In this document: positions 1-64,000 of the stretch, piece by piece | How the letters are laid out: the number at the start of each line of letters is the position of its first letter | How positions within the stretch are numbered: position 1 is the stretch's first letter | Assembly (NCBI GenBank): GCA_913055635.1 | Contig: CAJXLK010000006.1 | Span: forward strand, 1-64,000 | Reading direction: 5' to 3' | DNA length: 64,000 nucleotides | DNA from: an uncultured Bacteroidota bacterium | GTDB taxonomy: Bacteria; Bacteroidota; Bacteroidia; Bacteroidales; UBA12077 | Made by a program: the position numbers and the translations under genes | Notes under the pieces: model-generated | Databases searched by the model: none | The model's input: the letters and a program-made list of their open reading frames with translations, nothing else | Told to the model about the DNA's origin: nothing

Positions 1-90
1 AACCTACACAACAAGGACATGATTATTCATGCAGGTTCCATACGGCCAAAATGTTAAATAAAAGATAATCGTATGAAACCTGGGTCCAGG

Positions 91-273
91 TTATTTCGAC
101 CATTTATCAATTATTTTCCTTACTTCTTCATTGTATATAGTCTTTCCACTCCGGGATTGCTCCAGACCCTCTTCTACCTTTTCAATGAAAATTAATTGCT
201 CAATCAATTCATCGATTGAGAAATTTTCCGGCAGATTTTCCAGCGTTTTTTTGAGTTTGCTTTTAGTCAGCAT
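91..273 (-). CDS. Small charged helical protein, antitoxin-like orphan
   Basis: A 60-residue, Lys/Glu-rich, apparently all-helical protein with no signal peptide or membrane segment. Its size and its C-terminal pattern (SRSGKTIYNEEVRKIIDKW) resemble the small antitoxin partners of RelE/ParE-type toxins in Bacteroidota. The toxin would be expected directly downstream on the minus strand, but the remaining 90 bases hold no such reading frame, so the partner is lost or the resemblance is misleading. I do not recognise the family with certainty. The DUF2442/DUF4160 pair immediately upstream, same strand, fits a small toxin-antitoxin-like patch. Confidence 0.4.
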   Translation of the reverse strand: MLTKSKLKKTLENLPENFSIDELIEQLIFIEKVEEGLEQSRSGKTIYNEEVRKIIDKWSK

Positions 274-330
274 AGGATTCTAAATTAACTGTTTACTTGA
301 AAAAGCTGTTTGTCAATGGCTTTAGATGGA

Positions 331-564
331 TTATAATAAGCCTTCGACCAGGATGTCTTCATCCAGGTCCTTCCAGTGGATGCCTTCGCCGTTGCCTATG
401 AAGCGCCAATTGTTTCTTTCTTGTTCACCGGCGTCTCTTAATTTGGGGAACCATTCCAACGGCACCGCGATTTCCCTGCCATCTTCCAGCTGAACATACA
501 TCTTGTAATCACTAAACCAGACGTTGGTTGCGTTTTTTGATTTATTAATTGTTGAAGTATTCAT
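331..564 (-). CDS. DUF2442 domain protein
   Basis: A 77-residue protein matching DUF2442: the strand-rich core VWFSDYKMYVQLEDG followed by REIAVPLEWFPKL and the terminal HWKDLDEDILVEGLL. Family length is normally 75-95 residues, so it looks complete. Its start overlaps the end of the upstream DUF4160 gene by 20 bp, so the two are almost certainly co-translated. The pairing DUF4160-DUF2442 is common in bacteria and is suspected of being a toxin-antitoxin-like module; that role is inference, no activity can be read from the sequence. Confidence 0.75.
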   Translation of the reverse strand: MNTSTINKSKNATNVWFSDYKMYVQLEDGREIAVPLEWFPKLRDAGEQERNNWRFIGNGEGIHWKDLDEDILVEGLL

Positions 565-778
565 TCCATTTAGATTTGAATAGGTCTATATTGTCCGCAA
601 CATACGTGCGAATTTCGCTAATTTCTTTGGCATTAAAACCTTTTGATCTTGCTAAATTTAATGTATCAAGCTTAAATTTTGCAGTTTTATCGTCCTTTTC
701 AACATGTATATGAGCGGGTGAATGATCATTCGAGTAAAAGAAAAACCGATAACCTTTAATCCTTAATATTGTAGGCAT
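545..778 (-). CDS. DUF4160 domain protein
   Basis: A 77-residue protein with the DUF4160 hallmarks: N-terminal PTILRIKGYRFFFYSND, then the HSPAHIHVEKDD motif rich in histidines, and a C-terminal helix ending in WNEYF. It is first in a two-gene unit with the DUF2442 gene (20-bp overlap). The conserved His cluster suggests a metal or catalytic site, but the biochemical role of the family is not established. The pair and the nearby antitoxin-like gene suggest a small accessory module. Confidence 0.75.
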   Translation of the reverse strand: MPTILRIKGYRFFFYSNDHSPAHIHVEKDDKTAKFKLDTLNLARSKGFNAKEISEIRTYVADNIDLFKSKWNEYFNN

Positions 779-837
779 TTAACGATGTATTAATTGAACG
801 AAAAATGGTACTGGTTTATTGGTTGGTTTGTTTCGGG

Positions 838-1184
838 TTATTTTGTTAGTATGTGGGTTTGGATGATTTGGAGCATCTTTTGTGTGACGTAGGTGCCGAA
901 GATGTCGGATTGGGACGTTGCCGGTTTAAAGGCTTTGATGTTTTCTGCAAAATGATCCTGTTTGGGGTCGAGCAGATGGTTCCAGCCGTCGTGGACGGTC
1001 TCGACCCACTCGGTCTCGGGAAGGAATGGGTCCGGGGATGCACCGGGAAGACGATGGTTTTGTGCTGACCCGTATGCACAATCTTTTCATCGTAATGCTT
1101 CCTCAAAGCCCGGGAGAGCGCGAAGAGCTTGATGAACTGCGGTCGTGCGCCGACGATGCTCAGGATTTTAGTCTGGTGGGGCAT
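838..1184 (-). pseudogene. wecB: UDP-N-acetylglucosamine 2-epimerase remnant, two internal deletions
   Basis: The first 41 codons encode a good WecB start ([19 protein letters not shown], ending HTGQH). The reading then jumps at about 1061 to [11 protein letters not shown], which in intact WecB lies far downstream. At about 1030 it jumps again, now in another frame, to [19 protein letters not shown] and the C-terminal tail, ending at a TAA at 838-840. About 110 codons remain of a normal 360-380, so two deletions removed most of the enzyme and the second shifted the frame. It is the last member on the minus strand of the fcl-gmd polysaccharide genes and lies 19 bp beyond fcl. It cannot make a working enzyme. 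Confidence 0.85.
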
Positions 1185-1203
1185 TTAAAGAAATGATTGA
1201 ATG

Positions 1204-2145
1204 TCAAATATATTGATCCATGTTGTCTACAAAATTTTGATAGGTTTGCCTTATTCCTTCTTTAAGGGAGATTTTATGTTTCCAGCCCATGGATTCGATT
1301 TTGGAGACGTCCATGAGTTTGCGGGGGGTGCCGTCGGGCATGTCGGTGTTGAAACGCAGTTCTCCCTGGTAGCCGACCACCTCCATGATGGTTTCGGCCA
1401 GCTCCTTGATGGTCACATCCGTGCCGGTGCCGATGTTGACGAACTGTTTGCCATCATAGTTCTGCATCAGAAAATAACAGGCATCGGCCATGTCGTCGAC
1501 ATGCAGAAACTCGCGCATGGGTTTTCCCGTGCCCCAGATCTCCACCGAGGGCTTGTTTTGTTCTTTGGCCTCATGGAACTTGCGGATCAGGGCGGCAAAC
1601 ACGTGAGAGGTCTCCAGGTCGTAGTTGTCATTGGGCCCATACAGGTTGGTGGGCATGGCAGAGATAAAGTTCGCCCCGTACTGGTCCATGTAGTTCTCGC
1701 ACAGCTTGATACCGGCGATCTTGGCAATGGCATAGGGCTCGTTGGTGTGCTCCAGGGAGCCCGACAACAGATGCTCTTCATTCATCGGCTGGGGCGCATG
1801 CTTGGGATAGATACAAGAAGAGCCCAGGAAAAGCAGCTTTTTGACCCCGCTCCTATAGGCCTGGTGGATCACGTTGGCCTCGATCATGATGTTGTCGTAG
1901 ATGAACTCGGCCCGGTAGGTGTTGTTGGCCTGTATGCCGCCCACCTTGGCCGCGGCCAGGATCACGTAGTCGGGTTTTTCCTGCTCGAAGAACTCCTGAA
2001 CAGCCTTTTGATCCTTCAGGTTTAGCTCCCGGGAGGTGCGGGTGACGATGTTGTTGAATCCTTCGGCCTTGAGCTTACGGTGGATGGCCGAGCCCACCAT
2101 GCCGCGGTGGCCGGCAATGTAAATCTTATCGTTTGGCTTCATCAT
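1204..2145 (-). CDS. fcl: GDP-L-fucose synthase
   Basis: A cytoplasmic short-chain dehydrogenase/reductase of 313 residues that epimerises and reduces GDP-4-keto-6-deoxymannose to GDP-L-fucose using NADPH. Seen: the Rossmann motif G12-HR-G15-MV-G18, Ser109/Ser110 in LGSSCIYP, and the YxxxK pair Y138/K142, plus the family block [13 protein letters not shown]. Length is normal. The gene overlaps the end of gmd by 20 bp, so the two consecutive enzymes of the pathway are translationally coupled. There are two adjacent ATG codons; either could be the start. The fucose donor would feed the polysaccharide genes on this strand. Confidence 0.95.
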
Positions 2146-3250
2146 AATGGTTCATGTGGTTTTCTTTCTTGGCTTTTTCGAGGTCAGCCCGGGTCATCTC
2201 CTGCACCAGGTCGTCAAATGAATAACGGGGCTGCCAGTTGAGCTCTTTCCTGGCCCTGGTCGAATCGCCGATCAGCTCGTCCACCTCAGTAGGCCGGAAA
2301 TAGGAGGGGTCCACCTCGATGATCTGGTCACCGACCTGGATGTGGGTGCCTTCGATGCCCAGCTCCTTCAGTTTCTGGCTGTCGAAGCTCTCCACGATGC
2401 CGACCTCCTCTGTGCCTTCGCCTTTGAAAGCAATCTTTACCCCCAGCTCCTTGAAGGTCTTATCTATGAATTCGCGGATGGAGTGGTTTTTGCCGGTGGC
2501 AATGACAAAATCATCGGGCTCATCCTGCTGCAGGATCATCCACATGGCCTCTACATAGTCTTTGGCATGGCCCCAGTCGCGCTTGGCGTTCAGATTGCCC
2601 AAATACACCTTCTCATCCAGGCCCATCACGATGCGCGTGGCCGCCCGGGTGATCTTGCGGGTGACAAACGTCTCACCCCGCCTCGGCGACTCGTGGTTGA
2701 ACAAAATGCCGTTGGCGGCGAAAAGGTTGTAGGCCTCGCGGTGGTTGACAATGCTCCAGTAGGAGTAAAGCTTGGCCACACCATAAGGGGAGCGGGGATA
2801 AAAAGGCGTTTTTTCGGTTTGCGGGGTCTCCTGCACCAGCCCGTAAAGCTCGGAGGTGGAGGCCTGGTAGATCTTTACCTTGTCGGTCAACCCCAGCAGC
2901 CTTACCGCTTCCAGGATCCTGAGCGTTCCCACGCCGTCGGCGTTGGCAGCATACTCGGGCATGTCGAAGCTGACCTTTACATGCGACATCGCCCCCAGGT
3001 TGTATATCTCGTCGGGCTGCACTTCCTGGATGATGCGGATGATGTTGGAGGAGTCGGTCAGATCGCCGTAATGCAAAACAAACCGCAACGGCTTCTCATG
3101 GGGATCCTGGTACAGATGGTCCACCCGCTCGGTGTTGAAAGATGAACTTTTTCTTTTTATACCGTGCACCTGGTAACCTTTCTCCAGTAAAAATTCGGCA
3201 AGGTATGAACCGTCCTGACCGGTTATACCAGTAATAAGGGCTTTTTTCAT
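2126..3250 (-). CDS. gmd: GDP-mannose 4,6-dehydratase
   Basis: Converts GDP-mannose to GDP-4-keto-6-deoxymannose, the substrate of the overlapping fcl product. The 374-residue protein has the NADP-binding G8-IT-G11-QD-G14 motif, catalytic T132/E134 in ASTSELYG, and Y156/K160 in YGVAK, followed by the long insertion ([19 protein letters not shown]) typical of Gmd. Length fits the family. It is upstream of fcl with a 20-bp overlap and lies in a minus-strand run with envelope genes and a UpxY regulator, consistent with a fucose-containing surface polysaccharide. Confidence 0.96.
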
Positions 3251-3277
3251 GTAAGTGTGATTTATTTTTGGTGGAGG

Positions 3278-3628
3278 TTATTCCCACCAGTGACATGGAA
3301 CATTGCTTCCTCTGTTTTGATCTTTATCTATGCTGGATATAATGATATACGTGATGTAAACGCCTCCGCCAATTAAGGCGGTATATCCAAATTTTTTCAT
3401 TTCATCGTTCATTAAAAAATATCCGCTTACTCCTACCAGGCCTACCCCGCTTCCTATCCCAACTAACCTTTGCGTTTGCGGGTTAAAATTGAACAAATCG
3501 TTTTGTTCAAGCACATTGGTATTCATGAACTCAGCCTTAAACTGCTGATAGGATGCCGGGGGTTTTTTGGCGGTTGCTGCCTGCAGAGCTGAAACCCCTA
3601 TGATTATGAAAAGCAGTATCAGTTTCAT
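3278..3628 (-). CDS. Secreted or membrane hypothetical protein
   Basis: A 116-residue protein with a clear N-terminal signal peptide (MKLILLFIIIGVSALQAATA), a short polar stretch and then two hydrophobic segments around residues 55-72 and 80-97, ending in a polar tail with CHWWE. I do not recognise a family. It starts 27 bp upstream of gmd on the same strand and has its own -7-like box, so it may lead the gmd-fcl transcript. Probably an envelope protein; function unknown. Confidence 0.6.
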   Translation of the reverse strand: MKLILLFIIIGVSALQAATAKKPPASYQQFKAEFMNTNVLEQNDLFNFNPQTQRLVGIGSGVGLVGVSGYFLMNDEMKKFGYTALIGGGVYITYIIISSIDKDQNRGSNVPCHWWE

Positions 3629-3649
3629 CTTTCATAGCCATCTACATAT

Positions 3650-3657
3650 CAAAGGTA
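3650..3657 (-). promoter_or_regulatory. Bacteroidota -7 box (TACCTTTG)
   Basis: On the minus strand these bases read TACCTTTG, matching TAnnTTTG, about 22 bases before the start codon of the 116-residue envelope gene. No clear -33 TTG is present at the usual spacing, so this is half a promoter. Confidence 0.4.
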
Positions 3658-4146
3658 CAAAAATTTACCCTTTTTTGCCTGCCGAATGGGTAAATTCTCG
3701 GTTCAATGATCGGGTTTGCTATACAGCTCCGCCTCCTCAGTCCCATCACCGGCAGATGACTGAAAAGGCAACTTATGAAGGGTTGGTCCGGGCAGGGGTT
3801 CATTTTCTTATCAACCCCTGAGAACCTCCAAAAATATAAAATATTACCTTTCGTCAATAACGGGGTTGGCGTTCATTGTTTCTCGCAAATGGCAATATAC
3901 GGAGAGCCCCGCCAATGGTTTGTTTTGGCTGCGGTGATTTACGTCAACTTTTGTCGTAAAATTTCTTTGACCGGAACCATCACTTATGGCTCTGACATCC
4001 ATCATTCTTTCGCCGGTTTACCTGATGAAGATGTTCAAGGTTTCCATTATGGTCAAGACTGTGCGGTACAGCAACAAAATGGTTTTTTGGCCAGGGATGA
4101 GGATGATCAAGGCCTTTGTCAAGGTCAACGATCGGGACCGGGTTTG
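3658..4146. other. Gap of about 490 bp without a convincing gene
   Basis: Open frames here show no family resemblance and no codon signature. A short imperfect repeat (GATCGGGTTTGCTAT near 3707 and GATCGGGACCGGGTTTGTTAT near 4131) flanks the gap, suggesting decayed repeat DNA like that in other gaps of this window. Nothing else is seen. Confidence 0.4.
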
Positions 4147-5439
4147 TTATTGTTTTTCTTCGGGGATCCGCACCCGGTAGATGTCTTTGCCTCCGTGGCT
4201 GTCTTTGCCGTAGCGGGAGATGTACCCGGCCCTCCCGTTTTTCACCGGGTGGAAGAACCGGTCGTCGTCGGTGGTGCTGATGGGGTAGCCCATGTTAACC
4301 GGCTCCGACCAGTCCCCGTCGGGTGTGCGGGTTGATTTGAACACATCGAAACCCCCGATGCCTTCATGGCCCTGGGAGCTGAAGTAGAGGGTGGTGCCGT
4401 CGCGGGTGATAAACGGTGTTTCTTCGTTGTACGGGGTGTTAATCTTTTTGCCGAGGTTTTTGGGTTTGGTCCATCGTTTTTCTTTGTAATTGTAGCGTGA
4501 GACGTAAATGTCGAGTTTACCTTCTCCGCCCCGGCGGTTGCTGGTGAAATAGAGCACGTTGCCTCTTGGCCCGAGGCAGCCGTGGGTTTCCCAGTGGCGG
4601 GTGTTGATCCGGCCTTTGGGTTCGTAGGGTTTCTGCCACTCGCCTGTTTCGGAGTTGTAATCGCTCAGGTAAAGGTTGCCGCGTGAGTTTTCGTAACGGA
4701 ACAGCACCATCCGCTGGCCGTCGGGGCTCATGTCGCACGGGTAGAGGTCGCCCTCGCTGCGGATCTGCGGGGCCAGGTTCACCGGACTGTTCCACCGGCC
4801 ACTGTCTTTGCGGGCCATGAAGATGGCATCGTACAGCTTGAGCTCAGAGGTATACACCAGCCTGTTCTCCTGCGCGTTGACCACCGGGCGGGTGTTGGCA
4901 AAGCCATCGTTGACCGGCACGCCCAGGTTCTGCCACGAAATATCCAACGGGTTTTGCATGAACGATTTGGCCTTCTTGCACGAGCGGATCTGCTGATGCA
5001 CAAAATTCAGGTTGTAATTTTTTTTGTTGTCGAGCGATTCGAGGAAGCGGTTGTAATAGTGCAGGGCGGTATCCAGCTGGTTTTGTATCTGGTAAGCTTT
5101 ACCCAGGTAAAAAAGGGCATCGCGCGGGGCTTTTTTTTCTTCGAGGGAACCTGCCCGGAAGTCCGGACTGGTCTTTTGGGCCGCTGTTTTCAAATGGTCG
5201 ATGGCCCGCGATTTACGGCCGTCGATGTTCAGGTAGCTTCGGCCCATCACATAATGCAGGTGGGCATGGTCATAACCCCGGCGCATCAACCGCTGGTACA
5301 GGGGCACCGCCTCGGTGTATTCCTCGTTCATCCGGTAGTATTCGGCATCGGCAAACAGCGCCTCGGGCTCCTGGTTGTTTTGAGCGTACAGCAGAACAGG
5401 CGCAATGACAATCGGGATTAGACACAACAACTTCTTCAT
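4147..5439 (-). CDS. TPR and WD40-like (PD40) repeat envelope protein
   Basis: A 430-residue exported protein. A signal peptide (MKKLLCLIPIVIAPVLLYAQ) is followed by tetratricopeptide-like helices at about residues 25-155 (ALFADAEYYRMNEEYTEAV; DALFYLGKAYQIQNQLDTAL). A beta-propeller made of PD40 repeats fills the rest, with blade motifs such as LYFTSNRRGGEGKLDIYVS and LYFSSQGHEGIGGFDVFKS. TPR plus PD40 is the arrangement of periplasmic PorE-type and OmpA-like envelope proteins of Bacteroidota, but the C-terminal OmpA peptidoglycan domain is absent. It sits between UpxY and gmd on the same strand. The exact role is unknown. Confidence 0.8.
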   Translation of the reverse strand: MKKLLCLIPIVIAPVLLYAQNNQEPEALFADAEYYRMNEEYTEAVPLYQRLMRRGYDHAHLHYVMGRSYLNIDGRKSRAIDHLKTAAQKTSPDFRAGSLEEKKAPRDALFYLGKAYQIQNQLDTALHYYNRFLESLDNKKNYNLNFVHQQIRSCKKAKSFMQNPLDISWQNLGVPVNDGFANTRPVVNAQENRLVYTSELKLYDAIFMARKDSGRWNSPVNLAPQIRSEGDLYPCDMSPDGQRMVLFRYENSRGNLYLSDYNSETGEWQKPYEPKGRINTRHWETHGCLGPRGNVLYFTSNRRGGEGKLDIYVSRYNYKEKRWTKPKNLGKKINTPYNEETPFITRDGTTLYFSSQGHEGIGGFDVFKSTRTPDGDWSEPVNMGYPISTTDDDRFFHPVKNGRAGYISRYGKDSHGGKDIYRVRIPEEKQ

Positions 5440-5575
5440 GGGTACAAAAATTTATAAGCACCGGCCAACGGATCTCCTCAATTGGCTTCGGGGGACCGTT
5501 GATTTTAAGCCATGCTTAGTTGGGGTATTAAAATAATAAAAATTTTGCGGATGCCTAGGGCTCAATGTAATTGCC

Positions 5576-6091
5576 CTATGTTTGGCGGGCCACCTTGGAA
5601 ATGTTGGAGGGGTTGATGTTGATCAGCAGGTTTTGCTGGATGGCGTCTATACGGATCAGCACCTTGTAACGGTTGACATGCTTGATGAGCTCACCCTGCA
5701 GGCCTTTGAGGTTGCCGGCTTTGATCTCTACGTTTTCCCCCACACTGAAAGCGTCGGAGGTGACCTCGTAGGTTTCCCCGCTCTCCAGGATGTCGCGGAT
5801 GGCTTTTATTTGCTTGTCGGGGATGGGCGCCGGCTTGCCCTCGAAATGCACCACCTTCACCACCCCAGGGGTGTAGTAGGCTTTCTCCAGCTCTGCGCGG
5901 GTGACGTGCACGAATATATAGGAACGGATCAAAGGCTCTTTGACCCACTTTTTGCGGTCGCTCCATTGCTTGAGCTTCTTTTCCAGCGGAAGGTAAGCAT
6001 GCAGGTCCTTGGCCAGCAGTTCGCGCTCCACCTTTTTTTCGGCTCTCGACTTGGTGTAAAGTGCGTACCACCTTTTCTCCTTTCTCCCCAT
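5576..6091 (-). CDS. UpxY-family transcription antiterminator (NusG-like)
   Basis: A 171-residue NusG paralogue: NGN domain at residues 6-105 (KRWYALYTKSRAEKKVERE; SYIFVHVTRAELEKAYYTP) and a KOW domain at the C-terminus (VGENVEIKAGNLKGLQGEL). In Bacteroides, UpxY proteins are encoded first in capsular polysaccharide operons and let RNA polymerase read through the long leader into the locus. Here it is upstream, on the same strand, of the PD40 gene and the gmd-fcl-wecB remnant, which fits that role. No UpxZ-type inhibitor gene is visible next to it. Confidence 0.88.
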   Translation of the reverse strand: MGRKEKRWYALYTKSRAEKKVERELLAKDLHAYLPLEKKLKQWSDRKKWVKEPLIRSYIFVHVTRAELEKAYYTPGVVKVVHFEGKPAPIPDKQIKAIRDILESGETYEVTSDAFSVGENVEIKAGNLKGLQGELIKHVNRYKVLIRIDAIQQNLLININPSNISKVARQT

Positions 6092-6146
6092 AGATGGCTT
6101 TTTTTCGTTAAGTTGACAGGTGTCTCCAGACCTGTTGGTCTCTATT

Positions 6147-6154
6147 CAAATTTA
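6147..6154 (-). promoter_or_regulatory. -7 box (TAAATTTG) before the UpxY gene
   Basis: Minus-strand TAAATTTG matches TAnnTTTG and lies 56 bases before the UpxY start. The leader between them contains a short hairpin (ACAGGT, 8-nt loop, ACCTGT). No -33 TTG at standard spacing, so the promoter is tentative. Confidence 0.4.
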
Positions 6155-6204
6155 ATAAAAACCAGCTTACCACCCACCATCTCTTCCCCACTTTTTTCTT
6201 CTTC

Positions 6205-6345
6205 ACTCCCTACTATCTTCTTCTTTCTTCCTTTCTCCTTACTTCTTACTAACTACTCCCTACTAATTACTCCCTACTAACTACTCCCTACTTCTTCTTT
6301 CTTCCTCCCTACTATCTACTCCCTACTATCTTCCTTCCTCCTTTC
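6205..6345. repeat. Degenerate CTCCCTACT repeat array
   Basis: A pyrimidine-rich stretch with about six copies of CTCCCTACT separated by 5-8 variable bases, mixed with CTTCTTTC tracts. The same 9-base core forms the much longer array at 23.9-24.4 kb. The repeat runs into the 3' end of serS and supplies its last codons and stop. Confidence 0.8.
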
Positions 6346-7618
6346 TTTTTATTGAAGAAAACCCCGTATACTTTTGCAGTACTTCCGGCACGCGAATGCC
6401 GTCTTCCTCCTGGTAGTTCTCGAGCATGGCAGCCAGCAAGCGGGGCAGGGCCAGGGCGCTGCCGTTCAGGGTATGGGCCAGCTGGGGTTTCTTTTTGCCT
6501 TCCTGGCGGAACCTCAGCTTCAGGCGGTTGGCCTGGTAGGAGGTGAAGTTCGACACCGAGCTGACCTCGAGCCATTTGTCCTGGGCCGAGGAGTAGACTT
6601 CAAAGTCGTAGGTGAGGGCAGCGGCAAAACCCAGGTCGCCGCCGCAGAGGCGCATCACGCGGTAGGGCATACCCATATCGGCGATCAGGCTTTCCACGTA
6701 GCTGGTCATGGCCTCGAGGGTTTCGTAGGAGCGTTCGGGGTGGTCGATCTGGACGATCTCGACCTTGTCGAACTGGTGCACGCGGTTGAGTCCGCGCACC
6801 TCCTTGCCCCATGATCCGGCTTCACGGCGGAAGCAGGGGGTGTAGGCGGTAAGCTTAAGGGGCAGGTCTTTTTCCTCCACGATCGAGTCGCGGTAGATGT
6901 TGGTCACCGGCACTTCGGCGGTGGGGATGAGGTAAAAATTGTCGATGGGCACCTGGTACATCTGCCCTTCCTTGTCGGGCAGCTGACCGGTGGCAAAAGC
7001 GCTGTCTTCGTTCACCATCAGCGGGGGCTGCACTTCCTGGTAACCCTGTTCGCGCGCTTTGTCCAAAAAATAGCTGATCATCGCCCGCTGCAGCCGGGCT
7101 CCTTCATTCTTGTAAATCGGGAAACCGCGGCCGGTGATCTTGTTGCCCAGGTCAAAATCGATGATGTCGTGCTTTTTGGCCAGCTCCCAGTGGGGCAGGG
7201 CATCCTGACCCAGATCGGGCGCCTGCCCATTCTGCCGGACCAAAACATTGTCTTCCTCGCCTTTGCCCTGCTCAACCGTTTCATGTGGAACATTCGGGAT
7301 CTGCACCATCAGCGAGCGGATCTCTTCCTCAATGGCATGGAGCCGCTGCTGGCCTTCCTTGACCGACTCCTTCAGTTTGGCATTCTGCTCCTTCACCTTG
7401 TTGGCCTCGTCGGTGCGGCCTTCCTTGAACAGCTGGCCGATCTGTTTGGACAGGTTGTTCAGCTCGGCCTGGCTGTCATTGACTTCCTGCTGCCTGGAAC
7501 GGCGCTCTTCATCCAGCTGTTTGATCTGGTCGATCAGCTCGCGGTAATCCTGGTTGCGCGTTTTCAGGCGCTCAACTATGTGCTCGGTGTTTTGCTGAAG
7601 GTACTGAAGTGTTAGCAT
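6326..7618 (-). CDS. serS: Seryl-tRNA synthetase
   Basis: Class II aminoacyl-tRNA synthetase charging tRNA-Ser. The N-terminal coiled-coil tRNA-binding arm occupies about residues 30-100. Motif 2 reads CFRREAGSWGKEVRGLNRVH and motif 3 NGSALALPRLLAAMLENYQ. The start is placed at the ATG beginning MLTLQYLQ, the usual SerRS N-terminus, instead of a TTG two codons earlier. The last seven residues (KRKEEGR) and the TAG stop are encoded by the adjacent purine/pyrimidine repeat, so the protein has a short repeat-derived tail. It follows rplU and rpmA, an order common in Bacteroidota, but a strong hairpin terminator separates it from rpmA. Confidence 0.96.
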   Translation of the reverse strand: MLTLQYLQQNTEHIVERLKTRNQDYRELIDQIKQLDEERRSRQQEVNDSQAELNNLSKQIGQLFKEGRTDEANKVKEQNAKLKESVKEGQQRLHAIEEEIRSLMVQIPNVPHETVEQGKGEEDNVLVRQNGQAPDLGQDALPHWELAKKHDIIDFDLGNKITGRGFPIYKNEGARLQRAMISYFLDKAREQGYQEVQPPLMVNEDSAFATGQLPDKEGQMYQVPIDNFYLIPTAEVPVTNIYRDSIVEEKDLPLKLTAYTPCFRREAGSWGKEVRGLNRVHQFDKVEIVQIDHPERSYETLEAMTSYVESLIADMGMPYRVMRLCGGDLGFAAALTYDFEVYSSAQDKWLEVSSVSNFTSYQANRLKLRFRQEGKKKPQLAHTLNGSALALPRLLAAMLENYQEEDGIRVPEVLQKYTGFSSIKRKEEGR

Positions 7619-7640
7619 GGGCAAATGGGGTTGTAATACG

Positions 7641-7683
7641 AAAAAAACTCCTGCATCGTTACCAGCGGCATCGCATGCAGGAG
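7641..7683 (-). terminator. Rho-independent-type terminator after rpmA
   Basis: On the minus strand a perfect 9-bp stem (CTCCTGCAT / ATGCAGGAG, 18-base loop) is followed directly by seven T. It lies between rpmA and serS, 23 bases before the serS start, so it should set how much of the rplU-rpmA transcript continues into serS. Confidence 0.85.
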
Positions 7684-7710
7684 CATATCATTCGGTTAAT
7701 GTGGTACGAT

Positions 7711-7968
7711 CTAGCTTTCGGCGGGAACAACGTAGACGTATGAGCGGTTCTTGCGCTTTTTGTACTCCACGTGCCCGTCCTTCAGAGCAAACAGGGTGTG
7801 GTCCTTGCCCATCCCGACATTCTTTCCGGGATAGTGGCGGGTGCCCCTCTGCCGTACCAGAATGTTCCCGGCTTTGGCGCGCTCTCCTTCAAACATCTTT
7901 ATTCCCAGTCGTTTGCTCTCAGAGTCTCGAACGTTACGGGTACTACCCATTCCTTTTTTATGTGCCAT
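7711..7968 (-). CDS. rpmA: 50S ribosomal protein L27
   Basis: An 85-residue protein with the invariant L27 start [20 protein letters not shown] and the core [21 protein letters not shown]27 sits at the peptidyl-transferase centre of the 50S subunit. There is no N-terminal cleaved extension of the Firmicutes type. It is 55 bp downstream of rplU, as in most bacteria, and is followed by a strong terminator. Confidence 0.97.
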
Positions 7969-8023
7969 AGCTCAGCGTATTAAGTGTTTTTATGCAATGC
8001 TTGTGTGATGCAAAAATATCTTG

Positions 8024-8335
8024 TTATGCAACAATGTCTTCTACCTGAATCTGGGTCAGCCGCTGACGGTGGCCCTTCTTGACCTTAAAGCCCTTGCGCC
8101 GCTTCTTCTTGAAAACAGTCTTTTTGTCGGCTTTGTTGTGGCCTACCACCTTGGCCGATATCTTGGCGCCCTCAACCGTCGGCTTGCCAACCTTTACGTC
8201 ACCGTCGTTGTCGACCAGCAGTACCTTGTCGAACTCCACCTGCTCGCCCTCTTCATGGCTCAGGCGATTGACGAAATATTTCTTGTCCTTTTCCACCTTG
8301 TACTGAAAGCCTGCGATATCTACTATTGCGTACAT
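8024..8335 (-). CDS. rplU: 50S ribosomal protein L21
   Basis: A 103-residue protein beginning MYAIVDIAGFQYKVEKDKKY and ending in the basic KGFKVKKGHRQRLTQIQVEDI typical of L21, which binds 23S rRNA. The in-frame ATG 12 codons upstream is not used by the family and would extend almost to the promoter, so the start is placed at 8335. It is first in the rplU-rpmA(-serS) unit with a full-consensus promoter 34 bases upstream. Confidence 0.96.
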   Translation of the reverse strand: MYAIVDIAGFQYKVEKDKKYFVNRLSHEEGEQVEFDKVLLVDNDGDVKVGKPTVEGAKISAKVVGHNKADKKTVFKKKRRKGFKVKKGHRQRLTQIQVEDIVA

Positions 8336-8368
8336 TGTTCTGTGCTTTAAATGTTTGTTTGCGGAATG

Positions 8369-8399
8369 CAAAAGTATAAAAGTTTATTTTATTAACAAA
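8369..8399 (-). promoter_or_regulatory. Full-consensus promoter of rplU-rpmA
   Basis: On the minus strand a -33 TTTG (8399-8396) is followed after 19 bases by TACTTTTG (8376-8369), matching the Bacteroidota primary sigma consensus TTTG ... TAnnTTTG. Transcription would begin near 8363, giving a leader of about 28 bases before rplU. Confidence 0.8.
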
Positions 8400-8439
8400 G
8401 AATTTTGAATTTTTTAGGGAGGGAAGGTTAGCGGGGGCT

Positions 8440-8534
8440 AAAAAAAAGTGCGGGTGAGCGGTCTCAATTAAATTGGCGCGAGGTCTCTTAATGAGCCTTT
8501 AATTTAGTTGCCTTGGAGATCCAGCTCACCCGCA
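8440..8534 (-). ncRNA. Candidate structured small RNA with U-run
   Basis: A perfect 11-bp inverted repeat (TGCGGGTGAGC at 8449-8459, GCTCACCCGCA at 8524-8534) encloses about 64 bases. The inside can continue the stem: GGTCTC with GAGATCC, AATTAAA with TTTAATT, and an inner GGTCTC-TTAAT-GAGCC hairpin, giving a rod of about 85 nt. On the minus strand the closing arm is followed by eight T, as in an intrinsic terminator. It lies upstream of the rplU promoter and so is not its leader. No clear promoter was found for it. It could be a small RNA, an attenuator or a mobile-element relic. Confidence 0.4.
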
Positions 8535-8902
8535 AAAAGATTTCAGGCGATAAATTTGTAGAATTATACTAAACCAACGTAAAGATATAACATTTTATTG
8601 CATTCAGGTAGAATTTGTGGTTGAATGATTTTTTTAACCTTTTTTGAAGGTCGGTGCCTTCATTTGGGGCTTATTTTCCAGGTAATGAGCATCGGTCAAA
8701 ATCAATGCTGGATTGGGGATTTAATCCTTATCATCCATCCCTGGTGAAAATAATGATGTCAAAATCAAATGGCATTTGGGTGGTTTGATGAATCAGCAGG
8801 ATCGTGTATCTGTCTTATGATCGTGTCTACATGGATTCATTCGAATGGTTTGTTGAATCAGCATAGGGGATTTGGTTCATTCCTCAAGTTGCTGTAATTT
8901 CT
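8535..8902. repeat. Gap with a degenerate direct repeat
   Basis: No gene is seen. The sequence TGGTTTGATGAATCAGCA at 8781 returns as TGGTTTGTTGAATCAGCA at 8846 (period 65), with weaker echoes nearby, so this is decayed tandem-repeat DNA. Confidence 0.5.
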
Positions 8903-10003
8903 TCACTGTTTGGTTTCGATGATTTTTTCCAGGGCCTGAACGGTACGGGCGATGTCGAATTTTTTCTCCACAAAGTGGCGGGCCTGGCGCCCCATCTTTT
9001 CGCGGAGGTTTTGGTCGTGGTACAGCCGGATGATCTGGTCGGTCAGGGATTGGGTATCTTCGAACGGCACCAGGAAGCCGTTTTCGCCATTGCGGATCAG
9101 CTCGGGGTTGCTGGAGATGTTGAAGGCCATTACGGGTTTGCTGCTGGCCATGGCTTCGACGATGACATAACCGAAACCTTCCCACAGGGAGGTCAGCAGG
9201 AAGAGGTCGATCGAGTGCATGAAGCTTTTGATGTCGGAGATGAACCCGGTGAAGCGGATGTGCTGGTCGAGGCCTTCCTGTTGCACTTCTTTGCGGATGG
9301 ATTTTTCGAGCTTGCCTTCTCCGGCCAGCAGGATCTTAAAGGGTATATCGGCTTGGCGGAGTTTTCGGGCCACTTCGAGCAGGTAGCCGTGTCCTTTTTG
9401 TTCCACAAACCGGCCGGCGTTGCCCAGGACCAGCTCGCCGTTTTGTTTGTGGTAGATGGGTTGCACCGGCCGTCGGTCGAAAGCGTCAAAATCGATGCCG
9501 TTGTAGATGACGTGGATCTTCTGGGGATCCACCAGGTGGGGATTGCGCTCGAGCAGCAGTTTTTTGGTGGCTTCGGAGTTGGTCACCACGTCGGTCACCA
9601 CCCGCCGGAAAAGTTTCCGGTTGAAAAAGTTGTTGTGCACGGGCAGGGCGGTGCCGCGGCGGTAGATGATCTTGCCGACCCCGGCTTTGCGGGCGGCCAC
9701 ACCGGCCACCTTGGCATCGGAGGGCAGGTTCAGGATCACCGCTTCCGGCCGGTAACGCTCCAGCATCCGGCTTACCCGGTGTATCTTGAAGGGATTGACA
9801 AAGCTGTAGTTGTTGATGCCCACCGACTCATGCGGGAGGTTGTGTTCGCGGACCTTCGCCAGGAGCTCGCTGTTGTTGCCGACAAAAAAAACCACCCGGT
9901 GTCCCTTCTCCTTTAATCTCAGAGCCACATCCAGATGCCACTTCTCACCCCCGCCCCAGGCCGGGTTGGTGTTGAAAAAGGCTATGGTCTTTTGTGGGGC
10001 CAT
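8903..10003 (-). CDS. Glycosyltransferase, GT4-like (GT-B fold)
   Basis: About 366 residues. The N-terminal domain starts KTIAFFNTNPAWGGGEKWH, the family pattern for acceptor binding; the C-terminal nucleotide-sugar domain has NAGRFVEQKGHGYLLEVA and the EX7E motif EGFGYVIVE. It should transfer a sugar from a nucleotide donor to a lipid-linked or polysaccharide acceptor on the cytoplasmic face. The start is taken at MAPQKT because the four codons before it lie in the flanking palindromic-repeat DNA (in-frame alternative at 10015). It is downstream of an MsbA-like exporter and close to several sulfotransferases, suggesting one glycan pathway. The donor sugar cannot be told. Confidence 0.88.
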   Translation of the reverse strand: MAPQKTIAFFNTNPAWGGGEKWHLDVALRLKEKGHRVVFFVGNNSELLAKVREHNLPHESVGINNYSFVNPFKIHRVSRMLERYRPEAVILNLPSDAKVAGVAARKAGVGKIIYRRGTALPVHNNFFNRKLFRRVVTDVVTNSEATKKLLLERNPHLVDPQKIHVIYNGIDFDAFDRRPVQPIYHKQNGELVLGNAGRFVEQKGHGYLLEVARKLRQADIPFKILLAGEGKLEKSIRKEVQQEGLDQHIRFTGFISDIKSFMHSIDLFLLTSLWEGFGYVIVEAMASSKPVMAFNISSNPELIRNGENGFLVPFEDTQSLTDQIIRLYHDQNLREKMGRQARHFVEKKFDIARTVQALEKIIETKQ

Positions 10004-10014
10004 TCTATCATTCA

Positions 10015-10140
10015 ATCATTTCTTCATTATTCAATCCCCGCCTACGCTTCGCTTCGCCGGGGCAGGCATTCCATCATTTAATCATTCAATCCCCGCCTAC
10101 GTTTCACTTCGTCGGGGCAGGCATTCAATCATTTTATCAT
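10015..10140. repeat. REP-like palindrome, two copies
   Basis: Two about 50-bp copies of a unit with the arms CCCCG and CGGGG around a CTACGCTTCGCTTCG-like centre, flanked by ATTCAATCATT tracts (centres near 10049 and 10103). A third copy of the same unit occurs at 38353-38405, again in a gap between genes. In RNA each forms a hairpin. No associated transposase is in the window. Confidence 0.75.
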
Positions 10141-10144
10141 TTCC

Positions 10145-11968
10145 TCAGGAGAACATCTGCATCTCGTGCAGTTTTTTGTATATGCCGTCTTTTTGGATCA
10201 GCTGGTCGTGGTTGCCGGTTTCCCATATGCTGCCCTGGTGTAGTACCACGATCTTGTCGGCCTCGCGCACGGTCGACAACCGGTGGGCGATGATGATGGA
10301 GGTGCGGTTGTGCATCAGCCGGTAGAGGGCGTCCTGCACCAGTTTCTCCGATTCGGTGTCGAGCGAGCTGGTGGCCTCATCCAGTATCAGGATGGGCGGG
10401 TTTTTGAGGATGGCCCGGGCGATGCTCAGGCGCTGCTTCTGCCCGCCCGAGAGCTTGTTGCCCTGGTCGCCGATGTTCGTCTGGTACCCGTCAGCCAGCT
10501 CCTGGATGAAGGCATGGGCATTGGCCACCCGGGCGGCCTGCTCCACCTCCTCCATCGTGGCTTCATCCCGCCCGAAAGCAATGTTGTTGAATACCGTGTC
10601 GTTGAAAAGGATCGATTCCTGGCTGACCAGCCCGATCTGGGCCCGCAGATCCTTCACCTTTAAATCCTCCAGCGCCACACCGTCGATGCGGATCTGCCCC
10701 TCGTTGACATCATAGAAACGCGGCAAAAGGTTCACCAGGGTCGACTTGCCGGCACCCGACTGACCCACGATGGCCACGGTCTGGCCCTTGTCGATGTTCA
10801 GGTTCACCCCGCTCAGCACATTGTCCGTCTTGTAGCGGAATGTGACGTTGTCGTAAATGATCGTCTCGCGGAAAGTATCGAGCGGCCGGGCATCGGCCTT
10901 CTCCTGTATGGTCTCGTGGGCATGCAGCACCGTCTCGATGCGCTGGAACGAGGCCATGCCCTTTTTCATGTTGTAGTAAAAGTTCGACAGCACCTTCGAG
11001 GGCTGGATGATCTGGGAGAAGATCACCAGGTAGGTGATGAAGGCCTCGGGCGAGAGGGTGCTGCCCCCGCCGTTCAATACCTGGATGCCGCCGTACCACA
11101 TGATGATCACAATCACCGTGATCGAGAGGAACTCGCTGAAGGGATGGGCCAGCACCCGCTTGCGCAGGATCTTGTTCATGATGCGGGTGTACTTGTTGTT
11201 GCCCTTCTCAAAATTTCGGTTCACGCGGCTTTCGGCATTGAATGCCTTGATGATCCGCAGCCCGAAGATGGTCTCTTCCAGCATCGAGAGCAGCTCGCCC
11301 AGCTTGTTCTGGCCCTTGATGGAGGCCTTCTTTAGGTTCTTGCCCACCACGCTGATGCCATAGCCGCTCAACGGCAGCAGGATCAGCACGAAGAAGGTCA
11401 GCTTATAGCTCATCACGAACAGGGCCGTCACATAAATGATGATCTGGATGGGCGCTTTGATCGCCTTGCGCAGGGGCCGCAGCATCGTGTTGGCCACTTC
11501 CTGCACGTCGCCGGTGGCCTTCAGCAGGATGTCGCCCCGCTTCTCCTCCGAATAGTAAGCCACGGGCAGACGCAGGATCTTGCGGTAAATCTTGTTGCGG
11601 ATGTCACGGATCACCCCGTTGATCAACGGTACGATGGCGAAGTTCCCCAGGTAGTTGAACGAGTTCTTCAGCAACACCAGCCCGATCACGATCAGACTGA
11701 CCCACATCAGCGCCACCTCGGCCCCGCGCGTCTCAATCAGCTGGCTGACCAGGTAGTTGAAGTTGTGCTGGATGGCGTCGGCGTTGAGCTCAAAGGGCAC
11801 CGGCTCGGTTACCGGCGTCTTCTGGTCGAAAAGGATCTTCAGGAACGGAATGGTCATCATGAAGGAGAACAACGAAAAGAAGGTCCCCAGCAGATTCAGC
11901 AACACCCCGATAACGGCGTTTCTCCAGTAATGGACGATGTATCCCAGCAGTCGTTTGTATTCTTGCAT
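10145..11968 (-). CDS. MsbA-like ABC exporter (fused permease and ATPase)
   Basis: A 607-residue half-transporter. Six membrane helices lie in residues 15-330. The nucleotide-binding domain has Walker A GQSGAGKS (402-409), Q-loop Gln450, signature LSGGQ (506-510), Walker B ILILDEA (526-532) and the H-loop in IIIAHRLSTV. It acts as a dimer in the inner membrane. The family flips lipid A, glycolipids, peptides or drugs. Its place between two glycosyltransferases and the sulfotransferase genes suggests a glycolipid or oligosaccharide substrate, but it could equally be the lipid A flippase. Length is typical. Confidence 0.9.
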   Translation of the reverse strand: MQEYKRLLGYIVHYWRNAVIGVLLNLLGTFFSLFSFMMTIPFLKILFDQKTPVTEPVPFELNADAIQHNFNYLVSQLIETRGAEVALMWVSLIVIGLVLLKNSFNYLGNFAIVPLINGVIRDIRNKIYRKILRLPVAYYSEEKRGDILLKATGDVQEVANTMLRPLRKAIKAPIQIIIYVTALFVMSYKLTFFVLILLPLSGYGISVVGKNLKKASIKGQNKLGELLSMLEETIFGLRIIKAFNAESRVNRNFEKGNNKYTRIMNKILRKRVLAHPFSEFLSITVIVIIMWYGGIQVLNGGGSTLSPEAFITYLVIFSQIIQPSKVLSNFYYNMKKGMASFQRIETVLHAHETIQEKADARPLDTFRETIIYDNVTFRYKTDNVLSGVNLNIDKGQTVAIVGQSGAGKSTLVNLLPRFYDVNEGQIRIDGVALEDLKVKDLRAQIGLVSQESILFNDTVFNNIAFGRDEATMEEVEQAARVANAHAFIQELADGYQTNIGDQGNKLSGGQKQRLSIARAILKNPPILILDEATSSLDTESEKLVQDALYRLMHNRTSIIIAHRLSTVREADKIVVLHQGSIWETGNHDQLIQKDGIYKKLHEMQMFS

Positions 11969-12583
11969 CGCTAAATTTCAGTCGGTGTGATCAATTGTTT
12001 TTATCGCTTTGTTCGGATTGTTTCCCGTCGGTTTGCCATCTTATGGCGGGTTTCCCGGGCTGTGTCCTGCCTCTTCGGACTTTGTTCTACCTTCCTGGGT
12101 TTTGTCCTTCTGTTCCAGGCCGTGTACTACTGTTCCAGGCCGTGTACTACCGCTCAAGGCATTGGTCTTTTTGGCCGGGACCTTTTCTGAGCCCGTAGCT
12201 TTGCCTGTCCTGCCCGGGGCATTTCAGCTTTTTTGCCTTTTCAAACGGCCCCGAAAATGAATCGGGCTCAGCCGGCAAAGGTTATAAATTTTCTTTCACC
12301 TCGGCATGGGTTATTAAAATTTTCGTTGCCTTCTCTTTATGCTCCGGGCTTTGGTTTCTTTTTGGGGCTTGTCCGTTGATTTTTTCCGGTGAACCTGATG
12401 CAACCGGCCGTTCAAACGGCCCGGCCTTATTGTTTGCACCAGTGCACCTTATACAATATTCCGGTCCAATGCTTCGCTTCCATTATTTTCACCGGTGAAC
12501 CTGATGCCACTTGCAAGCGGATATCGCTTATATCTTTTTCGGGGCTTGTCCGGCGACTTTTTTTCCGGTGATCCCGGCCCACC
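11969..12583. repeat. 615-bp gap with degenerate direct repeats
   Basis: T- and C-rich DNA open in all plus frames but without protein character. Repeated pieces: CTGTTCCAGGCCGTGTACTA twice in tandem near 12113-12150; GGGGCTTGTCCG followed by TTTTTTCCGGTGA near 12364 and 12541; CCGGTGAACCTGATGC near 12388 and 12491. No gene is called. Confidence 0.65.
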
Positions 12584-13459
12584 TCACTCTTCAAAACGAT
12601 AACCCTTCAGAAAATCGTACGGGCCCATGCGTTGGTTCACCTCATCGATGGCCTGGCGGGGCCATTTGATTTTATGGCGGCTTTTGTGGCTGCTTTTGCG
12701 CACGATGCGCCCGGCATCCTCCAGGTAATCGCTGTAGGGCTCCACCCCGAGGAAGCGGCACATCCCGGCCAGGTATTTTTGGGGATACTCGATAAAGTCC
12801 TCATGCCGCAGCTCGTAGATTTGGTAGCTGTTCATGCTGCGGATGTGGTGGATGGCTTCCACCTCCCGGAAATGCCGGTCGATTTCGTTTTGGAGCATTT
12901 CGGGGTCTACCGGCTGGTCTTTGTCGTTGCCCCCACGAGCTCGGGTGGCGATGTTATCGAACGGGTTGCGGATGATGTGGATGATTTTGACGGGGATGCC
13001 GGTGGTTTGACGCAGCTGGTCGAGCCGTTCGGGATGATGGTATATCTCCCGGCTGGTACGTCCGCCCCTTTTGTCGCCGATGACCTTTAGCTCACGGAAC
13101 GATCCCTGCCACTGGCCCGGTACGCGGTAAGAGTAGCCCGACCACCGGTAGTTGAGGGTGGCAAACCATTTGTCACGACCGATCAGCTTTGCGTAAAGGT
13201 TCCGCCGGGAATGACCCCGCCGCAGGTATTTGAGCACATTGAGCTCATGGGCAATGCACATCTCCGGATGGGCATTCAGCAACGCCCCGATCAGGGTGTG
13301 CCCGCTGCGCGGATACCCCAAAAAAAGACAAAAAGCCCGCGGCTGATCCAGGTAACCGCGGTAACGCCAACCCAGGTAACCCACCATCAGCCGGGTGTAG
13401 AAAAAACGTACCAGCCTGCTGGTTTGCCTGAAGATCCATCTGTTGAGGTTTGACGCCAT
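12584..13459 (-). CDS. Sulfotransferase family protein (PAPS-dependent)
   Basis: A 291-residue protein with the PAPS 5'-phosphosulfate loop LGYPRSGHTLIGALL (residues 47-61) and the 3'-phosphate motif IIRNPFDNIATR (162-173). These are the two signatures of cytosolic and Golgi-type sulfotransferases, which move sulfate from PAPS to a hydroxyl or amine. A basic amphipathic N-terminus may hold it at the membrane. It is the first of four sulfotransferase-fold genes within 3.8 kb and lies near glycosyltransferases and an ABC exporter, so a surface glycan or glycolipid is the likely acceptor. The acceptor cannot be told from sequence. Confidence 0.85.
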   Translation of the reverse strand: MASNLNRWIFRQTSRLVRFFYTRLMVGYLGWRYRGYLDQPRAFCLFLGYPRSGHTLIGALLNAHPEMCIAHELNVLKYLRRGHSRRNLYAKLIGRDKWFATLNYRWSGYSYRVPGQWQGSFRELKVIGDKRGGRTSREIYHHPERLDQLRQTTGIPVKIIHIIRNPFDNIATRARGGNDKDQPVDPEMLQNEIDRHFREVEAIHHIRSMNSYQIYELRHEDFIEYPQKYLAGMCRFLGVEPYSDYLEDAGRIVRKSSHKSRHKIKWPRQAIDEVNQRMGPYDFLKGYRFEE

Positions 13460-13868
13460 TGATTCCCTGGTTGAAACACCCCTTTTATAAATTGTTGGAA
13501 GAGCCGTTTTTTCGTTGATTCATTGAAACCGCCTTTTGTTTCATTGAACCCGCCTTTTGATTTATTGTCTGAAAACAACCCTTATGTTTATGGCCTGAAA
13601 CTGCCCTTTTGATTTATTGTCTGAAAACAGCCCTTATGTTTATGGCCTGAAACCGCCCTTTTGTTTTATTCTTTGAAACAACTTCTTGATTTCTAGCTAA
13701 AATCAGCCCTTTTTAAATCCGGTTCTTCTGTTGATAGCACTTTTGGCTGCGATTTGTTTGTAGCCCGGCACTTTTTCATGGGCAAAGATAGGACAAAATC
13801 AGGTATAAAAGGCGCGGTGGGGTTGGATTTTGCCGGGGCTTTAAATAGGCCGGCCTGTAGCGCCTGGT
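13460..13868. repeat. 409-bp gap with a 52-bp degenerate tandem repeat
   Basis: The unit around TTTATTGTCTGAAAACA then CCTTATGTTTATGGCCTGAAA starts at about 13561 and again at 13613 (period 52). Shorter decayed forms (TTCATTGAAACCGCCTTTTG, TTCATTGAACCCGCCTTTTG) lie just before. No gene is seen. Confidence 0.75.
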
Positions 13869-14591
13869 TCAGTCATTTCGGCCGATGATGTTGTCGGATT
13901 CCATTGGGTAGCCAAAATGCTCAAAATCTTCGCGGTAGATCGATTCCACACGTTGCTTGGTCTCCAGGTCGTAATATTCCTGTATCCTGGCGCGGGTGGA
14001 GCGGTTCAGGTGCTTCAGTTCGGTCTCGGGCAGATTCAGTTTTTGCAGGATGGCGTTGAAATCCTCCTGGAGGTTTTCGAACGAGCCGCAGTAGTCGATG
14101 GAGAGCTTTTCGACCCAGCGCACCTGCGGGTTACAGGTGCTCATCTTGTGGGCATTGAACAGTCCGATGGGGGGAACCCCTTCTTCCTGGATAAGGCGTA
14201 CGAAGCGGAGGAAGGAGATGCCGCCTTTGAAGGAAGGCCGGAAATACTCGTAGAGCGAGATAGCCCGGTCATAGGGGTTGCGGGAAAAGCAGAATTTGAA
14301 AGCCTTCCGGTTGAAACTTTGCGAGATGTAGCCCTCCTCCACCAGCCGGGCATAATCGATGTGGCCGAAGGTGACCAGCCCCTGCTGATCAAACCGGTAT
14401 TTGACCCGGGCCAGCTTTTTGGCCTTCAGACAGCCCCGCCGCTTGAGCGTTTTGTACACGCTGGTGCCCGCATTCTTGGGGATCCATATGAATACCGCGT
14501 TGGGGTTGTTGCGGTTCTGCACACGATGCTTGAGCTTGCCCAGCCGCGTGTAATTCATCAGGTCTTTGCCGATATCTTCCAACCACTCCAT
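13869..14591 (-). CDS. Sulfotransferase family 2-like protein
   Basis: A 240-residue protein with the Sulfotransfer_2-type PAPS loop WIPKNAGTSVYKTL (residues 36-49) and the 3'-phosphate motif FSRNPYDRAISLYEYF (about 102-117), then FVRLIQEEG and a helical C-terminus. This subfamily includes carbohydrate sulfotransferases acting on glycans. The open frame continues 47 codons upstream through the hairpin repeats, but that part is repeat translation, so the start is set at MEWLEDIGKD; a -7 box lies 30 bases before it. It is divergent from the next sulfotransferase gene across the repeat cluster. Confidence 0.82.
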   Translation of the reverse strand: MEWLEDIGKDLMNYTRLGKLKHRVQNRNNPNAVFIWIPKNAGTSVYKTLKRRGCLKAKKLARVKYRFDQQGLVTFGHIDYARLVEEGYISQSFNRKAFKFCFSRNPYDRAISLYEYFRPSFKGGISFLRFVRLIQEEGVPPIGLFNAHKMSTCNPQVRWVEKLSIDYCGSFENLQEDFNAILQKLNLPETELKHLNRSTRARIQEYYDLETKQRVESIYREDFEHFGYPMESDNIIGRND

Positions 14592-14612
14592 GATGCCAAT
14601 ACAAGATTTTAT

Positions 14613-14628
14613 TACCTTTGCAAAGCTA
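14613..14628. promoter_or_regulatory. Back-to-back -7 boxes between divergent sulfotransferase genes
   Basis: TACCTTTG on the plus strand (14613-14620) abuts TAGCTTTG on the minus strand (14628-14621), both matching TAnnTTTG, so the site reads as a near-palindrome. The minus box suits the gene starting at 14591. The plus box would give a leader of about 170 bases containing four hairpin repeats before 14796. -33 elements are not evident. Confidence 0.4.
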
Positions 14629-14646
14629 ATAAAAATATATAACAGA

Positions 14647-14750
14647 CCCCGCTTAGCGGGGTCCGGAAAACTGACCACCCCGCTTAGCGGGGTCACTGGA
14701 AACCAACCCCCGCTTAGCGGGGTTCCGAACATTTACCCCGCTTAGCGGGG
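14647..14750. repeat. CCCCGCTTAGCGGGG hairpin repeat cluster, 4 copies
   Basis: Full copies at 14647-14661, 14678-14692, 14708-14722 and 14736-14750, spaced 28-31 bp, each followed by GTC or GTT. The unit folds to a 6-bp G/C stem with a 3-base loop on either strand. Five other clusters occur in this window. Confidence 0.95.
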
Positions 14751-14795
14751 TCCAGACAGGATACCAGACGGGATTTCAACCAAAACCTCAACTCC

Positions 14796-15557
14796 ATGAA
14801 CCAACTCTTTGCCACCCTCAAGCAGGGAATAAGAAAGCGCTACAACAGGAATTTCGGACCCTACCGCGATGTGGTGGTCGTCTCCTACCCCAAATCCGGT
14901 CGCACCTGGCTGAGGGTGATGCTCAACGACCTGAACATCGTACCCACTTACTCCCACGACGGCACCCAGCACGGACTGGCTACCCCGCACCACCAACTGT
15001 CCACCGACAAATCACCTTTTCAAAACAACCGCGTGGTGTTCATGGTACGCGATCCCCGCGACACCGTGGTCTCCGCCTACTTCCAGGTCACCAAACGCCA
15101 CCAAACGTTTGACGGTTCGCTGTCTGATTTCATCCGCGACGAACGCTTCGGCATCGAAAAGATCCTGCGCTTCCACCAGATATGGCACGAAAACCGCAGC
15201 GTGCCCAATGATTTTACGGTGGTCCGCTACGAGGACCTCCACGAAGCCCCGCTCAAAACCATGCGCAGCCTGATGGATTTCCTGGGCAGGAAGAATGCCA
15301 CCGACCAGAAGCTGCAAGGCGTGATCGATTTTTACCAGTTCAACAACATGCAGAAACTTGAGCGGGAAGGATATTTTAAAAAGACCTTCAAGGGTGTTTT
15401 AGCCCCCAAGGATGCCAACGACCCCAACACCTACAAGACCCGCAAGGGCAAAGTGGGCGGTTACCGAGAAAACATGAGCGGGGAGGATGCCGCTTTCTGC
15501 CGCGAAATCATGCAAAACCGCCCCAATCCATTCTATCCTATTCCGGCTTCTTATTGA
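14796..15557 (+). CDS. Sulfotransferase domain protein (Sulfotransfer_1 type)
   Basis: A 253-residue protein with the classic PAPS-binding loop YPKSGRTWLRVML (31-43), the 3'-phosphate motif VRDPRDTVVSAYFQ (84-97) and the C-terminal RKGKVGGYRENMS segment, equivalent to the RKGxxGdW motif of cytosolic sulfotransferases. All core elements are present and the length is near the family norm. It is the only plus-strand gene in the first 25 kb. Its 3' end overlaps the convergent sulfotransferase-like gene by 20 bp. Acceptor unknown; a glycan or lipid is inferred from the neighbours. Confidence 0.88.
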   Translation: MNQLFATLKQGIRKRYNRNFGPYRDVVVVSYPKSGRTWLRVMLNDLNIVPTYSHDGTQHGLATPHHQLSTDKSPFQNNRVVFMVRDPRDTVVSAYFQVTKRHQTFDGSLSDFIRDERFGIEKILRFHQIWHENRSVPNDFTVVRYEDLHEAPLKTMRSLMDFLGRKNATDQKLQGVIDFYQFNNMQKLEREGYFKKTFKGVLAPKDANDPNTYKTRKGKVGGYRENMSGEDAAFCREIMQNRPNPFYPIPASY

Positions 15558-16404
15558 ACAGCAGTTCGCGTTGCTGGGAAGCATAGTCGATGCATTTCTG
15601 CCAGTCGTCGAGGTAGGCGTGATCGATCTCCTTCAGTTTATCCTGCGGAATGAGCGGGCGGTTGCTGGCCCATTTCTCCGGGAAAAATTGTGCGAAAAAG
15701 GCGATTGAGTGCAGCAGCAGTCCGCTGAATTTTTTGTAGGTGAACTTAACCGCCTTGTTGCGGATCCCCGAATGGTCGTACTGGTAAAAGCGGTTGAAGC
15801 GCCTTACCATCCTCAGTTGCCTGGGATTGTACGATTTTTTTACCGTTTGCACCCGGATGTCATTGCGGTTGTATTCGGCCCCCATGTAATCGGCCAGCAT
15901 ATCGATCACACCATAAGGGTTTTGCTTGAGTTCCTCCTGGAAAAGCACCAGGGGTCGGTGTTGGAACTGTTCCTCGAGGAATTTGATCTTGGGGAAGAAA
16001 AGCAGGTTGTCGGTGCCCAGGACCCCGTTGCCGTTTAGGTCAAAATAGCCGTTGAAATCGCGGTCGCCGTGCTTCCGCAGGTAGTACTTGTATTTGCTCT
16101 GCAGCCACCGGGTGTGTTTGCGAAGCACGATGATGGGGTAGGTGTGGGGGTATTTGGCCGCCACATCTTTCACCTTGCCGATGCCCCCGCTGTGATCCAG
16201 GCTCAGCTCAATGGACAGCAGCACCCGTTCGGCGCCACCCTGGCCAATCAGCTGGTCGCGCCGCTTGAAATCATGCTTTTTGATGAAGCGGATGCCACGG
16301 AATTTGGGGAAAACATTCCGCTGCAAAAACGTGGAGGCCGTCTTGGGCAACCCCACATGAAAAAATATGGTCTTGTCGCTTCGCTGTTGCTGGCTTTGAT
16401 TCAT
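15538..16404 (-). CDS. Sulfotransferase-like protein
   Basis: A 288-residue protein with the PAPS-loop-like HVGLPKTASTFLQ (residues 16-28) and a weaker 3'-phosphate segment VLRKHTRWLQSKYKYYL (93-109). The overall layout matches the gene at 25826-26662: both have PKFRGIRF or PKLKGVHY after the loop, then VLFQEELKQNP or ILFHDELKKDP, and a DDWQKC ending, so the two are paralogues. Arg replaces the usual RNP/RDP context, so activity is less certain than for its neighbours. It converges with, and overlaps by 20 bp, the plus-strand sulfotransferase. Confidence 0.75.
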   Translation of the reverse strand: MNQSQQQRSDKTIFFHVGLPKTASTFLQRNVFPKFRGIRFIKKHDFKRRDQLIGQGGAERVLLSIELSLDHSGGIGKVKDVAAKYPHTYPIIVLRKHTRWLQSKYKYYLRKHGDRDFNGYFDLNGNGVLGTDNLLFFPKIKFLEEQFQHRPLVLFQEELKQNPYGVIDMLADYMGAEYNRNDIRVQTVKKSYNPRQLRMVRRFNRFYQYDHSGIRNKAVKFTYKKFSGLLLHSIAFFAQFFPEKWASNRPLIPQDKLKEIDHAYLDDWQKCIDYASQQRELLFNKKPE

Positions 16405-16568
16405 ACCCCTGGCGTTTTTATGGGCTTTTCACTGTATATCTTGCGGTATATGTGTTTGGTCATCTGATTAATTATAAGTTTTTTATGAAACCGGCTTTTC
16501 CTTGTGCCACCTGCTTTTCCCGGCTTTTTTGCCCGAAGCAAAACGGTAACTGATTGATCTTTTTTATA

Positions 16569-17666
16569 TTAACCCTGCGCCACCTCCTCGTAGAGCGCCT
16601 TCATTTGCTGTACGGTATGGTTAATGTGGAAGTTATTGGCGATGTGCCGGCGGGCGGCCACGCCCATTTGCTTTTTCTTTTCCGGATGATTCCTGAGGAA
16701 GCGAATGGCTTCGGCAATTTGCCCGGGCGATTTGGGCTGAACCAGCATCCCGGTTTGTTTGTTGATCACCAGTTCCGGGTTGCCGCCGATGGAGGTGGCT
16801 ATTACTGGCAGACCGGTGCTCATGGCTTCCACGGTAACCTTCGACAGGCCCTCTCCGCGGATAGATGGCAGGGCCAGGGCATCGCAGATGCTCAGGTGGT
16901 TGAGCACATCGTTTTGATGGCCCAGCAGATGGAAATTCTTGCGCAGGGGCGATTGCCCAATCAGCTTCATGTGTTCGGGGGTGTCCATGTTCCGGCCGAT
17001 CAGCATGAAGTGGATGTTGCTGTCCCCTTGCAGTTGGTGGGAAGCCTTTATCAGGTAAGGGATGCCTTTCATGGGCCGTGCATTGGCCACACAACCTACC
17101 ACAAAAGCATCATCGGGAATGCCGAATTGTTCGCGGCGGTATGGCTCCACTTCACCGTACCAACCCGGGTCATGCCCCTTGTAGACCGTTACCGCCCTGT
17201 CTTTGTGGAATAAGAGCTGGCGGCGCACCTGCTTTTCCACTCCCTGCGACACACACGTGATGCGCCTGACCCGGGGGTTGAGGTGGCCCAGGTGCGCGGT
17301 GGGCTTATACCACACCAGGTGCCCGGTGTAACCGCGGTAGGTCATGATCCTGACCGGCAGGCCCAAAGAGGCCATGACCGTGTTGACCACCGCCCGGTTG
17401 TTGAAAACATGCACGATGTCGTATTGCCCCTGCCGGAGGATGCTGCGGATATGACGGATCTCCTTCAGGCTGAACTTGCGCTCCGGCTTGTAAGGATGGA
17501 TATGAATGCCGGCCTCCTGGAAACGCCCTATGTAAGGACCGCGGGGAGGCGTCATCACATCCAGGTCGATCCCGGCCTGCTTCAGCTGCAGGACCATCTC
17601 CGCCTCGGGCCGCACGGCAACCTTCGAGCCGGCGTAGGAACTTATAACAAGCACTTTGGGGGCCAT
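16569..17666 (-). CDS. Glycosyltransferase, GT4-like
   Basis: A 365-residue GT-B glycosyltransferase. The N-terminal domain (KVLVISSYAGSKVAVRPEAE; YDIVHVFNNRAVVNTVMASL) binds the acceptor. The C-terminal domain has GCVANARPMKGIPYLIKAS and the family EX7E motif in GEGLSKVTVEAMSTGLPVI. No membrane segment. It is on the same strand as, and just upstream of, the sulfotransferase-like gene, so sugar transfer and sulfation may act on one product. Donor and acceptor cannot be told. Confidence 0.87.
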   Translation of the reverse strand: MAPKVLVISSYAGSKVAVRPEAEMVLQLKQAGIDLDVMTPPRGPYIGRFQEAGIHIHPYKPERKFSLKEIRHIRSILRQGQYDIVHVFNNRAVVNTVMASLGLPVRIMTYRGYTGHLVWYKPTAHLGHLNPRVRRITCVSQGVEKQVRRQLLFHKDRAVTVYKGHDPGWYGEVEPYRREQFGIPDDAFVVGCVANARPMKGIPYLIKASHQLQGDSNIHFMLIGRNMDTPEHMKLIGQSPLRKNFHLLGHQNDVLNHLSICDALALPSIRGEGLSKVTVEAMSTGLPVIATSIGGNPELVINKQTGMLVQPKSPGQIAEAIRFLRNHPEKKKQMGVAARRHIANNFHINHTVQQMKALYEEVAQG

Positions 17667-18050
17667 ATCTACTGGGTCATGATCAGGGGGGCAAAGATAA
17701 ATAAAATTATTTGCCAGGTTGACCTGTCTTTCAAACAGGGGTTGCCCTTTCCATTATATATGGATTGGCCTGTCGCTCAAATGTGTATTGCCCCGTCCAT
17801 TAAACATGGGTTGCCGTGTCTTTCAATCATGGGTCGGTAAACATCGTTTGTGCTATCCCTTAAACAGGGGTTGTCCTTTTCATTATATATGGATTGGCCT
17901 GTCGCTCAAACAGGGCTGGCTTTCCACTTTGTACATGGGTCAATTGTGTGCGCTGCTGCACGTACGCATCACAGGCATTCCCCAAATGCAGGTTTCTTTT
18001 GATTTTGTTATCTTTTGGTGGATTTGGAGGTCAGTTCTGCCCCTACGGGT
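17667..18050. repeat. 384-bp gap with a 129-bp imperfect repeat
   Basis: AAACAGGGGTTG followed by CATTATATATGGATTGGCC and TGTCGCTCAAA occurs at about 17733 and again at about 17862. Shorter related pieces (CCATTAAACATGGGTTGCC, TTTCAATCATGGG) lie between them. No gene is seen. Confidence 0.7.
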
Positions 18051-18932
18051 TTACGTTGCTTTTTCCAGGTGTTCCTGCAGCTGGTTCCATGCCCCGTTGA
18101 TTTTGGTTTTCAGCTCCCGGTCATATTCCATGATGGTTTGGGCCTGGGTCATGGCCCGGACGAAATTTTCATTGTAGGGAAGTTCCGCCAGCAGGCGCAT
18201 CGATTTTTCCTCGGCAAAGGTTTTGATTTGTTCGGTGATTTCGGGGTTGAGGTCGGCCTTGTTGATGATCACCCCTGCCGGCAGGGTAAAGTGGGAGATC
18301 AGGTCCCAGGCCCTTTTCAGGTCATGCAGGCCGGAGAGCGATGGTTCGGTGACCACCACCACGTAGTCGGCGCCGGTGACCGAAGCGGTAACCGGGCAGC
18401 CAATACCGGGGCTCCCGTCAACAATCAGGTAATTTTTCTGCTGTTCCTGCGCCTGGTTTTTGGCCAGGTTCTTGACCTGGGTTACCAGTTTGCCGGAGTT
18501 TTCGGCCGCGATGGCCAGCTCGGCATGGACCATCGTGTTGCCCAGGCGGGAGGTGGAGATGTAGGTGTGGCCCGAGAGGGCATCCAGCATATTAACGGCC
18601 TGCGTGGGGCATATCCTTTCACAATAACCGCACCCTTCGCAGTCGAGCTCGTCGACCACAAAGTCGCCGTTGACCCGCTTGATGGCATCAAAGGCACACA
18701 CTTTGACGCATTTGTTGCACCGTATGCATTTGTCCATGTCGATCTCGGCGGTCAGCCCGCTGTAAAAGGTCTCGGCGTTGGCAAAATCGGGTGCCAGCAA
18801 CAAATGCATGTCGGCGGCATCCACGTCGCAGTCGGCCACCACCGACTCTTTGGCCGCCAGCCAGGCAAAGGAAGCAGTGATCGATGTTTTGCCCGTTCCA
18901 CCTTTGCCCGATATGATAACAAGCTCTTTCAT
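18051..18932 (-). CDS. P-loop ATPase of MinD/NBP35 type with inserted ferredoxin domain
   Basis: A 293-residue protein. Deviant Walker A SGKGGTGKTS (8-17); a two-cluster ferredoxin insertion with Cys69, 72, 75, 79 and Cys98, 101, 104, 108; then the MinD-like core (YLIVDGSPGIGCPVTASV; VVVVTEPSLSGLHDLKRAW; GVIINKADLN). Such proteins bind two [4Fe-4S] clusters beside an ATP site. Relatives work in iron-sulfur or heterometal cluster handling, including the two ATPases of the Desulfovibrio orange-protein complex. Its start overlaps the stop of the paralogous upstream gene by 4 bp, so the two are co-translated, perhaps as a heterodimer. Precise function unknown. Confidence 0.88.
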   Translation of the reverse strand: MKELVIISGKGGTGKTSITASFAWLAAKESVVADCDVDAADMHLLLAPDFANAETFYSGLTAEIDMDKCIRCNKCVKVCAFDAIKRVNGDFVVDELDCEGCGYCERICPTQAVNMLDALSGHTYISTSRLGNTMVHAELAIAAENSGKLVTQVKNLAKNQAQEQQKNYLIVDGSPGIGCPVTASVTGADYVVVVTEPSLSGLHDLKRAWDLISHFTLPAGVIINKADLNPEITEQIKTFAEEKSMRLLAELPYNENFVRAMTQAQTIMEYDRELKTKINGAWNQLQEHLEKAT

Positions 18933-19822
18933 TCTTCTTCCTTTTGACCGGGCAAAACCGATTGCCCGGTGATTTGTGAAATGTTTTCCAGAATGTGGAA
19001 CAACTGTTCCCTGACTTCGGGGATGCTGCTGATCAGCTCGCCCCGCGAATATTTGCGTGCGATCTCTGTCATGTTGGGGATCCGGCCAATGATGTCAACC
19101 CCTTCTTCCCTGCAGTATTCAACGGTGTCGTTGTTTCCGATGCCGTCGCGGTTGATGACCACTCCGAAGCGTTTGCCGATCTTGCGCATGGTCTTCACCG
19201 AAAGCTTCAGGTCGTGCAGGCCAAAGGGCGTGGGTTCGCTGACCAGGATCACATAGTCGGCATCCTTGACCGATTCAATGACCGGGCAGGAGGTGCCGGG
19301 CGGGGCGTCATAAACGTGCAGGGCCGATTCCGGGAATTTTTCCCGGCTGTAGTCCATGGTTTGTGCGATCATTGGTACGGCCTGCTGTTCGCCGATCTTC
19401 AGCTCGCCTTCCACGAAATTCAGTTTTTCGCTGGTCATGTGTTTGAGCCGGCCGATGTGGTGGTCCGTCATGCGCAGGGCGTTTTCCGGGCACAATCCCA
19501 CACAGGCGTTGCATGAATGGCAGAGTTCGGGGAAAACCAGCACCTGGTTGGGCAGTACCGCAATGGCATTGAACTGGCACACATCCCGGCAGATGTTGCA
19601 GTAGGTGCACTTTTCCTCGATCCATTCGGGGATCTTCCGGGTAACACGCTGTTCATCGACCACCTCACTGTTGAGGAAGAGCCCGGAATTGGGCTCTTCC
19701 ACATCCAGATCGGTCAGCACCGTCTCCGCTTCCGGATAGGTGGCGCTTACTAGTTTGGCCAGGTTCACCGACAGGGTGGTCTTACCCGTACCCCCCTTGC
19801 CGCTGGCAATGGCTATGGTCAT
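18929..19822 (-). CDS. Second MinD/NBP35-type ATPase with ferredoxin insertion
   Basis: About 297 residues, paralogous to the downstream gene: Walker A SGKGGTGKTT (7-16), Cys72, 75, 78, 82 and Cys101, 104, 107, 111, then VYDAPPGTSCPVIESVKDA and ILVSEPTPFGLHDLKLSV. The start at MTIAIASGKGG is chosen because it is the family N-terminus and leaves a 28-bp gap; a longer frame would overlap the flavoprotein gene. It forms a 4-bp overlap with its partner. Paired ATPases of this kind next to a NifX-like protein are typical of anaerobes. Confidence 0.88.
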   Translation of the reverse strand: MTIAIASGKGGTGKTTLSVNLAKLVSATYPEAETVLTDLDVEEPNSGLFLNSEVVDEQRVTRKIPEWIEEKCTYCNICRDVCQFNAIAVLPNQVLVFPELCHSCNACVGLCPENALRMTDHHIGRLKHMTSEKLNFVEGELKIGEQQAVPMIAQTMDYSREKFPESALHVYDAPPGTSCPVIESVKDADYVILVSEPTPFGLHDLKLSVKTMRKIGKRFGVVINRDGIGNNDTVEYCREEGVDIIGRIPNMTEIARKYSRGELISSIPEVREQLFHILENISQITGQSVLPGQKEEE

Positions 19823-19850
19823 AGATGGATGGTCTTTTGGGTGTTGATCC

Positions 19851-21245
19851 TTATTTGGTGGAAGCTGTGGCTTCAACCTCTTTGGCCTGCTCCACCTTGA
19901 TGTTTTGAGCGGCTATTTCAGCTGCTTTCATCAGCGGGTAAGCGGCCGGTGAACCGGTCAGCAGCGGCTGGGTGCCGATCTGTGATATCAGCAGGGTGTG
20001 CACGCTGGTGCGGCTCTGGATGATGAAACCCAGCAGGTTGGTCAGCTCGCCGACCGAAACCCCGCCAAAGGCTTCGCCGCCGATGATGATGCCCGATTCG
20101 CGGGCTACAATCAGTTTGACCCTCTGTTTGTGCATGCCAGGCAGCTTGCCGGGGTGCTTGTCCATGCCCTCGAAAGAGCCTGAAACCACGTCGAAACCCT
20201 CGGCCCGGGCATCGGCTTCGGTGATGCCAGCCGTTCCAAAGGCATAGTCACCTACAGCTGTGCTGTATATGGCAATGGTTCCACTGAAGGTCTTGATGGC
20301 CGAAAGTTTGAAAAGGTTCATCCCGGCGATCCGACCCTCGGCACACGCCGTGGAGGCCAGCATGACCCCGCTCTGCTGACGGGTGATGAAATGCCGCTTC
20401 TCGGCGCAGTCACCCACGGCAATGATGTTGGGATCGTTGGTGCGCATGTATTCGTCGGTGGAGATGAAGCCATTGTCATTCAGCTTCAGGCCTGAATCAT
20501 CGGCCAGCTTGGAGTTGGGTTCATAGCCCATCGACAGAACCACCGCGTCGGCTTCTACTTGCTTGCCGTTTTCCAACTCTACATACGATACTTTGCCATT
20601 TTTGCCCTTGATGGCTTTAACCCCGCAATTGTTCATTACATGAACACCTCGGTTGGATAGAATCTGTTCAGCCTGCTCGGCAAATTCCTTGTCAAAAGCA
20701 AGGTTCAGAATGTGGGGCAGCTTCTCTACAATCGTTACCAGTTTGCCCGATTTGTTGAGCTCATCGGAGAATTCGACCCCGATGAATCCGCCACCGATCA
20801 CTACCACGCGGTCCAATCCAGTCAGCTTCTGCTTGATCTGGTCCAGCACTTCCTTGTTCTTGGGCATGGTGAAGACATTCTCCAGGTCGGTGCCTTCCAG
20901 CCAGCCGGGTACCTTTGGCGTGGATCCGGTGGCCATCACCAGCTTCTGGTAACCGATCTGTGAACCGTCGCTCAAGGTGCAGACCTTGTTCTTGCGGTCG
21001 ATGTTTTCCACTTCTCCCACCTGGTATTTGATGCCCAGGGCATCGTACTTGCTGTCGGCCGGCAGCACATTTTGGTCTGAACTTTCAAGTGAGCCGAAAA
21101 TATAGGGTATCCCGCAGGGAACCATTACTTGATCTTCCTTGCGTATAACGGTGAATTCCTTGTCCGGGTAATTGTTCTTCCCGGACATTGCTGTTGCCAG
21201 CCCTGCTGCGCTGCTTCCGATGATTAATACGTCTGTGTTTTTCAT
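19851..21245 (-). CDS. FAD-dependent pyridine nucleotide-disulfide oxidoreductase (CoA-disulfide reductase/NADH oxidase type)
   Basis: A 464-residue flavoprotein: FAD motif VLIIGSSAAGLATA (6-19), single redox Cys44 in VPCGIPYIFG as in CoA-disulfide reductases and NADH oxidases, NAD motif VVVIGGGFIGVEFSDEL (147-163), second FAD block IIAVGDCAEKRHF, and the dimerisation domain at the C-terminus. Members reduce CoA disulfide, persulfide or oxygen with NAD(P)H. It lies 28 bp upstream of the ATPase pair and 23 bp downstream of the CGGC gene, all on one strand, so it may supply electrons to, or protect, the thiol and Fe-S proteins of the set. Confidence 0.88.
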   Translation of the reverse strand: MKNTDVLIIGSSAAGLATAMSGKNNYPDKEFTVIRKEDQVMVPCGIPYIFGSLESSDQNVLPADSKYDALGIKYQVGEVENIDRKNKVCTLSDGSQIGYQKLVMATGSTPKVPGWLEGTDLENVFTMPKNKEVLDQIKQKLTGLDRVVVIGGGFIGVEFSDELNKSGKLVTIVEKLPHILNLAFDKEFAEQAEQILSNRGVHVMNNCGVKAIKGKNGKVSYVELENGKQVEADAVVLSMGYEPNSKLADDSGLKLNDNGFISTDEYMRTNDPNIIAVGDCAEKRHFITRQQSGVMLASTACAEGRIAGMNLFKLSAIKTFSGTIAIYSTAVGDYAFGTAGITEADARAEGFDVVSGSFEGMDKHPGKLPGMHKQRVKLIVARESGIIIGGEAFGGVSVGELTNLLGFIIQSRTSVHTLLISQIGTQPLLTGSPAAYPLMKAAEIAAQNIKVEQAKEVEATASTK

Positions 21246-21268
21246 TTTTGTTGAGTTTTAGGGGTTCT

Positions 21269-21730
21269 TTAATTATAGGCCAAACGGGTTTGTTCGTCGG
21301 CCATAACAGGTTCAATGATTTCAGGCCAGTTACCGTGGTTCCAGGATCCCAGTTTTTCGTGGTTGATGCGGTATTTTTCGGGGATGGGATGGGTGCCCAT
21401 CACCACTTCCAGGCCAAAGCGGTTTTCGATGTACGACTGGAAGTATTCGATGTAGGGGCAGGGGGGATAACCCACGATCATGCCGGTGGCGAAATGAACG
21501 GTTTGTACGCCGTTTTTGGCCATTTCTTCGGGTACGTATTCGATGTTGCCGCCGGGGCAGCCGTCGCAGGTGGCATAAGCGGCCACTTCTACGGGTTGGT
21601 TTTGATAACGTTCGAAGGCGCCTTCACGGTTGCGCAGTGCCCTGAAGCACTTGCCGCCTCCGCAGCGGTGATAACGATGGCAAATGATGATGCCAACTTT
21701 ATGCGATTCTTGATTTTCTGATGGTTCCAT
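21269..21730 (-). CDS. CGGC domain protein, putative metal binding
   Basis: A 153-residue cytoplasmic protein with Cys17 and His in IIICHRYHRCGGGKCFRAL, the CGGGKC box at 23-28, and a second Cys pair in TCDGCPGGNIEYVP (55, 58); a further Cys lies in GYPPCPYIEYF. This matches the CGGC domain family, proposed to bind metal because of its conserved Cys and His. It precedes the flavoprotein and ferredoxin-ATPase genes by 23 bp. A long tandem repeat separates it from the DUF89 gene upstream, so it may start a second transcript. Confidence 0.82.
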   Translation of the reverse strand: MEPSENQESHKVGIIICHRYHRCGGGKCFRALRNREGAFERYQNQPVEVAAYATCDGCPGGNIEYVPEEMAKNGVQTVHFATGMIVGYPPCPYIEYFQSYIENRFGLEVVMGTHPIPEKYRINHEKLGSWNHGNWPEIIEPVMADEQTRLAYN

Positions 21731-21799
21731 AAGCTTTATTTTGATGGGGTTGTGTTCGTTGAACGCCTCTGGCGGCCTTTTTCAGAAATCTCGTTACGG

Positions 21800-22200
21800 G
21801 TTTTCCTTTCAGGGAATTCCTTTCAGGGATCCCGCTTTAGGGCTTTCTTTCAGGGAATTCCTCTCAGGGATTCCGCTTCAGGGCTTTCTTTCGGGGAACT
21901 CCTTTCAGGGATTCCCGCTTAAGGACTTTCCTTCCGGGGGTCTCCTTTCAGAGATCCCGCTTTAGGGCTTTTCTTTGGGAATCTCCTTTCAGGGATTCCG
22001 CTTCAGGGCTTTCCTTTCGGGAATCTCCTTTCAGGGATCCCGCTTCAGGGCTTTCCTTTCGGGAATCTCCTTTCAGGGATCCCACTTTAGGGCTTTCCTT
22101 TCGGGGAATTCCTTTCAGGGATTCCGCTTCAAGACTTTCCTTTCGGGAATCTCCTTTCAGGGATTCCGCTTCAGGGCTTTCCTTTCGGGGAACTTTTCCT
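21800..22200. repeat. 42-bp minisatellite, about 9-10 copies
   Basis: Tandem copies of a 42-bp unit built from CCTTTCAGGGATTCCGCTTC and AGGGCTTTCCTTTCGGGAA fill the gap between the CGGC and DUF89 genes. Divergence rises towards 21800. Because the period is a multiple of three, long repetitive open frames exist on the plus strand, but they are not genes. The rest of the gap to 22400 shows no gene. Confidence 0.92.
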
Positions 22201-22403
22201 AAAGGCCCTTGTCAGGGGACCAACTTTTGATTTCGGCCCAATTGCGGAGGCCGATGTCTTTTATTTTTATTAAGATTAATTTTAAATGGTGACTTAAAAA
22301 AATCCGCCTTTTTTCGGCGCCAATTACGGGAAGCCCTTATATATGGTTCGTCCCGCGGTTCGTTAAATCTGGTCCTTCATAAGCCGAAGGTTATTCTAGA
22401 ACG

Positions 22404-22441
22404 GTTGAACCCTTACTTATCTGAGTAAGGCCGGGTTCAAC
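22404..22441. terminator. Hairpin directly after the DUF89 gene
   Basis: Arms GTTGAAC(CC) and (GG)GTTCAAC enclose a second perfect stem CCTTACT / AGTAAGG with a 6-base loop. It begins 3 bases past the DUF89 stop on the minus strand. There is no long U-run, so it may be a 3'-end stabiliser instead of an efficient terminator. Confidence 0.45.
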
Positions 22442-22443
22442 GG

Positions 22444-23301
22444 TTATGCTTTTTCTTGCCCGTGGCTGTTGGATACCACAAAATCGCCTTTGTTGACACC
22501 GAGCATGTTGCCGATCACCTGGCATTTAACCATCAAAAGGAACCACAACCGGTGGTCGTTCTGATGCATAAGCCCTTCAAAGTTTCCCTGGCCCTTGGCG
22601 ATGATTATATCGGCCTTCAGGTATGCCCGGGCAAATTCTTCACTTGCCTGGTCCATAATGGTTGAAGGGGCATCGTAGCCGTTGCTGATCACCTCTGCCA
22701 CTTTGTCCATGCCTACTGTCTGGGCATCTTCAAGGGTGGCATCGTTGATCACGGGTTGGCCCCTGACAGCAAACGTGACGTGGGGGTGACCGATCGTCTC
22801 CAGGAAAAGCCGGTCCATAACGATTTCCCCGGCATTGTCTCCTATATAGAGGATGTTTTGTGCGTTTTGTATGCGTTTGCGCAGGATGTCCGAATGATCA
22901 ATGGCAAAGCGGGCCTGCTCCACTTCGCGGAGCGTTTCATGCACGTTGAAGTGACTGGAAGGCCCGTAATCCATGATATTTCCTGCAATGGCATAACGCA
23001 GGGCCCTGTTGAAGGGATCCTGTGCCTGGTGAATGTTCTTCCGCAGATCGGGCATCAGCGCCAGGGCCATCTTGTTGCCCTCTTCCTTTTCATGGCGGTA
23101 GGGGTCGGGATCATCCAGGTACTCGCGGATCAGGGCATGAAATTCCCTTGCAATGTAAGGGGTTGGCTGGCTGGTGTCGGCTTTTGCCAGCATATCAAAG
23201 AAACGCTGCGACATCCTTAGCTTCTCCTCATTATCCGGGATGTGCTTCTCCAGCAATTTTTCAAATGCCCGTGCGAAACAATACAAACATTGATAATTCA
23301 T
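22444..23301 (-). CDS. DUF89/ARMT1-like metal-dependent phosphatase
   Basis: A 285-residue protein of the DUF89 family: N-terminal Cys5/Cys8 in MNYQCLYCFARAFEKLL (archaeal-type subfamily), the metal site YIGDNAGEIVMDRLFLE (152-168), NDAT at 186-189, and the KGQGNFEGL motif near 236. Family members are metal-dependent phosphatases linked to clearing damaged phosphometabolites; the substrate here is unknown. The start is set at the family N-terminus; the frame extends 36 codons further but without similarity. It lies between the NifX-like and CGGC genes on one strand. Confidence 0.85.
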   Translation of the reverse strand: MNYQCLYCFARAFEKLLEKHIPDNEEKLRMSQRFFDMLAKADTSQPTPYIAREFHALIREYLDDPDPYRHEKEEGNKMALALMPDLRKNIHQAQDPFNRALRYAIAGNIMDYGPSSHFNVHETLREVEQARFAIDHSDILRKRIQNAQNILYIGDNAGEIVMDRLFLETIGHPHVTFAVRGQPVINDATLEDAQTVGMDKVAEVISNGYDAPSTIMDQASEEFARAYLKADIIIAKGQGNFEGLMHQNDHRLWFLLMVKCQVIGNMLGVNKGDFVVSNSHGQEKA

Positions 23302-23544
23302 CCGCCCTGCTTTCTGTTTTATGATTGAACTTTTGGTGCCGCCATCTGCACTCATTCTATATTTTGGCCCTGTCCAATTATGCCGGTGGCAAAGGATGAT
23401 GGCCCTCAACTACAGCGGAGCTCAATCCTGATGGTATTCTATCACCACATCACCACAGCATTACATGATGACAGCGCCAAATTATGGACCGCACAAAATC
23501 ATGGCTGCATCAAATTTTGGCTTTGCCGGATTATCTGTCTCCCT

Positions 23545-23880
23545 TCAGTGGTCGCACAAGTTGGCCTGGGTAACCAGCTCGCCGGCCAGGAACTGCTCGA
23601 CGATGGTTTGTGGTTCTTTGCTGGGGGCCCCGACGAATACGTTGACCCCCTTCTGGTTGAAGATGTCGATGGCCCGCTGGCCCATGCCGCCGGCGATCAC
23701 GTCGGTGGCCTTGTTGTCGCTTACCCACTGTGGCATAACACCCGGGGCATGCGGCGGAGGCGTGTGGGCCTCGGCTTTTTTGATCTGCTCGTCTTCGATC
23801 TCAAAAAAGTGAAACTCCTCGCAATGCCCAAAATGCAACGCAAGTTTTCCCGCTGTTACCGGTACCGCTATCTTTTTCAT
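23545..23880 (-). CDS. NifX/NifB-type cofactor-carrier domain protein (MTH1175/orange-protein-like)
   Basis: A 111-residue protein of the dinitrogenase iron-molybdenum cofactor family: KKIAVPVTAGKLALHFGHCE at the N-terminus, then GGMGQRAIDIFNQKGVNVFV, a ribonuclease H-like fold that cradles a metal cluster. His16, His19 and Cys20 in the HFGHCE segment are possible ligands. No nitrogenase genes are near, so the cargo is not FeMo-co. Stand-alone members beside ferredoxin-MinD ATPases include the Mo/Cu-sulfide orange protein of Desulfovibrio. A -7 box lies just upstream. Confidence 0.88.
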   Translation of the reverse strand: MKKIAVPVTAGKLALHFGHCEEFHFFEIEDEQIKKAEAHTPPPHAPGVMPQWVSDNKATDVIAGGMGQRAIDIFNQKGVNVFVGAPSKEPQTIVEQFLAGELVTQANLCDH

Positions 23881-23899
23881 ACTTTGATTTTTACTGTTA

Positions 23900-23907
23900 C
23901 AAAATTA
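23900..23907 (-). promoter_or_regulatory. -7 box (TAATTTTG) of the NifX-like gene
   Basis: Minus-strand TAATTTTG matches TAnnTTTG and lies 20 bases before the start codon at 23880, giving a leader of roughly 13 bases. The region where a -33 TTG should be is pyrimidine-rich and lacks one. Confidence 0.45.
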
Positions 23908-23944
23908 CTGTAAACTTTCTTTTCTTCTCTCACATCTAATCATG

Positions 23945-24418
23945 TTATACAATACTCCCTACTCATTACTCCCTACTAATTAACTCCCTACTAATTAACT
24001 CCCTACTAATTAACTCCCTACTCATTACTCCCTACTAATTTACTCCCTACTAATATACTCCCTACTAATTAACTCCCTACTAATTACTCCCTACTCATTA
24101 CGCCCTACTCATTACTCCCTACTAATTAACTCCCTACTCATTACTCCCTACTAATCACTCCCTACTAATCACTCCCTACTAATTAACTCCCTACTCATTA
24201 CTCCCTACTAGTATACTCCCTACTAATTAACTCCCTACTAATTACTCCCTACTAATCACTCCCTACTCATTACTCCCTACTCATTACTCCCTACTAGTAT
24301 ACTCCCTACTAATTTACTCCCTACTGATTACTCCCTACTAATCACTCCCTACTAATTAACTCCCTACTCATTACTCCCTACTAATTAACTCCCTACTCAT
24401 TACTCCCTACTAATTACT
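23945..24418. repeat. CTCCCTACT array, about 32 copies
   Basis: The core CTCCCTACT recurs about 32 times at 14-15 bp intervals with only one core change (CGCCCTACT). The linkers vary among a small set: AATTAA, AATTA, CATTA, AATCA, AGTATA, AATTTA. It fills the whole space from just upstream of the NifX-like gene to the stop codon of the DUF134 gene. A constant core with variable linkers differs from the uniformly decayed repeats of other gaps. A shorter array of the same core lies beside serS. Confidence 0.95.
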
Positions 24419-24420
24419 AC

Positions 24421-24996
24421 TTACTTCTTCTTAATCATCTGTTGCCCGCAACGGGGGCAGGTCAGTTCCGAACAGGGCGTTCCGGGACCGGCTGTTTCCT
24501 GATGCCGGCAATTCGGACACACGCACCTTTTGCCGTTGGCCTGGTGCCACCCATGGCCCCGTCGGTGCTGTTGTCCGGTTTGCCATTGGCGAAGTGATTC
24601 GTTGATGTGTTCAACCTCTTCTCCGCCACAGGAAGTACATACCGGCTTTTCGCCCTGTGGTACGTGAAAAATGGTATGGCAGGATGAACAGCGGTACCAT
24701 TGCTCTTCAAACTCTACGTTGCCGCCTTCGATTAGGATGGCACGTCCTTCTACAAATGCCTGGGCCAGCTTCTTGCGGATCTTTTCATACATCCGGGTGA
24801 AGGTAGGCCGCGAGACATTCATCCTTTTGGCGGCTTCCGCGTGCGAGAGGTTCTCATAGTCGGCCAGCCGGAGGGCTTCATATTCCTCGTACTGAACCGA
24901 GATGTTCTCACTCATCGACATGGGTACGCCCATCGGCTTGAATCCCATGAGCCTGGGTGGCTGGCCCAGCCTGCGGTGTCTTTTAGGTCGTGGCAC
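24421..24996 (-). CDS. DUF134 DNA-binding protein with C-terminal zinc ribbons
   Basis: A 191-residue predicted regulator. The DUF134 domain (PRPKRHRRLGQPPRLMGFKP; EEYEALRLADYENLSHAEAA) includes a sigma-70 region 4-like helix-turn-helix at about 51-75 (AAKRMNVSRPTFTRMYEKI). It is followed by a zinc ribbon with Cys103, 106, 120, 123 and a second Cys cluster at 158, 160, 163, 175, 180, 183. Most DUF134 proteins end near residue 100, so the extra metal ribbons are a notable extension that could sense metal or redox state. It is the likely regulator of this gene set, an inference from position only. Its last codons (three Lys) abut the CTCCCTACT array. Confidence 0.87.
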   Translation of the reverse strand: MPRPKRHRRLGQPPRLMGFKPMGVPMSMSENISVQYEEYEALRLADYENLSHAEAAKRMNVSRPTFTRMYEKIRKKLAQAFVEGRAILIEGGNVEFEEQWYRCSSCHTIFHVPQGEKPVCTSCGGEEVEHINESLRQWQTGQQHRRGHGWHQANGKRCVCPNCRHQETAGPGTPCSELTCPRCGQQMIKKK

Positions 24997-25105
24997 TGGT
25001 TTTTGCTGTAAAGTTAATCAATGTTGGGTGAAAACCCGGCAGATTAATTGCATCTGCTGTTCATCCGTTGCATACCTTTTCAAAGAGCGTGTAGAAGGGT
25101 GGAAG

Positions 25106-25477
25106 CTATTCTTCCAGGTCCTTGATGCGCTTGTTCACCTCATCCAGGGTACGCTGGAGCCTTTCAGCCTCGTATTTGAGCTGCTGAAGCTCTTCTTCCC
25201 GGGTAGGTGCCAAATCTTCAGGTGGCTGGGCGGGTTGGACGAAACGGTTGCGGAAACCACCGCCAAAGCCGCGGGCATTTCTCCAGGCCATGCCCGGTCC
25301 CATGCCCCGGCCCATACCAGGGCCCATTCCACGGCCCCATCCTGGACCCATGCCGCGGCCCATGCCGCGCCCCGGTCCGTACATGTATCCCGGCGCATCA
25401 TTGCCGACGCAGTAACCCATTGCTCTGCCTGTTCGGGGTCCTGCTCCTGTTGGTCCTGATTGATCTCCTCGTGGCAT
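25106..25477 (-). CDS. DUF5320 Gly/Met-rich protein with coiled-coil tail
   Basis: A 123-residue protein starting MPRGDQSGPTGAGPRTGRAM, the DUF5320 signature, with a lone Cys in GYCVGN. Residues 30-75 are a run of GMGRGMGPGM-type repeats, then a Pro-rich hinge and a C-terminal coiled coil (about 90-123). Such genes habitually neighbour NifX-like and ferredoxin-MinD genes in anaerobes; the function is unknown. The Met/Gly tract could bind soft metals, which is inference. It is first in the minus-strand set, with a full promoter and palindromic operator upstream. Confidence 0.82.
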   Translation of the reverse strand: MPRGDQSGPTGAGPRTGRAMGYCVGNDAPGYMYGPGRGMGRGMGPGWGRGMGPGMGRGMGPGMAWRNARGFGGGFRNRFVQPAQPPEDLAPTREEELQQLKYEAERLQRTLDEVNKRIKDLEE

Positions 25478-25514
25478 ATTGAACTCCTTTCTTTTTTTAG
25501 GTTCGTTGCTGATG

Positions 25515-25545
25515 CAAATATAATGAACATATGTTCAAAATCCAA
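25515..25545 (-). promoter_or_regulatory. Promoter of the DUF5320-DUF134 set
   Basis: Minus-strand TATATTTG (25522-25515) matches the -7 consensus. A TTG (25545-25543) lies 20 bases upstream at the -33 position. Transcription would start near 25508, about 30 bases before the DUF5320 start codon. Confidence 0.65.
25524..25537. promoter_or_regulatory. Perfect 14-bp palindrome TGAACATATGTTCA (operator candidate)
   Basis: The palindrome fills the spacer between the -33 and -7 elements of the DUF5320 promoter. That is the standard place for a dimeric repressor, or for a MerR-type regulator that reshapes the spacer. No second copy was noticed elsewhere in the window. The DUF134 protein encoded next in the set is the obvious candidate to bind it. 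Confidence 0.65.
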
Positions 25546-25737
25546 GTTTTTGAACGAAAAAGATTGGAGTTATTGTATATTGGTGTGATGCGTAAATTTT
25601 TAGCTGAGTTCGGAATACTGCCAAACTTACTTCAATGAGGAACTCCGGTTAGTTCAAAAGACCTGTGGCCTGGCTTATCCGGGAAGAAGTTGGTTCACCG
25701 GATAGCATAAACATTCGGCAAGCTCACAGAAAAAATC

Positions 25738-25745
25738 TATATTTG
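25738..25745 (+). promoter_or_regulatory. -7 box (TATATTTG) before the fifth sulfotransferase
   Basis: TATATTTG matches TAnnTTTG and lies 80 bases before the ATG at 25826. No TTG at the -33 distance. The rest of the gap from 25546 to 25825 holds no recognisable feature. Confidence 0.4.
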
Positions 25746-25825
25746 CAGGCCGGAACCCAGGGGGGAGTTAAACCCGATGGGATTCAAACCGATATTCAGG
25801 TTAAATCAGCACAACATCAACGGAT

Positions 25826-26662
25826 ATGCAGCAAGGCGACCGATCTTTTGAATTATATTGCCATGTGGGATTGGGCAAGACCGCATCAACCTATCTTCAG
25901 TACCGCTTTTTCCCGAAACTTAAAGGGGTGCATTACATACAGCGCACCAAATACCGGCATTTTGAGAAGATTGTAGATCAGGGGAGGCACTCGAAATATC
26001 TGGTATCGAGGGAGTTTGATCGGCAGTTTGAACGGGAGGTCCGGCGCATTGCCCGCAATTATCCCGATGCCGGAATCATCATTGTGCTCAGGCGGCACGA
26101 CAGCTGGATTGCTTCACAGTACAGGCGGTATGTGAAAAACGGGGGAACCGAACCCTTTGAGAATTTCCTGGACTTACAGCACGACAATGGTTTATGGGAA
26201 CAAAAGGATGTTTATTTCCACCCCAAGCTGAAGCTCCTCGACGAGCTGTTCAGACGTAAGCCGCTGATCCTGTTTCATGATGAACTTAAGAAGGATCCGT
26301 GGACCTTTTTCGACCGCATTGCCGAATACATTGGCGCCACATATGACCGCAACCGCATTGTGGTCAACCCGTCTCATAAATCGTACACGGAGAAGCAGCT
26401 GAAGATCCTTCGGCGGGTTTCGCGGCGGTTGTTTCCACGGGGATGGAAAGGATCCAAAAACCGCATCCGCCATTACATCCGCTTTCGCTCGCGGTGGCTG
26501 TTGCTGCACCTGATCCTCTATGCTGCGGCCCTGATGCCAAAGAGCCGTGCCGGTGATGAGCCGCTGATACCTACCCGCCAACTTGAACAAGTGCGCGAAC
26601 ATTTTAAGGACGACTGGCAAAAATGCCTGCAGCATGCCGGTGAAAATGGCGCCGGGGGATGA
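25826..26662 (+). CDS. Sulfotransferase-like protein, paralogue of 15538-16404
   Basis: A 278-residue protein with the PAPS-loop-like HVGLGKTASTYLQ (13-25) and a later VLRRHDSWIASQYRRYV segment at the 3'-phosphate position. It shares its whole layout with the gene at 15.5-16.4 kb (PKLKGVHYIQ; ILFHDELKKDPW; ending DDWQKCLQHAGE). A G replaces P in the usual xPK(T/S) loop. The downstream flank is repeat DNA, and it is transcribed away from the metal-cofactor set, so it is probably an outlying member of the sulfation genes. Confidence 0.75.
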   Translation: MQQGDRSFELYCHVGLGKTASTYLQYRFFPKLKGVHYIQRTKYRHFEKIVDQGRHSKYLVSREFDRQFEREVRRIARNYPDAGIIIVLRRHDSWIASQYRRYVKNGGTEPFENFLDLQHDNGLWEQKDVYFHPKLKLLDELFRRKPLILFHDELKKDPWTFFDRIAEYIGATYDRNRIVVNPSHKSYTEKQLKILRRVSRRLFPRGWKGSKNRIRHYIRFRSRWLLLHLILYAAALMPKSRAGDEPLIPTRQLEQVREHFKDDWQKCLQHAGENGAGG

Positions 26663-26699
26663 ATCGTGCTCCGGTCTGTCCCTTATCTGTTGAATACCT

Positions 26700-26930
26700 G
26701 TGGGGTCTGATCCTCCTGTCGCTGGATTTTTCTCCACCCAGATGCTGCTTCACTTAAAACCTTTTTTCACTCAGGTCCTTCTCCAGTCAGGTTGGATTGC
26801 TCTTTACTTGGATCTCTCTCCAGTTGGATTCATCTCCAGTCAGATCAATTTCCATTTGGATCCATCTCCACTCAGATTCCTCTCCACTCAGATTCATCTT
26901 CCCCTGGTCGTTTTATATCCGTCCTTGTTT
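26700..26930. repeat. Degenerate tandem repeat, about 20-bp unit
   Basis: Repeated forms of CTCCA(C/G)T(C/T)(A/G)GATTCATCT fill this part of the 350-bp gap between the sulfotransferase and comF, best preserved at 26866-26900. No gene seen. Confidence 0.7.
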
Positions 26931-27012
26931 TGCTTGTTAACGCCCCTGCGGGTCATTTTCTTCTGGATTTTTATCCCAAAAAGCTGTAACTTCATGTTTC
27001 AATTGAGGTGCG

Positions 27013-27711
27013 ATGGATTTTTTGCGGAGACTGGGCGAAGATGCCATAGGGGTAATTTTTCCGGAGATATGTGTGGCCTGTGGGGGCAAGGTGGTACGGG
27101 GCCGGCGTTTTTTGTGCACCTCCTGCCTGTATCATTTGCCCCGCACTTATTTCCACCGGTATGATGACAATCCCCTGGCCATGGAGTTTTGGGGCCGGGT
27201 GCGCCTGGAGCATGCGGCCGCCTGGTTCCATTATACCAAGGGCAGCCGTTACCCGGTATTGATTCATGCTTTGAAATACATGGGTCGCCGGGAGCTCGGT
27301 TACGAGCTGGGGCGGCTCTATGCCCATGAGCTGGACGACACGTTTGTTTATGAGACAACGGTGATTGTGCCGGTACCCCTTCACCGCCGCAAAAAGCGCC
27401 AGCGCGGATACAACCAGAGTGAGTGGATTGGCCGGGGCCTGGCGCAGGTTTTGAACAAGCCCCTTCAAACAAACAATCTGTGCCGGGTGCACTACACCAA
27501 AACCCAAACCCGCAAATCAAGGCTGGAGCGGTGGCAGAATGTGAAAAATGTTTTCCGCCTCCGCCAGCCTCAGCTCCTGGAAGGGCAGCACGTCCTGTTG
27601 GTGGATGATGTGGTTACCACCGGGGCCACCCTCGAGGCCTGTGCCGATGTTTTGCTTTTGTGTCCCGGCACCCGGGTCAGCGTGCTGGCCCTGGGCTATG
27701 CTAACCTGTGA
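27013..27711 (+). CDS. comF: ComF-family phosphoribosyltransferase-like protein
   Basis: A 232-residue protein with the N-terminal zinc finger (FPEICVACGG ... FLCTSCLYHLP), the central VPVPLHRRKKRQRGYNQSE motif, and the PRPP-binding loop LLVDDVVTTGATLEA near residues 197-211. ComF proteins are linked to DNA uptake and replication-restart steps of natural competence; many carriers are not known to be competent. Length is normal. It converges with folK, the two coding ends overlapping by 16 bp. Confidence 0.92.
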   Translation: MDFLRRLGEDAIGVIFPEICVACGGKVVRGRRFLCTSCLYHLPRTYFHRYDDNPLAMEFWGRVRLEHAAAWFHYTKGSRYPVLIHALKYMGRRELGYELGRLYAHELDDTFVYETTVIVPVPLHRRKKRQRGYNQSEWIGRGLAQVLNKPLQTNNLCRVHYTKTQTRKSRLERWQNVKNVFRLRQPQLLEGQHVLLVDDVVTTGATLEACADVLLLCPGTRVSVLALGYANL

Positions 27712-28217
27712 ACCTTTCCCGCGTCTTCACATTCGTCCAGCAGTTGGGAGATGGTTTTCCCGAAGACCGGATGGATCATGCCGGGGGCCATTTCGGCCAG
27801 GGGTTCCAGGGTAAAGCGTCTTTTGTGGAGTTGGGGATGGGGGATGATCAGGTGGGGCAATTGAAGGATCCGCCTGCCAAAAAAAAGGATATCCAGGTCG
27901 ATCACCCGGCTGTTATAGTTCCCGCCTGCATCGGCCGCCGCACGGTTGCGGCCCAGCTCCTGCTCGAGCGATCTCAGTGTGTCCATCAGCGGCTCCGGCT
28001 GCAGGTGCGTGTGCAGCTTGACCACCTGGTTCAGAAAGTGCTGATCGGCCTCGAATCCCCAAGGCTCGGATTCGTATATCCCGGAGCAGAAGTCAATGGT
28101 GCCTGCTCTCTGATCGAGCCCGTGGCGGGCCATCTCCAGCATCCGGAAGCGATCCCCCAGGTTGCCCCCCAGCAGGATGAAGGCTTCCTCATTTCCATGA
28201 ACGGAAGAATCTGTCAT
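27696..28217 (-). CDS. folK: 2-amino-4-hydroxy-6-hydroxymethyldihydropteridine diphosphokinase
   Basis: HPPK, which pyrophosphorylates hydroxymethyl-dihydropterin in folate synthesis. The 173-residue protein has the N-terminal FILLGGNLGDRFRML, the substrate segment YESEPWGFEADQHFLNQVV, and the family signature SRVIDLDILFFG with the two Mg-binding Asp. The upstream flank is a 350-bp gap with hairpins; the 3' end overlaps comF by 16 bp. Monofunctional: no FolB or FolP domain is fused. Confidence 0.94.
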   Translation of the reverse strand: MTDSSVHGNEEAFILLGGNLGDRFRMLEMARHGLDQRAGTIDFCSGIYESEPWGFEADQHFLNQVVKLHTHLQPEPLMDTLRSLEQELGRNRAAADAGGNYNSRVIDLDILFFGRRILQLPHLIIPHPQLHKRRFTLEPLAEMAPGMIHPVFGKTISQLLDECEDAGKVHRLA

Positions 28218-28287
28218 TTTTTCTGTATGATTTTGTATCTTGGTGAAGTCGATGCCTGGATTAGATAAAAAAAAGCCCGGCTGGCTG

Positions 28288-28311
28288 ATATTGAGAATTT
28301 TTCCTCAATAT
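28288..28311. other. Hairpin in the folK-sppA gap
   Basis: A perfect 8-bp inverted repeat ATATTGAG / CTCAATAT with an 8-base T-rich loop. Weak stem, role unclear. The rest of the gap 28218-28568 holds only the hairpin-repeat cluster listed next. Confidence 0.35.
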
Positions 28312-28411
28312 ATGGATTTTGTTTGTAATAATTGGCCGGCTCAGGCGACAGATTAGGTAAATATAAGGCAATCCCACGAAAAAACCTTGGGGTCGGCCTT
28401 GATGAACCGAA

Positions 28412-28523
28412 CCCCGCTTAGCGGGGTCGAAATTTTTACCCCCGCTACCCCGCTAAGCGGGGTCAGTAAGATGCATTATCACCCCGCTAAGCGGGGTTGA
28501 AATATTACCCCCGCTAAGCGGGG
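28412..28523. repeat. CCCCGCTTAGCGGGG hairpin repeat cluster, 4 copies
   Basis: Copies at 28412-28426, 28448-28462, 28482-28496 and 28509-28523; the first has a TTA centre, the others TAA, so both orientations occur. A half-site CCCCGCTA precedes the second copy. The cluster ends 45 bp before the sppA start. Confidence 0.95.
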
Positions 28524-28568
28524 TCCAAAATAAAACTGTATGTATAACAACTTAAAATTTCATGCATC

Positions 28569-30332
28569 ATGAAGAGTTTTCTTAAATACACCCTGGCCAC
28601 CATCGTTGGTTTGATCATAACAGGGTTGCTGGCTTTTTTCATCTTTTTTGGTGTGGTCAGTTCGATGATCTCCGATAAAGACAAACCCGCAGAGATCAAG
28701 TCCAAATCGGTCCTGGCCCTTGAGCTGGACCACATGATCCGCGACCGCAGTTCCAAGGATCCCTTTGCCAATTTCAATTTCCAGTCGTTCAAACCGGTGA
28801 AGACCCTTGGGTTGAATGACATTTTGGCCAACATTGAAAAAGCTTCCAAAGACGATGACATCCGCGGCATCTATCTGGATGTATCGGTTATCCCGGCCGG
28901 TATGGCAACCATGGAGGAGATCCGCAATGCCTTGTTGGATTTCAAGAAGAGCGGCAAATTCATCATCGGCTACAGCGACAATTTCCTGCAGACCTCTTAT
29001 TACCTGGCTTCGGCAGCCGACCGTGTTTATATGAATCCCGAGGGCCGGGTGAACATGGCCGGTTTAAGCAGTCAGCTGATGTTTTTCAAGGAAGGCCTTG
29101 ACAAGCTTGGGGTAGAGCCCCAGATCATCCGTCATGGTAAGTTTAAGAGTGCCATAGAGCCATTCACGCGCAACAGCATGAGCGAGGAGAACCGCGAGCA
29201 GATAGAAGCCTACATTGGGGAGTTGTGGAGTCATATGGCCCGGGGCATATCACAGCAGCGGGGCATGCCGGTGGAAGAGGTCAACCGGGTTACCGAAAAG
29301 CTCTCCCTGCATAGTCCTGAAGCTGCTGTAGAGCATGGTTTTGTGGATGCCCTCAAATATAAGGATGAAGTTTTGTCTGAGTTGCGCGACAGCACAGATG
29401 TAGAGGATGATGTACGGTTTGTGGGCATGGGCAAGTACGACCGTGTTCCCAAAATCAAGGATTATGAAGGCCTGGCCGATGAGAAGGTGGCTGTGGTCTA
29501 TGCCATGGGCAATGTGATCATGGGGGAAGGTGAAGAAGGGACCATTGGTTCGGAGCGCATCTCCCGTGCCATTCGCAAAGCCCGTAAGGATAGCACCATC
29601 GAGGCCATTGTTTTCCGCATCAATTCGGGTGGAGGCAGTGCCCTGGCTTCAGAGATCATATGGCGGGAGCTGAAGCTGGCCCAGCAGGAAAAGCCGGTAA
29701 TCGCTTCCCTGGGTGATGTGGCCGCTTCCGGCGGGTATTATATTGCTGCCCCGGCCGACAGCATCCTGGCCAGCCCCAATACCATCACCGGTTCGATCGG
29801 GGTGTTTGGCCTTTTCTTCAACGGCAAGGAGATGCTCAACGATAAGCTGGGCATCCATGTGGATGTGGCCAAAACCCACCAATACGCCGACCTGGGCAGT
29901 CCCTTCCGGCAAATGACCGCCCGCGAGCGGGAAGTGATCCGCTCCGGCATCAAGGAGACCTACAATACCTTCATCACCCATGTTGCCGAAGGCCGTGATA
30001 TGACAAAGGAAAAGGTCGACGAAGTGGGCCAGGGCCGCGTCTGGGCCGGTGCTGACGCCCGGCGTATTGGCCTGATCGACGGATACGGCGGATTACAGGA
30101 CGCTGTGAAAATGGCAGCCAATGCCGCCGGACTGGAAAAGTACCGAACCGTCGGGTATCCCGAGCTCAAAGATCCCTTCCAGGAATTCATCAAGGAGTTC
30201 ACCGGTAACGTCAAAACCAAGGTCATCGAAAGTACCCTGGGCCGCGATGCACGCTATTACCGCAACTTTAAGGATGCCATGAGCATGGAAGGCATACAGG
30301 CCCGCATGCCCTACAAGATAGAAGTCTATTGA
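28569..30332 (+). CDS. sppA: Signal peptide peptidase SppA, 67 kDa type
   Basis: A 587-residue inner-membrane serine protease that clears signal peptides after secretion. One N-terminal membrane anchor (about residues 8-35) is followed by two tandem S49 domains. The catalytic pair is visible: Lys193 in HGKFKSAIEPF (first domain) and Ser387 in GDVAASGGYYIAAPAD (second domain), as in the E. coli enzyme. Full family length. It is monocistronic by appearance, with an intrinsic terminator 50 bp after the stop. Confidence 0.94.
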   Translation: MKSFLKYTLATIVGLIITGLLAFFIFFGVVSSMISDKDKPAEIKSKSVLALELDHMIRDRSSKDPFANFNFQSFKPVKTLGLNDILANIEKASKDDDIRGIYLDVSVIPAGMATMEEIRNALLDFKKSGKFIIGYSDNFLQTSYYLASAADRVYMNPEGRVNMAGLSSQLMFFKEGLDKLGVEPQIIRHGKFKSAIEPFTRNSMSEENREQIEAYIGELWSHMARGISQQRGMPVEEVNRVTEKLSLHSPEAAVEHGFVDALKYKDEVLSELRDSTDVEDDVRFVGMGKYDRVPKIKDYEGLADEKVAVVYAMGNVIMGEGEEGTIGSERISRAIRKARKDSTIEAIVFRINSGGGSALASEIIWRELKLAQQEKPVIASLGDVAASGGYYIAAPADSILASPNTITGSIGVFGLFFNGKEMLNDKLGIHVDVAKTHQYADLGSPFRQMTAREREVIRSGIKETYNTFITHVAEGRDMTKEKVDEVGQGRVWAGADARRIGLIDGYGGLQDAVKMAANAAGLEKYRTVGYPELKDPFQEFIKEFTGNVKTKVIESTLGRDARYYRNFKDAMSMEGIQARMPYKIEVY

Positions 30333-30382
30333 TTCATGGTTTGTACCCTGAACCGGGGCCCAAGAGGCTCCGGTATGATACC

Positions 30383-30420
30383 GGAAGCCGGGCGCTCGAT
30401 ACGTCCGGCTCCCTTTTTTT
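30383..30420 (+). terminator. Intrinsic-type terminator after sppA
   Basis: Stem built from GGAAGCCGG and CCGGCTCCC (one mismatch) with a 13-base loop, followed by seven T. It overlaps a second small stem CCGGTATGATACCGG. The following gap to 30570 repeats CTTATTG(T/C)ACACA(A/T)CGGT at about 30440 and 30508. Confidence 0.75.
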
Positions 30421-30580
30421 ACCCCCGCCGGGTTGTCACCTTATTGTACACAACGGTATGCTTCATGTGCTGATTAGAAATTATCGGTAGCATGACCGTT
30501 GTTATCTTATTGCACACATCGGTTGGCCTCTGGTTGGCACGGCCTTTGTATGGCTTTGCTGTGAAAATAAAATGAGGGCT

Positions 30581-31045
30581 ATGAAAAAGCTGTTGGCTTT
30601 GATTTTGATTATATTTGGACTGTATTCCTGTAAGCCGGATCAGCCGGCTCAGCAGCACCAGCAACAAATCGACAGCCTGCTGACCCGGCTCGGGCAAATG
30701 AATGAACAGTTGAACAGCCTTAGAATAAGAGAGGTTCAGCAGTTTCATGATTCTTTGAAAAGGCACTATGATACCATTCAGCCGGTGGATTCCTCTGCCC
30801 GGTCGTTTAAGCACATGCAGCGATCCACCAACCTGCTGAACTGGTATGACAACATTACCCGGGAAATCACCTTTTCCCGCAGCCATCTCCGGTCACTGGA
30901 ACGTCAGATGGACGGCCAGCCGCCGGATTCGTCCGTTATCAAACAGATCACCAAGGAAAAACAGATTGTGGGAAACCTTGAAGAACGCTTTGGCGAAGAA
31001 TACCGCGAACTGCAAAAGGCCATGAAGGAATTGCTGAATAAATAG
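30581..31045 (+). CDS. Coiled-coil lipoprotein, hypothetical
   Basis: About 154 residues. The lipoprotein signal peptide KKLLALILIIFGLYSC gives a lipobox ending at the conserved Cys. The rest is a Gln/Glu-rich helical protein with coiled-coil character (about 30-70 and 100-150) and no recognised domain. The start is placed at the ATG beginning MKKLL; an ATG three codons earlier is also possible and a GAGGG lies between them. It runs just 6 bp into the next gene, so it is probably co-transcribed with the DMT transporter. Confidence 0.65.
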   Translation: MKKLLALILIIFGLYSCKPDQPAQQHQQQIDSLLTRLGQMNEQLNSLRIREVQQFHDSLKRHYDTIQPVDSSARSFKHMQRSTNLLNWYDNITREITFSRSHLRSLERQMDGQPPDSSVIKQITKEKQIVGNLEERFGEEYRELQKAMKELLNK

Positions 31046-31051
31046 TCTTGT

Positions 31052-31936
31052 ATGAATAAATCCTATCTCTATGCGGGTTTTACCATTTTCTTCTGGGCAA
31101 CCATTGCCACTGCCTTTAAAATTGCCCTTCGTCATGTCAATTATGTAGAGCTGCTGCTCTATGCCGCCCTGACCACCATCATCATTCTGCTGGTGATCCT
31201 CCTTGCCCAGGGGAGGCTGCGGGAGACTTTCCGCATTACCCCCCGGCAGTTCCGCAATTCTTTGATACTGGGTTTCCTCAATCCCTTTGCCTATTACCTG
31301 ATCCTTTTTAAAGCCTATTCGCTGCTGCCTGCACAGGTCGCCCAGCCATTGAACTTTACCTGGCCCATCGTGCTGACTTTCCTTTCCCTGCCCATCCTCA
31401 AACAACCGGTTACCGCAGGCAATTTTGTGGCCCTTTTCCTGAGCTTTATCGGTGTATACCTGATTTCTTCCGAAGGAACCCCCTTCAACCTCGAATTTGC
31501 CGAGCCACTGGGCGTCTTCCTGGCCCTGGGCAGCTCCCTGATCTGGTCGTTCTACTGGCTGCTCAACGTCAAGGACCAACGCGACGACGTCTCCAAGATT
31601 TTCCTGAACTTTTTGTTTTCCCTGATCTTCATCATCCCTTACTGGCTGATCTTTACCGAGCCCTCCGTGCCCACCGTTAGCGGCCTGCTGGCTTCAGCCT
31701 ACTCCGGTGCCTTCGAAATGGGCATTACCTTCGTGCTCTGGCTCAAAGCACTGCGCCTGGCAAAAACAACCGCCATCGTCAGCAATTTAATTTATCTGGC
31801 ACCGTTCTTTTCTTTGATATTCATTCAAACCATACTCGACGAACCGATCTATTACACCACGATTGTCGGGCTGATCTTTATCGTTGCCGGCATTGCTTAT
31901 CAGGAAATTCACAAATACCGTAAATATGCGACGTAA
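31052..31936 (+). CDS. EamA/DMT-family transporter
   Basis: A 294-residue inner-membrane protein with ten predicted helices arranged as two EamA repeats: AGFTIFFWATIATAFKIAL at the start of the first and LGVFLALGSSLIWSFYWLL at the start of the second. The family exports amino acids, nucleotides or other metabolites; the substrate is not predictable here. It follows the lipoprotein by 6 bp and overlaps the S41 peptidase by 11 bp. Confidence 0.88.
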   Translation: MNKSYLYAGFTIFFWATIATAFKIALRHVNYVELLLYAALTTIIILLVILLAQGRLRETFRITPRQFRNSLILGFLNPFAYYLILFKAYSLLPAQVAQPLNFTWPIVLTFLSLPILKQPVTAGNFVALFLSFIGVYLISSEGTPFNLEFAEPLGVFLALGSSLIWSFYWLLNVKDQRDDVSKIFLNFLFSLIFIIPYWLIFTEPSVPTVSGLLASAYSGAFEMGITFVLWLKALRLAKTTAIVSNLIYLAPFFSLIFIQTILDEPIYYTTIVGLIFIVAGIAYQEIHKYRKYAT

Positions 31937-33200
31937 ATCTTTTCTATATATTGTTTTTCTGGCGGGCCTGGCTTTTTTGTTTTCGTGTGAAGAGGAACAG
32001 GTGGAGAACAACAACGCCAACCTGAATGAGTCCTTCTACGAACTGATGAATGAGATGTACCTGTGGTACCAGGAGATCCCCGAGATTACCCCTTCGGATT
32101 ATGAGAATCCCCGGGAGGTTCTCGAAGAGATCCGATATGAAAAGGACCGCTGGAGCTATATTACCTCCTACAGCAGTTTTGTTCAGTATTACCAGGAAGG
32201 CGCCTATGTCGGTTACGGCTTTGGCACCAAATGGGATGCCACCGACACCCTGCGCGTTTCCTTTGTCTTTGATGCTTCGCCTTTAAATGAAAAGCAGATC
32301 ACCCGCGGATGGGCGATTACCGAGGTGAACGGCCAGGCTCCGGAGCCCGGTGACAACATCAACGAGCTCCTGGGTCAGAGCCAGGTCGGTGTGGAAAATC
32401 AGATCGTCTTTGAGTCGCCCGGGGGCCGTCTTGTCGATACCACCATGGCCAAGGAGGAGCTGACCATGAATACGGTGCTCACGGATACGGTCATCCAGCA
32501 TGCCGGGAGCCATGTCGGGTATTTTGCATTGAAGAGCTTCATTGATAAGACCCCCGATGAGCTGACCCGCGTTTTTGACCGTTTTGCGGGTGAAAACATT
32601 GACGAGCTGGTGGTTGATCTGCGCTACAACGGCGGGGGTACCATGGAGGGTTCCCGTTTCATGGCTGAGTTCATCGTGAATGATTCCCGCGAGGGGGAAC
32701 CCTTTGTTAAGGTTACCCACAACGACAAGAAGAGCGGGATGGACACCACCCATGTTTTTGGCAAGGATTCGCTGGACCTATCCCTGGGGCTTGAACGGGT
32801 CTATTTCATCGCCACCCAGGCAACAGCTTCCTCGAGTGAAGCCCTGATCAACGGCCTGGAGCCTTATATGGATGTCTATATCATCGGTCAGGATACCTAT
32901 GGCAAGCCGGTGGGGATGTATGCTTACTCGGATAACAGTTACCGCTATGCTTTTGTGCCGGTATGCTTCAGGCTCCAGAATGCCGAGGGCAATGGCGACT
33001 ATTTCCAGGGATTGCCGGCCGATGTGGATGCCCCCGACGACCTGCGCCATGTTTTTGGCAACCCGCAGGAAGCATCGCTGCATCAGGCCCTTTATCATAT
33101 AGAAAACGGTGCGTTCGATCAGACCAAAGCCGGCGTTCGTTCTCTTCCCGCCAACCGGGTGGATTACAACAGCCTGCAGGATGAGATCGGCGCCCACTAA
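31926..33200 (+). CDS. S41-family C-terminal-processing-type peptidase, lipoprotein
   Basis: A 424-residue exported peptidase. The start is set at MRRKSFLYIVFLAGLAF, giving a lipoprotein signal ending LFSC. A PDZ-like region (about 95-170, with GWAITEVNGQAPEPGDNIN) precedes the S41 core: VVDLRYNGGGTMEGSRFMAE, the catalytic Ser in ATQATASSSEALINGL (near residue 303) and Lys in QDTYGKPVGMY. Such enzymes are common among Bacteroidota surface lipoproteins. Its first codons overlap the DMT gene by 11 bp. Confidence 0.88.
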   Translation: MRRKSFLYIVFLAGLAFLFSCEEEQVENNNANLNESFYELMNEMYLWYQEIPEITPSDYENPREVLEEIRYEKDRWSYITSYSSFVQYYQEGAYVGYGFGTKWDATDTLRVSFVFDASPLNEKQITRGWAITEVNGQAPEPGDNINELLGQSQVGVENQIVFESPGGRLVDTTMAKEELTMNTVLTDTVIQHAGSHVGYFALKSFIDKTPDELTRVFDRFAGENIDELVVDLRYNGGGTMEGSRFMAEFIVNDSREGEPFVKVTHNDKKSGMDTTHVFGKDSLDLSLGLERVYFIATQATASSSEALINGLEPYMDVYIIGQDTYGKPVGMYAYSDNSYRYAFVPVCFRLQNAEGNGDYFQGLPADVDAPDDLRHVFGNPQEASLHQALYHIENGAFDQTKAGVRSLPANRVDYNSLQDEIGAH

Positions 33201-33214
33201 TCAAATGCTTCACC

Positions 33215-33757
33215 ATGGTCATTCTGGGTATAGATCCGGGCACCACCATTATGGGGTACGGGTTGATCGGTCAATCCGGCAAAACCCCGCAGCTGATCAC
33301 CATGGGGGTGATCCATCTGGATAAGGTGGAAGACCATTATGACCGGCTGAACCGGATTTTCCACCGGGTGGATCAGATCATCGGGCAGTACACCCCGCAC
33401 GAGGTGGCCCTGGAGGCGCCTTTCTACGGGAAGAATGTGCAGTCTATGCTCAAGCTGGGTCGGGCCCAGGGGGTAGCCATGTCGGCCGCCCTGAGCCGCT
33501 CGCTGCCCATCTATGAATATGCCCCCCGCAAAATCAAACAAAGCATCACCGGCAATGGCAATGCTTCCAAAGAGCAGGTGGCCCGCATGTTAAAGGATAT
33601 GTTTACAATCGACGAGCTGCCCAAAAACCTCGATGCCACTGACGGACTGGCTGCCGCCGTCTGCCATTTCTATAACTGCCACACATCCATCGCCGGCAAC
33701 GGCTACAAAAGCTGGAAGGATTTCCTGCGCAAAAACCCCGGCCGGCTTAAGAGCTGA
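33215..33757 (+). CDS. ruvC: Crossover junction endodeoxyribonuclease RuvC
   Basis: The Holliday-junction resolvase, 180 residues. All four acidic catalytic residues are present: D7 in LGIDPGT, E67 in ALEAPFYGKN, and D140 and D143 in LDATDGLAAAVCH. Length fits the family. It starts 15 bp after the S41 peptidase gene. A copy of its last 45 or so bases, without the rest of the gene, lies about 110 bp further on. Confidence 0.96.
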   Translation: MVILGIDPGTTIMGYGLIGQSGKTPQLITMGVIHLDKVEDHYDRLNRIFHRVDQIIGQYTPHEVALEAPFYGKNVQSMLKLGRAQGVAMSAALSRSLPIYEYAPRKIKQSITGNGNASKEQVARMLKDMFTIDELPKNLDATDGLAAAVCHFYNCHTSIAGNGYKSWKDFLRKNPGRLKS

Positions 33758-33862
33758 CACACGTCAACCTGCAACCCTCCCGATCAACAGATGAGGCCCC
33801 CAGTAAAACGACCCGTATATAAGCTGGAAGGATTTCCTGCGCAAACCCTCTGCCCGGTTTAA
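33704..33862 (+). repeat. Partial duplication of the ruvC 3' end
   Basis: AGCTGGAAGGATTTCCTGCG inside the last codons of ruvC (from about 33709) recurs at about 33822 beyond the stop, flanked by related sequence (CCCCGGCCGGCTTAAG versus CTCTGCCCGGTTTAAT). The spacing is about 113 bp. It looks like an early-stage tandem duplication of coding DNA into the gap. Confidence 0.75.
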
Positions 33863-33965
33863 TTATCTACATCAGACCCTTTTGGGGTTTTTATTGCAGG
33901 AAAAGCTTCGCCTGAATCGCGGCCGGTTTGATTTTTTATGGGAATCCTTCTTTCTGTTTACTGGA

Positions 33966-34904
33966 TTAGGAAAATATCCGCCGGAACAGGGGATTTTTTA
34001 AGTTGCTGACGGTGGTGTAGTGGTATTCGGTGGCCCCGAACCCTTTGCACACATTCACCTTATCCGGAACGGCCAGGTGCTCAAAGCTGATCGTCAGATT
34101 TTTGCCGGCGTACTTCTGTAAGTAATGATCGATGATCAGTTCGAGGGCCTTTTTGTCATATCCTTCCCGGGTGGCCGCGGAAAAGAGCAGGTTGATTTTG
34201 CGGTTGGATTTGAGGAAAAGGATGCTGGCGCAGAGGTTGTTTTCGCGGGTGTAGGCCGAAAGGATCTCTCCCAGCCCGTGCTTGATGACGAAGGCAATGA
34301 TCATGCGAAGCTTGTTCAGCCGGGCTTTGCTTAGCTGGCGGGAGGTGAAAACCCCCTTATCGGTGATGAACCGGATGAATTCTTTGGGGGTCAGCCCGGG
34401 TACGGTGGTGATTTTTTCGCCCGCTGCCTTGTCCAGGTCCGCCTGAACCCGGGTGCTGTAGTTTTCGCGGATCAGGTCATAATCGCGGATTACATCGAAT
34501 TCATAGGTCAGCTGGTGATGCTGGCGGAAAAGATGGGGGGCCACCCGGTTGAATTTGTTTAGGTTCACCGTGAAAAGGGGGTAATTATCGTCCACCTTGC
34601 GGATGAAGGTGTTGACCATCTCCTGGTCGATGATCTCGGTGGAAAAGACCCCGAGCTGGCTGGCGAAAGGCGAAGGCAGGGCATAGGAAATGCCGGCCTT
34701 TTTTTTGGTCAGCACCGGCATCACCGCTTCATAGTCGTTTTGGATCATGGCCTGCCAGTTCTCACATACAATGTCCAGGTACCATGAGAACCCGTAGATG
34801 CTGCCGTTGTGGGCATTGTTGATGCAGTTGTCCCATTTGATCAGGTTGATTTGATGGTTTTCAACGAGTTGAAGTTCGCGGGTGGATGTTTGGTTTGTTT
34901 TCAT
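33966..34904 (-). CDS. GNAT/FemAB-like fold protein, hypothetical
   Basis: A 312-residue cytoplasmic protein without signal or membrane segments. The spread of motifs (NGSIYGFSWYLDIVCENWQA at the start; GLGEILSAYTRENNLCASIL and LLFSAATREGYDKKALELI later) recalls the acyltransferase-like proteins of the FemAB/GNAT superfamily found in many Bacteroidota, where an aminoacyl or acyl group is moved to a peptide or sugar. Catalytic residues are not recognisable, so this is a fold-level guess. It overlaps radC by 4 bp and is co-transcribed with it. Confidence 0.6.
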   Translation of the reverse strand: MKTNQTSTRELQLVENHQINLIKWDNCINNAHNGSIYGFSWYLDIVCENWQAMIQNDYEAVMPVLTKKKAGISYALPSPFASQLGVFSTEIIDQEMVNTFIRKVDDNYPLFTVNLNKFNRVAPHLFRQHHQLTYEFDVIRDYDLIRENYSTRVQADLDKAAGEKITTVPGLTPKEFIRFITDKGVFTSRQLSKARLNKLRMIIAFVIKHGLGEILSAYTRENNLCASILFLKSNRKINLLFSAATREGYDKKALELIIDHYLQKYAGKNLTISFEHLAVPDKVNVCKGFGATEYHYTTVSNLKNPLFRRIFS

Positions 34905-35596
34905 AGTGTGCCTTCGTCTGCGAAACTGTAATACTTTTGTTCACCGATGATCAGGTGGTCCAGCAGCTGGATATCGAAGTATCCGGCTGCATTCTTGAGT
35001 TTGCCGGTGATGCTGATGTCGGCTTTGCTTGGTTTGATGTTGCCCGAGGGATGGTTGTGGCACATGATCAGCCCGGATGCCCGCCGGTCGATGGCGTGTT
35101 TGAGGATGATCTTCACGTCGGTGACCGTCCCCGAGGTGCCCCCCTGGCTGATCTTCACCTTTTCGATGATTTTGTTGGCCCGGTTCAGGCAAAGGATCCA
35201 GAATTCTTCATGCGGAAGATCCTCCATGGTAGGATGGAACAACTCGAAGACGTCATTGCTGGAGCGGATTTGTCGCCGATCGCGTATGGCCGCTAGTTTG
35301 CGTCTTTTGCCCAGTTCCAGGGCCGCGGCAATGGCAATGGCCTTGGCCTCGCCAATGCCTTTGTATTGCTGGAGGTCGTGCAGGGTCAGTTTGCCCATCT
35401 CATTGAGGTTGTGGCCTACATCCTTCAGGATGCGCCGGGCCAGCTCTACCGCCGACTCCCGGGGCGAGCCGGTGCGGATCAACAGGGCCAGCAATTCTGC
35501 CTCCGACAACGAAGGCATGCCCTTTTTGAGCAGCTTCTCCCGCGGCCGATCTTCTACCGCCCATTCCGTGATGGGTAAATTCTGATGATACGCCAT
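34901..35596 (-). CDS. radC: RadC/JAB-domain protein
   Basis: A 231-residue protein: helix-hairpin-helix region at about 70-95 (LQQYKGIGEAKAIAIAAALE) and the C-terminal MPN/JAMM domain with H180, H182 and D193 in MCHNHPSGNIKPSKAD, the zinc ligands of the family. Despite its name, a role in DNA repair is not well supported; the JAMM site predicts metallo-hydrolase activity. Length is normal. The acyltransferase-like gene follows with a 4-bp overlap. Confidence 0.93.
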   Translation of the reverse strand: MAYHQNLPITEWAVEDRPREKLLKKGMPSLSEAELLALLIRTGSPRESAVELARRILKDVGHNLNEMGKLTLHDLQQYKGIGEAKAIAIAAALELGKRRKLAAIRDRRQIRSSNDVFELFHPTMEDLPHEEFWILCLNRANKIIEKVKISQGGTSGTVTDVKIILKHAIDRRASGLIMCHNHPSGNIKPSKADISITGKLKNAAGYFDIQLLDHLIIGEQKYYSFADEGTL

Positions 35597-35699
35597 ACCT
35601 CAATCTTGACAATGCCCACGGCCGGTCCCGGTTGCTTACCCACCGGTATTATGCACCGCAATATCCCCTTTAAATGTATGAATTTTGTGGGAACAATGC

Positions 35700-36080
35700 C
35701 AGAGGGTTTCACAATTTTTATTCAGCTCCGGACATTCCCCCTCATTAAGCCATAGATGTGCCATTATATTGAGCCCAAGCCATACCATTTCATTAAGCCA
35801 TAGATGTGCCATTATATTGAGCCCGAGCCATACCATTTCATTAAGCCATAGATGTGCCATTATATTGAGCCCGAGCCATACCATTTCATTGAGCCATAGA
35901 TGTGCCATTATATTGAGCCCGAGCCATACCATTTCATTGAACTGGAGATGTGCCATTATATTGAGCTGCAGCTATACGGTCCTATTAATCCAGACATGCC
36001 TTTTCATCGAACCGCTGGTATACAATGCTAATTTTACCGTAGACATACCATGATATTGAACAAGAGACATACCCTCTCCT
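35700..36080. repeat. 48-bp minisatellite upstream of radC
   Basis: About four well-kept copies of a 48-bp unit (CATAGATGTGCCATTATATT, then GAGCC(C/A)(G/A)AGCCATACCATTT) at 35750-35950, flanked to about 36090 by increasingly diverged copies (ACATACC, TATTGAAC pieces). The period is divisible by three, which produces a repetitive minus-strand open frame that is not a gene. It fills most of the 618-bp gap between radC and rlpA. Confidence 0.92.
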
Positions 36081-36214
36081 TGAACCGGAGGCATAATCGT
36101 TGCATAGCGACCCTGACCTTCCGGGATCCCAACCTTGCCTGGTTCTTTATGGGGACATGAAGGATGAAGGCTGTCATTTAAACCGGCTGGCGGTAACTGG
36201 CCGGAAGGGCGATG

Positions 36215-37627
36215 CTAGCGGGTCACAGTAAAGCACTGGGGGAATACCCTTTGCATTTTTTCTTTGGCTTTTTCAAGGGCCTGCTTGCTTTGAAAGAAGC
36301 CGTAGATGAGCCGGTAGATTTCGTGGTTTTTGCGGCGGGCGACTTCCACGTAGAGGTGTTTTTGCCGGGGTCCCGGTACGCGCTGTGCCGCTACATTGAG
36401 GTTGGCCAGGCTGGTGAAACTGGCCAGCTGGAGGCCGCTGCCCGAGGGTTTGCCGGCCCCTGCATTGATCCGGATAATTGGGTTGGCCGGCTCAGCCTGG
36501 CCTGCCGGGGCTTTGCTGCCAGCCCTTCTGCCCGCCTGGAATTTAGATTGGGCCGGTTTGCGCGTTTTTTCAAACCCCGGGGCTTCTTTTCGTTTGTTTT
36601 GCCATGTATGATCCGATTTCGGGGAAACTTTTCCAGAGCTACCCGATCCCCTTACGGAATCAGCCTTTGACCCTAACCTGGCTTTATTCCCCGAACCGGC
36701 CTTGTATCGGTTATTGACCTTATTGCCGGTACCAATTTTGTATCGATTATTGGCCTTATTCCCGGAATCGGTCTTATTTTCGGAATCAATTTTATTCCCG
36801 GAATCGGTCTTATTTCCGGAATCGCCCTTCTTTTCGGAACGGGCTTTCTTTTCGGGGTCGCCGCCTTTTTTTTCGTGATCAACGCTCTTTTCGAGTTCTT
36901 TAGCTGTCTTTTCAGAATCAGTGCTTTTTTCGTGGTCGATGGCTTTCTTTTCGAAGCCTTTCGCTGTCTTTTGGGAATCAGCGTTTCTTTTAGAATCAGC
37001 TTCCTTTTGAATGCCGTTGGCTTTCCTTTCAAAATCACCTTTGGAAGCCGATTGCCTGTCTCCAAAATAGGGTTCTCCGGCTTTTTTAATCACGGAAATT
37101 TGCACCCTGGATTCGGTTTGGCTCAAAAGGCCAAGTTTGCGCGCGGATGAGCGGGGAAGTTTGATGATGCGGCTTTCTTTTTGCGGCCCACGGTCGTTGA
37201 TGCGCACTGCGGTGGTTCGGTTGTTCTCCAGGTTGGTTATCTTCACCACCGTTCCGAATGGCAGGGTAGGGTGAGCAGCAGTGGATTTTTCGTGGTAGTA
37301 TTTTTCTCCGCTGGCAGTTGCCTGGCCCTCAAAAGCATCGCTGTAGATGCTGGCCTGGCCCGTCTGGGTGAACCCCTCCTCCTGGGCTTGAACGCCCGAT
37401 GAAATAAGCGCAGCAACAGTCACCAGGAATACAACTGCCGGTTTCAGGGCCCTATTCGCAGCCCTCTTTCCACCCCAGTTTCTATTCATCCTAGCAACTT
37501 TCTTTCCCTCCATATTCCTGGTCATCTTAGCGGCCCTCTTCCCGGCCATTTTCCCAGTCGTATGCCTGGTCACCTTATTGGTCATTTGTCCGTTTATCTG
37601 CCCGGCCAGTTTCATGGTCATTCTCAT
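36215..37627 (-). CDS. rlpA: RlpA-like septal protein with SPOR domain and repetitive linker
   Basis: A 470-residue exported protein. The double-psi beta-barrel of RlpA spans about 88-180 (QASIYSDAFEGQATASGEKY; TVVKITNLENNRTTAVRIND), and a C-terminal SPOR domain binds denuded septal peptidoglycan. Between them is a 200-residue Lys/Glu/Asn/Ser linker with repeats such as SGNKTDSGNK. A signal peptide (PAVVFLVTVAALISSGVQAQ) lies unusually far in, after 60 basic residues made of 12-residue repeats. The first ATG is kept because it forms an ATGA overlap with the rhomboid stop; 37489 is the alternative start that would give a normal signal peptide. Confidence 0.85.
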   Translation of the reverse strand: MRMTMKLAGQINGQMTNKVTRHTTGKMAGKRAAKMTRNMEGKKVARMNRNWGGKRAANRALKPAVVFLVTVAALISSGVQAQEEGFTQTGQASIYSDAFEGQATASGEKYYHEKSTAAHPTLPFGTVVKITNLENNRTTAVRINDRGPQKESRIIKLPRSSARKLGLLSQTESRVQISVIKKAGEPYFGDRQSASKGDFERKANGIQKEADSKRNADSQKTAKGFEKKAIDHEKSTDSEKTAKELEKSVDHEKKGGDPEKKARSEKKGDSGNKTDSGNKIDSENKTDSGNKANNRYKIGTGNKVNNRYKAGSGNKARLGSKADSVRGSGSSGKVSPKSDHTWQNKRKEAPGFEKTRKPAQSKFQAGRRAGSKAPAGQAEPANPIIRINAGAGKPSGSGLQLASFTSLANLNVAAQRVPGPRQKHLYVEVARRKNHEIYRLIYGFFQSKQALEKAKEKMQRVFPQCFTVTR

Positions 37628-38337
37628 TCGTCCTTTCCGTTTTTATCGTCCTGTTCGCCGTCGCCTTTGCGTTTTTTATCCCGGAAATGGTCATATATCA
37701 GCCAGTCGTAGTAATCCATGTCCATATCCTCCATTTCCTCCTCGATTTCCCATTCGTATTTTTTTCTTTGGGGGCCGGTGTCCTTGTAGAGGAATGACAC
37801 TGCCACTCCGGCTATTCCGCCGAAGAGGTGGCCTTCAAACGACACTTTGGGATCGATGGGCAGTACGCCCCATATCATTCCGCCGTAGAGGAATGCAACC
37901 AGCAGGGAAATGGCCATCAACCTGACGTGTTTGCGGATGATGCCACTGACAAAAAGGAAGGCTGCAAATCCATATACCAGGCCGGATGCACCAATGTGGA
38001 ATCCGGGCCGGCCTCCAAACCACAGCATCATGCCGGAGGTGAAATAGATGAAGAAAAAGACCCGGAAAGCAATGGGGCGGTAAAAGTAGAAGATGCCTAG
38101 CCCCAGTATCAGCAGGGGCACCGAGTTGGCGGCCAGATGCTGAAGGTCGCCGTGGATCAGCGGCCCAAGCAATATGCCGGGCAATCCTTTGCTTTCAAGG
38201 GGAAAAACCCCCATGGAAGAGAAATCCTGGTTCAAAGCCAGCTCCGCCAGCTTGATGAGCCACAGCAGGGCAACAAACGCCCCCGGAAATCTCAGGCTGC
38301 GCAAAAGCTTCTTCTTTTCCAGTTTACCTTCTTCCAT
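37624..38337 (-). CDS. Rhomboid-family intramembrane serine protease
   Basis: A 237-residue membrane protein with six or so helices. Catalytic Ser118 in HIGASGLVYG and His170 in FEGHLFGG, plus the oxyanion-side HxxxN motif HLAAN (67-71), are all present. The acidic, Lys-rich C-terminal tail (about 200-237) is cytoplasmic by charge. It precedes rlpA with a 4-bp ATGA overlap. Substrate unknown. Confidence 0.9.
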   Translation of the reverse strand: MEEGKLEKKKLLRSLRFPGAFVALLWLIKLAELALNQDFSSMGVFPLESKGLPGILLGPLIHGDLQHLAANSVPLLILGLGIFYFYRPIAFRVFFFIYFTSGMMLWFGGRPGFHIGASGLVYGFAAFLFVSGIIRKHVRLMAISLLVAFLYGGMIWGVLPIDPKVSFEGHLFGGIAGVAVSFLYKDTGPQRKKYEWEIEEEMEDMDMDYYDWLIYDHFRDKKRKGDGEQDDKNGKDE

Positions 38338-38352
38338 CAGGGTTTATCCTCT

Positions 38353-38405
38353 CATTCAATCATTTAATCCCCGCTTTCGCTTCGCTGCGTCGGGGCAGGC
38401 ATTCA
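38353..38405. repeat. REP-like palindrome, third copy
   Basis: ATCATTTAATCCCCGC, CTTCGCTGCGTCGGGGCAGG and CATTCATTCATTT match the two-copy element at 10015-10140, with the same CCCCG/CGGGG arms. Confidence 0.75.
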
Positions 38406-38406
38406 T

Positions 38407-40053
38407 TCATTTCTTTTCTTCTCCCGGTGCCCAGTCGGCATAATTATCGGCCACAACATGGGTTTTGGGTTCAGTGGTCCATGATTCGTTGCTGTTGTAG
38501 GTCCATTCCATGGTTTGCGAACCGCCGCCGCTTTGGGTGGTAATCAGGTATCGGGCTGGCAGATGGCCGATGGCGCTGGCCTGGTCGCTGGGGAGCTTCC
38601 GGTCGCCGCCACTCGGATCAACCGGTACCCAGCCGAAGTTGGGCAGGTAGAGCTCCACCCAGCGGTGGAAAACATCGTCGAGGCTTGCGCGGTCGCCGCG
38701 CATGACCACAGCCCCTACGTAACGGGCAGGTATGCCTACCGAGCGGCACATGGCAATATAGGTGAAGCTGTATTCGGAGCAGGAACCGTTGCCCCTTTCC
38801 AGGACAGCCGGTGCCGTGTTCCAGCCACCTTCCATCTTGTAGTACATGTTGTCGATCAGATAGTTGAACAATTCACGTGCCATCCAGTAAGGATTGTCCG
38901 TCTGATTGTCTGACATTGCCTTATCTACGGCCTTCTTGATCTGGGGGTGGTTGTACTGATACTTCTCGTTGTTCACCAGGTAAGTGTCGCGGATGTCCTT
39001 GGGGATGTCTTCCAGATCGCCAACCTGGTCGGGGTAGATGTAGTATTGCACATCGTAGAGGGTGGCATCCACTTGCATCTCGATCTTGACCGTCTCATTG
39101 GGCTTGATATCTTCGCGGTGCAGATGGGCCGTTTTTTGGTCCCACTGGTCGGTTACCACATCTGTGTAGTCGGGGGTATAGGTGATGTCACCCTTAATTT
39201 CCTGGTTGGGCCGGTCATTGGGAATGGCCAGGTGGATGTCGGCGGTTTTGACGTCGCCGGGACCAAAATTGGTGATCTGGTGGGTATAGGTAACCCGGGC
39301 ACTGGTCGGGTTCGACCTCCGGTAAGGGGTATCGTCCTTGGCCTTGAGCTGGTAAAGCTCGTCGCTCTGGCTGTCGACGTTCCACAGGTGGTTGCTCATG
39401 TAGGTGATGCCCCGGGTGAATTTGCCGGGGGCGTCGGTGGTGATGATCACCGAACCATCGCGGGGCGATACCATGTAAATCTCATCTTCGGTGCGGTCGG
39501 TGATCCACAGGTACTCGCCGTCGTAGGTGATCCCCCGCGGATCCGTGGCCGGAGCCTTGAACGACTTGATGGTGGTCCCGTCGTTGGGGTTGAACTGGAT
39601 TACCTGGTTGCCTTCGTTGTCAACGCACCAAAGGTATTTGCCATCCCAGGCCAAACCCCTCGGGGTGACACCCGGAGCGCTGACCGTATGCAGAATGGTC
39701 CCGTCGTCGGGATCCACCCGGTAAACCTTGCCATCATAGTTTTCACTTAGCGGAATGCCGCCCTTTACATCAACACTCCACAGGGCTTCCCCGTCCCAGG
39801 TCAGACCCATCGGCCAGTAGGCCGGAGAACTGATTTTCCTGACAACCTTTCCGTTTTCCGGATTGACGGCAAACAGTTGCTTGGCTTCGCGATCCGCTAT
39901 CCATAAATGTTCCCCGTCATTGGTCAGGCCCGTCGGTATATGGCCCGGGGTGGCAACCGATTGGGTTACTTCACCCGGATAAGTGAACCCCTGTAGGGGG
40001 AAAAACATGCATGCAACAAAAATCAAGAGGGTTAGGTGTTTGAATCGTCTCAT
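38407..40053 (-). CDS. Exported beta-propeller and transglutaminase-like protein
   Basis: A 548-residue protein: signal peptide (LTLLIFVACMFFPLQGFTYP), then six or so propeller repeats of about 42 residues (pattern PTGLTNDGEHLWIADREAKQ; PRGLAWDGKYLWCVDNEGNQ), a beta-sandwich linker, and a transglutaminase-like papain-fold domain with Cys425 (GNGSCSEYSFTYIAMCRSV), His463 (VFHRWVELYLP) and Asp479 (VPVDPSGGD). The intact triad predicts peptidase or transglutaminase-type activity outside the cytoplasm. Fusion of a propeller with this domain is unusual. The upstream gap carries two TATTTTTG boxes on the minus strand (40121-40137). Confidence 0.88.
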   Translation of the reverse strand: MRRFKHLTLLIFVACMFFPLQGFTYPGEVTQSVATPGHIPTGLTNDGEHLWIADREAKQLFAVNPENGKVVRKISSPAYWPMGLTWDGEALWSVDVKGGIPLSENYDGKVYRVDPDDGTILHTVSAPGVTPRGLAWDGKYLWCVDNEGNQVIQFNPNDGTTIKSFKAPATDPRGITYDGEYLWITDRTEDEIYMVSPRDGSVIITTDAPGKFTRGITYMSNHLWNVDSQSDELYQLKAKDDTPYRRSNPTSARVTYTHQITNFGPGDVKTADIHLAIPNDRPNQEIKGDITYTPDYTDVVTDQWDQKTAHLHREDIKPNETVKIEMQVDATLYDVQYYIYPDQVGDLEDIPKDIRDTYLVNNEKYQYNHPQIKKAVDKAMSDNQTDNPYWMARELFNYLIDNMYYKMEGGWNTAPAVLERGNGSCSEYSFTYIAMCRSVGIPARYVGAVVMRGDRASLDDVFHRWVELYLPNFGWVPVDPSGGDRKLPSDQASAIGHLPARYLITTQSGGGSQTMEWTYNSNESWTTEPKTHVVADNYADWAPGEEKK

Positions 40054-40162
40054 AGGTGGTTGGGTTTTTTAGGTTTGATCTTATTAAATGGAATCACTTT
40101 TTGTTGATGGAGTTTAATACCAAAAATAACAAAAATAAAATATCATTGTGGGGGAGGGGAAT

Positions 40163-40373
40163 CTACCCCCGCTTATCTACCCCCGCTTATCTACCCCCGC
40201 TTATCTACCCCCGCTTAGCGGGGTCATATCGCCAAAACCCACCCCGCTTAGCGGGGTCTTGACCGGAGACCACCCCGCTAAGCGGGGTCTTAAATCCACC
40301 CCGCTAAGCGGGGGTTATACCGTGATCTTACCCCGCTAAGCGGGGTCTGATAAATCCACCCCGCTAAGCGGGG
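40163..40373. repeat. CCCCGCTTAGCGGGG hairpin cluster, 6 full copies plus tandem half-sites
   Basis: Begins with three tandem 16-bp half-units (CTACCCCCGCTTAT), then six full palindromes from 40209-40223 to 40359-40373, two with a TTA centre and four with TAA. The tandem half-sites suggest growth by slippage. The remainder of the gap 40054-40522 holds promoters for the flanking genes. Confidence 0.95.
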
Positions 40374-40405
40374 TTTTCTTCCCCGGGAGAAATTTTGCTT
40401 CGTGG

Positions 40406-40434
40406 TTTGTTGCGATACAATACCCTTACCTTTG
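40406..40434 (+). promoter_or_regulatory. Distal hflX promoter
   Basis: TTTG (40406-40409), 17-base spacer, TACCTTTG (40427-40434). Spacing is within the 17-23 range known for Flavobacterium promoters. It lies 30 bp downstream of the hairpin cluster. Confidence 0.6.
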
Positions 40435-40488
40435 CACGTTAGATTTAAGGATAAAGCTTCAAGAATAAGGCAGATGATTAAAAATCCT

Positions 40489-40513
40489 TATTTTTGCAGC
40501 AAATTCAAGGAGG
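40489..40513 (+). promoter_or_regulatory. Proximal hflX -7 box and strong Shine-Dalgarno site
   Basis: TATTTTTG (40489-40496) is a second -7 box close to the gene. AAGGAGG (40507-40513), 9 bases before the hflX ATG, is a near-perfect anti-SD match. Strong SD sites are rare in Bacteroidota, whose ribosomes mostly initiate without them. Confidence 0.55.
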
Positions 40514-40522
40514 TAACAATAC

Positions 40523-41722
40523 ATGCTTGAAAAGAAGACGTTTGATGCCGAGCGGGTGGTTTTGATCGGAGTAATCACCCAGGAGCAGGACGAGCGGAAG
40601 GTAGAGGAGTATCTCGACGAGTTGGCTTTTCTGGCCAAGACAGCTGGTGCCACGCCGGTGGAGAAGTTCAGGCAGCAGCTCAACAAGCCCAATCCCAAGA
40701 CTTTCATCGGCACCGGCAAGATCAATGAGATCAAGGCTTTTAATAAAGAACATAAGGTAGATACGGTCATCTTTGATGAGGAGCTGACTCCTTCGCAGCT
40801 TCGAAACGTAGAGAAGTTGATGAAGTCGAAGGTGATGGACCGGACCAACCTGATTCTCGATATTTTTGCCCGGCGGGCCAAGACGGCCCATGCCAAGACG
40901 CAGGTAGAACTGGCCCAGTACCAGTATTTGCTGCCCAGGCTGACGGGCATGTGGACGCACCTGGAGCGGCAGCGGGGCGGCATTGGCACGCGCGGGCCCG
41001 GTGAGCGGGAGATTGAGACCGACCGGCGGATTGTCCGCGACAAGATCACCCGGTTGAAGAACCAGCTGGCCAAGATTGACAAACAGAAAGCCACCCAGCG
41101 AAAGAACCGCGGCAAGCTGGTGCGCGTGGCCCTGGTGGGTTATACCAACGTGGGCAAATCCACCCTGATGAATGTGCTAAGCAAATCGGACGTGTTTGAG
41201 GAGAACAAGCTTTTTGCCACCCTCGATACCACCGTGCGCAAGGTGGCCATTGGCAACCTTCCTTTTTTGCTGACCGATACCGTAGGATTTATCCGCAAGC
41301 TGCCCCACAGCCTGGTTGAATCCTTTAAGTCGACCCTCGATGAGGTGCGCGAGGCTGACCTGCTGCTGCACGTGGTGGATATCAGTCACCCCGGGTTCGA
41401 GGAGCAAATTCGCATCGTCAACCAAACCCTCCACGACATTGGCGCCGGCGATACCCCCGCCTATATGGTGTTCAACAAAATTGACCTCTATGAAAACGGC
41501 GGTCCCCAAATCGGTGATGAACAAGAAGATTACCAGGATCCCGATGAACAGATCCGCCATTACCAGGAGCTGAAGGAGAGCTGGATGGCCAAATCCAACC
41601 AGACCAGCCTTTTTATATCGGCCAAAAGCAAGACCAACATTCAGCAGCTGCGGGAGGATCTCTATCATGCGGTGAAGAAAATCCATGTGCAGCGCTATCC
41701 CTATGATGATTTCCTGTATTGA
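40523..41722 (+). CDS. hflX: GTPase HflX
   Basis: A 399-residue ribosome-binding GTPase that splits stalled or hibernating ribosomes. The N-terminal HflX domain includes RLTGMWTHLERQRGGIGTRG and GPGEREIETDRR; the G domain has G1 GYTNVGKST (206-214), G3 DTVGF (252-256) and G4 NKID; the C-terminus is short. Length is typical. No hfq-hflKC context is present. Two promoters and an unusual strong SD precede it. Confidence 0.96.
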   Translation: MLEKKTFDAERVVLIGVITQEQDERKVEEYLDELAFLAKTAGATPVEKFRQQLNKPNPKTFIGTGKINEIKAFNKEHKVDTVIFDEELTPSQLRNVEKLMKSKVMDRTNLILDIFARRAKTAHAKTQVELAQYQYLLPRLTGMWTHLERQRGGIGTRGPGEREIETDRRIVRDKITRLKNQLAKIDKQKATQRKNRGKLVRVALVGYTNVGKSTLMNVLSKSDVFEENKLFATLDTTVRKVAIGNLPFLLTDTVGFIRKLPHSLVESFKSTLDEVREADLLLHVVDISHPGFEEQIRIVNQTLHDIGAGDTPAYMVFNKIDLYENGGPQIGDEQEDYQDPDEQIRHYQELKESWMAKSNQTSLFISAKSKTNIQQLREDLYHAVKKIHVQRYPYDDFLY

Positions 41723-41754
41723 GGCTTCCTGTAGGAAGGCTGAACCTTCCGCGA

Positions 41755-41939
41755 TTGCCCCGCAATGGTTCGCTATCTGCCCCGAAACGGTTCGCTATCT
41801 GCCCCAAAACGGTTCACTATCTGCCTGGAGCGGTTTCATCTTTGCCCGAAAAGGTGCAATACCTTATACACGGAGATTTTATCTCTGCCCGGAAAATTTT
41901 GATCCCGGCCCGGAGAGGTTTGGTCCCTGACCGCAGAGG
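41755..41939. repeat. Degenerate about 22-bp tandem repeat after hflX
   Basis: Units like GGTTCGCTATCTGCCCCGAAAC repeat at about 41766-41830 and decay into CGGTTTCATCTTTGCCCGAAA and GGTTTGGTCCCTGACC up to the stop codon of the convergent kinase gene at 41940. Confidence 0.75.
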
Positions 41940-44048
41940 TTACGACTGATCGGGGATTTTAAGGTAAAAGGTGGTGCCCTTGTTCACCCTGGAGTTGACC
42001 GACATTTCGCCCTCGAGGAGTTGTGCCAGTCCGCGCGAGATGGAAAGGCCCAGGCCGGTGCCCTCGTATTTGCGCTGGTTGGTTTGCTCCACCTGGGTGA
42101 AGCGCTCAAAGATCCGGTCCTGTTGATCTTTCGGGATGCCAATCCCGGTGTCGCTTATGTAGAGTATCATATGGCCCTCTGACAGGCGGTAGCCCATCTC
42201 CACCGAGCCTTTTTCGGTGAACTTAAAGGCGTTGTTCAGCAAATTGTGCAGGATTTGCCGAACCTTGGTCTCGTCCGAGGTGATCCACGCCTGTTCCTGA
42301 GGCAGGGGCTGATGGCAGTGGAATTCCAGGTTTTTTCGCCGGGCCCGCTGCTCAAAGGCGATGTAAACCTCAGACATCAGGCTGTTGATGTTGAAAGGTT
42401 GCTTCTGCACTTGTTGCTGGCCGGTCTCCAGTTTGGCCATGCTCAGGATGTCGTTGATGATATCAAGCAACTGTTCCGAAGAGTGCTGAATCAGATCGAT
42501 GTAGTTTTTTCGCTCTTCATAGCTGATGTTGGGGGTGTCGAACATCTGGATGTATCCCAGCATGATGTTTAGCGGTGTGCGAATTTCGTGCGACATGTTT
42601 CCGAGGAAAGCCGTCTTCAGCCGCTCACTCTCCTCGGCTTTTTCTTTGGCTGCCCGCAATTCGTTCTCTAAAATTCGCCGTTGAAGAGCAATGGAAGCCT
42701 GGTTTAAAAAAGTCTCCACAAACCGGATGTTTTTGATTTCCGGTTCCCGGAATTTTAAAATGTGTATGGCCGATAGAAGCCGTGATTCCCGCTTGAGACC
42801 AACGGTGTAGATTTTTTTAAGGTTCAGTTGCTGTTCGATCTTTTTGATCAGCCTCTCCGAATGGCTTCCCCGGGCAAATTCAGCCAGACTGCCGTCAAAA
42901 GGTTTGATCTTTTGTTCCTCGTACATTTGGGCAAGGGAGGGGCCCAGCTCATATTTTTTGCCAATGGGGTTCAGCCCCAGGATGCTTATGAGTTGCTCCA
43001 GGAAGGGTTGGGACAGCCCATATAAGTGCCTGGGAATAACCAGGCTCTGGTCTTCCTGGATTTCACTGATGATGATCAGGGCATTGCCGATCATCCGGTC
43101 CAGGTTTTCCCCGATGTACCGGTAGATGTCTTTTTCAGCCGGAAGCTCCATCAATTCTATGGCACTGTTGCGCAGCCATTCGGCATTTTCCCGGTAGTGC
43201 CTTTCCCGCTCCTCGGCCTCCTTCCGCTCGGTGATGTCGCGCATCACGCCCTGAATGCCGGTGACATTGCCCTCATCATCAAGGGTGAAACGGGCATGGG
43301 CTTCCCCCCAGATCACCTTCCCGTCTTTTCTGACCAGCTGAACCTGAAGGATCTCCGAGACCTGGCTCAAATCCTCGGCCTGTTCCATGTTTTTGCGCAA
43401 CAGTTCGACCTGCTGCTGGTAAGAAGCTTCAGTGAGGATCGTTTTCAGGGGCATGCCCGTGACTTCCCGGACGGTATAACCCAGAACATCATATATGGCA
43501 GGCGAAACGTAGGTTATTAGCTGCTTGTCGCTCAGATCCTGGGTGTAGAGAATGTCGGTGGAGTATTCGGCCAACAGCCGGAACTTTTGTTCATTTTCCT
43601 GCAGGGCCTTTTCGGCTTCCTTCCTTTTGGTGATGTCCCGGCATATGCCAAAAATTCCTGAAGGCTGGTTGTTTTCGTCCACCATGACCCGGGCATGTAC
43701 CTCACCCCAAATCAACGAACCGTCCTTGCGTACCAGCCGGAGCTCATCCGTTTCGGTGGGCCCCGCATAATCCTCAGTCGTTTCCAGGAATTTTTTAAAA
43801 GCCTTTAACTGATGCTGGTAGGAGGCTTCGGTCAGCAAATCTTTCCCGTGCAATTGGAGGGTTTCTTCCACGGTATAACCCAGTATGGTCTCGACCGATG
43901 GCGACATGTAGGTGATGTTTTGGTCCATGTCCATGGTGTAGATCATATCGGTGGCGTTTTTGGCCAAAAACGCCAGTTGATGCTTTTCTTGGGAGGAGGT
44001 CCTGTCTTCCAGCTGTTCGTCGTCTTTATTTGATGGCCGTTGGTTCAT
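41940..44048 (-). CDS. PAS-PAS-GAF-like sensor histidine kinase
   Basis: A 702-residue soluble kinase. Two PAS/PAC units (FLAKNATDMIYTMDMDQNIT ... GICRDITKRKEAE; LLAEYSTDILYTQDLSDKQL ... GVMRDITERKEAE) are followed by a GAF-like region, the HisKA dimerisation domain with phospho-acceptor His487 in GNMSHEIRTPLN, and the ATPase domain (DETKVRQILHNLLNNAFKF; ISDTGIGIP; GTGLGLSISRGLA). No membrane segment and no receiver domain, so it senses a cytoplasmic signal; its partner regulator is not in the window. The start makes a 4-bp ATGA overlap with asd; the longer frame upstream lies inside asd and is ignored. Confidence 0.9.
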   Translation of the reverse strand: MNQRPSNKDDEQLEDRTSSQEKHQLAFLAKNATDMIYTMDMDQNITYMSPSVETILGYTVEETLQLHGKDLLTEASYQHQLKAFKKFLETTEDYAGPTETDELRLVRKDGSLIWGEVHARVMVDENNQPSGIFGICRDITKRKEAEKALQENEQKFRLLAEYSTDILYTQDLSDKQLITYVSPAIYDVLGYTVREVTGMPLKTILTEASYQQQVELLRKNMEQAEDLSQVSEILQVQLVRKDGKVIWGEAHARFTLDDEGNVTGIQGVMRDITERKEAEERERHYRENAEWLRNSAIELMELPAEKDIYRYIGENLDRMIGNALIIISEIQEDQSLVIPRHLYGLSQPFLEQLISILGLNPIGKKYELGPSLAQMYEEQKIKPFDGSLAEFARGSHSERLIKKIEQQLNLKKIYTVGLKRESRLLSAIHILKFREPEIKNIRFVETFLNQASIALQRRILENELRAAKEKAEESERLKTAFLGNMSHEIRTPLNIMLGYIQMFDTPNISYEERKNYIDLIQHSSEQLLDIINDILSMAKLETGQQQVQKQPFNINSLMSEVYIAFEQRARRKNLEFHCHQPLPQEQAWITSDETKVRQILHNLLNNAFKFTEKGSVEMGYRLSEGHMILYISDTGIGIPKDQQDRIFERFTQVEQTNQRKYEGTGLGLSISRGLAQLLEGEMSVNSRVNKGTTFYLKIPDQS

Positions 44049-45046
44049 GAAGGGTTTTTCCCCAGTAACTCCTTGTTCAACAGGTGTTCGGCAATTTGAA
44101 TGGCATTGGTGGCCGCTCCTTTGCGCAGGTTGTCGGATACTACCCACATGTTCAGGCTTTTGCCGTGCGAGAAATCCCGCCTCAGCCGTCCGATATACAC
44201 TTCATCCTTGTTTTGACAGCTCTGGGGCATCGGGTAAAGGTTCTCTTCTACATTGTCATAAATCATGATGCCCGGGGTATGCTTGAGGATGTTTTTGACA
44301 TCCAGCAAATCGAATTCATTTTTGAAGGTGATGTTGATCGCCTCCGAGTGCCCGCGGAATACCGGTATCCTTACCGCCGTTGCCGTTACCCAAAGGTTGC
44401 GGTCAATGATCTTTTGGGTTTCATAAATCAGCTTGGTCTCTTCGGTGGTGTATCGGTTGAACAGGAAATCACCGCACTGGGGTATGCAGTTGTTGGCAAT
44501 CTGGTAGGGATAGGCCTTTTTGCCCGGCTGTCCACTCAGCTCATCCTTCAGTTGGTCGACGGCCCCCTTGCCTGAGCCCGATACAGCCTGGTAAGTCGAT
44601 ACCACGATGCGGCTGGCCTGAAACTTCTGATGCAACGGGTATACCGCCATTAACATCTGAATGGTCGAGCAGTTGGGATTGGCGATGATCCCTTCTTCTC
44701 CGGTCAGAATGTCGCCGTTGATTTCAGGGATGATCAGCTTGTATTCCGGTTCCATCCGGAAAGCCGATGAGTTATCGATCACCGTGGTTCCGTTTTTGGC
44801 AAATTCCGGAGCCCACTCAAGGGCCACGTCCTTTCCGGCGGAAAATAACGCCAGATCAGGTTTTTGCTCCAGTACTTCTTCTACGCCCTGTACCTCGATT
44901 TTTTTGCCATTGACCTCAAGTTCATCCCCTTTCGACCTGCCGGAACCGGCGGCCAGGATTTCACCATAAGGAAAATTTCGCTCATCCAGTACGGTCAGCA
45001 TTTCTTGTCCGACAATGCCGGTGGCACCTACGATGGCTGTTTTCAT
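44045..45046 (-). CDS. asd: Aspartate-semialdehyde dehydrogenase
   Basis: Reduces aspartyl phosphate to the semialdehyde in the lysine/diaminopimelate, threonine and methionine pathway. A 333-residue enzyme with the NADP motif GATGIVGQEML (7-17), nucleophile Cys126 in NPNCSTIQ and His233 in FRGHSEA. Complete length. It is translationally coupled, by a 4-bp overlap, to the PAS histidine kinase, an unusual partner, and is divergent from the large lamin-tail gene across 83 bp. Confidence 0.95.
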   Translation of the reverse strand: MKTAIVGATGIVGQEMLTVLDERNFPYGEILAAGSGRSKGDELEVNGKKIEVQGVEEVLEQKPDLALFSAGKDVALEWAPEFAKNGTTVIDNSSAFRMEPEYKLIIPEINGDILTGEEGIIANPNCSTIQMLMAVYPLHQKFQASRIVVSTYQAVSGSGKGAVDQLKDELSGQPGKKAYPYQIANNCIPQCGDFLFNRYTTEETKLIYETQKIIDRNLWVTATAVRIPVFRGHSEAINITFKNEFDLLDVKNILKHTPGIMIYDNVEENLYPMPQSCQNKDEVYIGRLRRDFSHGKSLNMWVVSDNLRKGAATNAIQIAEHLLNKELLGKNPS

Positions 45047-45103
45047 ATTTTTTGACTTTTGCTTTCCCGGAAGGAATATTGTTCGTAACTTATATCAAGA
45101 ATC

Positions 45104-45111
45104 CAAAGGTA
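45104..45111 (-). promoter_or_regulatory. -7 box (TACCTTTG) of asd
   Basis: Minus-strand TACCTTTG lies 58 bases before the asd start codon and 18 bases from the start of the divergent gene. No -33 TTG at standard spacing. Confidence 0.4.
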
Positions 45112-45129
45112 ACCATTAATTTTTTCTTG

Positions 45130-48100
45130 ATGAAAAAAATCATCTTCCTTTTTTGTTTGCTGATTCCCATCATCCTGCAAGCACAGTTGGTTTTGGATTT
45201 TGACGGGGAAGGTTTGGCCGGGTGGGAACAACATCCTAAGGGGCGTTGGACTGTCAGGCAGGGTGACCCGGGGGTCATCCCGATTACGAGGTCCATGATG
45301 GGCCCCATAGCCGGGATGGTGACGGGGCAGAGGGCCGGTTTGGAGTTTGGCCTGCGGTCTGCTCCTGTTTCTGTACCTTTGTTTAGTTCCATGACCCCTT
45401 CGGCGCGATACCCTTTGTCTGCTCCTGTGTTTGCACCTTTGGTTGGTTCCATGACCCCTTCGGTGCGATACCCTTTGTCTGCTCCTGTTTCTGCACCTTT
45501 GGTTGGTTCCATGACCCCTTCGGTGCGATACCCTTTGTCTACTCCTGTTTCTGCACCTTTGTTTAGTTCCATGACCCCTTCGGTGCGATGCCCTTTGTCT
45601 GCTCCTGTTTCTGCACCTTTGGTTGGTTCCATGACCCCTTCGGTGCGATACCCTTTGTCTGCTCCTGTTTCTGTACCTTTGGTTGGTTCCATGACCCCTT
45701 CGATGACATTCTCTTTGTCAGCACCTTCGTTAAAACCGGGGTCCGGGACAATGTGGAATTGTAACTTAGAGCCATTAACCAGGATGGGGCCAGGTCCTAT
45801 GACCGGCTCTGCGGCAGTCCCGTTAACCGACCGTTGGTTGGTTCATGATTATGATCCGGGTGAACCAGGCCGTGACCGCATTGCCTATGGTTACGGGGTT
45901 GATTTCAGCAGGCAGCCTTACTGCTGGCGTTTCCAGGTCCAGTACCTGCGGGATCCTTCCGGGGGCAACAACTGGGGTTTTTTCCTGGCGGCCGACCACA
46001 GTGCAAAAGAGATGCATCCCTCGGGGGCGGTTGACGGGTATGTGGTGGGGGTCAATTACAGCGGCCATGATGATGTGCTTAAGCTGTGGAAGGTGATATC
46101 GGGTTCGGGTTATGAGCTGTTGAATACCGGATTCAACTGGCAGGAGCGCATCGCGCCCGGACAGCCGGTAGGGGTGGAGGTGACGGTGGATACCCTCCAC
46201 CGCTGGAGGGTTCGGGTAGATACCACCGGGAGCTTTGACGATCTGAGGCCAGCCGGTGATGCCCTGCCGGTGTACGATACATTCCGCCTGGAACAGGTCT
46301 TTTTTGGCCTGTACTATGAATACACTTCCACCGGGGCACGGTGTCTGCGGATGGACGATGTGTACCTGGGGCCACCGGTAGCGGATACGCTGGCCCCCCG
46401 TGTGATAAACCACCAGGCTTTGCATCCTTCCCTCCTGGAGGTGGCTTTTTCCGAACCCATGGACAGCCTTTCTCTAACCCGCCCGGCCCATTATACCTTC
46501 CTCGATTCGGAACGATCCATCGGTGGTGTCGTAACCGGCCCGGCCACCCCTGAAACGGTTCACCTTCAACCCAGTCAGCCCCTGGTATCGGGTGCCCCAT
46601 GCCAGCTCCACCTCTCCGGCCTTTCTGACCGCCCCGGCAATCTCCTGGCAGATACCGTCCTGTCTTTTAACTACAACCGCATGCAGGTGGATAGCGTTTA
46701 TACCCTTTCAAGGGACAGTGTGATGATTATCTATAGCCGCGCCATTGACAGCGCCTCGGGCCTTGATCCGGCCCATTATGATATTTCTTCCCTTGCCGGC
46801 AAAACCCGGAAGGTTTCTGATACTTCTTTGTTTAAGGTCATTTTGGGAGGAAGCGCCGACCGGGTAATATTGAAGCTTTGTACACCCCTTGAACCGGGCA
46901 GGGCTTACCGTTTTGCCATAGAGGGGGTGGAAGATCGTTATGGGGAGGCCATGGAGCCTGCCAGCGGTATGTTGCATTACAACCGGCCGGTGCCCTGGGA
47001 TGTTGTTATCAGTGAAGTGATGGCCGATCCCGATCCCCCGGTGGGATTGCCTATGGCCGAGTATGTGGAACTCTACAACACCCGCCATTATCCCCTTTCG
47101 CTTCAGGGATGCCGCCTTATTTTCGGCCGGCATTCCTTTGACCTCGGTGATGTCTGCATTCCGGGCGGTGGCTACCTGGTTGTTTGTGATTCCTCCGACC
47201 GAAAAGCTTTCCAAAACCTTTCCGGGCCCACTCCCTTTGTTTGTGCCATTCCTTCCATGCCCGCCCTTTTGAATGACGGGAGCCGGGTGGTTCTCGAAAA
47301 CCGTAACCAGCAGGTGGTAGCCTTTGTCGATTATACCCGGTCGTGGTATGAACCGGACTGGAAGTGCGAAGGGGGGTGGTCGCTGGAACAAGTTGACCCC
47401 TTCAATCCCTGTGCCGGCCATTCCAACTGGCGGGCCTCAGAAGCAGCGGCTGGCGGAACACCAGGTCAGGCCAACTCGGTGGCCGGGCCCAACCCCGACC
47501 ATCACCCGCCCCGCCTGCTTTATGTAGGGATGCCCGATTCATGCCGCTTGTGCCTCCATTTCAGCGAACCCATGCTCCAAAAGCGGATAATCAACCCCCG
47601 ATATTACCGGGTTGACGGGCGGGGCCATCCCGATGCCGTGGTTGCGGCCTGGCCCGATGCCCGCAGCGCAATCCTCACTTATGAAACGCCCTTCCAGCCC
47701 GGAACCCACTACCAGCTGAGTTTGGAGGGTAACCTCTGTGACTGTGTGGGCCGCGGCCTGTCTTCACCGGGGAAACATCCTTTTGAATGGCCGGCCCAAC
47801 CCCGGCCCGGCCATGTGGTGATCAATGAGGTGTTGTTTGACCCATGGCCCGGAGGCTCCGACTATGTGGAAGTTTACAACGCTTCAGCCGCCACCTTCGA
47901 CCTGGCCGACATTGGCCTGACAGGTGGCGATGGGGCAAAATTAAAATTCAGGAAAAAGCCAAGCCACCTCTTTTTTCCGGGGCAACATGTGGTTTTTACC
48001 GAATCGCCCGGCTTGGTTCATCGCCATTATCATGTGGAACATTCGCGGCTGTTGGTTCAGCGGGAGCTCCCGGCCTTTCCCGACGAGGCCGGACGGGTCA

Positions 48101-48633
48101 TCCTGACCGGACCTGAAAACCGGGTGATCGACCGCATGGACTACCACGCAGACATGCACCTGCCCCTTTTGACCTCTGATGAAGGGGTGGCCCTCGAGCG
48201 GGTCAATCCCACCGTGGGTTCCGATGACCCCGATAACTGGCATTCCGCTGCCCAGTCGGCCGGCTATGGCACCCCAACCTGCCAAAACTCCCAGTTTGTA
48301 ACCTCTTCCCAGATCAAACCGCCCATCCGGGTAAGCCCCGAGGTGTTTTCTCCCGACCAGGACGGCCGGGACGACCGGCTTCATATCCATTACCGGTTCA
48401 ACCGGCCGGGCAACGTCGTTTCCATACGGGTTTATGACGCGCGGGGCCGGCTGGTTCAGATCCTGGCCAACAACCGGAGCCTGGAAACCAACGGGATGAT
48501 TACCTGGGACGGGAGGGGGAAAAACCGTGCTTCCCTTCCCCAGGGCATCTACGTGATTGATGTGGAGGTGCTTCGGGTGAACGGCCACCTTCAGCATTAC
48601 CGGCTGGCCTGTGTCCTGGCCCGGGCTTTATGA
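45130..48633 (+). CDS. Large secreted lamin-tail-domain protein with in-frame minisatellite
   Basis: A 1167-residue exported protein starting at the signal peptide MKKIIFLFCLLIPIILQAQ. Residues about 77-197 are six 20-residue repeats (pattern GSMTPSVRYPLSAPVSAPLV) encoded by a 60-bp minisatellite. Then come a laminin-G-like beta-sandwich (CWRFQVQYLRDPSGGNNWGF), Ig-like domains of the SbsA type (LLEVAFSEPMDSLSLTRPAH), two lamin-tail domains (VVISEVMADPDPP near 623; VVINEVLFDPWPGGSDYVEV near 895) and a C-terminal FlgD-like domain (PEVFSPDQDGRDD near 1070; GIYVIDVEV). This is the layout of secreted Bacteroidota surface or sorting-system cargo, though no typical T9SS tail is clear. The function is unknown. 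Confidence 0.85.
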   Translation: MKKIIFLFCLLIPIILQAQLVLDFDGEGLAGWEQHPKGRWTVRQGDPGVIPITRSMMGPIAGMVTGQRAGLEFGLRSAPVSVPLFSSMTPSARYPLSAPVFAPLVGSMTPSVRYPLSAPVSAPLVGSMTPSVRYPLSTPVSAPLFSSMTPSVRCPLSAPVSAPLVGSMTPSVRYPLSAPVSVPLVGSMTPSMTFSLSAPSLKPGSGTMWNCNLEPLTRMGPGPMTGSAAVPLTDRWLVHDYDPGEPGRDRIAYGYGVDFSRQPYCWRFQVQYLRDPSGGNNWGFFLAADHSAKEMHPSGAVDGYVVGVNYSGHDDVLKLWKVISGSGYELLNTGFNWQERIAPGQPVGVEVTVDTLHRWRVRVDTTGSFDDLRPAGDALPVYDTFRLEQVFFGLYYEYTSTGARCLRMDDVYLGPPVADTLAPRVINHQALHPSLLEVAFSEPMDSLSLTRPAHYTFLDSERSIGGVVTGPATPETVHLQPSQPLVSGAPCQLHLSGLSDRPGNLLADTVLSFNYNRMQVDSVYTLSRDSVMIIYSRAIDSASGLDPAHYDISSLAGKTRKVSDTSLFKVILGGSADRVILKLCTPLEPGRAYRFAIEGVEDRYGEAMEPASGMLHYNRPVPWDVVISEVMADPDPPVGLPMAEYVELYNTRHYPLSLQGCRLIFGRHSFDLGDVCIPGGGYLVVCDSSDRKAFQNLSGPTPFVCAIPSMPALLNDGSRVVLENRNQQVVAFVDYTRSWYEPDWKCEGGWSLEQVDPFNPCAGHSNWRASEAAAGGTPGQANSVAGPNPDHHPPRLLYVGMPDSCRLCLHFSEPMLQKRIINPRYYRVDGRGHPDAVVAAWPDARSAILTYETPFQPGTHYQLSLEGNLCDCVGRGLSSPGKHPFEWPAQPRPGHVVINEVLFDPWPGGSDYVEVYNASAATFDLADIGLTGGDGAKLKFRKKPSHLFFPGQHVVFTESPGLVHRHYHVEHSRLLVQRELPAFPDEAGRVILTGPENRVIDRMDYHADMHLPLLTSDEGVALERVNPTVGSDDPDNWHSAAQSAGYGTPTCQNSQFVTSSQIKPPIRVSPEVFSPDQDGRDDRLHIHYRFNRPGNVVSIRVYDARGRLVQILANNRSLETNGMITWDGRGKNRASLPQGIYVIDVEVLRVNGHLQHYRLACVLARAL
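45360..45720 (+). repeat. 60-bp minisatellite inside the lamin-tail gene, six copies
   Basis: Six nearly identical copies of a 60-bp unit containing GGTTCCATGACCCCTTCGGT and CCCTTTGTCTGCTCCTGTTT. Divergence between copies is only a few bases, so the array is recent. The 60-bp period keeps the frame. The opposite strand is also open (a Lys/Glu/Thr-rich repeat) but has no gene character. Confidence 0.95.
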
Positions 48634-48673
48634 ACATTGGGATAGCCGGGGCCCATGTGGGACGGGATTGCGC

Positions 48674-49891
48674 CTACAGGGCTTTGGTACGGGCTCGGCG
48701 GAACAATACCAAAACGAAGGGGATTGCCAGGAAGGCCAGGAAGGCGGCGATTTTATAGGTGTTGATCAGCCCGACCCAGTCGCCCATCATCCCGACCAGC
48801 AAGGTGGATACCGAGGCCGAGACAAAGGTGATGGTCATGTAGATGCCGTTGACAAACGACTGATGCCGGGTGGCACTGTCCATGACCAGGGCCAGGAGCA
48901 CCGGGCCGGAGGCCAGCATGAAAAAGCCCATGATGATCAATACGGGGAACACCCAGAAGCCCTGGACGTAGACAAAAAGCAGGACCATCAGCGGGGTGAC
49001 GATGGTGATGATCAGCAGGGTGTTCAGCCGGCCCAGCCTGTCCGATATGTTGCCTGAGAGGTAGGTGCCGACAGCCCCTGCTATCTGGAAAACCGAAAGG
49101 GAGATGCCGCCGAACCACAGGCTCTTGCCGGCTTCTTTGAGGTAGGTGGGCAAAAAGTTGATCAGGGCCATCTTCATGATCGCCCTGAAAAAGATGATAC
49201 CCCCCAGCAAAACAAACAACCACAGGTGCTTGCGGAATGTTTCCTTGAAACCGGTTTCCTTCTGTTCACCCGTTTTCCTGGCAATGTCCATGTTGCGGAA
49301 GCGGTACCACAACCAAAAGGAAGCGGCTACGCCAAAGGGGATGAGCCGGTAGGTTCCTTCCAGGCCCCACAGGGATACCGCACCCACGATGATCACAGGG
49401 CCCAGCGTCCGGGCTATTTCCCCGCCTACCATGTAAAAACTCATGCCTTTGCCTACGCGGTTGCCTGCAAAGGTCTTGATCATCACCGGGGCGGGTACGT
49501 GGAACACCGCATTGCTTAGCCCCATGATCAGTAAAAGAACGATCAGCACTGTATAATGCGGGGCCATGCCCAAAAGGCTCATCGTGGTACAGGTCACCGC
49601 CGGGGTAAAGATCACAAAGTACTTGATCCGGTAGCGGCTGATGTACATCCCCAGGATGGGGTTCAGAATGGAAGGGAAGCGGCGGGTGAAATCCAGCAAT
49701 CCCGCCGAAAAATAGGAGATGCTGAATTTTTCAATTAAAAGGGGAAGTATGGGCGACAGAAAAAAGGAGTAGACGTCATGTATGAAGTGCGCAAAGGATA
49801 TGGAAAGGACGTTCTTCAGGTGAAATTTTTCGGGTCCTTTTTCATTGGACTGTTTTTGGACGTCGTTTTTTTCTGTACGCGATTTTTTCAT
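48674..49891 (-). CDS. MFS transporter, fosmidomycin-resistance (Fsr)-like
   Basis: A 405-residue inner-membrane protein with twelve predicted helices. The start of helix 1, SISFAHFIHDVYSFFLSPIL, and DFTRRFPSILNPILGMYISR resemble Fsr-type drug exporters. A charged N-terminal extension of about 25 residues precedes the membrane part. It converges with the lamin-tail gene. The substrate is not predictable beyond a small molecule; the gap upstream (49892-50150) shows no feature. Confidence 0.85.
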   Translation of the reverse strand: MKKSRTEKNDVQKQSNEKGPEKFHLKNVLSISFAHFIHDVYSFFLSPILPLLIEKFSISYFSAGLLDFTRRFPSILNPILGMYISRYRIKYFVIFTPAVTCTTMSLLGMAPHYTVLIVLLLIMGLSNAVFHVPAPVMIKTFAGNRVGKGMSFYMVGGEIARTLGPVIIVGAVSLWGLEGTYRLIPFGVAASFWLWYRFRNMDIARKTGEQKETGFKETFRKHLWLFVLLGGIIFFRAIMKMALINFLPTYLKEAGKSLWFGGISLSVFQIAGAVGTYLSGNISDRLGRLNTLLIITIVTPLMVLLFVYVQGFWVFPVLIIMGFFMLASGPVLLALVMDSATRHQSFVNGIYMTITFVSASVSTLLVGMMGDWVGLINTYKIAAFLAFLAIPFVLVLFRRARTKAL

Positions 49892-50150
49892 TTCATGCTT
49901 TTCAATAATGGCCTGTGACGATATTCTAACAATGATTGGCCGCTATTTATATGACAATCCATTTTCACCAATCAAAATCAACCTACTGCCATTTATATAA
50001 CGCCCCCCTTCACCATCGTTGGTTTGACAGAGCAGCTTCATCAAAATCATCCGATATATAGAGTTTAACCTGGCCTGGTTAATTTAGTAGCTCATTTACC
50101 TGAGCGCCCCTGTGTAGATGCATTCTTTTCTTAATAATGGTGATAGCAGG

Positions 50151-50960
50151 TTAGAGGGCTGCAATGACCTGTTCCACCAGCCGGGTGAGTTGAGGTTCAA
50201 CCTGTTCGGCAGCGCGCTGCACGTCTTCATGGGAGATCTTTTCTATTTTGCCCGGCACCCCTAGATCAGTAATCACCGAAAAAGCCATACACGGTATATC
50301 CATATGCCTGGCGGCAATCACCTCGGGTACCGTTGACATGCCTACGGCATCGCCTCCAATGATTCTGAAGTATTGATATTCCTTGGGGGTTTCCAGGGTG
50401 GGACCGGATGTGGCCACATAACAGCCCTTTTGAACTTTGATGTTGTTTTCCCGGGCAATGGTCTCGGCCAGTTCAATCAGTTTATAATCATAGGGTTCGC
50501 TCATATCGACGATGCGATTTCCCAGCTCATCTATATTATTGCCGATCAATGGATTGGGCAAAAGGTTGATGTGGTCGTTCATGATCATGATGTCGCCGAT
50601 CTCAAAATCGGGGTTCATCCCGCCACTGGCATTGGAAACAATAAGTGACTTGATGCCCAGCATCTTCATTACCCGTACCGGAAAAATTACTTCATCCATG
50701 CTGTAGCCTTCATAGTAATGAAAACGGCCCTGCATGGCAACGATGCTTTTTTGACCCAGGGTGCCGAAGATAAGCTTTCCGTGATGCCCGTCAACGGTCG
50801 ACACCGGGAAATTGGGAATCTCCTCATAATCCAGGGTGCTGTGTACGTTGATGTCTTTGGCCATACCACCGAGGCCTGTGCCCAGGATGATGCCGGTTTC
50901 AGGATTGAATCCGGTCTTATCCCGGATAAAGGAAGCTGTGTTTTTTATTTTTTCTAACAT
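50151..50960 (-). CDS. Purine-nucleoside phosphorylase
   Basis: A 269-residue trimeric-type PNP that cleaves inosine and guanosine with phosphate. Seen: ILGTGLGGMAKDI, the VDGHHGKLIFG and MQGRFHYYEGYSMDEV phosphate/ribose segments, SNASGGMNPDFEIGD, and SGPTLETPKEYQYFR with VGMSTVPEVIAARH. The start is at MLEKIKNTASFI, the family N-terminus, so the gene begins 44 bp inside the end of lpxK. An upstream extension of the frame lacks similarity. Confidence 0.94.
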   Translation of the reverse strand: MLEKIKNTASFIRDKTGFNPETGIILGTGLGGMAKDINVHSTLDYEEIPNFPVSTVDGHHGKLIFGTLGQKSIVAMQGRFHYYEGYSMDEVIFPVRVMKMLGIKSLIVSNASGGMNPDFEIGDIMIMNDHINLLPNPLIGNNIDELGNRIVDMSEPYDYKLIELAETIARENNIKVQKGCYVATSGPTLETPKEYQYFRIIGGDAVGMSTVPEVIAARHMDIPCMAFSVITDLGVPGKIEKISHEDVQRAAEQVEPQLTRLVEQVIAAL

Positions 50961-52023
50961 ATTCAATGATTTGTTTATTAAAATCGCTGGTGCGGTCGTT
51001 GAGAAATTTAACCCGGATGGGAATGTAGTACATGTTTTTTTTGATTTCCTCCGGAATATCTTGCATTTCGGCAAAACGCACAGCGTCTTTTTCGGTGGTA
51101 AGGATTACTTTTTCTTGGTTTTCCATGCGTTGAAACCGGTGTTTAATTTTTTTCAGGTCGGAGGATTTGAAGTTGTGATGGTCTGTAAATTTAAGCGGCG
51201 TTATTTTTTGGGACAGGTGATTTTTAATATAGTTGTGCAACGGCCGTGCATCGGCAATAGCTGAGGTAAGCAACACCTGGGTGTTGGTGTTGATGGGGTT
51301 GCCGGTTGGGTTTTCTGTCCATTCCGGAAAGACGGCCCGGGGTTGGTCATATTCGAGGGTGGTAAAGAAAACGCTTTGGTAAGGGTAGGGTTTAAGGCGG
51401 TCGAGGAAAATTCGCCGTTGTATGGGTTGCAGGTCGGCCGGGGCCTTGGTAATGATGATGATGTTGGCCCGGCGTTTCTCAAAGGCCTGTTCGCGAAGGT
51501 TGCCCAGGGGCAGCATGAAATCTTTGGAGATGGGTTTGTTGTAATCGATCAAAAGGATGGCCAGGTTGACCTGTACTTTGCGGTGCTGAAAGGCATCATC
51601 CATCAGGATCAGGTCGAGCCCCTCGATTTGATGGCGCAGTTTTTCGATGCCCCTGGTCCGGTTGCCGTCGACTGCCACCGTTAAATCCGGATGTTTCTTC
51701 TTGATTTGGCGGGGCTCATCGCCTATCTCCCGGGCCGTTGTCTCTTTGCCGGCCAGCCGGAAGCCCCTGCTTTTCCTTTTGTAACCCCGACTTAATACGG
51801 CCAGGTTGAACTCACTCCTCAGTAGCTCGGCCAGGTACTCTACATGCGGGGTCTTGCCCGTGCCCCCTACTGTGATGTTGCCCACCGAGATCAACGGAAT
51901 ATGGAAGGACCGCGAAGGGAGAATGCCCCAGTCGAAAAATTTATTGCGGATGAAGATGATGATCCCGTAAAGAATGCTTAGGGGCAGCAGCAAAAATGAG
52001 AGAAATATTCTTTGTCTTTTCAT
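50917..52023 (-). CDS. lpxK: Tetraacyldisaccharide 4'-kinase
   Basis: Phosphorylates the lipid A disaccharide at the inner membrane. A 368-residue protein with an N-terminal membrane helix (FLSFLLLPLSILYGIIIFI), the P-loop SVGNITVGGTGKTPHVE (46-62), Asp-Asp in LDLILMDDAFQHRKV and the later LTTEKDAVRFAEMQDIP. Confirms a lipid A-bearing outer membrane. It precedes and overlaps the PNP gene by 44 bp and is divergent from the TetR-led efflux operon. Confidence 0.93.
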   Translation of the reverse strand: MKRQRIFLSFLLLPLSILYGIIIFIRNKFFDWGILPSRSFHIPLISVGNITVGGTGKTPHVEYLAELLRSEFNLAVLSRGYKRKSRGFRLAGKETTAREIGDEPRQIKKKHPDLTVAVDGNRTRGIEKLRHQIEGLDLILMDDAFQHRKVQVNLAILLIDYNKPISKDFMLPLGNLREQAFEKRRANIIIITKAPADLQPIQRRIFLDRLKPYPYQSVFFTTLEYDQPRAVFPEWTENPTGNPINTNTQVLLTSAIADARPLHNYIKNHLSQKITPLKFTDHHNFKSSDLKKIKHRFQRMENQEKVILTTEKDAVRFAEMQDIPEEIKKNMYYIPIRVKFLNDRTSDFNKQIIEYVRKNKKHSFLYPG

Positions 52024-52048
52024 GTCGGCCTTTCACGTTACAGACCTG

Positions 52049-52056
52049 CAAATTTA
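52049..52056 (-). promoter_or_regulatory. -7 box (TAAATTTG) of lpxK
   Basis: Minus-strand TAAATTTG lies 26 bases before the lpxK start. No -33 TTG at the usual distance. Confidence 0.45.
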
Positions 52057-52132
52057 ATAAAACCCGATCATTTGTTTGAACAGGAATTGATTTTGGTTGT
52101 TGTAAAACACAATGGAAACGATATAATTTTAA

Positions 52133-52163
52133 TTTGTTTCCAAAGTTTAGAATGTTACTTTTG
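52133..52163 (+). promoter_or_regulatory. Full-consensus promoter of the tetR efflux operon
   Basis: TTTG (52133-52136), 19-base spacer, TACTTTTG (52156-52163); transcription would begin near 52170, about 22 bases before tetR. This is the best-formed promoter in the window together with that of rplU. No obvious TetR operator palindrome was recognised in the spacer. Confidence 0.8.
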
Positions 52164-52191
52164 CACCCTCATTGAAGTTTAAAGCAGGCTC

Positions 52192-52815
52192 ATGCAAGCG
52201 CAAAACGAGTATCAGCAATTGATTGATAAAGTTACCCAGCTCTACGAGCAGTACGGCATTAAGAGCGTAACGATGGATGATGTGGCCAGGGAACTGGGAA
52301 TCTCCAAAAAAACCCTGTACAATTATGTTTCCAACAAGGAGGACCTGGTGAACCATTACATTGACCACATTACCACCCAGCGCAACTGCAGTGTCGATGA
52401 GATCCGTGAAAAGGGGTATAATGCCATTGAGGAGTTCTTTGCCGTCAACCAGCATGTGATCGACATGCTCAAGCATTATAACCCGGCCACTGAGTATGAT
52501 CTGAAGAAGTACTACCCGCAGCATTATCAACGTTTGCGGCAGGTGAGGCGGGAAAACATGTTTTCAGCCGTTAAACGGAACATTCAGAAGGGGAAAGAGG
52601 AAGGGCTATACCGGCAGGATTTGGATGAAGACATCATTGCCCGGGTGCATGTCAGCCGGATAGAGAATAGCTTTGCCAATGAGATGTTTGATATATCTGA
52701 ATTGATTTCCTGGCAGTTCATCCGGGAAATGATGGTTTATCACATGCGGGGCATTGCCACCGAAAAGGGGCTTGAATTTTTTTACCGCCTGCTGCAGGAA
52801 TATGACCCCGCTTAG
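52192..52815 (+). CDS. TetR/AcrR-family transcriptional regulator
   Basis: A 207-residue repressor: N-terminal helix-turn-helix at about 25-48 (VTMDDVARELGISKKTLYNY), then an all-helical ligand domain. It is first in a plus-strand run with TolC, adaptor and RND pump genes, so it presumably senses a pump substrate and represses its own operon. The stop codon and the last codons (Asp-Pro-Ala-stop) lie inside the first CCCCGCTTAGCGGGG repeat of the cluster that follows, so repeat DNA defines the C-terminus. Confidence 0.92.
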   Translation: MQAQNEYQQLIDKVTQLYEQYGIKSVTMDDVARELGISKKTLYNYVSNKEDLVNHYIDHITTQRNCSVDEIREKGYNAIEEFFAVNQHVIDMLKHYNPATEYDLKKYYPQHYQRLRQVRRENMFSAVKRNIQKGKEEGLYRQDLDEDIIARVHVSRIENSFANEMFDISELISWQFIREMMVYHMRGIATEKGLEFFYRLLQEYDPA

Positions 52816-52911
52816 CGGGGTCGGAGAAAAAACAACCCCGCTTAGCGGGGTCGGAGAAAGAATACCCCGCTTAGCGGGGTCTGCCTCGAATAAACACCCC
52901 GCTAAGCGGGG
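52806..52911. repeat. CCCCGCTTAGCGGGG hairpin cluster, 4 copies, between tetR and the TolC gene
   Basis: Copies at 52806-52820, 52836-52850, 52865-52879 and 52897-52911, with duplicated linkers GGGTCGGAGAAA and GTCTGCCTCGAA. In the transcript each is a 6-bp GC stem with a UUA or UAA loop, placed at an operon junction. Confidence 0.95.
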
Positions 52912-52976
52912 TCTGGGATCGGGGTCTGCCTCGAAGATGGTCTTAACATGCATTACTAACCAGAAATAAGCAACCT

Positions 52977-54392
52977 ATGAGAAGATTGTTCAGGATATTG
53001 GCGGTGGCGTTCATTTTATCAGGGATGACCGCTTTAGCGGCGCCGGTGAGGGGGCAGGAAACGGGCGACACCCTTCGCCTGAGCGTTGAAAAAGCGCAAA
53101 GCTATGCCATGGAGCACAACACCGAGATGAAAAATGCCCGTCTGGATGTAAAGATCGCCGATGAGGAGGTCTGGGAAACGACGGCCCGGGGGTTGCCCCA
53201 GGTCAGTGGCAGCGGCAGTTACAACAACAACCTGAGCCTGACTACCCAGTTGTTCCCCAACTTCATAGAACCTACCATCATTCAAATACTTAATGAAGAA
53301 GGGGTGTTTGATCCGCCCAAACCCATCACCAAACCTGAGAAGATTGAGGTGAAATTCGGCACCCAGCATAACTTCACCGGATCATTAACCGTCAGCCAGC
53401 TGATCTTTAGCGGTCCCTATATCGTTGGCCTTCAGGCTGCCCAGGTTTATAAGGACCTGTCCCAGAAACAACGCCAGCTGAGTGAACTGGAGGTCAAGGC
53501 CAATGTGACCCGGACTTACCACTCCATCATGCTGACCCAACGCAACCTTCAAATCCTTAAGGAGAACCTGGATAACCTGCAAAAATCACTCAATGATTCC
53601 AAAGCCCTTTTAAAACAAGGGATGGCTGAACAAACCGATGTGGACAAGATCCGCATTTCTATGAGTTCAATCAAAAATACCATCAAAAGCACCCGCCGTC
53701 AATCCGAACAACTCCATAACCTGCTGAAAATCCAGCTGGGCATTGAACTTGACCGGCCCCTGCTGCTGACCCAATCCCTGCAGGAGATCATTCAGCATAC
53801 ACAACTGGATGGTTCGGTGCAGGAAGAATTTAACGTGGAACAAAACGTCAATTATCAACTGATGAACACCCAGGTCAGCCTTTCCGAGCTGGACCTGAAA
53901 CGGCAAAAGTCACAGTTTCTGCCCAGCCTGTCGGCGTTTTATAACCTTAGGGAAAACGCCATGCGCAATAAGTTCAATCCCCTCGACGGCGATGAAAAGT
54001 GGTATCAAAGCAGCACCCTGGGTTTTCAGCTGAATGTGCCCATCTTCAGCAGTGGCCAGCGCATCTCAAAGGTGCAGCAGGCCAAACTGAATTTGAAAAA
54101 AACCCGGAACAACCGTTCCAATACCCGCAAAAATTTGATCAACAGCTTTGTGCAGACGAAAAACAATTACATCACCGCCTACGAAAATTTTAAAACGGCC
54201 AGGGAAAACATGGAACTGGCCAAACGGGTTTATGAGCGGATCCGGAAAAAATATTCCGAGGGCATGTCGGGCAGCATGGAGCTTACCCAGGCCAACCGCG
54301 ACTACCTCAACGCCGAATCGGAATACATTGGTTCTATGGTTGAATTGCTCAACGCCAGAACCAAACTGGATAAAATATTAAATGAACTCTAA
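52977..54392 (+). CDS. TolC-family outer-membrane efflux protein
   Basis: A 471-residue exported protein with a signal peptide (LFRILAVAFILSGMTALAAP) and two TolC-type repeats of long coiled-coil helices (LSVEKAQSYAMEHNTEMKNA; LQILKENLDNLQKSLNDSKA; ARENMELAKRVYERIRKKY). It would form the trimeric outer-membrane duct for the adaptor and RND pump encoded next. Length is typical. Confidence 0.93.
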   Translation: MRRLFRILAVAFILSGMTALAAPVRGQETGDTLRLSVEKAQSYAMEHNTEMKNARLDVKIADEEVWETTARGLPQVSGSGSYNNNLSLTTQLFPNFIEPTIIQILNEEGVFDPPKPITKPEKIEVKFGTQHNFTGSLTVSQLIFSGPYIVGLQAAQVYKDLSQKQRQLSELEVKANVTRTYHSIMLTQRNLQILKENLDNLQKSLNDSKALLKQGMAEQTDVDKIRISMSSIKNTIKSTRRQSEQLHNLLKIQLGIELDRPLLLTQSLQEIIQHTQLDGSVQEEFNVEQNVNYQLMNTQVSLSELDLKRQKSQFLPSLSAFYNLRENAMRNKFNPLDGDEKWYQSSTLGFQLNVPIFSSGQRISKVQQAKLNLKKTRNNRSNTRKNLINSFVQTKNNYITAYENFKTARENMELAKRVYERIRKKYSEGMSGSMELTQANRDYLNAESEYIGSMVELLNARTKLDKILNEL

Positions 54393-54398
54393 TGACTC

Positions 54399-54488
54399 GA
54401 CCCCGTTAAACCCGACCCCGCTAAGCGGGGGTTGAATCTGGGACCCCGCTAAGCGGGGGTTGACTCTGGCAGACCCCGCTAAGCGGGG
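54399..54488. repeat. CCCCGCTAAGCGGGG hairpin cluster, 3 copies, between the TolC and adaptor genes
   Basis: Copies at 54416-54430, 54444-54458 and 54474-54488, all TAA-centred, preceded by decayed forms (CCCCGTTAAA). The cluster starts about 6 bp after the TolC stop. Confidence 0.95.
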
Positions 54489-54553
54489 TTCGTTAAGGGG
54501 GCTTGAACCCGATAACAAAACATTATTCAATAAAAGGATTAAAAACAGATGCC

Positions 54554-55705
54554 ATGAGAAAGACAGGATTGCTTTTACTGGTTGTGTTTCTGGTAGGGGC
54601 CTGCAATCAGCAGGAGACCAGGAATGAGATCAGGCAACAAATCGCCGACTATAAAAAGGAGCAAAACAATATCCAGCAAAAGATTAACCAGCTGAACAAC
54701 AAGTTGGAGCAGATGGGATCGAAAGCGGTGGCGGATAACCGGGTACCGGTGTTGGTAAAGGAGATGGAGCCGGAAACTTTTCGTCATTATATCAAGGCCA
54801 ACGGGTCGGTGGAAGCTGTAGATGATGCCTTCATCAGTCCTGAAACCAATGGCCAGATCACCCGCATTCATGTGGATGAAGGCGACCGGGTTCAGGAAGG
54901 TCAGTTGCTGGTGACATTGAAGACCGACATCATCCGCAGCAACATTGAGGAGGTTAAGACGAATTTGGAGCTGGCCCGTAAGACCTACCAGAAGCAAAAG
55001 CGTTTGTGGGCCGACAGTGTGGGTTCGGAGATGCAGTATCTGGAGGCCAGGAACCGAAAGGAGGGTCTGGAGAACCGCCTTTCCACCCTGCGTGAGCAGT
55101 TAGAGATGTCGAACATCCGGGCCCCCTTCAACGGGGTGGTAGAAAGCATCAATCAGAAGGCAGGTGAGTTGGGCACTCCCGGGGTGCGCCTGCTGCACTT
55201 GGTGAACCTCAAGAAGCTTAAAGTGGAGGCACAGATCACTGAACAGTACATCTCGAGCATCCATAAAGGCGATACCGTACGCATTGAATTTCCTGCCTGG
55301 AAGGAGTTGACCAAACGCGTGCCCATTACCCGCAAAGGCAGCGTTATTGACCAGGCCAGCCGAACCTTTACCATCGAATCGCGCCTGCGCAATGAGGGCG
55401 AAAAGATCCGGCCCAACCAGATAGCCATTGTCAATGTACTGGATTATGCCAATGACAGTTCGATGGTGGTGCCTTCCAACATCATCAAGGCCGACATGAA
55501 GGGCGATTATGTTTATCTGGTCCGGCAGAAGAAAGAGATGCAGGTGGCCCATAAAGTGTATGTGAGCACCGGCATGTCCTATAACAACCAGACGCTTTTA
55601 ACCAGTGGAGTTGAACCGGGCGACCGGGTCATTACTTCCGGATATACGCAGGTTTCAGAAGGAACACCCGTCGCCGTTAAGGACAAACAACAACTGGTTC
55701 AATAG
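54554..55705 (+). CDS. RND efflux periplasmic adaptor (membrane-fusion protein), lipoprotein
   Basis: About 383 residues. The start is set at MRKTGLLLLVVFLVGAC, a lipoprotein signal with lipobox LVGAC. A coiled coil (about 20-60) and hairpin, the biotinyl-lipoyl-like domain (NGQITRIHVDEGDRVQEGQL; RAPFNGVVESINQKAGELG), beta-barrel and membrane-proximal domains follow in the usual order. It links the TolC duct to the RND pump encoded 31 bp downstream. The extra N-terminal coiled coil is longer than usual. Confidence 0.92.
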   Translation: MRKTGLLLLVVFLVGACNQQETRNEIRQQIADYKKEQNNIQQKINQLNNKLEQMGSKAVADNRVPVLVKEMEPETFRHYIKANGSVEAVDDAFISPETNGQITRIHVDEGDRVQEGQLLVTLKTDIIRSNIEEVKTNLELARKTYQKQKRLWADSVGSEMQYLEARNRKEGLENRLSTLREQLEMSNIRAPFNGVVESINQKAGELGTPGVRLLHLVNLKKLKVEAQITEQYISSIHKGDTVRIEFPAWKELTKRVPITRKGSVIDQASRTFTIESRLRNEGEKIRPNQIAIVNVLDYANDSSMVVPSNIIKADMKGDYVYLVRQKKEMQVAHKVYVSTGMSYNNQTLLTSGVEPGDRVITSGYTQVSEGTPVAVKDKQQLVQ

Positions 55706-55736
55706 GATAGGTTAAAATGAAGAAAATCAAATTGTG

Positions 55737-58700
55737 ATGGCTCAAACCAACGATGATACCCCTAAAAAAGCGGACCGTGAATTTAAGTTGACCACCCTGG
55801 CCCTGAACAACAGGAATACCATCCTGTTGCTGGCCATTGCCATTCTGGGCTTCGGGTTGTTTTCCTACAATAACCTGCCCAAGGAGCTGACCCCCGAGGT
55901 GGTGATCCCCACCGTGATGGTGCAGACCCCTTATGCCGGTAATCCGCCCGTCGATATTGAAAACCTGATCACCCGGCCCCTGGAAAAAGAAATTGAGAGC
56001 GTACAGGGCATCAAGGAGATCAATTCTACCTCTTCCCAGGGATTTTCCCTGATCATGGTGGAGTTCAACACAGATGTGGACATCGATAAAGCCCTGCAGG
56101 ATGTGAAAGATGCCGTGGACAAGGCCGAAAGGGAGTTGCCGGATGACCTGCGCAATGACCCTTCCGTCCAGGACATCGATTTTTCGGAGTTTCCCATCAT
56201 CAACATCAACCTCTCGGGCAATTACAGTGTTGATGCGCTGAACGATTACGGTGAATACCTGGAAGAGCGCATTGAGGAGGTTGATCAGATTTCCAAGGTT
56301 GAGATCAAAGGGGTTAATGACCAGGAGGTGCAGATCAACGTGGATCCTTTCAAGCTCAAAGCTGTTGGCCTGACCTTTATGGACATTGAAAGTGCCATTC
56401 GCCAGGAGAATGTCTCTATACCTGGCGGAGAGCTCAGGTTTGACAAATCGAAGCGTTCGATCCGGACCATCGGTGAGTTTACCGATGTAGACCAGATCCG
56501 GAATATTGTTGTCAAACAGGAGGAGGATAAGTTGGTTTATTTGAAGGATGTGGCGGAGGTAAGATTTGATTATGCCTATCCCGACAGTTATGCCCGGTTG
56601 GATAAGAATCCGGTGGTTTCGCTTCAGGTGATCAAGAAAAGCGGCGAGAACCTGCTGGCCGCCACCGACCAGATATTCGACATACTGGACCAGGCCCGGC
56701 AGGAAAACCAGGTGCCCGGTGATTTAAAGATCACCATCACCAATGACCAGAGCGACATGATCCGCAACCAGCTGAATAACCTGGAAAATTCCATCATCCT
56801 GGGGGTGATCTTTGTCGTGCTGGTGCTTTATTACTTTTTGGGTACCAAGAACGCCCTGTTTGTGGGTACCGCCATCCCCATGTCGATGTTCCTCTCTTTC
56901 ATTGTGTTGACCCTGATTGACGGGCGGCTCAACATCATTGTCCTTTTCTCGTTGATCCTCGCCCTGGGCCTTTTGGTGGACAATGCCATTGTGGTGGTCG
57001 AGAACATCTACCGTTTTGTGCACGACCGGGGCTACAAGCCTTATGAGGGCGCCCGCCGGGCGGTGGGTGAAATAGCCCTGCCCATCATTACTTCCACCGT
57101 CACCACCCTCTCGGCCTTCTTCCCCCTGGCTTTCTGGGGTGGTGTGACCGGAGAGTTCATGAAGAACCTGCCCATTACCCTGATCATCGTTCTGACCTCG
57201 TCGCTGTTCATTGCCCTGGTGATCATTCCGGTGCTGGCGGCAACCTTCATCCGGTTTGGTAAAATGCGCAATGACGGCAAAATTAATAAGAAGTTCAATT
57301 ACAGACTGGTGGCCATCCTCTCGGCCATCGCTGCTGTGTTTTACCTGGTGGGGGGGTATTCGCTGGCCAACATCATCCTGATCATTGCCCTGATCGTTTT
57401 TCTCAATGCCATATTCTTCCATCGGGCACAGTATCTGTTCCAGAACGTTTTCCTGGTGCGTTTGGAAAACACCTATTTGCGCTTACTGCAGTTTGCCCTG
57501 CGGGGGAAGAACCCGATTAAGTTTTTCATCGGTACCATCGTATTGCTATTGCTGGTCGGGGGTTTTCTGCGGATGCGCCAGCCCGATGTGCTGTTCTTCC
57601 CCGACAATGAACCCGATTACATCAATGTGAGGGCTGAAATGCCTGTTGGAACGGATATACAGGCCACCGATTCGCTGATGCGCATCATTGAAGACGACAT
57701 CATGCATTACCTCCAGCCCCATGATACCATTGTAGAATCGGTCCTTACTACCGTTGGAAGCGGTGCCGGCGAAGGCATTACAGCCGGGGGCAGCCCCAAC
57801 CTCGGGCTCACCACCGTCTCATTTGTGGATTATCAGTATCGTGGGGATGTCAGTACTTCCAACATCATGGCCGATTTGAGTGATCAACTGATCGGGCGTT
57901 ATCCCGGGGCCCAGATTTCCATCGAGAAAAACCGGATGGGGCCCCCCACAGGCAACCCCATCAACCTGGAGGTGAGCGGCCCCGACTTTGAGAGGCTCAT
58001 TCAGCTGACCGATTCGATCAGGCAACGGATCCAGCAGGCCAATATTCCCGGCATTGAGGGTTTAAAGATGGACCTGGATGTGGGCAAACCGGAGGTGCTG
58101 GTTAAGATCAACCGCGACAAAGCCCGGCGTTTCGGGCTCTCCACCATGCAGATCGCCGATAAGATCCGGACCTCTCTTTTTGGCCGGGAAATCAGCGATT
58201 ATAAAGTAGGGGAAGATGAGTATCCGATCCAGCTGCGCTTGCAGAAGCCCTTTCGCTATGACCTGCCCACCCTGATGAACCAGACCCTTACGGTGCGAAA
58301 CAACGGCGAAGTGGTGAATGTACCCATCCGCTCGGTGGCTGACGTGGAATACAGCACCACCTATGGAGCGGTCAAGCGTAAAGACCTGGACCGGGTCATT
58401 ACCCTTTATTCCAACGTGCTGGAGGGCTATAATGCCACCGAGATCAACAGTCAGCTGGCCACCATGCTCGGAAATTTCCAGATGCCGGAAGGATATCAGT
58501 ATGAGTTTACCGGTGAACAGGAAGAGCAAGAGGAATCCATGGCCTTCCTCTCCAATGCGCTGATCATTGCTGCCGTGCTGATCATGATCATTTTGGTGAC
58601 CCAGTTCAATTCGCTGGTGAAGCCGGTGATCATCATCTCGAGTGTGGTTTTTAGTACCATCGGGGTATTCCTGGGTATCGGCATCTTCAACATGGACATT

Positions 58701-59186
58701 GTGGTGGTGATGACGGGTATCGGGATTGTCTCGCTGGCCGGAATCGTGGTGAACAATGCCATTGTGCTGGTCGATTACATTGAGCTGCTTAAGCGCCGCA
58801 AGCGGAGTGAATTGGGCGTTGCCGAAGGCGCTTACCTGCCGGTGAAGGAAGCCACCGAATGCATCGTTCAGGGTGGCAAAACCCGTTTGCGCCCGGTCCT
58901 GCTTACGGCCATCACCACCATACTGGGCCTTCTGCCCCTGGCCATCGGGCTGAATATGGATTTTGGCACCCTTCTCAGTGAGTTTGACCCACAACTGTAT
59001 TTTGGTGGCAATATGGTCAACTTCTGGGGGCCCATCTCCTGGACGGTGATCTTTGGGCTGACCTTTTCCACTTTCCTGACCCTTGTGATCGTGCCGGTGA
59101 TGTACCGCATCGCCATCCTGATCCAGAAAAAGCTCTTGCGGCTTTTGAACATGGAACATAAGGAGGCGGTGATCGAGTCCCGTTAA
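55737..59186 (+). CDS. RND-family efflux permease (AcrB/MexB-like)
   Basis: A 1149-residue proton-driven inner-membrane pump with twelve helices and two large periplasmic loops. Seen: the amphipathic start LALNNRNTILLLAIAILGF, the porter-domain PYAGNPPVDIENLITRPLEK, and the proton-relay region of TM4 LILALGLLVDNAIVVVENIY near residue 412. The second half repeats the pattern (VSLAGIVVNNAIVLVDYIEL). It is some 100 residues longer than AcrB, with an extra hydrophobic stretch at about 520-570. The start is the ATG at 55737; a GTG lies one codon earlier. Substrate unknown: drugs, bile-like compounds or lipids. Confidence 0.94.
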   Translation: MAQTNDDTPKKADREFKLTTLALNNRNTILLLAIAILGFGLFSYNNLPKELTPEVVIPTVMVQTPYAGNPPVDIENLITRPLEKEIESVQGIKEINSTSSQGFSLIMVEFNTDVDIDKALQDVKDAVDKAERELPDDLRNDPSVQDIDFSEFPIININLSGNYSVDALNDYGEYLEERIEEVDQISKVEIKGVNDQEVQINVDPFKLKAVGLTFMDIESAIRQENVSIPGGELRFDKSKRSIRTIGEFTDVDQIRNIVVKQEEDKLVYLKDVAEVRFDYAYPDSYARLDKNPVVSLQVIKKSGENLLAATDQIFDILDQARQENQVPGDLKITITNDQSDMIRNQLNNLENSIILGVIFVVLVLYYFLGTKNALFVGTAIPMSMFLSFIVLTLIDGRLNIIVLFSLILALGLLVDNAIVVVENIYRFVHDRGYKPYEGARRAVGEIALPIITSTVTTLSAFFPLAFWGGVTGEFMKNLPITLIIVLTSSLFIALVIIPVLAATFIRFGKMRNDGKINKKFNYRLVAILSAIAAVFYLVGGYSLANIILIIALIVFLNAIFFHRAQYLFQNVFLVRLENTYLRLLQFALRGKNPIKFFIGTIVLLLLVGGFLRMRQPDVLFFPDNEPDYINVRAEMPVGTDIQATDSLMRIIEDDIMHYLQPHDTIVESVLTTVGSGAGEGITAGGSPNLGLTTVSFVDYQYRGDVSTSNIMADLSDQLIGRYPGAQISIEKNRMGPPTGNPINLEVSGPDFERLIQLTDSIRQRIQQANIPGIEGLKMDLDVGKPEVLVKINRDKARRFGLSTMQIADKIRTSLFGREISDYKVGEDEYPIQLRLQKPFRYDLPTLMNQTLTVRNNGEVVNVPIRSVADVEYSTTYGAVKRKDLDRVITLYSNVLEGYNATEINSQLATMLGNFQMPEGYQYEFTGEQEEQEESMAFLSNALIIAAVLIMIILVTQFNSLVKPVIIISSVVFSTIGVFLGIGIFNMDIVVVMTGIGIVSLAGIVVNNAIVLVDYIELLKRRKRSELGVAEGAYLPVKEATECIVQGGKTRLRPVLLTAITTILGLLPLAIGLNMDFGTLLSEFDPQLYFGGNMVNFWGPISWTVIFGLTFSTFLTLVIVPVMYRIAILIQKKLLRLLNMEHKEAVIESR

Positions 59187-59189
59187 GCA

Positions 59190-59385
59190 CCCCCTAAGCA
59201 CCCCCGCTTAACGGGGGTAGATCATCCCGCTAGCGGGGTCAGCACCCGTTTATCCCGCTTCAGCTTGCCCCCGCTTAGCGGGGTCGAATCGAGGCGGTTC
59301 AGCCGACCCGGTTCAGCCCACCCCGCTTAGCGGGGTCGAAAATACCCCGCTTAGCGGGGTCAAGCGGGGTCATTAAGCGGGGTGA
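59190..59385. repeat. CCCCGCTTAGCGGGG hairpin cluster, 3 full and several decayed copies
   Basis: Full copies at 59269-59283, 59321-59335 and 59345-59359; decayed forms include CCCCGCTTAACGGGGG near 59202 and CAAGCGGGG near 59362. It begins a few bases after the RND permease stop. Confidence 0.93.
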
Positions 59386-59448
59386 ATATTCTGCGGGCTC
59401 ACAATAAACCAAAGAGGTTCAGCGTATGTTATTTGGAAAAATATTAAA

Positions 59449-59456
59449 TACCTTTG
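59449..59456 (+). promoter_or_regulatory. -7 box (TACCTTTG) before the small protein-mutL unit
   Basis: TACCTTTG lies 17 bases before the ATG at 59473. The nearest TTTG (59432-59435) is only 13 bases upstream, too close for a standard -33. Confidence 0.45.
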
Positions 59457-59472
59457 CAGAAAGGTTCGCGTT

Positions 59473-59754
59473 ATGCCAATACGTTTTTTTTATTTACCGA
59501 AGGGGCGGAAGTACAATTATCAGCCACGGTATTATGATGAGCGGAAAGAGGAGCTGGAGCGAAGAAAACGCCGCATTGATCGGGAACTGGGCCTGGATGA
59601 GGAAAACAGCCAGGACGTCTACATTCCCGACATCAAAGGACAGATGCGCAAGCATTTAAAAACCCGGAAAAAAGCCAAAAAGGCTTCAACCACGCGCATG
59701 CTGATTATCCTGGCGGTTCTTTTATTTGTAACCTATTTACTCTTACGCATTTAA
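59473..59754 (+). CDS. Small basic single-pass membrane protein upstream of mutL
   Basis: A 93-residue protein with a strongly charged N-terminal part (DERKEELERRKRRIDRELG), a Lys-rich stretch (HLKTRKKAKKAS) and one C-terminal membrane helix (MLIILAVLLFVTYLLLRI), so a tail-anchored topology. I do not recognise a named family. It lies 9 bp before mutL on the same strand and is probably co-transcribed with it. Confidence 0.7.
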   Translation: MPIRFFYLPKGRKYNYQPRYYDERKEELERRKRRIDRELGLDEENSQDVYIPDIKGQMRKHLKTRKKAKKASTTRMLIILAVLLFVTYLLLRI

Positions 59755-59763
59755 GCATTTTTG

Positions 59764-61596
59764 ATGGCTGACATCATACAATTGTTATCGGATACCGTCG
59801 CCAATCAGATTGCAGCTGGGGAGGTCATTCAACGCCCGGCCTCGGTGGTCAAGGAATTGATGGAGAATGCAGTGGACGCCGGGGCCAACGAGGTGAAGGT
59901 GGTGATCAAGGACGCCGGCAAGACCTCTATCCAGGTGATCGATGATGGGTGTGGTATGTCTCCCACCGACGCCCGCCTGGCCTTTGAACGCCATTCCACT
60001 TCAAAAATCCGTACTGCCGAGGACCTTTTTGCGATCCGTACTATGGGCTTTCGCGGGGAAGCCCTGGCTTCGGTGGCCGCCATCTCGCATGTCGAATTGA
60101 AAACCCGCCGGGTGGAAGATCAGATCGGCACCCGCCTGCGCATTGAAGGTTCACAGGTTCAGGAACAGGAGCCTGTACAGTGCCCGGCCGGCAGTAATTT
60201 CACCGTGAAGAACCTTTTTTACAATGTCCCGGCCCGCCGCAAGTTCCTGAAAAAAAACACCACCGAGCTGAACCACATCATCCGCGAGTTCAAACAAATT
60301 GTCCTGGCCCAGCCTGAGGTCTCGTTTTCCCTGACCCACAATGATGCCCTGTTGTATAAGCTGCCCGCCGATAAATTTGGCAAACGCATCGTGGATGTTT
60401 TTGGAGGCGCCATCAAAGACAACATCACCCCGCTTAAGTCGGAAACCCGTATTGTTAAAGTCCGCGGGTACATCGGGCATCCCGACAAGGCCAAGAAAAG
60501 GGGCGGGGAACAGTTCTTCTTCGTGAATAACCGTTACATGAAGAACCCCTACCTGCACAAGGCCATCATGGATGCTTATGACCGGATCATTCCCCAGGGT
60601 GCCCTGCCAGCTTATTTCATCCACCTGGAAGTGCCTTCCGAATCGATGGATGTCAACATTCACCCTACCAAAACGGAGGTGAAGTTTGAAGATCAGCAGG
60701 CCATCTGGCAGATTCTTCACGCTTCGGTCAAGGAGACCCTCGGGAAGAACCACCTGACCCCCGCCCTGGACTTCGACCAAAAGGGCAACATCGGGATCCC
60801 GCCCCTGACCAGCGACAAGCAGGTGCAACCCCCAACCATTGAAGTAGACCCCCATTATAACCCTTTCGAGGAAGAAAAGGCAGGCGGGGAACAAGGCCCC
60901 GCTTCCCCGGGTAAAAAAAACACCCACCCGCCCATGAACTGGCAGGAGCTTTATGGCAAATTTGAGTCGCCGGCCGAACAGGGTACGATTCGAATCGCTT
61001 CCGGGGCCGATAAGGAGGAAGATCAAGACCGCCAGGAATCGGGCAAAACCTTTTTTCAGTTCAAGGAGCGCTATGTGATGACCCCGGTTAAGTCCGGACT
61101 GATGGTTATACACCAGCGAAGGGCCCATATCCGCATCCTGTATGAATACTATTTGAAGACCCAGCGGAACCGAAGCCGCGTGATCCAAAAACAGCTCTAT
61201 CCGGAGGAAATGGAGTTGAATCATTCGGATTTTCAAACCCTGCAAAATATGCAGCAAGAGCTTCGGAAAATTGGCCTCGATCTGCAGTTGCAGGAAAACA
61301 ACCTGGTTAGGATAGACGGCGTGCCGGCTGAAGCCGATATTGAAAATCCCAGGGAGATGGTCGAAGCCCTGTTGGAAGCTTATGCCGAGGACCAGGATTT
61401 TGGAGCAAACATGAGCGAATCGGTGGCCCTTTCTCTGGCCAGGGCTACGGCCATTGATCAGGGCCGGTTGCTGGAAGAAGAGGAGATGCGCGAGCTCGTT
61501 GACAAGCTTTTCGCCAGCGAGGCACCCAACTATACCCCTTCCGGCCAAAAAATTGTGGCTTTTATTCAAACCGAAGATTTCGAAAAACTGTTTTAA
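59764..61596 (+). CDS. mutL: DNA mismatch repair protein MutL
   Basis: A 610-residue mismatch-repair ATPase. GHKL motifs are intact: ELMENAVDAGANEVKV, IDDGCGM, TMGFRGEALASVAAI and the HSTSKIR loop; a proline-rich linker (about 350-410) leads to the C-terminal dimerisation domain. Where endonuclease-type MutL has DQHA(X)2E(X)4E, this protein reads HQRRAHIRILYE starting at His450, so the metal-binding Asp and the motif His are replaced. The start is the ATG at 59764 (a TTG codon precedes it). Length is normal. Confidence 0.94.
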   Translation: MADIIQLLSDTVANQIAAGEVIQRPASVVKELMENAVDAGANEVKVVIKDAGKTSIQVIDDGCGMSPTDARLAFERHSTSKIRTAEDLFAIRTMGFRGEALASVAAISHVELKTRRVEDQIGTRLRIEGSQVQEQEPVQCPAGSNFTVKNLFYNVPARRKFLKKNTTELNHIIREFKQIVLAQPEVSFSLTHNDALLYKLPADKFGKRIVDVFGGAIKDNITPLKSETRIVKVRGYIGHPDKAKKRGGEQFFFVNNRYMKNPYLHKAIMDAYDRIIPQGALPAYFIHLEVPSESMDVNIHPTKTEVKFEDQQAIWQILHASVKETLGKNHLTPALDFDQKGNIGIPPLTSDKQVQPPTIEVDPHYNPFEEEKAGGEQGPASPGKKNTHPPMNWQELYGKFESPAEQGTIRIASGADKEEDQDRQESGKTFFQFKERYVMTPVKSGLMVIHQRRAHIRILYEYYLKTQRNRSRVIQKQLYPEEMELNHSDFQTLQNMQQELRKIGLDLQLQENNLVRIDGVPAEADIENPREMVEALLEAYAEDQDFGANMSESVALSLARATAIDQGRLLEEEEMRELVDKLFASEAPNYTPSGQKIVAFIQTEDFEKLF

Positions 61597-61630
61597 TAAC
61601 TGAAGACATTAACAAACAAAAAGCGATCTA

Positions 61631-62371
61631 ATGGCGCAAGTTAGACAAAGTGGATTTATGGGGACACCCCCGGTGGTCAAAAACCTGATCATCATCAATG
61701 TGCTGGCCCTTTTGGGTTACTATGCTTTTCGCGGGTCATTTAACCTGAACTGGACCCTTGGGCTCTTTTACTGGGGTTCAGGGCAGTTTGAACCCTACCA
61801 GTTCGTAACCCATATGTTTATGCATGGTGGATTTGCCCACCTTTTCTTCAATATGTTTGCCCTGTGGATGTTTGGCCGTGTTTTGGAGCAGGTTTGGGGT
61901 TCCAAGCGGTTCTTTATTTATTTTTTTGTGACGGGCCTGGGAGCGGCTTTTCTCCATTTGCTGGTCAACCACATCCATATACAAACCATGATGGCCCAGA
62001 TGGATGAAGAATCCATCAATATTGTCATTGAACGGGGATTCAACGCCCTCAAAGAAGGGAAAAACTTCACCAATCCGGCCATGCGTGACCTCAATCTTTC
62101 CATGAACATTCCAACCGTCGGAGCTTCTGGAGCCGTTTTTGGGATCCTTTTGGCTTTCGGCATGCTTTTTCCCAATACCCAGCTGATGCTGCTTTTTCCG
62201 CCCATCCCCATTAAGGCCAAATATTTTGTGTTTGGTTACGGAGCCATTGAATTATTCCTCGGTGTCACCCAAGCCGGCAGCAATGTAGCCCACTTTGCCC
62301 ATGTGGGCGGAATGATATTTGGATTTATCCTGATCAAATACTGGAATAGCCGGAGAAAAAAATTCTTTTGA
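61631..62371 (+). CDS. Rhomboid-family intramembrane serine protease
   Basis: A 246-residue membrane protein with the rhomboid catalytic Ser in VGASGAVFGILLAFG and His in VAHFAHVGGMIFGF, and the loop motif HGGFAHLFFNMFALW. A polar insert of some 50 residues (about 115-160) lies before the Ser helix. It follows mutL by 34 bp and precedes a second rhomboid by 25 bp; the tandem arrangement suggests a shared transcript. Confidence 0.92.
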   Translation: MAQVRQSGFMGTPPVVKNLIIINVLALLGYYAFRGSFNLNWTLGLFYWGSGQFEPYQFVTHMFMHGGFAHLFFNMFALWMFGRVLEQVWGSKRFFIYFFVTGLGAAFLHLLVNHIHIQTMMAQMDEESINIVIERGFNALKEGKNFTNPAMRDLNLSMNIPTVGASGAVFGILLAFGMLFPNTQLMLLFPPIPIKAKYFVFGYGAIELFLGVTQAGSNVAHFAHVGGMIFGFILIKYWNSRRKKFF

Positions 62372-62396
62372 CGTGCTTGATTAAAACGAGATTTGT

Positions 62397-63278
62397 ATGG
62401 GATTTTTAGATCAATTGAGAGACCGGTATCAGAAGAGCAACATGTTGTTGAGGCTCATTTACATCAATGTTGCTGTATTTCTTGTGGTTAATATCATCTG
62501 GGTTTTTGGTTTTTTACTGGGCGCTGACAAGTCGCTGCTCCAGGTCATGATTGAATGGCTGGCCGTTCCATCAGACCTGACCAAACTGCTTACGCGCCCC
62601 TGGACGGTGGTTACCCATATGTTTTTTCACAAGGGGATCTGGCATATCCTGATGAACCTTTTGTGGCTCTACATCTTCGGCCGCATTTTTTTGCAGTACC
62701 TTAATGAAAAGCGTCTTTTAAGCCTTTATTTGGTGGGCGGTTTTTCCGGTGCGGCCTTGTTTATCCTGGCATTTAATGTGTTTCCGGTATTTGAACCCGG
62801 CGTTCCTGCCCTGGGGGCCTCGGCTGCGATTATGGCTGTGGTGGTCGCCATCGCCTATTACCGGCCCAACTATACCATCCACCTTCTTTTCCTGGGGCCT
62901 GTAAAGATCAAGTACATTGCCATTTTTGCCCTGGTCATCGATTTTTTCAGCATTCCCGGACAAAATGCCGGTGGCCACATTGCTCACCTGGGAGGGGCCA
63001 TCTTTGGTTTCTTTTATATCTACCAGCTTATGCAGGGGGTAAATATTACCCGCGGTTTTGACCGGGTGATGGACAACCTGTTTGCCCTGCTTAAGCCCAG
63101 GCCCCGTTTTCGGGTCACCCATAAGCGGCCCAGGTCGGATATAGAATACAATAAGCAGAAAGTAGAGCACCAGAAACGCATTGACAAGATCCTGGAAAAG
63201 ATTTCCAAAAACGGGTATGAAAGTTTGACTCAGGAAGAAAAGGAGATTCTTTTCAAACAGGGGGGCGGCCAGTCTTGA
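62397..63278 (+). CDS. Rhomboid-family protease with C-terminal cytoplasmic domain
   Basis: A 293-residue protein. The first helix starts LLRLIYINVAVFLVVNIIW; the loop HKGIWHILMNLLWLYIFG, catalytic Ser in LGASAAIMAVVV (GASA instead of GASG) and His in HIAHLGGAIFGFFY are visible. A basic, helical C-terminal tail of about 75 residues (ending LTQEEKEILFKQGGG) is a feature of this Bacteroidota subfamily. It is the second of two tandem rhomboids after mutL. Likely active because Ser and His are both present. Confidence 0.9.
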   Translation: MGFLDQLRDRYQKSNMLLRLIYINVAVFLVVNIIWVFGFLLGADKSLLQVMIEWLAVPSDLTKLLTRPWTVVTHMFFHKGIWHILMNLLWLYIFGRIFLQYLNEKRLLSLYLVGGFSGAALFILAFNVFPVFEPGVPALGASAAIMAVVVAIAYYRPNYTIHLLFLGPVKIKYIAIFALVIDFFSIPGQNAGGHIAHLGGAIFGFFYIYQLMQGVNITRGFDRVMDNLFALLKPRPRFRVTHKRPRSDIEYNKQKVEHQKRIDKILEKISKNGYESLTQEEKEILFKQGGGQS

Positions 63279-63503
63279 TTTATGGCGCAGCAGTCTGGCC
63301 GGGCGATCACAACCTGCTGCTATCATGGGCAGCCCGATAGCGAGGGGCCGGCGGCTGCCTTCAAGGGTTTGGCCGGACGGTCAGAACGCTGTGTTACCAA
63401 GGCCGGGGATGGTTTTAAACCTGAAAGGTACAGGGATCCGGGTTGCTTTCATCAACCGCCTTTGACCCACTTGTTTGCTGAACCACTGAATGTTTAGGGT
63501 TTG

Positions 63504-64000
63504 ATGAAGAGGTTGCTTAAGATTGTCAATTATGTGTTTGCCACGGTATTGCTGCTGGCGTATGTAGCCCCTTTGGTTTCTCCCCAAATTGCATGGCCCC
63601 TGGCCTTTTTGGGATTGATTTTTCCCGTGCTGGTGGGGATTAACCTGTTGTTTTTCGTTTTTTGGCTTTCGGTGCGGAAATGGTATTTTATGATTTCACT
63701 GTTGGTGCTGTTAATTGGTGTGAATCCCATCTCAAGGACTTATCAGCTCAACGGACAGGGGGATGATGGCCCCGGGAAGAAGCAAAAGGCTTCAAAGCAG
63801 GATGAACTCACCCTGCTTTCTTATAATGTGCGGATTTTTGGGTTGGTGGGCAGCAACCAGTTCGGGCATGACCAGGAAAAGCTGTTTGAGCTGATACGAA
63901 GCCAGGATCCCGATGTGGTATGCTTTCAGGAGTTTTACATAAGTCCGCGCAAGGGCCTTACACTGGAAAAAATTCAAAGGCAGCTTCCCGGGTTGAACCA
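63504..64000 (+). CDS. Endonuclease/exonuclease/phosphatase-family protein, 3'-truncated by the window
   Basis: The frame from the ATG at 63504 stays open to the window end (165 codons). Residues 1-90 hold three hydrophobic segments (KIVNYVFATVLLLAYVAPLV; LAFLGLIFPVLVGINLLFFV; YFMISLLVLLIGV), followed by the start of an EEP domain: LTLLSYNVRIFG, then QDPDVVCFQEFY with the catalytic Glu. Membrane-anchored EEP proteins of this layout are common in Bacteroidota; the substrate (lipid, phosphodiester or nucleic acid) is unknown. The 225-bp gap before it shows no convincing gene. Confidence 0.85.
   Translation, partial: MKRLLKIVNYVFATVLLLAYVAPLVSPQIAWPLAFLGLIFPVLVGINLLFFVFWLSVRKWYFMISLLVLLIGVNPISRTYQLNGQGDDGPGKKQKASKQDELTLLSYNVRIFGLVGSNQFGHDQEKLFELIRSQDPDVVCFQEFYISPRKGLTLEKIQRQLPGLN

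Follow-up and report, generated by a model that had tools for sequence, protein, structure and literature searches.

Results

Gene content of the locus

The window, by which we mean the whole 64,000-nucleotide stretch of DNA analysed here, carries four neighboring sulfotransferase-fold genes (ST1 to ST4) and a fifth (ST5) further along, accompanied by two glycosyltransferases (GT4a and GT4b) and an ABC exporter (Table 1). All five sulfotransferase-fold genes were found where the preliminary description had placed them, and Pfam and NCBIfam searches confirmed the two flanking family 4 glycosyltransferases and the MsbA-like exporter that it had named. As evidenced by its mixed strands and gaps of 400–600 bp, the sulfotransferase cluster is not an operon; ST3 and ST4 are convergent and overlap by 20 bp. 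Between GT4b and ST5 lies an island of about 8 kb with MinD/NifX/DUF134-type genes (the NifX/MinD island). Among the genes at 8.9–17.7 kb we found neither Wzx nor Wzy, nor an ABC gene of the capsule type. At the left end of the window are genes for GDP-fucose synthesis and for an UpxY-type antiterminator.

Table 1 Sulfotransferase-fold genes and associated genes of the window.
Feature	Position	Strand	Basis
GT4a, family 4 glycosyltransferase	8903..10015	-	Pfam Glycos_transf_1, 1e-42
MsbA-type ABC exporter	10145..11968	-	TIGR02203, 508 bits; the genome's only one at E<=1e-80
ST1, Sulfotransfer_3 type sulfotransferase	12584..13459	-	Pfam, 1.4e-14
ST2, Sulfotransfer_2 type sulfotransferase	13869..14732 (likely start 14591)	-	Pfam, 6.9e-12
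ST3, Sulfotransfer_1 type sulfotransferase	14796..15557	+	Pfam, 7.6e-23
ST4, sulfotransferase-fold, no Pfam match	15538..16404	-	AlphaFold, Foldseek, conserved PAPS residues, tree
GT4b, family 4 glycosyltransferase	16569..17666	-	Pfam Glycos_transf_1, 3e-33
ST5, ST4 paralogue	25826..26662	+	36-37% identity to ST4; weak Sulfotransfer_3 match

The open reading frame listed for ST2 is probably 47 residues too long. A palindromic repeat array at 14647–14750 covers its first codons, and because the upstream 47 codons traverse this array the start is more likely the MEWLED found at 14591.

Sulfotransferase types and motifs

Based on fold and PAPS motifs, ST1 to ST5 are predicted PAPS sulfotransferases. 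The fold was assigned by Pfam for ST1 to ST3, by AlphaFold and Foldseek for ST4 and by alignment to ST4 for ST5. The motifs LGYPRSGHT, IPKNAGTS, YPKSGRTW and GLPKTAST, previously proposed as PAPS loops, do place a 5'-phosphosulfate loop in each of the first four proteins; ST5 has such a loop as well, and all five carry the R-x7-S/T motif for the 3'-phosphate at its canonical spacing of 8. ST1 shows variants of these motifs, with T in place of S and R in place of the loop K. Rather than the three subtypes first proposed, these four proteins represent four kinds, namely Sulfotransfer_3, Sulfotransfer_2, Sulfotransfer_1 and, in ST4, one without a Pfam match.

The initial view that clusters with so many sulfotransferases are uncommon is a fair one: Sulfotransfer_1 and Sulfotransfer_3 were each matched in just 2 of 14 control genomes, while the genome studied here has about 14 sulfotransferase-fold genes. 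Given 14 such genes among approximately 3500, a total assumed from genome size, 9e-7 runs of four adjacent genes are expected, and at this expectation of about 1e-6 we rejected chance clustering. A second sulfotransferase cluster, found elsewhere in the genome, is accompanied by a Wzx-type flippase.

The ST4/ST5 family

The identity of 36–37% between ST4 and ST5 agrees with their earlier designation as paralogues. ST4 does not reach the curated cut-off of Pfam Sulfotransfer_1, 2 or 3, and ST5 matches Sulfotransfer_3 with 21 bits (4.4e-4), below the curated cut-off of 27. The AlphaFold model of ST4, computed with 13 homologues as input, has a mean pLDDT of 89.9 and a pTM of 0.85, and its top PDB matches in Foldseek are PAPS sulfotransferases (E 9e-5, probability 1.00). 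TM-scores of only about 0.3–0.5 indicate that the core fold is common to these enzymes and that much of the rest is different. PDB sequences searched by profile yielded SULT1A1 at 3e-4. K21 is conserved in 82 of the 86 ST4/ST5 homologues and replaced by R in the remaining 4, and E66, R95 and S103 are each found in 86/86; E66 is a candidate catalytic base.

Relatives of ST4 and ST5 were found in Bacteroidota, Gammaproteobacteria, Campylobacterota, Calditrichota and Neomarinimicrobiota; lone matches in Rickettsiales, Desulfobacterales, Atribacteria and one Thermoplasmata archaeon, all on metagenome-assembled contigs, are less certain. In a quick tree ST4 falls into a clade of Bacteroidales only (8 rows, SH-aLRT 99), with ST5 outside it in a broad group. 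Glycosyltransferases are not clearly enriched around the family as a whole (24 of 392 near genes versus 15 of 310 far genes at 79 public loci), which limits the inference of a glycan substrate. Members from Acidiferrobacteraceae and other Gammaproteobacteria have non-glycan gene surroundings. The MSBA profile label in gammaproteobacterial loci was not counted, as the protein it marks is the ATP-binding subunit of a transporter, about 355 residues long, and no exporter.

Conservation of the arrangement

We compared the source assembly (G000) with its congeners G001 to G004 and with wider relatives. The exporter, GT4a, GT4b, ST3, ST4 and ST5 are all kept in G001 and G004. Both genomes retain the order SerS, GT4a, ABC exporter, ST3, ST4 at 58–78% identity, to which G004 adds GT4b and ST5. 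Orthologues of GT4a share 59–60% identity in G001 and G004 and 46% in the relative G037, those of GT4b 62–67% in G001, G002 and G004, those of ST3 61–64% in G001 and G004, and those of ST5 63–73% in the congeners. In G002, ST4, GT4b and ST1 lie together on a 4-kb contig, and ST4, GT4b and ST5 are conserved as far as its short contigs extend. G003 has neither the exporter nor ST4, probably owing to an assembly gap. ST5 directly adjoins GT4b in G004, which has no NifX/MinD island, whereas in G001, as in the window, the island keeps the two apart; ST5 thus belongs with the cluster. ST1 and ST2 are lineage-specific, as among 59 relatives an orthologue of ST1 was found only in G002 and none was found for ST2.

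Beyond the genus, two Salinivirgaceae loci (L105 and L107) have an MsbA-type gene beside, or one gene away from, ST4 and ST5. ST4-clade genes adjoin GT4a at loci L108 and L162, the latter from a relative of G037, and G037 and L162 have four ST4/ST5-type genes, accompanied by GT2, GT4 and a gene of the O-antigen ligase type. A Neomarinimicrobiota locus (L111) brings together an MsbA-type ABC gene, two GT4, one GT2, an ST5-type gene and three further sulfotransferases, and in Marivirga (L120) an ST5-type gene lies amid four glycosyltransferases.

The MsbA-type exporter

The best NCBIfam family of the ABC protein is MsbA_lipidA (TIGR02203), and since its 508 bits are below the equivalog cut-off of 602 we refer to it as MsbA-type only. 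It is the sole match at E<=1e-80 in the source genome, and orthologues in 37 of the 39 relatives searched extend its distribution to nearly the whole order. In 16 relatives from sister genera, the surroundings of the exporter orthologue showed no gene homologous to the sulfotransferases of the window. The source genome has a Kdo transferase; of the five congeneric genomes, four carry one and the other is 57% complete. The exporter probably flips lipid A, and its cargo is probably what the cluster decorates.

PAPS supply

As previously noted, the window's open reading frames that were examined include no gene for PAPS synthesis. None adjoins the cluster, and in the source assembly all that is found of APS kinase is the C-terminal 97 residues of a fusion protein, at the end of contig C42; CysN was not found in this assembly. 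The congeners G001 to G003 and the relative G037, in contrast, encode a protein of 626–650 residues with a CysH-like gene alongside. Pfam analysis of G003 identified an ATP sulfurylase fused to an APS kinase together with a PAPS reductase domain, and fusion and CysH are intact in G001 to G003. C42 is syntenic with G002 and G003 downstream of the break and not upstream, where about 1.5 kb without congener synteny hold an unrelated B12-binding/radical-SAM-like gene. The likeliest explanation for the cut gene is an assembly chimera, a real deletion being less likely. Because the congeners carry the fusion and the fragment ends where C42 loses synteny, we rejected a genome without PAPS synthesis as the likely reading of the lone 3' fragment and the missing CysN. 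The genome search suggested at the outset thus recovered the PAPS genes in the congeners and a fragment in the source assembly, and the lack of PAPS synthesis that would have spoken against sulfation was not observed in the congeners.

Discussion

The cluster as a putative LOS sulfation locus

A multiply sulfated surface glycan or a sulfated sphingo- or glycolipid had been suggested as the product of this cluster. The arrangement kept in the congeners supports that the sulfotransferases belong with the glycosyltransferases and the exporter, while nothing points to a sphingolipid. We favor, with a probability of roughly 45%, a locus for lipooligosaccharide (LOS) sulfation, in which the LOS core, or another glycolipid flipped by the MsbA-type exporter, would be sulfated in the cytosol before export. 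At the cytosolic face of the inner membrane, GT4a and GT4b would attach sugars to an oligosaccharide anchored on a lipid, most likely lipid A-core. The three conserved cytosolic sulfotransferases ST3, ST4 and ST5, together with the lineage-specific ST1 and ST2, would transfer sulfuryl groups from PAPS onto different hydroxyls, and the single MsbA-type exporter would then flip the sulfated lipid. PAPS would be supplied by a bifunctional ATP sulfurylase-APS kinase encoded elsewhere in the genome. We infer the substrate, the order of steps and the participation of all five enzymes in one pathway from gene content and context. What the analysis shows is the fold and PAPS motifs, the conserved gene set, a single exporter with orthologues across the order, a Kdo transferase in the genome and the PAPS pathway of the congeners. 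The LOS assignment is plausible given the Bacteroidales clade of ST4 and a few neighboring genes; the lack of a clear glycosyltransferase enrichment, the non-glycan surroundings in Acidiferrobacteraceae, the mixed strands and wide gaps, the exporter standing alone in sister genera, its sub-cut-off MsbA score and the absence of an intact PAPS gene from the assembly speak against it.

The sulfotransferases might instead act on a capsule, an exopolysaccharide or a lipid-carrier O-antigen unit, the MsbA-type neighbor being incidental or a result of envelope-gene pooling. We regard this as the most probable of the alternatives, although rather unlikely in itself. Known multi-sulfotransferase clusters make capsule or EPS, and the fucose and antiterminator genes at the window's left end, the O-antigen ligase-type gene in the G037 cluster and the Wzx-type flippase of the second sulfotransferase cluster all fit such a product. 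The region around the sulfotransferases, however, lacks Wzx, Wzy and capsule ABC genes, and the association with the exporter recurs in congeners, Salinivirgaceae and Neomarinimicrobiota. That the ABC protein has no second of its type in the genome and has orthologues throughout the order favors LOS core, or a glycolipid sharing the flippase, over capsule.

Somewhat less probable is a separate sulfated glycolipid, not based on lipid A, that is flipped by the same exporter. Sulfated glycolipids occur in other bacteria, and a set of only two glycosyltransferases, both GT4, with an exporter of the lipid-flippase class fits a small glycolipid. No gene for synthesis of a lipid backbone was seen in the cluster, though, and an exporter that is single-copy here and that genomes across the order carry in the absence of these sulfotransferases more likely has lipid A-core as its main cargo. 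It is improbable that some or all of the proteins use the fold otherwise, acting on small molecules or having lost activity, with clustering caused by gene duplication and exchange. The ST4/ST5 family is widely scattered among taxa and varied in its gene context, and ST1 and ST2 are patchy even between congeners; both would agree with this, as would the cholesterol acceptor of a Bacteroides sulfotransferase (PMC9417993), but the PAPS-site residues are near-invariant and the glycosyltransferase and exporter partners are conserved in the genus.

A conserved sulfotransferase set at a Bacteroidales msbA-type locus would define specific genes with which sulfation of LOS could be tested in Bacteroidota. 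In the literature we found, LPS sulfation came up for rhizobia only; our search returned no report of sulfotransferases clustered with msbA and nothing direct on sulfated LOS in Bacteroidota. More speculatively, and with rather low confidence, the ST4 clade, which has so far turned up only in Bacteroidales, could be devoted to sulfating the LOS core, and several enzymes at the msbA locus could form a LOS sulfation system in which sulfate supplies or replaces anionic core groups, possibly under saline conditions. The locus also draws attention to a family present in Bacteroidota, Gammaproteobacteria, Campylobacterota and others for which the Pfam models in current use either give no match (ST4) or score too low (ST5).

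Comparison with known systems

Surface-glycan clusters with several sulfotransferases are already known, and what sets this locus apart is its link to an MsbA-type exporter, along with the ST4 clade. In Sinorhizobium meliloti, LpsS is a sulfotransferase acting on LPS, as summarized in PMC5498481 with reference to Cronan and Keating 2004, and the Clr-regulated cluster smb21237-21249 contains three sulfotransferases (PMC5498481). The resemblance lies in PAPS-dependent LPS sulfation or in several sulfotransferases per surface polysaccharide cluster; S. meliloti is an Alphaproteobacterium, and LpsS is likened by its described function. The capsule cluster of Vibrio sp. KMM 8419, whose sulfated product was shown chemically, has three sulfotransferases (PMC11641403) and likewise combines them with glycosyltransferases and ABC export, but through a capsule ABC transporter and with PAPS genes inside the cluster. 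BT_0416 of Bacteroides thetaiotaomicron, a cholesterol sulfotransferase adjoining its PAPS genes (PMC9417993), is by description another PAPS-dependent sulfotransferase from Bacteroidales; it differs in its sterol acceptor and in those adjacent PAPS genes, which the window's cluster does not have. Finally, the synechan xss cluster of Synechocystis 6803 also unites distinct sulfotransferase subfamilies within one surface glycan cluster. It has two sulfotransferases with Wzx/Wzy/PCP export, compared with up to five and an MsbA-type exporter without Wzx/Wzy in the window. Its authors knew of no sulfotransferases in other bacterial EPS clusters and tied those of cyanobacteria to saline habitats (PMC8205485).

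Palindromes and tandem repeats

The palindrome CCCCGCTTAGCGGGG occurs 25 times in the window, one copy carrying a mismatch, compared with 0.26 occurrences expected by chance. The copies are grouped into six clusters of three to six, mostly spaced 25-35 bp apart within a cluster, and these clusters are apparently intergenic. Elsewhere in the same genome we found nine copies in locus L044 and one in L008, while the loci fetched from other genomes, congeners included, contained none. Degenerate tandem repeats occupy gaps between genes; their periods are 23, 26 and about 53 bp, and their sequence differs from one gap to the next.

Repeat features and their window coordinates
Feature	Position
CCCCGCTTAGCGGGG cluster	14647-14750
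CCCCGCTTAGCGGGG cluster	28412-28523
CCCCGCTTAGCGGGG cluster	40209-40373
CCCCGCTTAGCGGGG cluster	52806-52911
CCCCGCTTAGCGGGG cluster	54416-54488
CCCCGCTTAGCGGGG cluster	59202-59359
Degenerate tandem repeat	17719-17938
Degenerate tandem repeat	13515-13690
Degenerate tandem repeat	12380-12595

Foreign-looking genes lie at the ends of two other contigs of this assembly, of radical-SAM/B12 type in C42 (1-1500; L001/L003) and of membrane transporter type in C24 (1-1900; L044), which suggests that these ends are chimeric.

Related sulfotransferase loci

In Acidiferrobacteraceae (L158 and other gammaproteobacterial loci), a DsbA-like gene is consistently followed by a gene of the type of ST5, the paralogue of the sulfotransferase-fold protein ST4; transport-type genes lie nearby and no glycan genes were found in the surroundings. 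In another family of Bacteroidales, the window's order, L049 (7722-14294) of the related genome G037 and L162 carry four ST4/ST5-family genes within 7 kb, accompanied by GT2 and GT4 glycosyltransferases and an O-antigen ligase-type gene. The window's own genome encodes a second cluster (L045, contig C31, 6722-12595) of two sulfotransferases and a weak third, with glycosyltransferases and a Wzx-type flippase.

Follow-up and report, generated by a model that had tools for sequence, protein, structure and literature searches.

Eight same-strand genes preceded by a palindrome

The window, a 64,000-nucleotide stretch of a contig from an uncultured Bacteroidota bacterium, carries eight intact minus-strand open reading frames (ORFs) between positions 18051 and 25477 (Table 1). 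The first-pass annotation had described a same-strand set of eight genes in these families; the ORF list gave the same order and strand, and all eight products exceeded their Pfam cut-offs (CbiA and Fer4 for both MinD1 and MinD2, Pyr_redox_2, CGGC, ARMT1-like/DUF89, Nitro_FeMo-Co, DUF134, and DUF5320). Pfam assigns no function to DUF134, DUF5320, or CGGC.

Table 1. Features of the locus, in window coordinates
Feature	Position	Strand	Basis
MinD1, P-loop ATPase with inserted 2x[4Fe-4S]-type ferredoxin	18051..18932	-	CbiA + Fer4
MinD2, partner ferredoxin-ATPase, likely start ~19822	18929..19876	-	CbiA + Fer4
FAD/NAD(P)H pyridine nucleotide-disulphide oxidoreductase, CoA-disulfide-reductase-like	19851..21245	-	Pyr_redox_2 216 bits
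CGGC protein, invariant Cys/His	21269..21730	-	PF08821 100 bits
DUF89/ARMT1-like, predicted metal-dependent phosphatase, likely start ~23301	22444..23409	-	PF01937 227 bits
NifX type A, stand-alone MrpORP C-terminal (Di-Nase) domain, 111 aa	23545..23880	-	PF02579 60.8 bits
DUF134 regulator, sigma70-region-4-like HTH and C-terminal CxxC ribbons	24421..24996	-	PF02001 84.8 bits; Sigma70_r4_2 26.1 bits; alignment A5
DUF5320, Gly/Arg/Met-rich segment and coiled-coil-like C-end (by eye)	25106..25477	-	PF17253 67 bits
TATATTTG, a TANNTTTG element, 1 nt after palindrome	25515..25522	-	window sequence
Perfect palindrome TGAACATATGTTCA, proposed DUF134 operator	25524..25537	.	46 nt from DUF5320 start codon

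The gene overlaps that had also been claimed held up in part. MinD1 and MinD2 securely overlap by 4 nt (18929-18932), but the overlap of the FAD gene with MinD2 hinges on a TTG start of MinD2; most of the aligned MinD2 homologs start at MxIAIASGKG (~19822 here), which would leave a 28-nt gap to the FAD gene. DUF89 probably starts at MNYQ (~23301), and the gap between NifX and DUF89 is then ~240 nt. Two gaps contain tandem arrays: a 14-bp array (23953-24418) occupies the space between DUF134 and NifX, and a 42-bp array (21798-22191) takes up much of that between CGGC and DUF89. The gene unit is not tight in the window. In a locus of the same genus (L036), 10 nt separate DUF134 and NifX.

The eight families co-occur in other genomes

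The neighborhood survey covered 59 genomes, the source genome and 58 relatives. The ferredoxin-ATPase pair was present in 27 of the 59, and NifX, DUF134, DUF89, and CGGC cluster beside it. Those matches that lie on the contig of the pair and no more than 12 kb from it amounted to 10 of 14 for CGGC (0.04 expected under a uniform distribution), 14 of 23 for DUF89 (0.07), 22 of 49 for DUF134 (0.15), and 52 of 102 for NifX (0.32), after removal of rows under the Pfam cut-off (7 DUF134 and 4 NifX); the counted genomes are related, so that Fisher values overstate independence. DUF89 also occurred in 4 of the 32 genomes that lack the pair. All eight families were found together in five relatives' loci, and the proposed set thus extends beyond this genome. 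In a collection of 80 named loci anchored on MinD2, the families encoded on the MinD2 strand were MinD1 (76), NifX (75), DUF5320 (45), DUF134 (28), DUF89 (16), FAD (13), and CGGC (10). The profiles for this count and for the eight-family count were grown from matches in the same loci, and DUF5320 is of low complexity. The core was found across many phyla and in archaea.

DUF89, CGGC, and the flavoprotein are linked to the set by neighborhood only. The flavoprotein scored below the equivalog cut-offs of all three CoA-disulfide reductase models (226.7 of 458, 225.2 of 578.8, and 119.3 of 394 bits). Its Cys44 lies in a PCGIPY motif that is also present in the aligned structure 4fx9, and the Cys of (P)CGIPY is presumably the catalytic Cys of CoA-disulfide reductase; further relatives in the PDB are 6pfz, 3kd9, and 8a56. 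Those of DUF89 are 2g8l and 2ffj. In CGGC, residues C17, C23, C28, C55, C58, H79, C91, and H114 are invariant in 11 of 11 aligned sequences. Its AlphaFold2 model (pLDDT 93) had no clear match in the PDB (Foldseek best E, 4.3e-3; VIA-align best Z, 6.9, with an rmsd of 3.6 over 92 aligned residues). CGGC is missing from the same-genus loci L036 and L037 and is therefore not essential.

These three genes could be passengers from other pathways beside a core ORP-type module of MinD1, MinD2, NifX, DUF134, and DUF5320. Each of them is absent from part of the clusters, and the scan of loci with the eight profiles gave no frame in which any of them is fused to the core. Against this stand the CGGC and DUF89 counts within 12 kb of the pair, far above expectation, and the joint presence of CGGC and DUF89 in the named loci L063, L074, L079, and L125. 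We regard the passenger explanation as very unlikely.

The window NifX is a stand-alone MrpORP domain

The window NifX matched the MrpORP model NF041136 at 125.8 bits over profile positions 265 to 365, which correspond to the C-terminal domain. The excerpts available of PMC6345978 give CXHFGHCE and CDH as motifs of this Di-Nase domain. The window protein has HFGHC near its N-end and CDH as its C-end, with Ala at the leading Cys of CXHFGHCE; it differs from MrpORP in that the P-loop Mrp half is missing. Among members of this type (type A), which were picked for alignment by the type A motif, H16, H19, C20, H44, C109, and H111 are invariant (23/23). A structural model of the type A protein (pLDDT 94) resembles 2yx6 with a TM score of 0.89.

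The sequence of the Desulfovibrio gigas orange protein (ORP; 2wfb) gave no match to the window NifX at E<=0.1, though the fold is common to both, and an ORP-type NifX of this genome lies on another contig, C2 (L034; 2wfb E=3.3e-18). Thus, identity of the window NifX with the orange protein was ruled out. This genome also encodes a NifX with a basic Gly-rich tail (L035). Strong matches to the Mrp-type family PF10609 at C4:33049 and C6:77057 lie apart from all three NifX places of the genome, and a second DUF134 of the genome adjoins an Mrp/ApbC-type ATPase on contig C4.

NifX and NafY carriers of Nif systems have the same fold (NafY, 1p90; NifX in 9ian), but the nitrogenase family PF00148 had 0 matches in this genome, which is 99.31% complete. 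An accessory role in nitrogenase was ruled out on this ground, in line with the earlier statement that no target enzyme is at hand.

Other loci join members of the set in single frames. NifX is followed by DUF5320 in one frame above both Pfam cut-offs in 4 of 10 loci scanned (L081, L083, L104, and L133), and MinD2 is fused to MinD1 in L074. A second NifX type, B, precedes type A in single frames in L085 and L123, and DUF134 is joined to NifX in L145, in one genome only. We report these four kinds of single frame as new. In addition, Mrp-like::NifX-A frames occur in L085, L092, and L108; the last scored as MrpORP at 543 bits (cut-off, 450) and is situated behind the ATPase pair, so that relatives of the pair adjoin a full MrpORP. 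An RFGR-type NifX follows MinD1 in L037 and L052.

The DUF5320 fusions bear on a role in iron-sulfide storage or metal-sulfide detoxification, in which NifX and DUF5320 would hold a thioferrate-like or Mo/Cu-sulfide material that the ATPases load and unload. In the parts of PMC5524996 available, IssA is proposed to bind thioferrate via a cationic Gly-rich tail. This architecture resembles the NifX::DUF5320 fusions and the tailed L035 protein of the same genome, and in other loci NifX carries DUF5320-like tails and Gly/Arg-rich ones in the same frame. The window NifX differs from IssA: it is of type A and ends at CDH without a tail, a gene of its own encodes the tail-like part, and the type A protein has defined Cys/His ligand-like residues; mineral binding by DUF5320 is hypothetical. 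A storage function thus appears quite improbable to us, and we prefer NifX as the holder of a defined cluster. As a separate observation, a Gly-rich NifX tail and a strict DUF5320 gene occurred together in 4 of 105 loci, the tail only in 11, DUF5320 only in 52, and neither in 38 (p=0.048); such mutual exclusion is too weak for use, and the fusions are the better argument.

Both ferredoxin-ATPases have a NifH-spaced switch-II cysteine

In MinD1, the switch-II Cys179 (DGSPGIGC) and eight ferredoxin cysteines are invariant in 14 of 14 aligned sequences, as is Cys197 (DAPPGTSC) in MinD2 (alignment A1, 14/14). Both ATPases therefore share the switch-II spacing D-x6-C with Asp125 and Cys132 of NifH, where we take Asp125 to be the switch-II residue. 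The Cys was present in all 98 MinD1 and all 105 MinD2 sequences counted, whereas Mrp-like ATPases of the same loci have D at this position in 32 of 33 cases, a count that leaves out four weak matches with ferredoxin motifs that are not MinD. The 80 named MinD2 loci were retrieved by a peptide pattern containing this Cys, and the unbiased count is that of the relatives' MinD2 (25) together with MinD1. A NifH-spaced switch-II Cys in both ATPases, absent from neighboring Mrp ATPases, is new here.

According to the excerpts available of PMC9571451 and PMC10745740, the cluster ligands of NifH are Cys97 and Cys132, and nucleotide acts on the cluster via switch II. The conserved D-x6-C could thus mark MinD1/MinD2 as an ATP-driven low-potential reductase, like the nitrogenase Fe protein or BchL, that serves a cofactor or enzyme coded elsewhere, with NifX type A as a docking or accessory part. 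However, each subunit has only one such Cys versus two in NifH, part of the MinD2 count was preselected for this residue, and NifX stands with MinD1/MinD2 in 75 of the 80 named loci, a better fit to a carrier. We consider a reductase unlikely and favor a pair that acts on a cluster carried by NifX.

A conserved palindrome precedes the DUF134 and DUF5320 genes

Exact copies of the palindrome TGAACATATGTTCA were found at 17 sites in 15 of the 59 genomes, compared with 1 site for the reversed control, and 15 of the 17 lie directly upstream of DUF134/DUF5320. TANNTTTG, which we take to be the Bacteroidota -7 promoter consensus, stood at offset 0 or 1 in 24 of 38 palindromes. Of the 44 loci that encode a full-length DUF134, 20 have no TGAACNNNNGTTCA near a DUF134/DUF5320 start. 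A 16-mer form of the palindrome, absent from the source genome, occurred in 1 of 395 genomes of the phylum (all 395 being counted, DUF134-bearing or not), at 2 sites that are both upstream of DUF134-DUF5320-NifX-ferredoxin genes. The arrangement of TGAACATATGTTCA beside TANNTTTG, conserved before DUF134/DUF5320 far above controls, is new here. It supports the claim that the set has its own regulator: TGAACATATGTTCA is likely the control site of DUF134, whose binding is predicted from this placement.

Genomes with an exact TGAACATATGTTCA have one, except for two each in the source genome (G000) and G001, and nearly all are at this cluster. The exceptions not before DUF134 are G000:C2:175330 and G001:C164:8767, the latter near a contig end. 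A scan of the whole source genome gave 2 exact and 2 one-mismatch places. The possibility that a DUF134 regulon would reveal the cargo was rejected: scans of the source genome and of the 59 genomes that include it yielded no target enzyme, because exact sites are nearly always at this cluster. An ORF that looks sigma-factor-like by eye has its likely start ~75 nt beyond the C2:175330 site, which has no TANNTTTG behind it.

Among the open-licence matches listed, no title or abstract opening concerned a DNA site of DUF134 (UPF0251, COG1342), and the excerpts available of PMC10434189 and PMC5886521 held nothing usable on DUF134. Likewise, no title among the DUF5320, CGGC, DUF134, and NifX-family matches listed dealt with this gene set. 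In the same literature, the one paper to name at least two of DUF134, DUF5320, DUF89, the CGGC domain, COG1149, and COG1433 concerns G-quadruplexes.

A probable variant of the orange-protein system

The closest known system is the ORP complex of Desulfovibrio. As the first-pass annotation had noted, paired ferredoxin-MinD ATPases stand beside a NifX-family protein in both; this likeness to Orp3/Orp4 is drawn at the level of families. The relation is incomplete in that the window NifX is a MrpORP domain rather than the orange-protein type (Orp8): it stands alone, with the ORP-type NifX (C2) and Mrp (C4) unlinked. The excerpts available of PMC6345978 report that Orp3 copurifies with Orp4 and Orp8, that MrpORP passes Fe-S to them, and that a cell-division role was once proposed for ORP; those of PMC4641369 and PMC6345978 describe sigma54-dependent divergent operons with a DVU2106-type activator. 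The window instead has the DUF134 regulator, and the sigma54-activator family is absent from the eight proteins and from nine flanking ones (12584 to 30332). It also adds DUF89, CGGC, DUF5320, and the flavoprotein. AF2378-AF2380 of Archaeoglobus fulgidus are also among the closest known systems, by their description in the available part of PMC3949148.

We think it somewhat probable that the set is a locally regulated, Bacteroidota-type variant of the ORP system; the TANNTTTG element and Bacteroidales loci that share the gene set are the grounds for the term Bacteroidota-type. Under anaerobic, sulfidic conditions, it would build or mend a metal-sulfur cluster, keep it bound, and hand it on. 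NifX type A would hold the cluster via its invariant His and Cys residues. MinD1 and MinD2 may pair as a heterodimer that contains four ferredoxin clusters and in which the switch-II cysteines face each other; ATP would control the passage of electrons or of the cluster to or from NifX. The half that is fused in MrpORP could be provided by the Mrp/NBP35 carrier from contig C4, beside the second DUF134. DUF5320, as a putative detached NifX/IssA-type tail, may aid in holding or storing the cargo, and CGGC might be an additional metal site. The flavoprotein would use NAD(P)H to convert (per)sulfides to thiol or sulfide, and DUF89 may clear a damaging phosphorylated side product. DUF134, bound to TGAACATATGTTCA directly ahead of the -7 element, would set the expression level of the unit.

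DUF134, DUF5320, and CGGC, to which Pfam assigns no function, recur in this module in bacteria and archaea, and fusions connect the first two with NifX. A short conserved site and a regulator make the purpose of the ORP-type ATPase/NifX module directly testable: the palindrome raises the questions of what metal or stress relieves control there and what further genes have a copy of it. A more specific joint reading, which we find rather unlikely, is that DUF134 is a TGAACATATGTTCA-binding autoregulator and a dedicated cofactor-status switch for a metal-sulfide module widespread in anaerobes, sensing the NifX-bound cluster; that the ATPases form a hitherto unrecognized NifH-like heterodimer coupling ATP to that cluster through the switch-II Cys; and that the storage tail of NifX has become detached as DUF5320. 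On the sensing part, we note the one genome in which DUF134 shares its frame with a NifX domain.

Gene content and arrangement of the set

The eight minus-strand genes constitute an ORP-type module, akin to the orange-protein complex (ORP) of Desulfovibrio, in a new arrangement. The most useful new facts about it are a palindrome, DUF134::NifX and NifX::DUF5320 fusions, and a switch-II cysteine. All eight ORFs are intact and match, above the Pfam cut-off, the families to which the first-pass annotation had assigned them. From the promoter side, the order is DUF5320, DUF134, NifX, DUF89, CGGC, a CoA-disulfide-reductase-like flavoprotein (FAD), and the ferredoxin-bearing ATPases MinD2 and MinD1. 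The overlaps described at first pass were upheld in part: that of MinD1 with MinD2 is firm, and that of FAD with MinD2 hinges on the choice of start, as does the long DUF89 start.

Tandem arrays swell two of the intergenic gaps; at L036, a locus from the same genus, the DUF134-NifX spacing is 10 nt, with no room for an array. Further large arrays, and a near-palindromic unit in dispersed short arrays, are found elsewhere in the window. The flanking proteins comprise sulfotransferase-like proteins, a glycosyltransferase, a phosphoribosyltransferase-domain protein, HPPK, a peptidase S49, and one without a family; none of them suggests a target enzyme for the set. In L148 and L036, too, DUF5320 is flanked by a relative of the right-hand sulfotransferase-like gene.

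Coordinates of features in the window and in other loci
Feature	Location	Remark
Eight-gene set	18051-25477	minus strand
Palindrome TGAACATATGTTCA	25524-25537	upstream of DUF5320
Tandem array	23953-24418	swells DUF134-NifX gap
Tandem array	21798-22191	swells CGGC-DUF89 gap
Further large tandem arrays	17719-17915, 35742-35966, 45357-45702	
ACCCCGCTTAGCGGGGT-like short arrays	14646-14753, 28447-28532, 40209-40291, 52805-52913, 54414-54488	near-palindromic unit
Sulfotransferase-like genes	12584-16404, 25826-26662	either side of set
Metallo-beta-lactamase-fold, radical-SAM, and NifU-type groups	L040:14998-15804, L092:17884-18825, L139:13677-14126	examples among L036-L140
Threonyl-tRNA editing domain (PF08915)	L045:4956-5366	stand-alone
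Third NifX of own genome	L035:8711-10234	contig C35
Run with second DUF134	L165:5594-8204	own genome, contig C4
Second exact palindrome	L141:1501 (G000:C2:175330)	own genome
Palindrome with TATATTTG	L167:4768 (G001:C164:8767)	directed off contig end

Recurrence in other genomes

An alignment search with MinD2 confirmed at least 301 related loci, of which the best 80 were retained. These come from Bacteroidales, Calditrichota, Neomarinimicrobiota, Spirochaeta, Nautiliales, Cloacimonadota, Desulfo- groups, Planctomycetes, Chloroflexi, several archaea, and others. Using profiles grown from the window proteins and counting only genes on the same strand as MinD2, we found MinD1 in 76, NifX in 75, DUF5320 in 45, DUF134 in 28, DUF89 in 16, FAD in 13, and CGGC in 10 of these best 80 of at least 301 loci. 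The same-strand counts therefore define a MinD2-MinD1-NifX core, with DUF5320 and DUF134 as frequent companions and DUF89, the flavoprotein, and CGGC as recurrent options.

We also searched 59 genomes (our own and 58 relatives) with MinD2, CGGC, DUF89, DUF134, and NifX. MinD2 had a match at E ≤ 0.001 in 57 of the 59, mostly to ferredoxin stretches only; the ATPase pair was counted in the 27 genomes with strong matches (E below 1e-30). Genomes with and without the pair, respectively, carried CGGC in 12/27 and 1/32 cases, DUF89 in 18/27 and 4/32, DUF134 in 26/27 and 13/32, and NifX in 27/27 and 18/32. Matches lay within 12 kb of the pair for CGGC (10/14), DUF89 (14/23), DUF134 (22/49), and NifX (52/102), after 7 DUF134 and 4 NifX rows under the Pfam cut-off had been dropped; uniform placement would yield 0.04 to 0.32. 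Because the 59 genomes are related, the co-occurrence p-values are not independent evidence. The neighborhood survey proposed at first pass bore out recurrence beyond our own genome: all eight families occur together in five relatives' loci (L038, L040, L043, L046, and L047), and also in L074 if its fused ATPase frame counts as both.

Several of the proteins are also fused in a single frame. DUF134 and a NifX domain share a frame directly behind the palindrome in one relative. In a scan of 10, both domains of NifX::DUF5320 score over their Pfam cut-offs in L081, L083, L104, and L133; L115 and L139 stay under the cut-off, and the remaining 4 showed no such fusion. NifX-B::NifX-A occurs in L085 and L123, Mrp-like::NifX-A in L085, L092, and L108, and MinD2::MinD1 in L074. 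None of the frames found in the fusion scan of the loci links the core with DUF89, CGGC, or the flavoprotein.

Other groups recur near the ATPase pair in the 105 loci: metallo-beta-lactamase-fold (21), radical-SAM (21), and NifU-type scaffold (15) proteins, one representative of each having been scanned. The related cluster at L045 contains an "archaea-specific" editing domain, with homologs in the bacterial clusters L040, L042, L043, L050, and L062; the PF08915 scan covered L045.

A palindrome set against the promoter

At up to two mismatches, one match to the palindrome within the window is by itself unremarkable (22 of 100 shuffles); its weight comes from conservation across loci. The pattern TGAACNNNNGTTCA has 31 sites in the 105 relative and named loci, 28 of which fall between 250 nt upstream and 120 nt downstream of the point where the longest frame of a DUF134 or DUF5320 gene starts. 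For each of six control patterns there were 1 or 2 sites, and one of all these control sites lies near such a start. The L057 site is upstream of genes running to NifX, DUF5320, NifX, MinD2, and MinD1; those of L115 and L116 lie elsewhere, away from these starts. Among loci with full-length DUF134, 24 of 44 have a nearby site and 20 have none.

The exact palindrome occurs at 17 sites in 15 of the 59 genomes, versus 1 for the reversed control, and 15 of the 17 are directly before DUF134 or DUF5320. A 16-mer form, which our own genome does not have, was found in G145 only, twice, before DUF134-DUF5320-NifX-ferredoxin, in a sample of 395 genomes drawn from the phylum irrespective of DUF134 content. 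Behind the palindrome, the Bacteroidota -7 promoter element TANNTTTG is present at 24 of 38 sites, at an offset of 0 nt at 2 and 1 nt at 22; the rate at offset 1 for random positions, on either strand, is 0.001. It points towards the gene set at 23 of the 24 and off the contig end at L167. This placement of the palindrome against the promoter suggests that DUF134, at its predicted site, would act as a repressor.

The L167 site is a possible second DUF134 target, by prediction. In our own genome, a second exact palindrome, without TANNTTTG behind it, lies some 75 nt upstream of where a sigma-factor-like ORF probably starts. The second DUF134 of this genome is beside an Mrp/ApbC-type ATPase; DUF169 and a weakly KaiC-like protein belong to the same run, all on one strand.

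A switch-II cysteine in the ATPases and features of the optional proteins

In MinD1 and MinD2 alike, eight cysteines belong to the ferredoxin part and one to switch II (D..PG..C). The switch-II cysteine is present in 98/98 MinD1 proteins (96 by motif, 2 with an altered neighboring residue) and in 105/105 MinD2 proteins, the named-locus share of which is biased, as the fetch pattern contained the same cysteine. Mrp-like ATPases of the same loci (n = 33) have DxPPGTGD (29), DLPPGTAD (3), or neither (1). According to PMC9571451 and PMC10745740, the bridging cluster of NifH has Cys97 and Cys132 as ligands, and nucleotide acts on it via switch II. Judging from residue numbers, the Asp125-Cys132 spacing of NifH would be the same +7 as in MinD1 and MinD2. 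Such a spacing points to a possible ATP-gated site like that of NifH, to which each subunit contributes one cysteine instead of two.

The flavoprotein retains PCGIPY with Cys44; its solved relatives include 6pfz, 4fx9, and 8a56 (CoA-persulfide reductase), and its score, under the CoA-disulfide reductase cut-offs, denotes likeness to that family rather than assignment. The DUF89 protein resembles 2g8l and 2ffj. CGGC has a confident alpha/beta model, with its invariant Cys and His residues mostly at or just after strand ends; a structure search with it found no close solved fold.

NifX types and the relation to ORP

There are two main NifX types: A, with HFGHC near the start and in most cases (50/57) CDH near the end, and B, with RFGR or a close variant. 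Both (strict HFGHC plus RFGR) occur in 29 of the 80 named loci (the best 80 of at least 301) and in 20 of 26 relative loci. The window NifX belongs to type A, and its match in MrpORP, an Mrp fused to a NifX-type Di-Nase domain, is the C-terminal domain. Its H16, H19, C20, H44, C109, and H111 are invariant in 23/23 aligned type A proteins, and the confident model (pLDDT 94) has the NifX fold. PMC6345978 reports CXHFGHCE and CDH motifs and a cluster in the MrpORP Di-Nase domain, as well as Fe-S transfer from MrpORP to Orp3-Orp4-Orp8.

Compared with ORP, NifX-A is here split off rather than fused as in MrpORP, DUF134 stands where ORP has a sigma54 activator, and DUF89, CGGC, and the flavoprotein are additions. 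On the features tested, the window set falls outside the ORP complex: an Orp8-type NifX, the MrpORP fusion, and a sigma54-activator gene are absent at the locus. The set nevertheless probably works like that complex. Our own genome also has a type B NifX, on contig C2, which, unlike the window copy, matches the D. gigas orange protein. Its third NifX, encoded on C35, carries a long tail that is basic and Gly-rich; a basic, Gly-rich tail is also described for IssA (PMC5524996). The gene after this NifX is methyltransferase-like and, by eye, similar to one found within related clusters.
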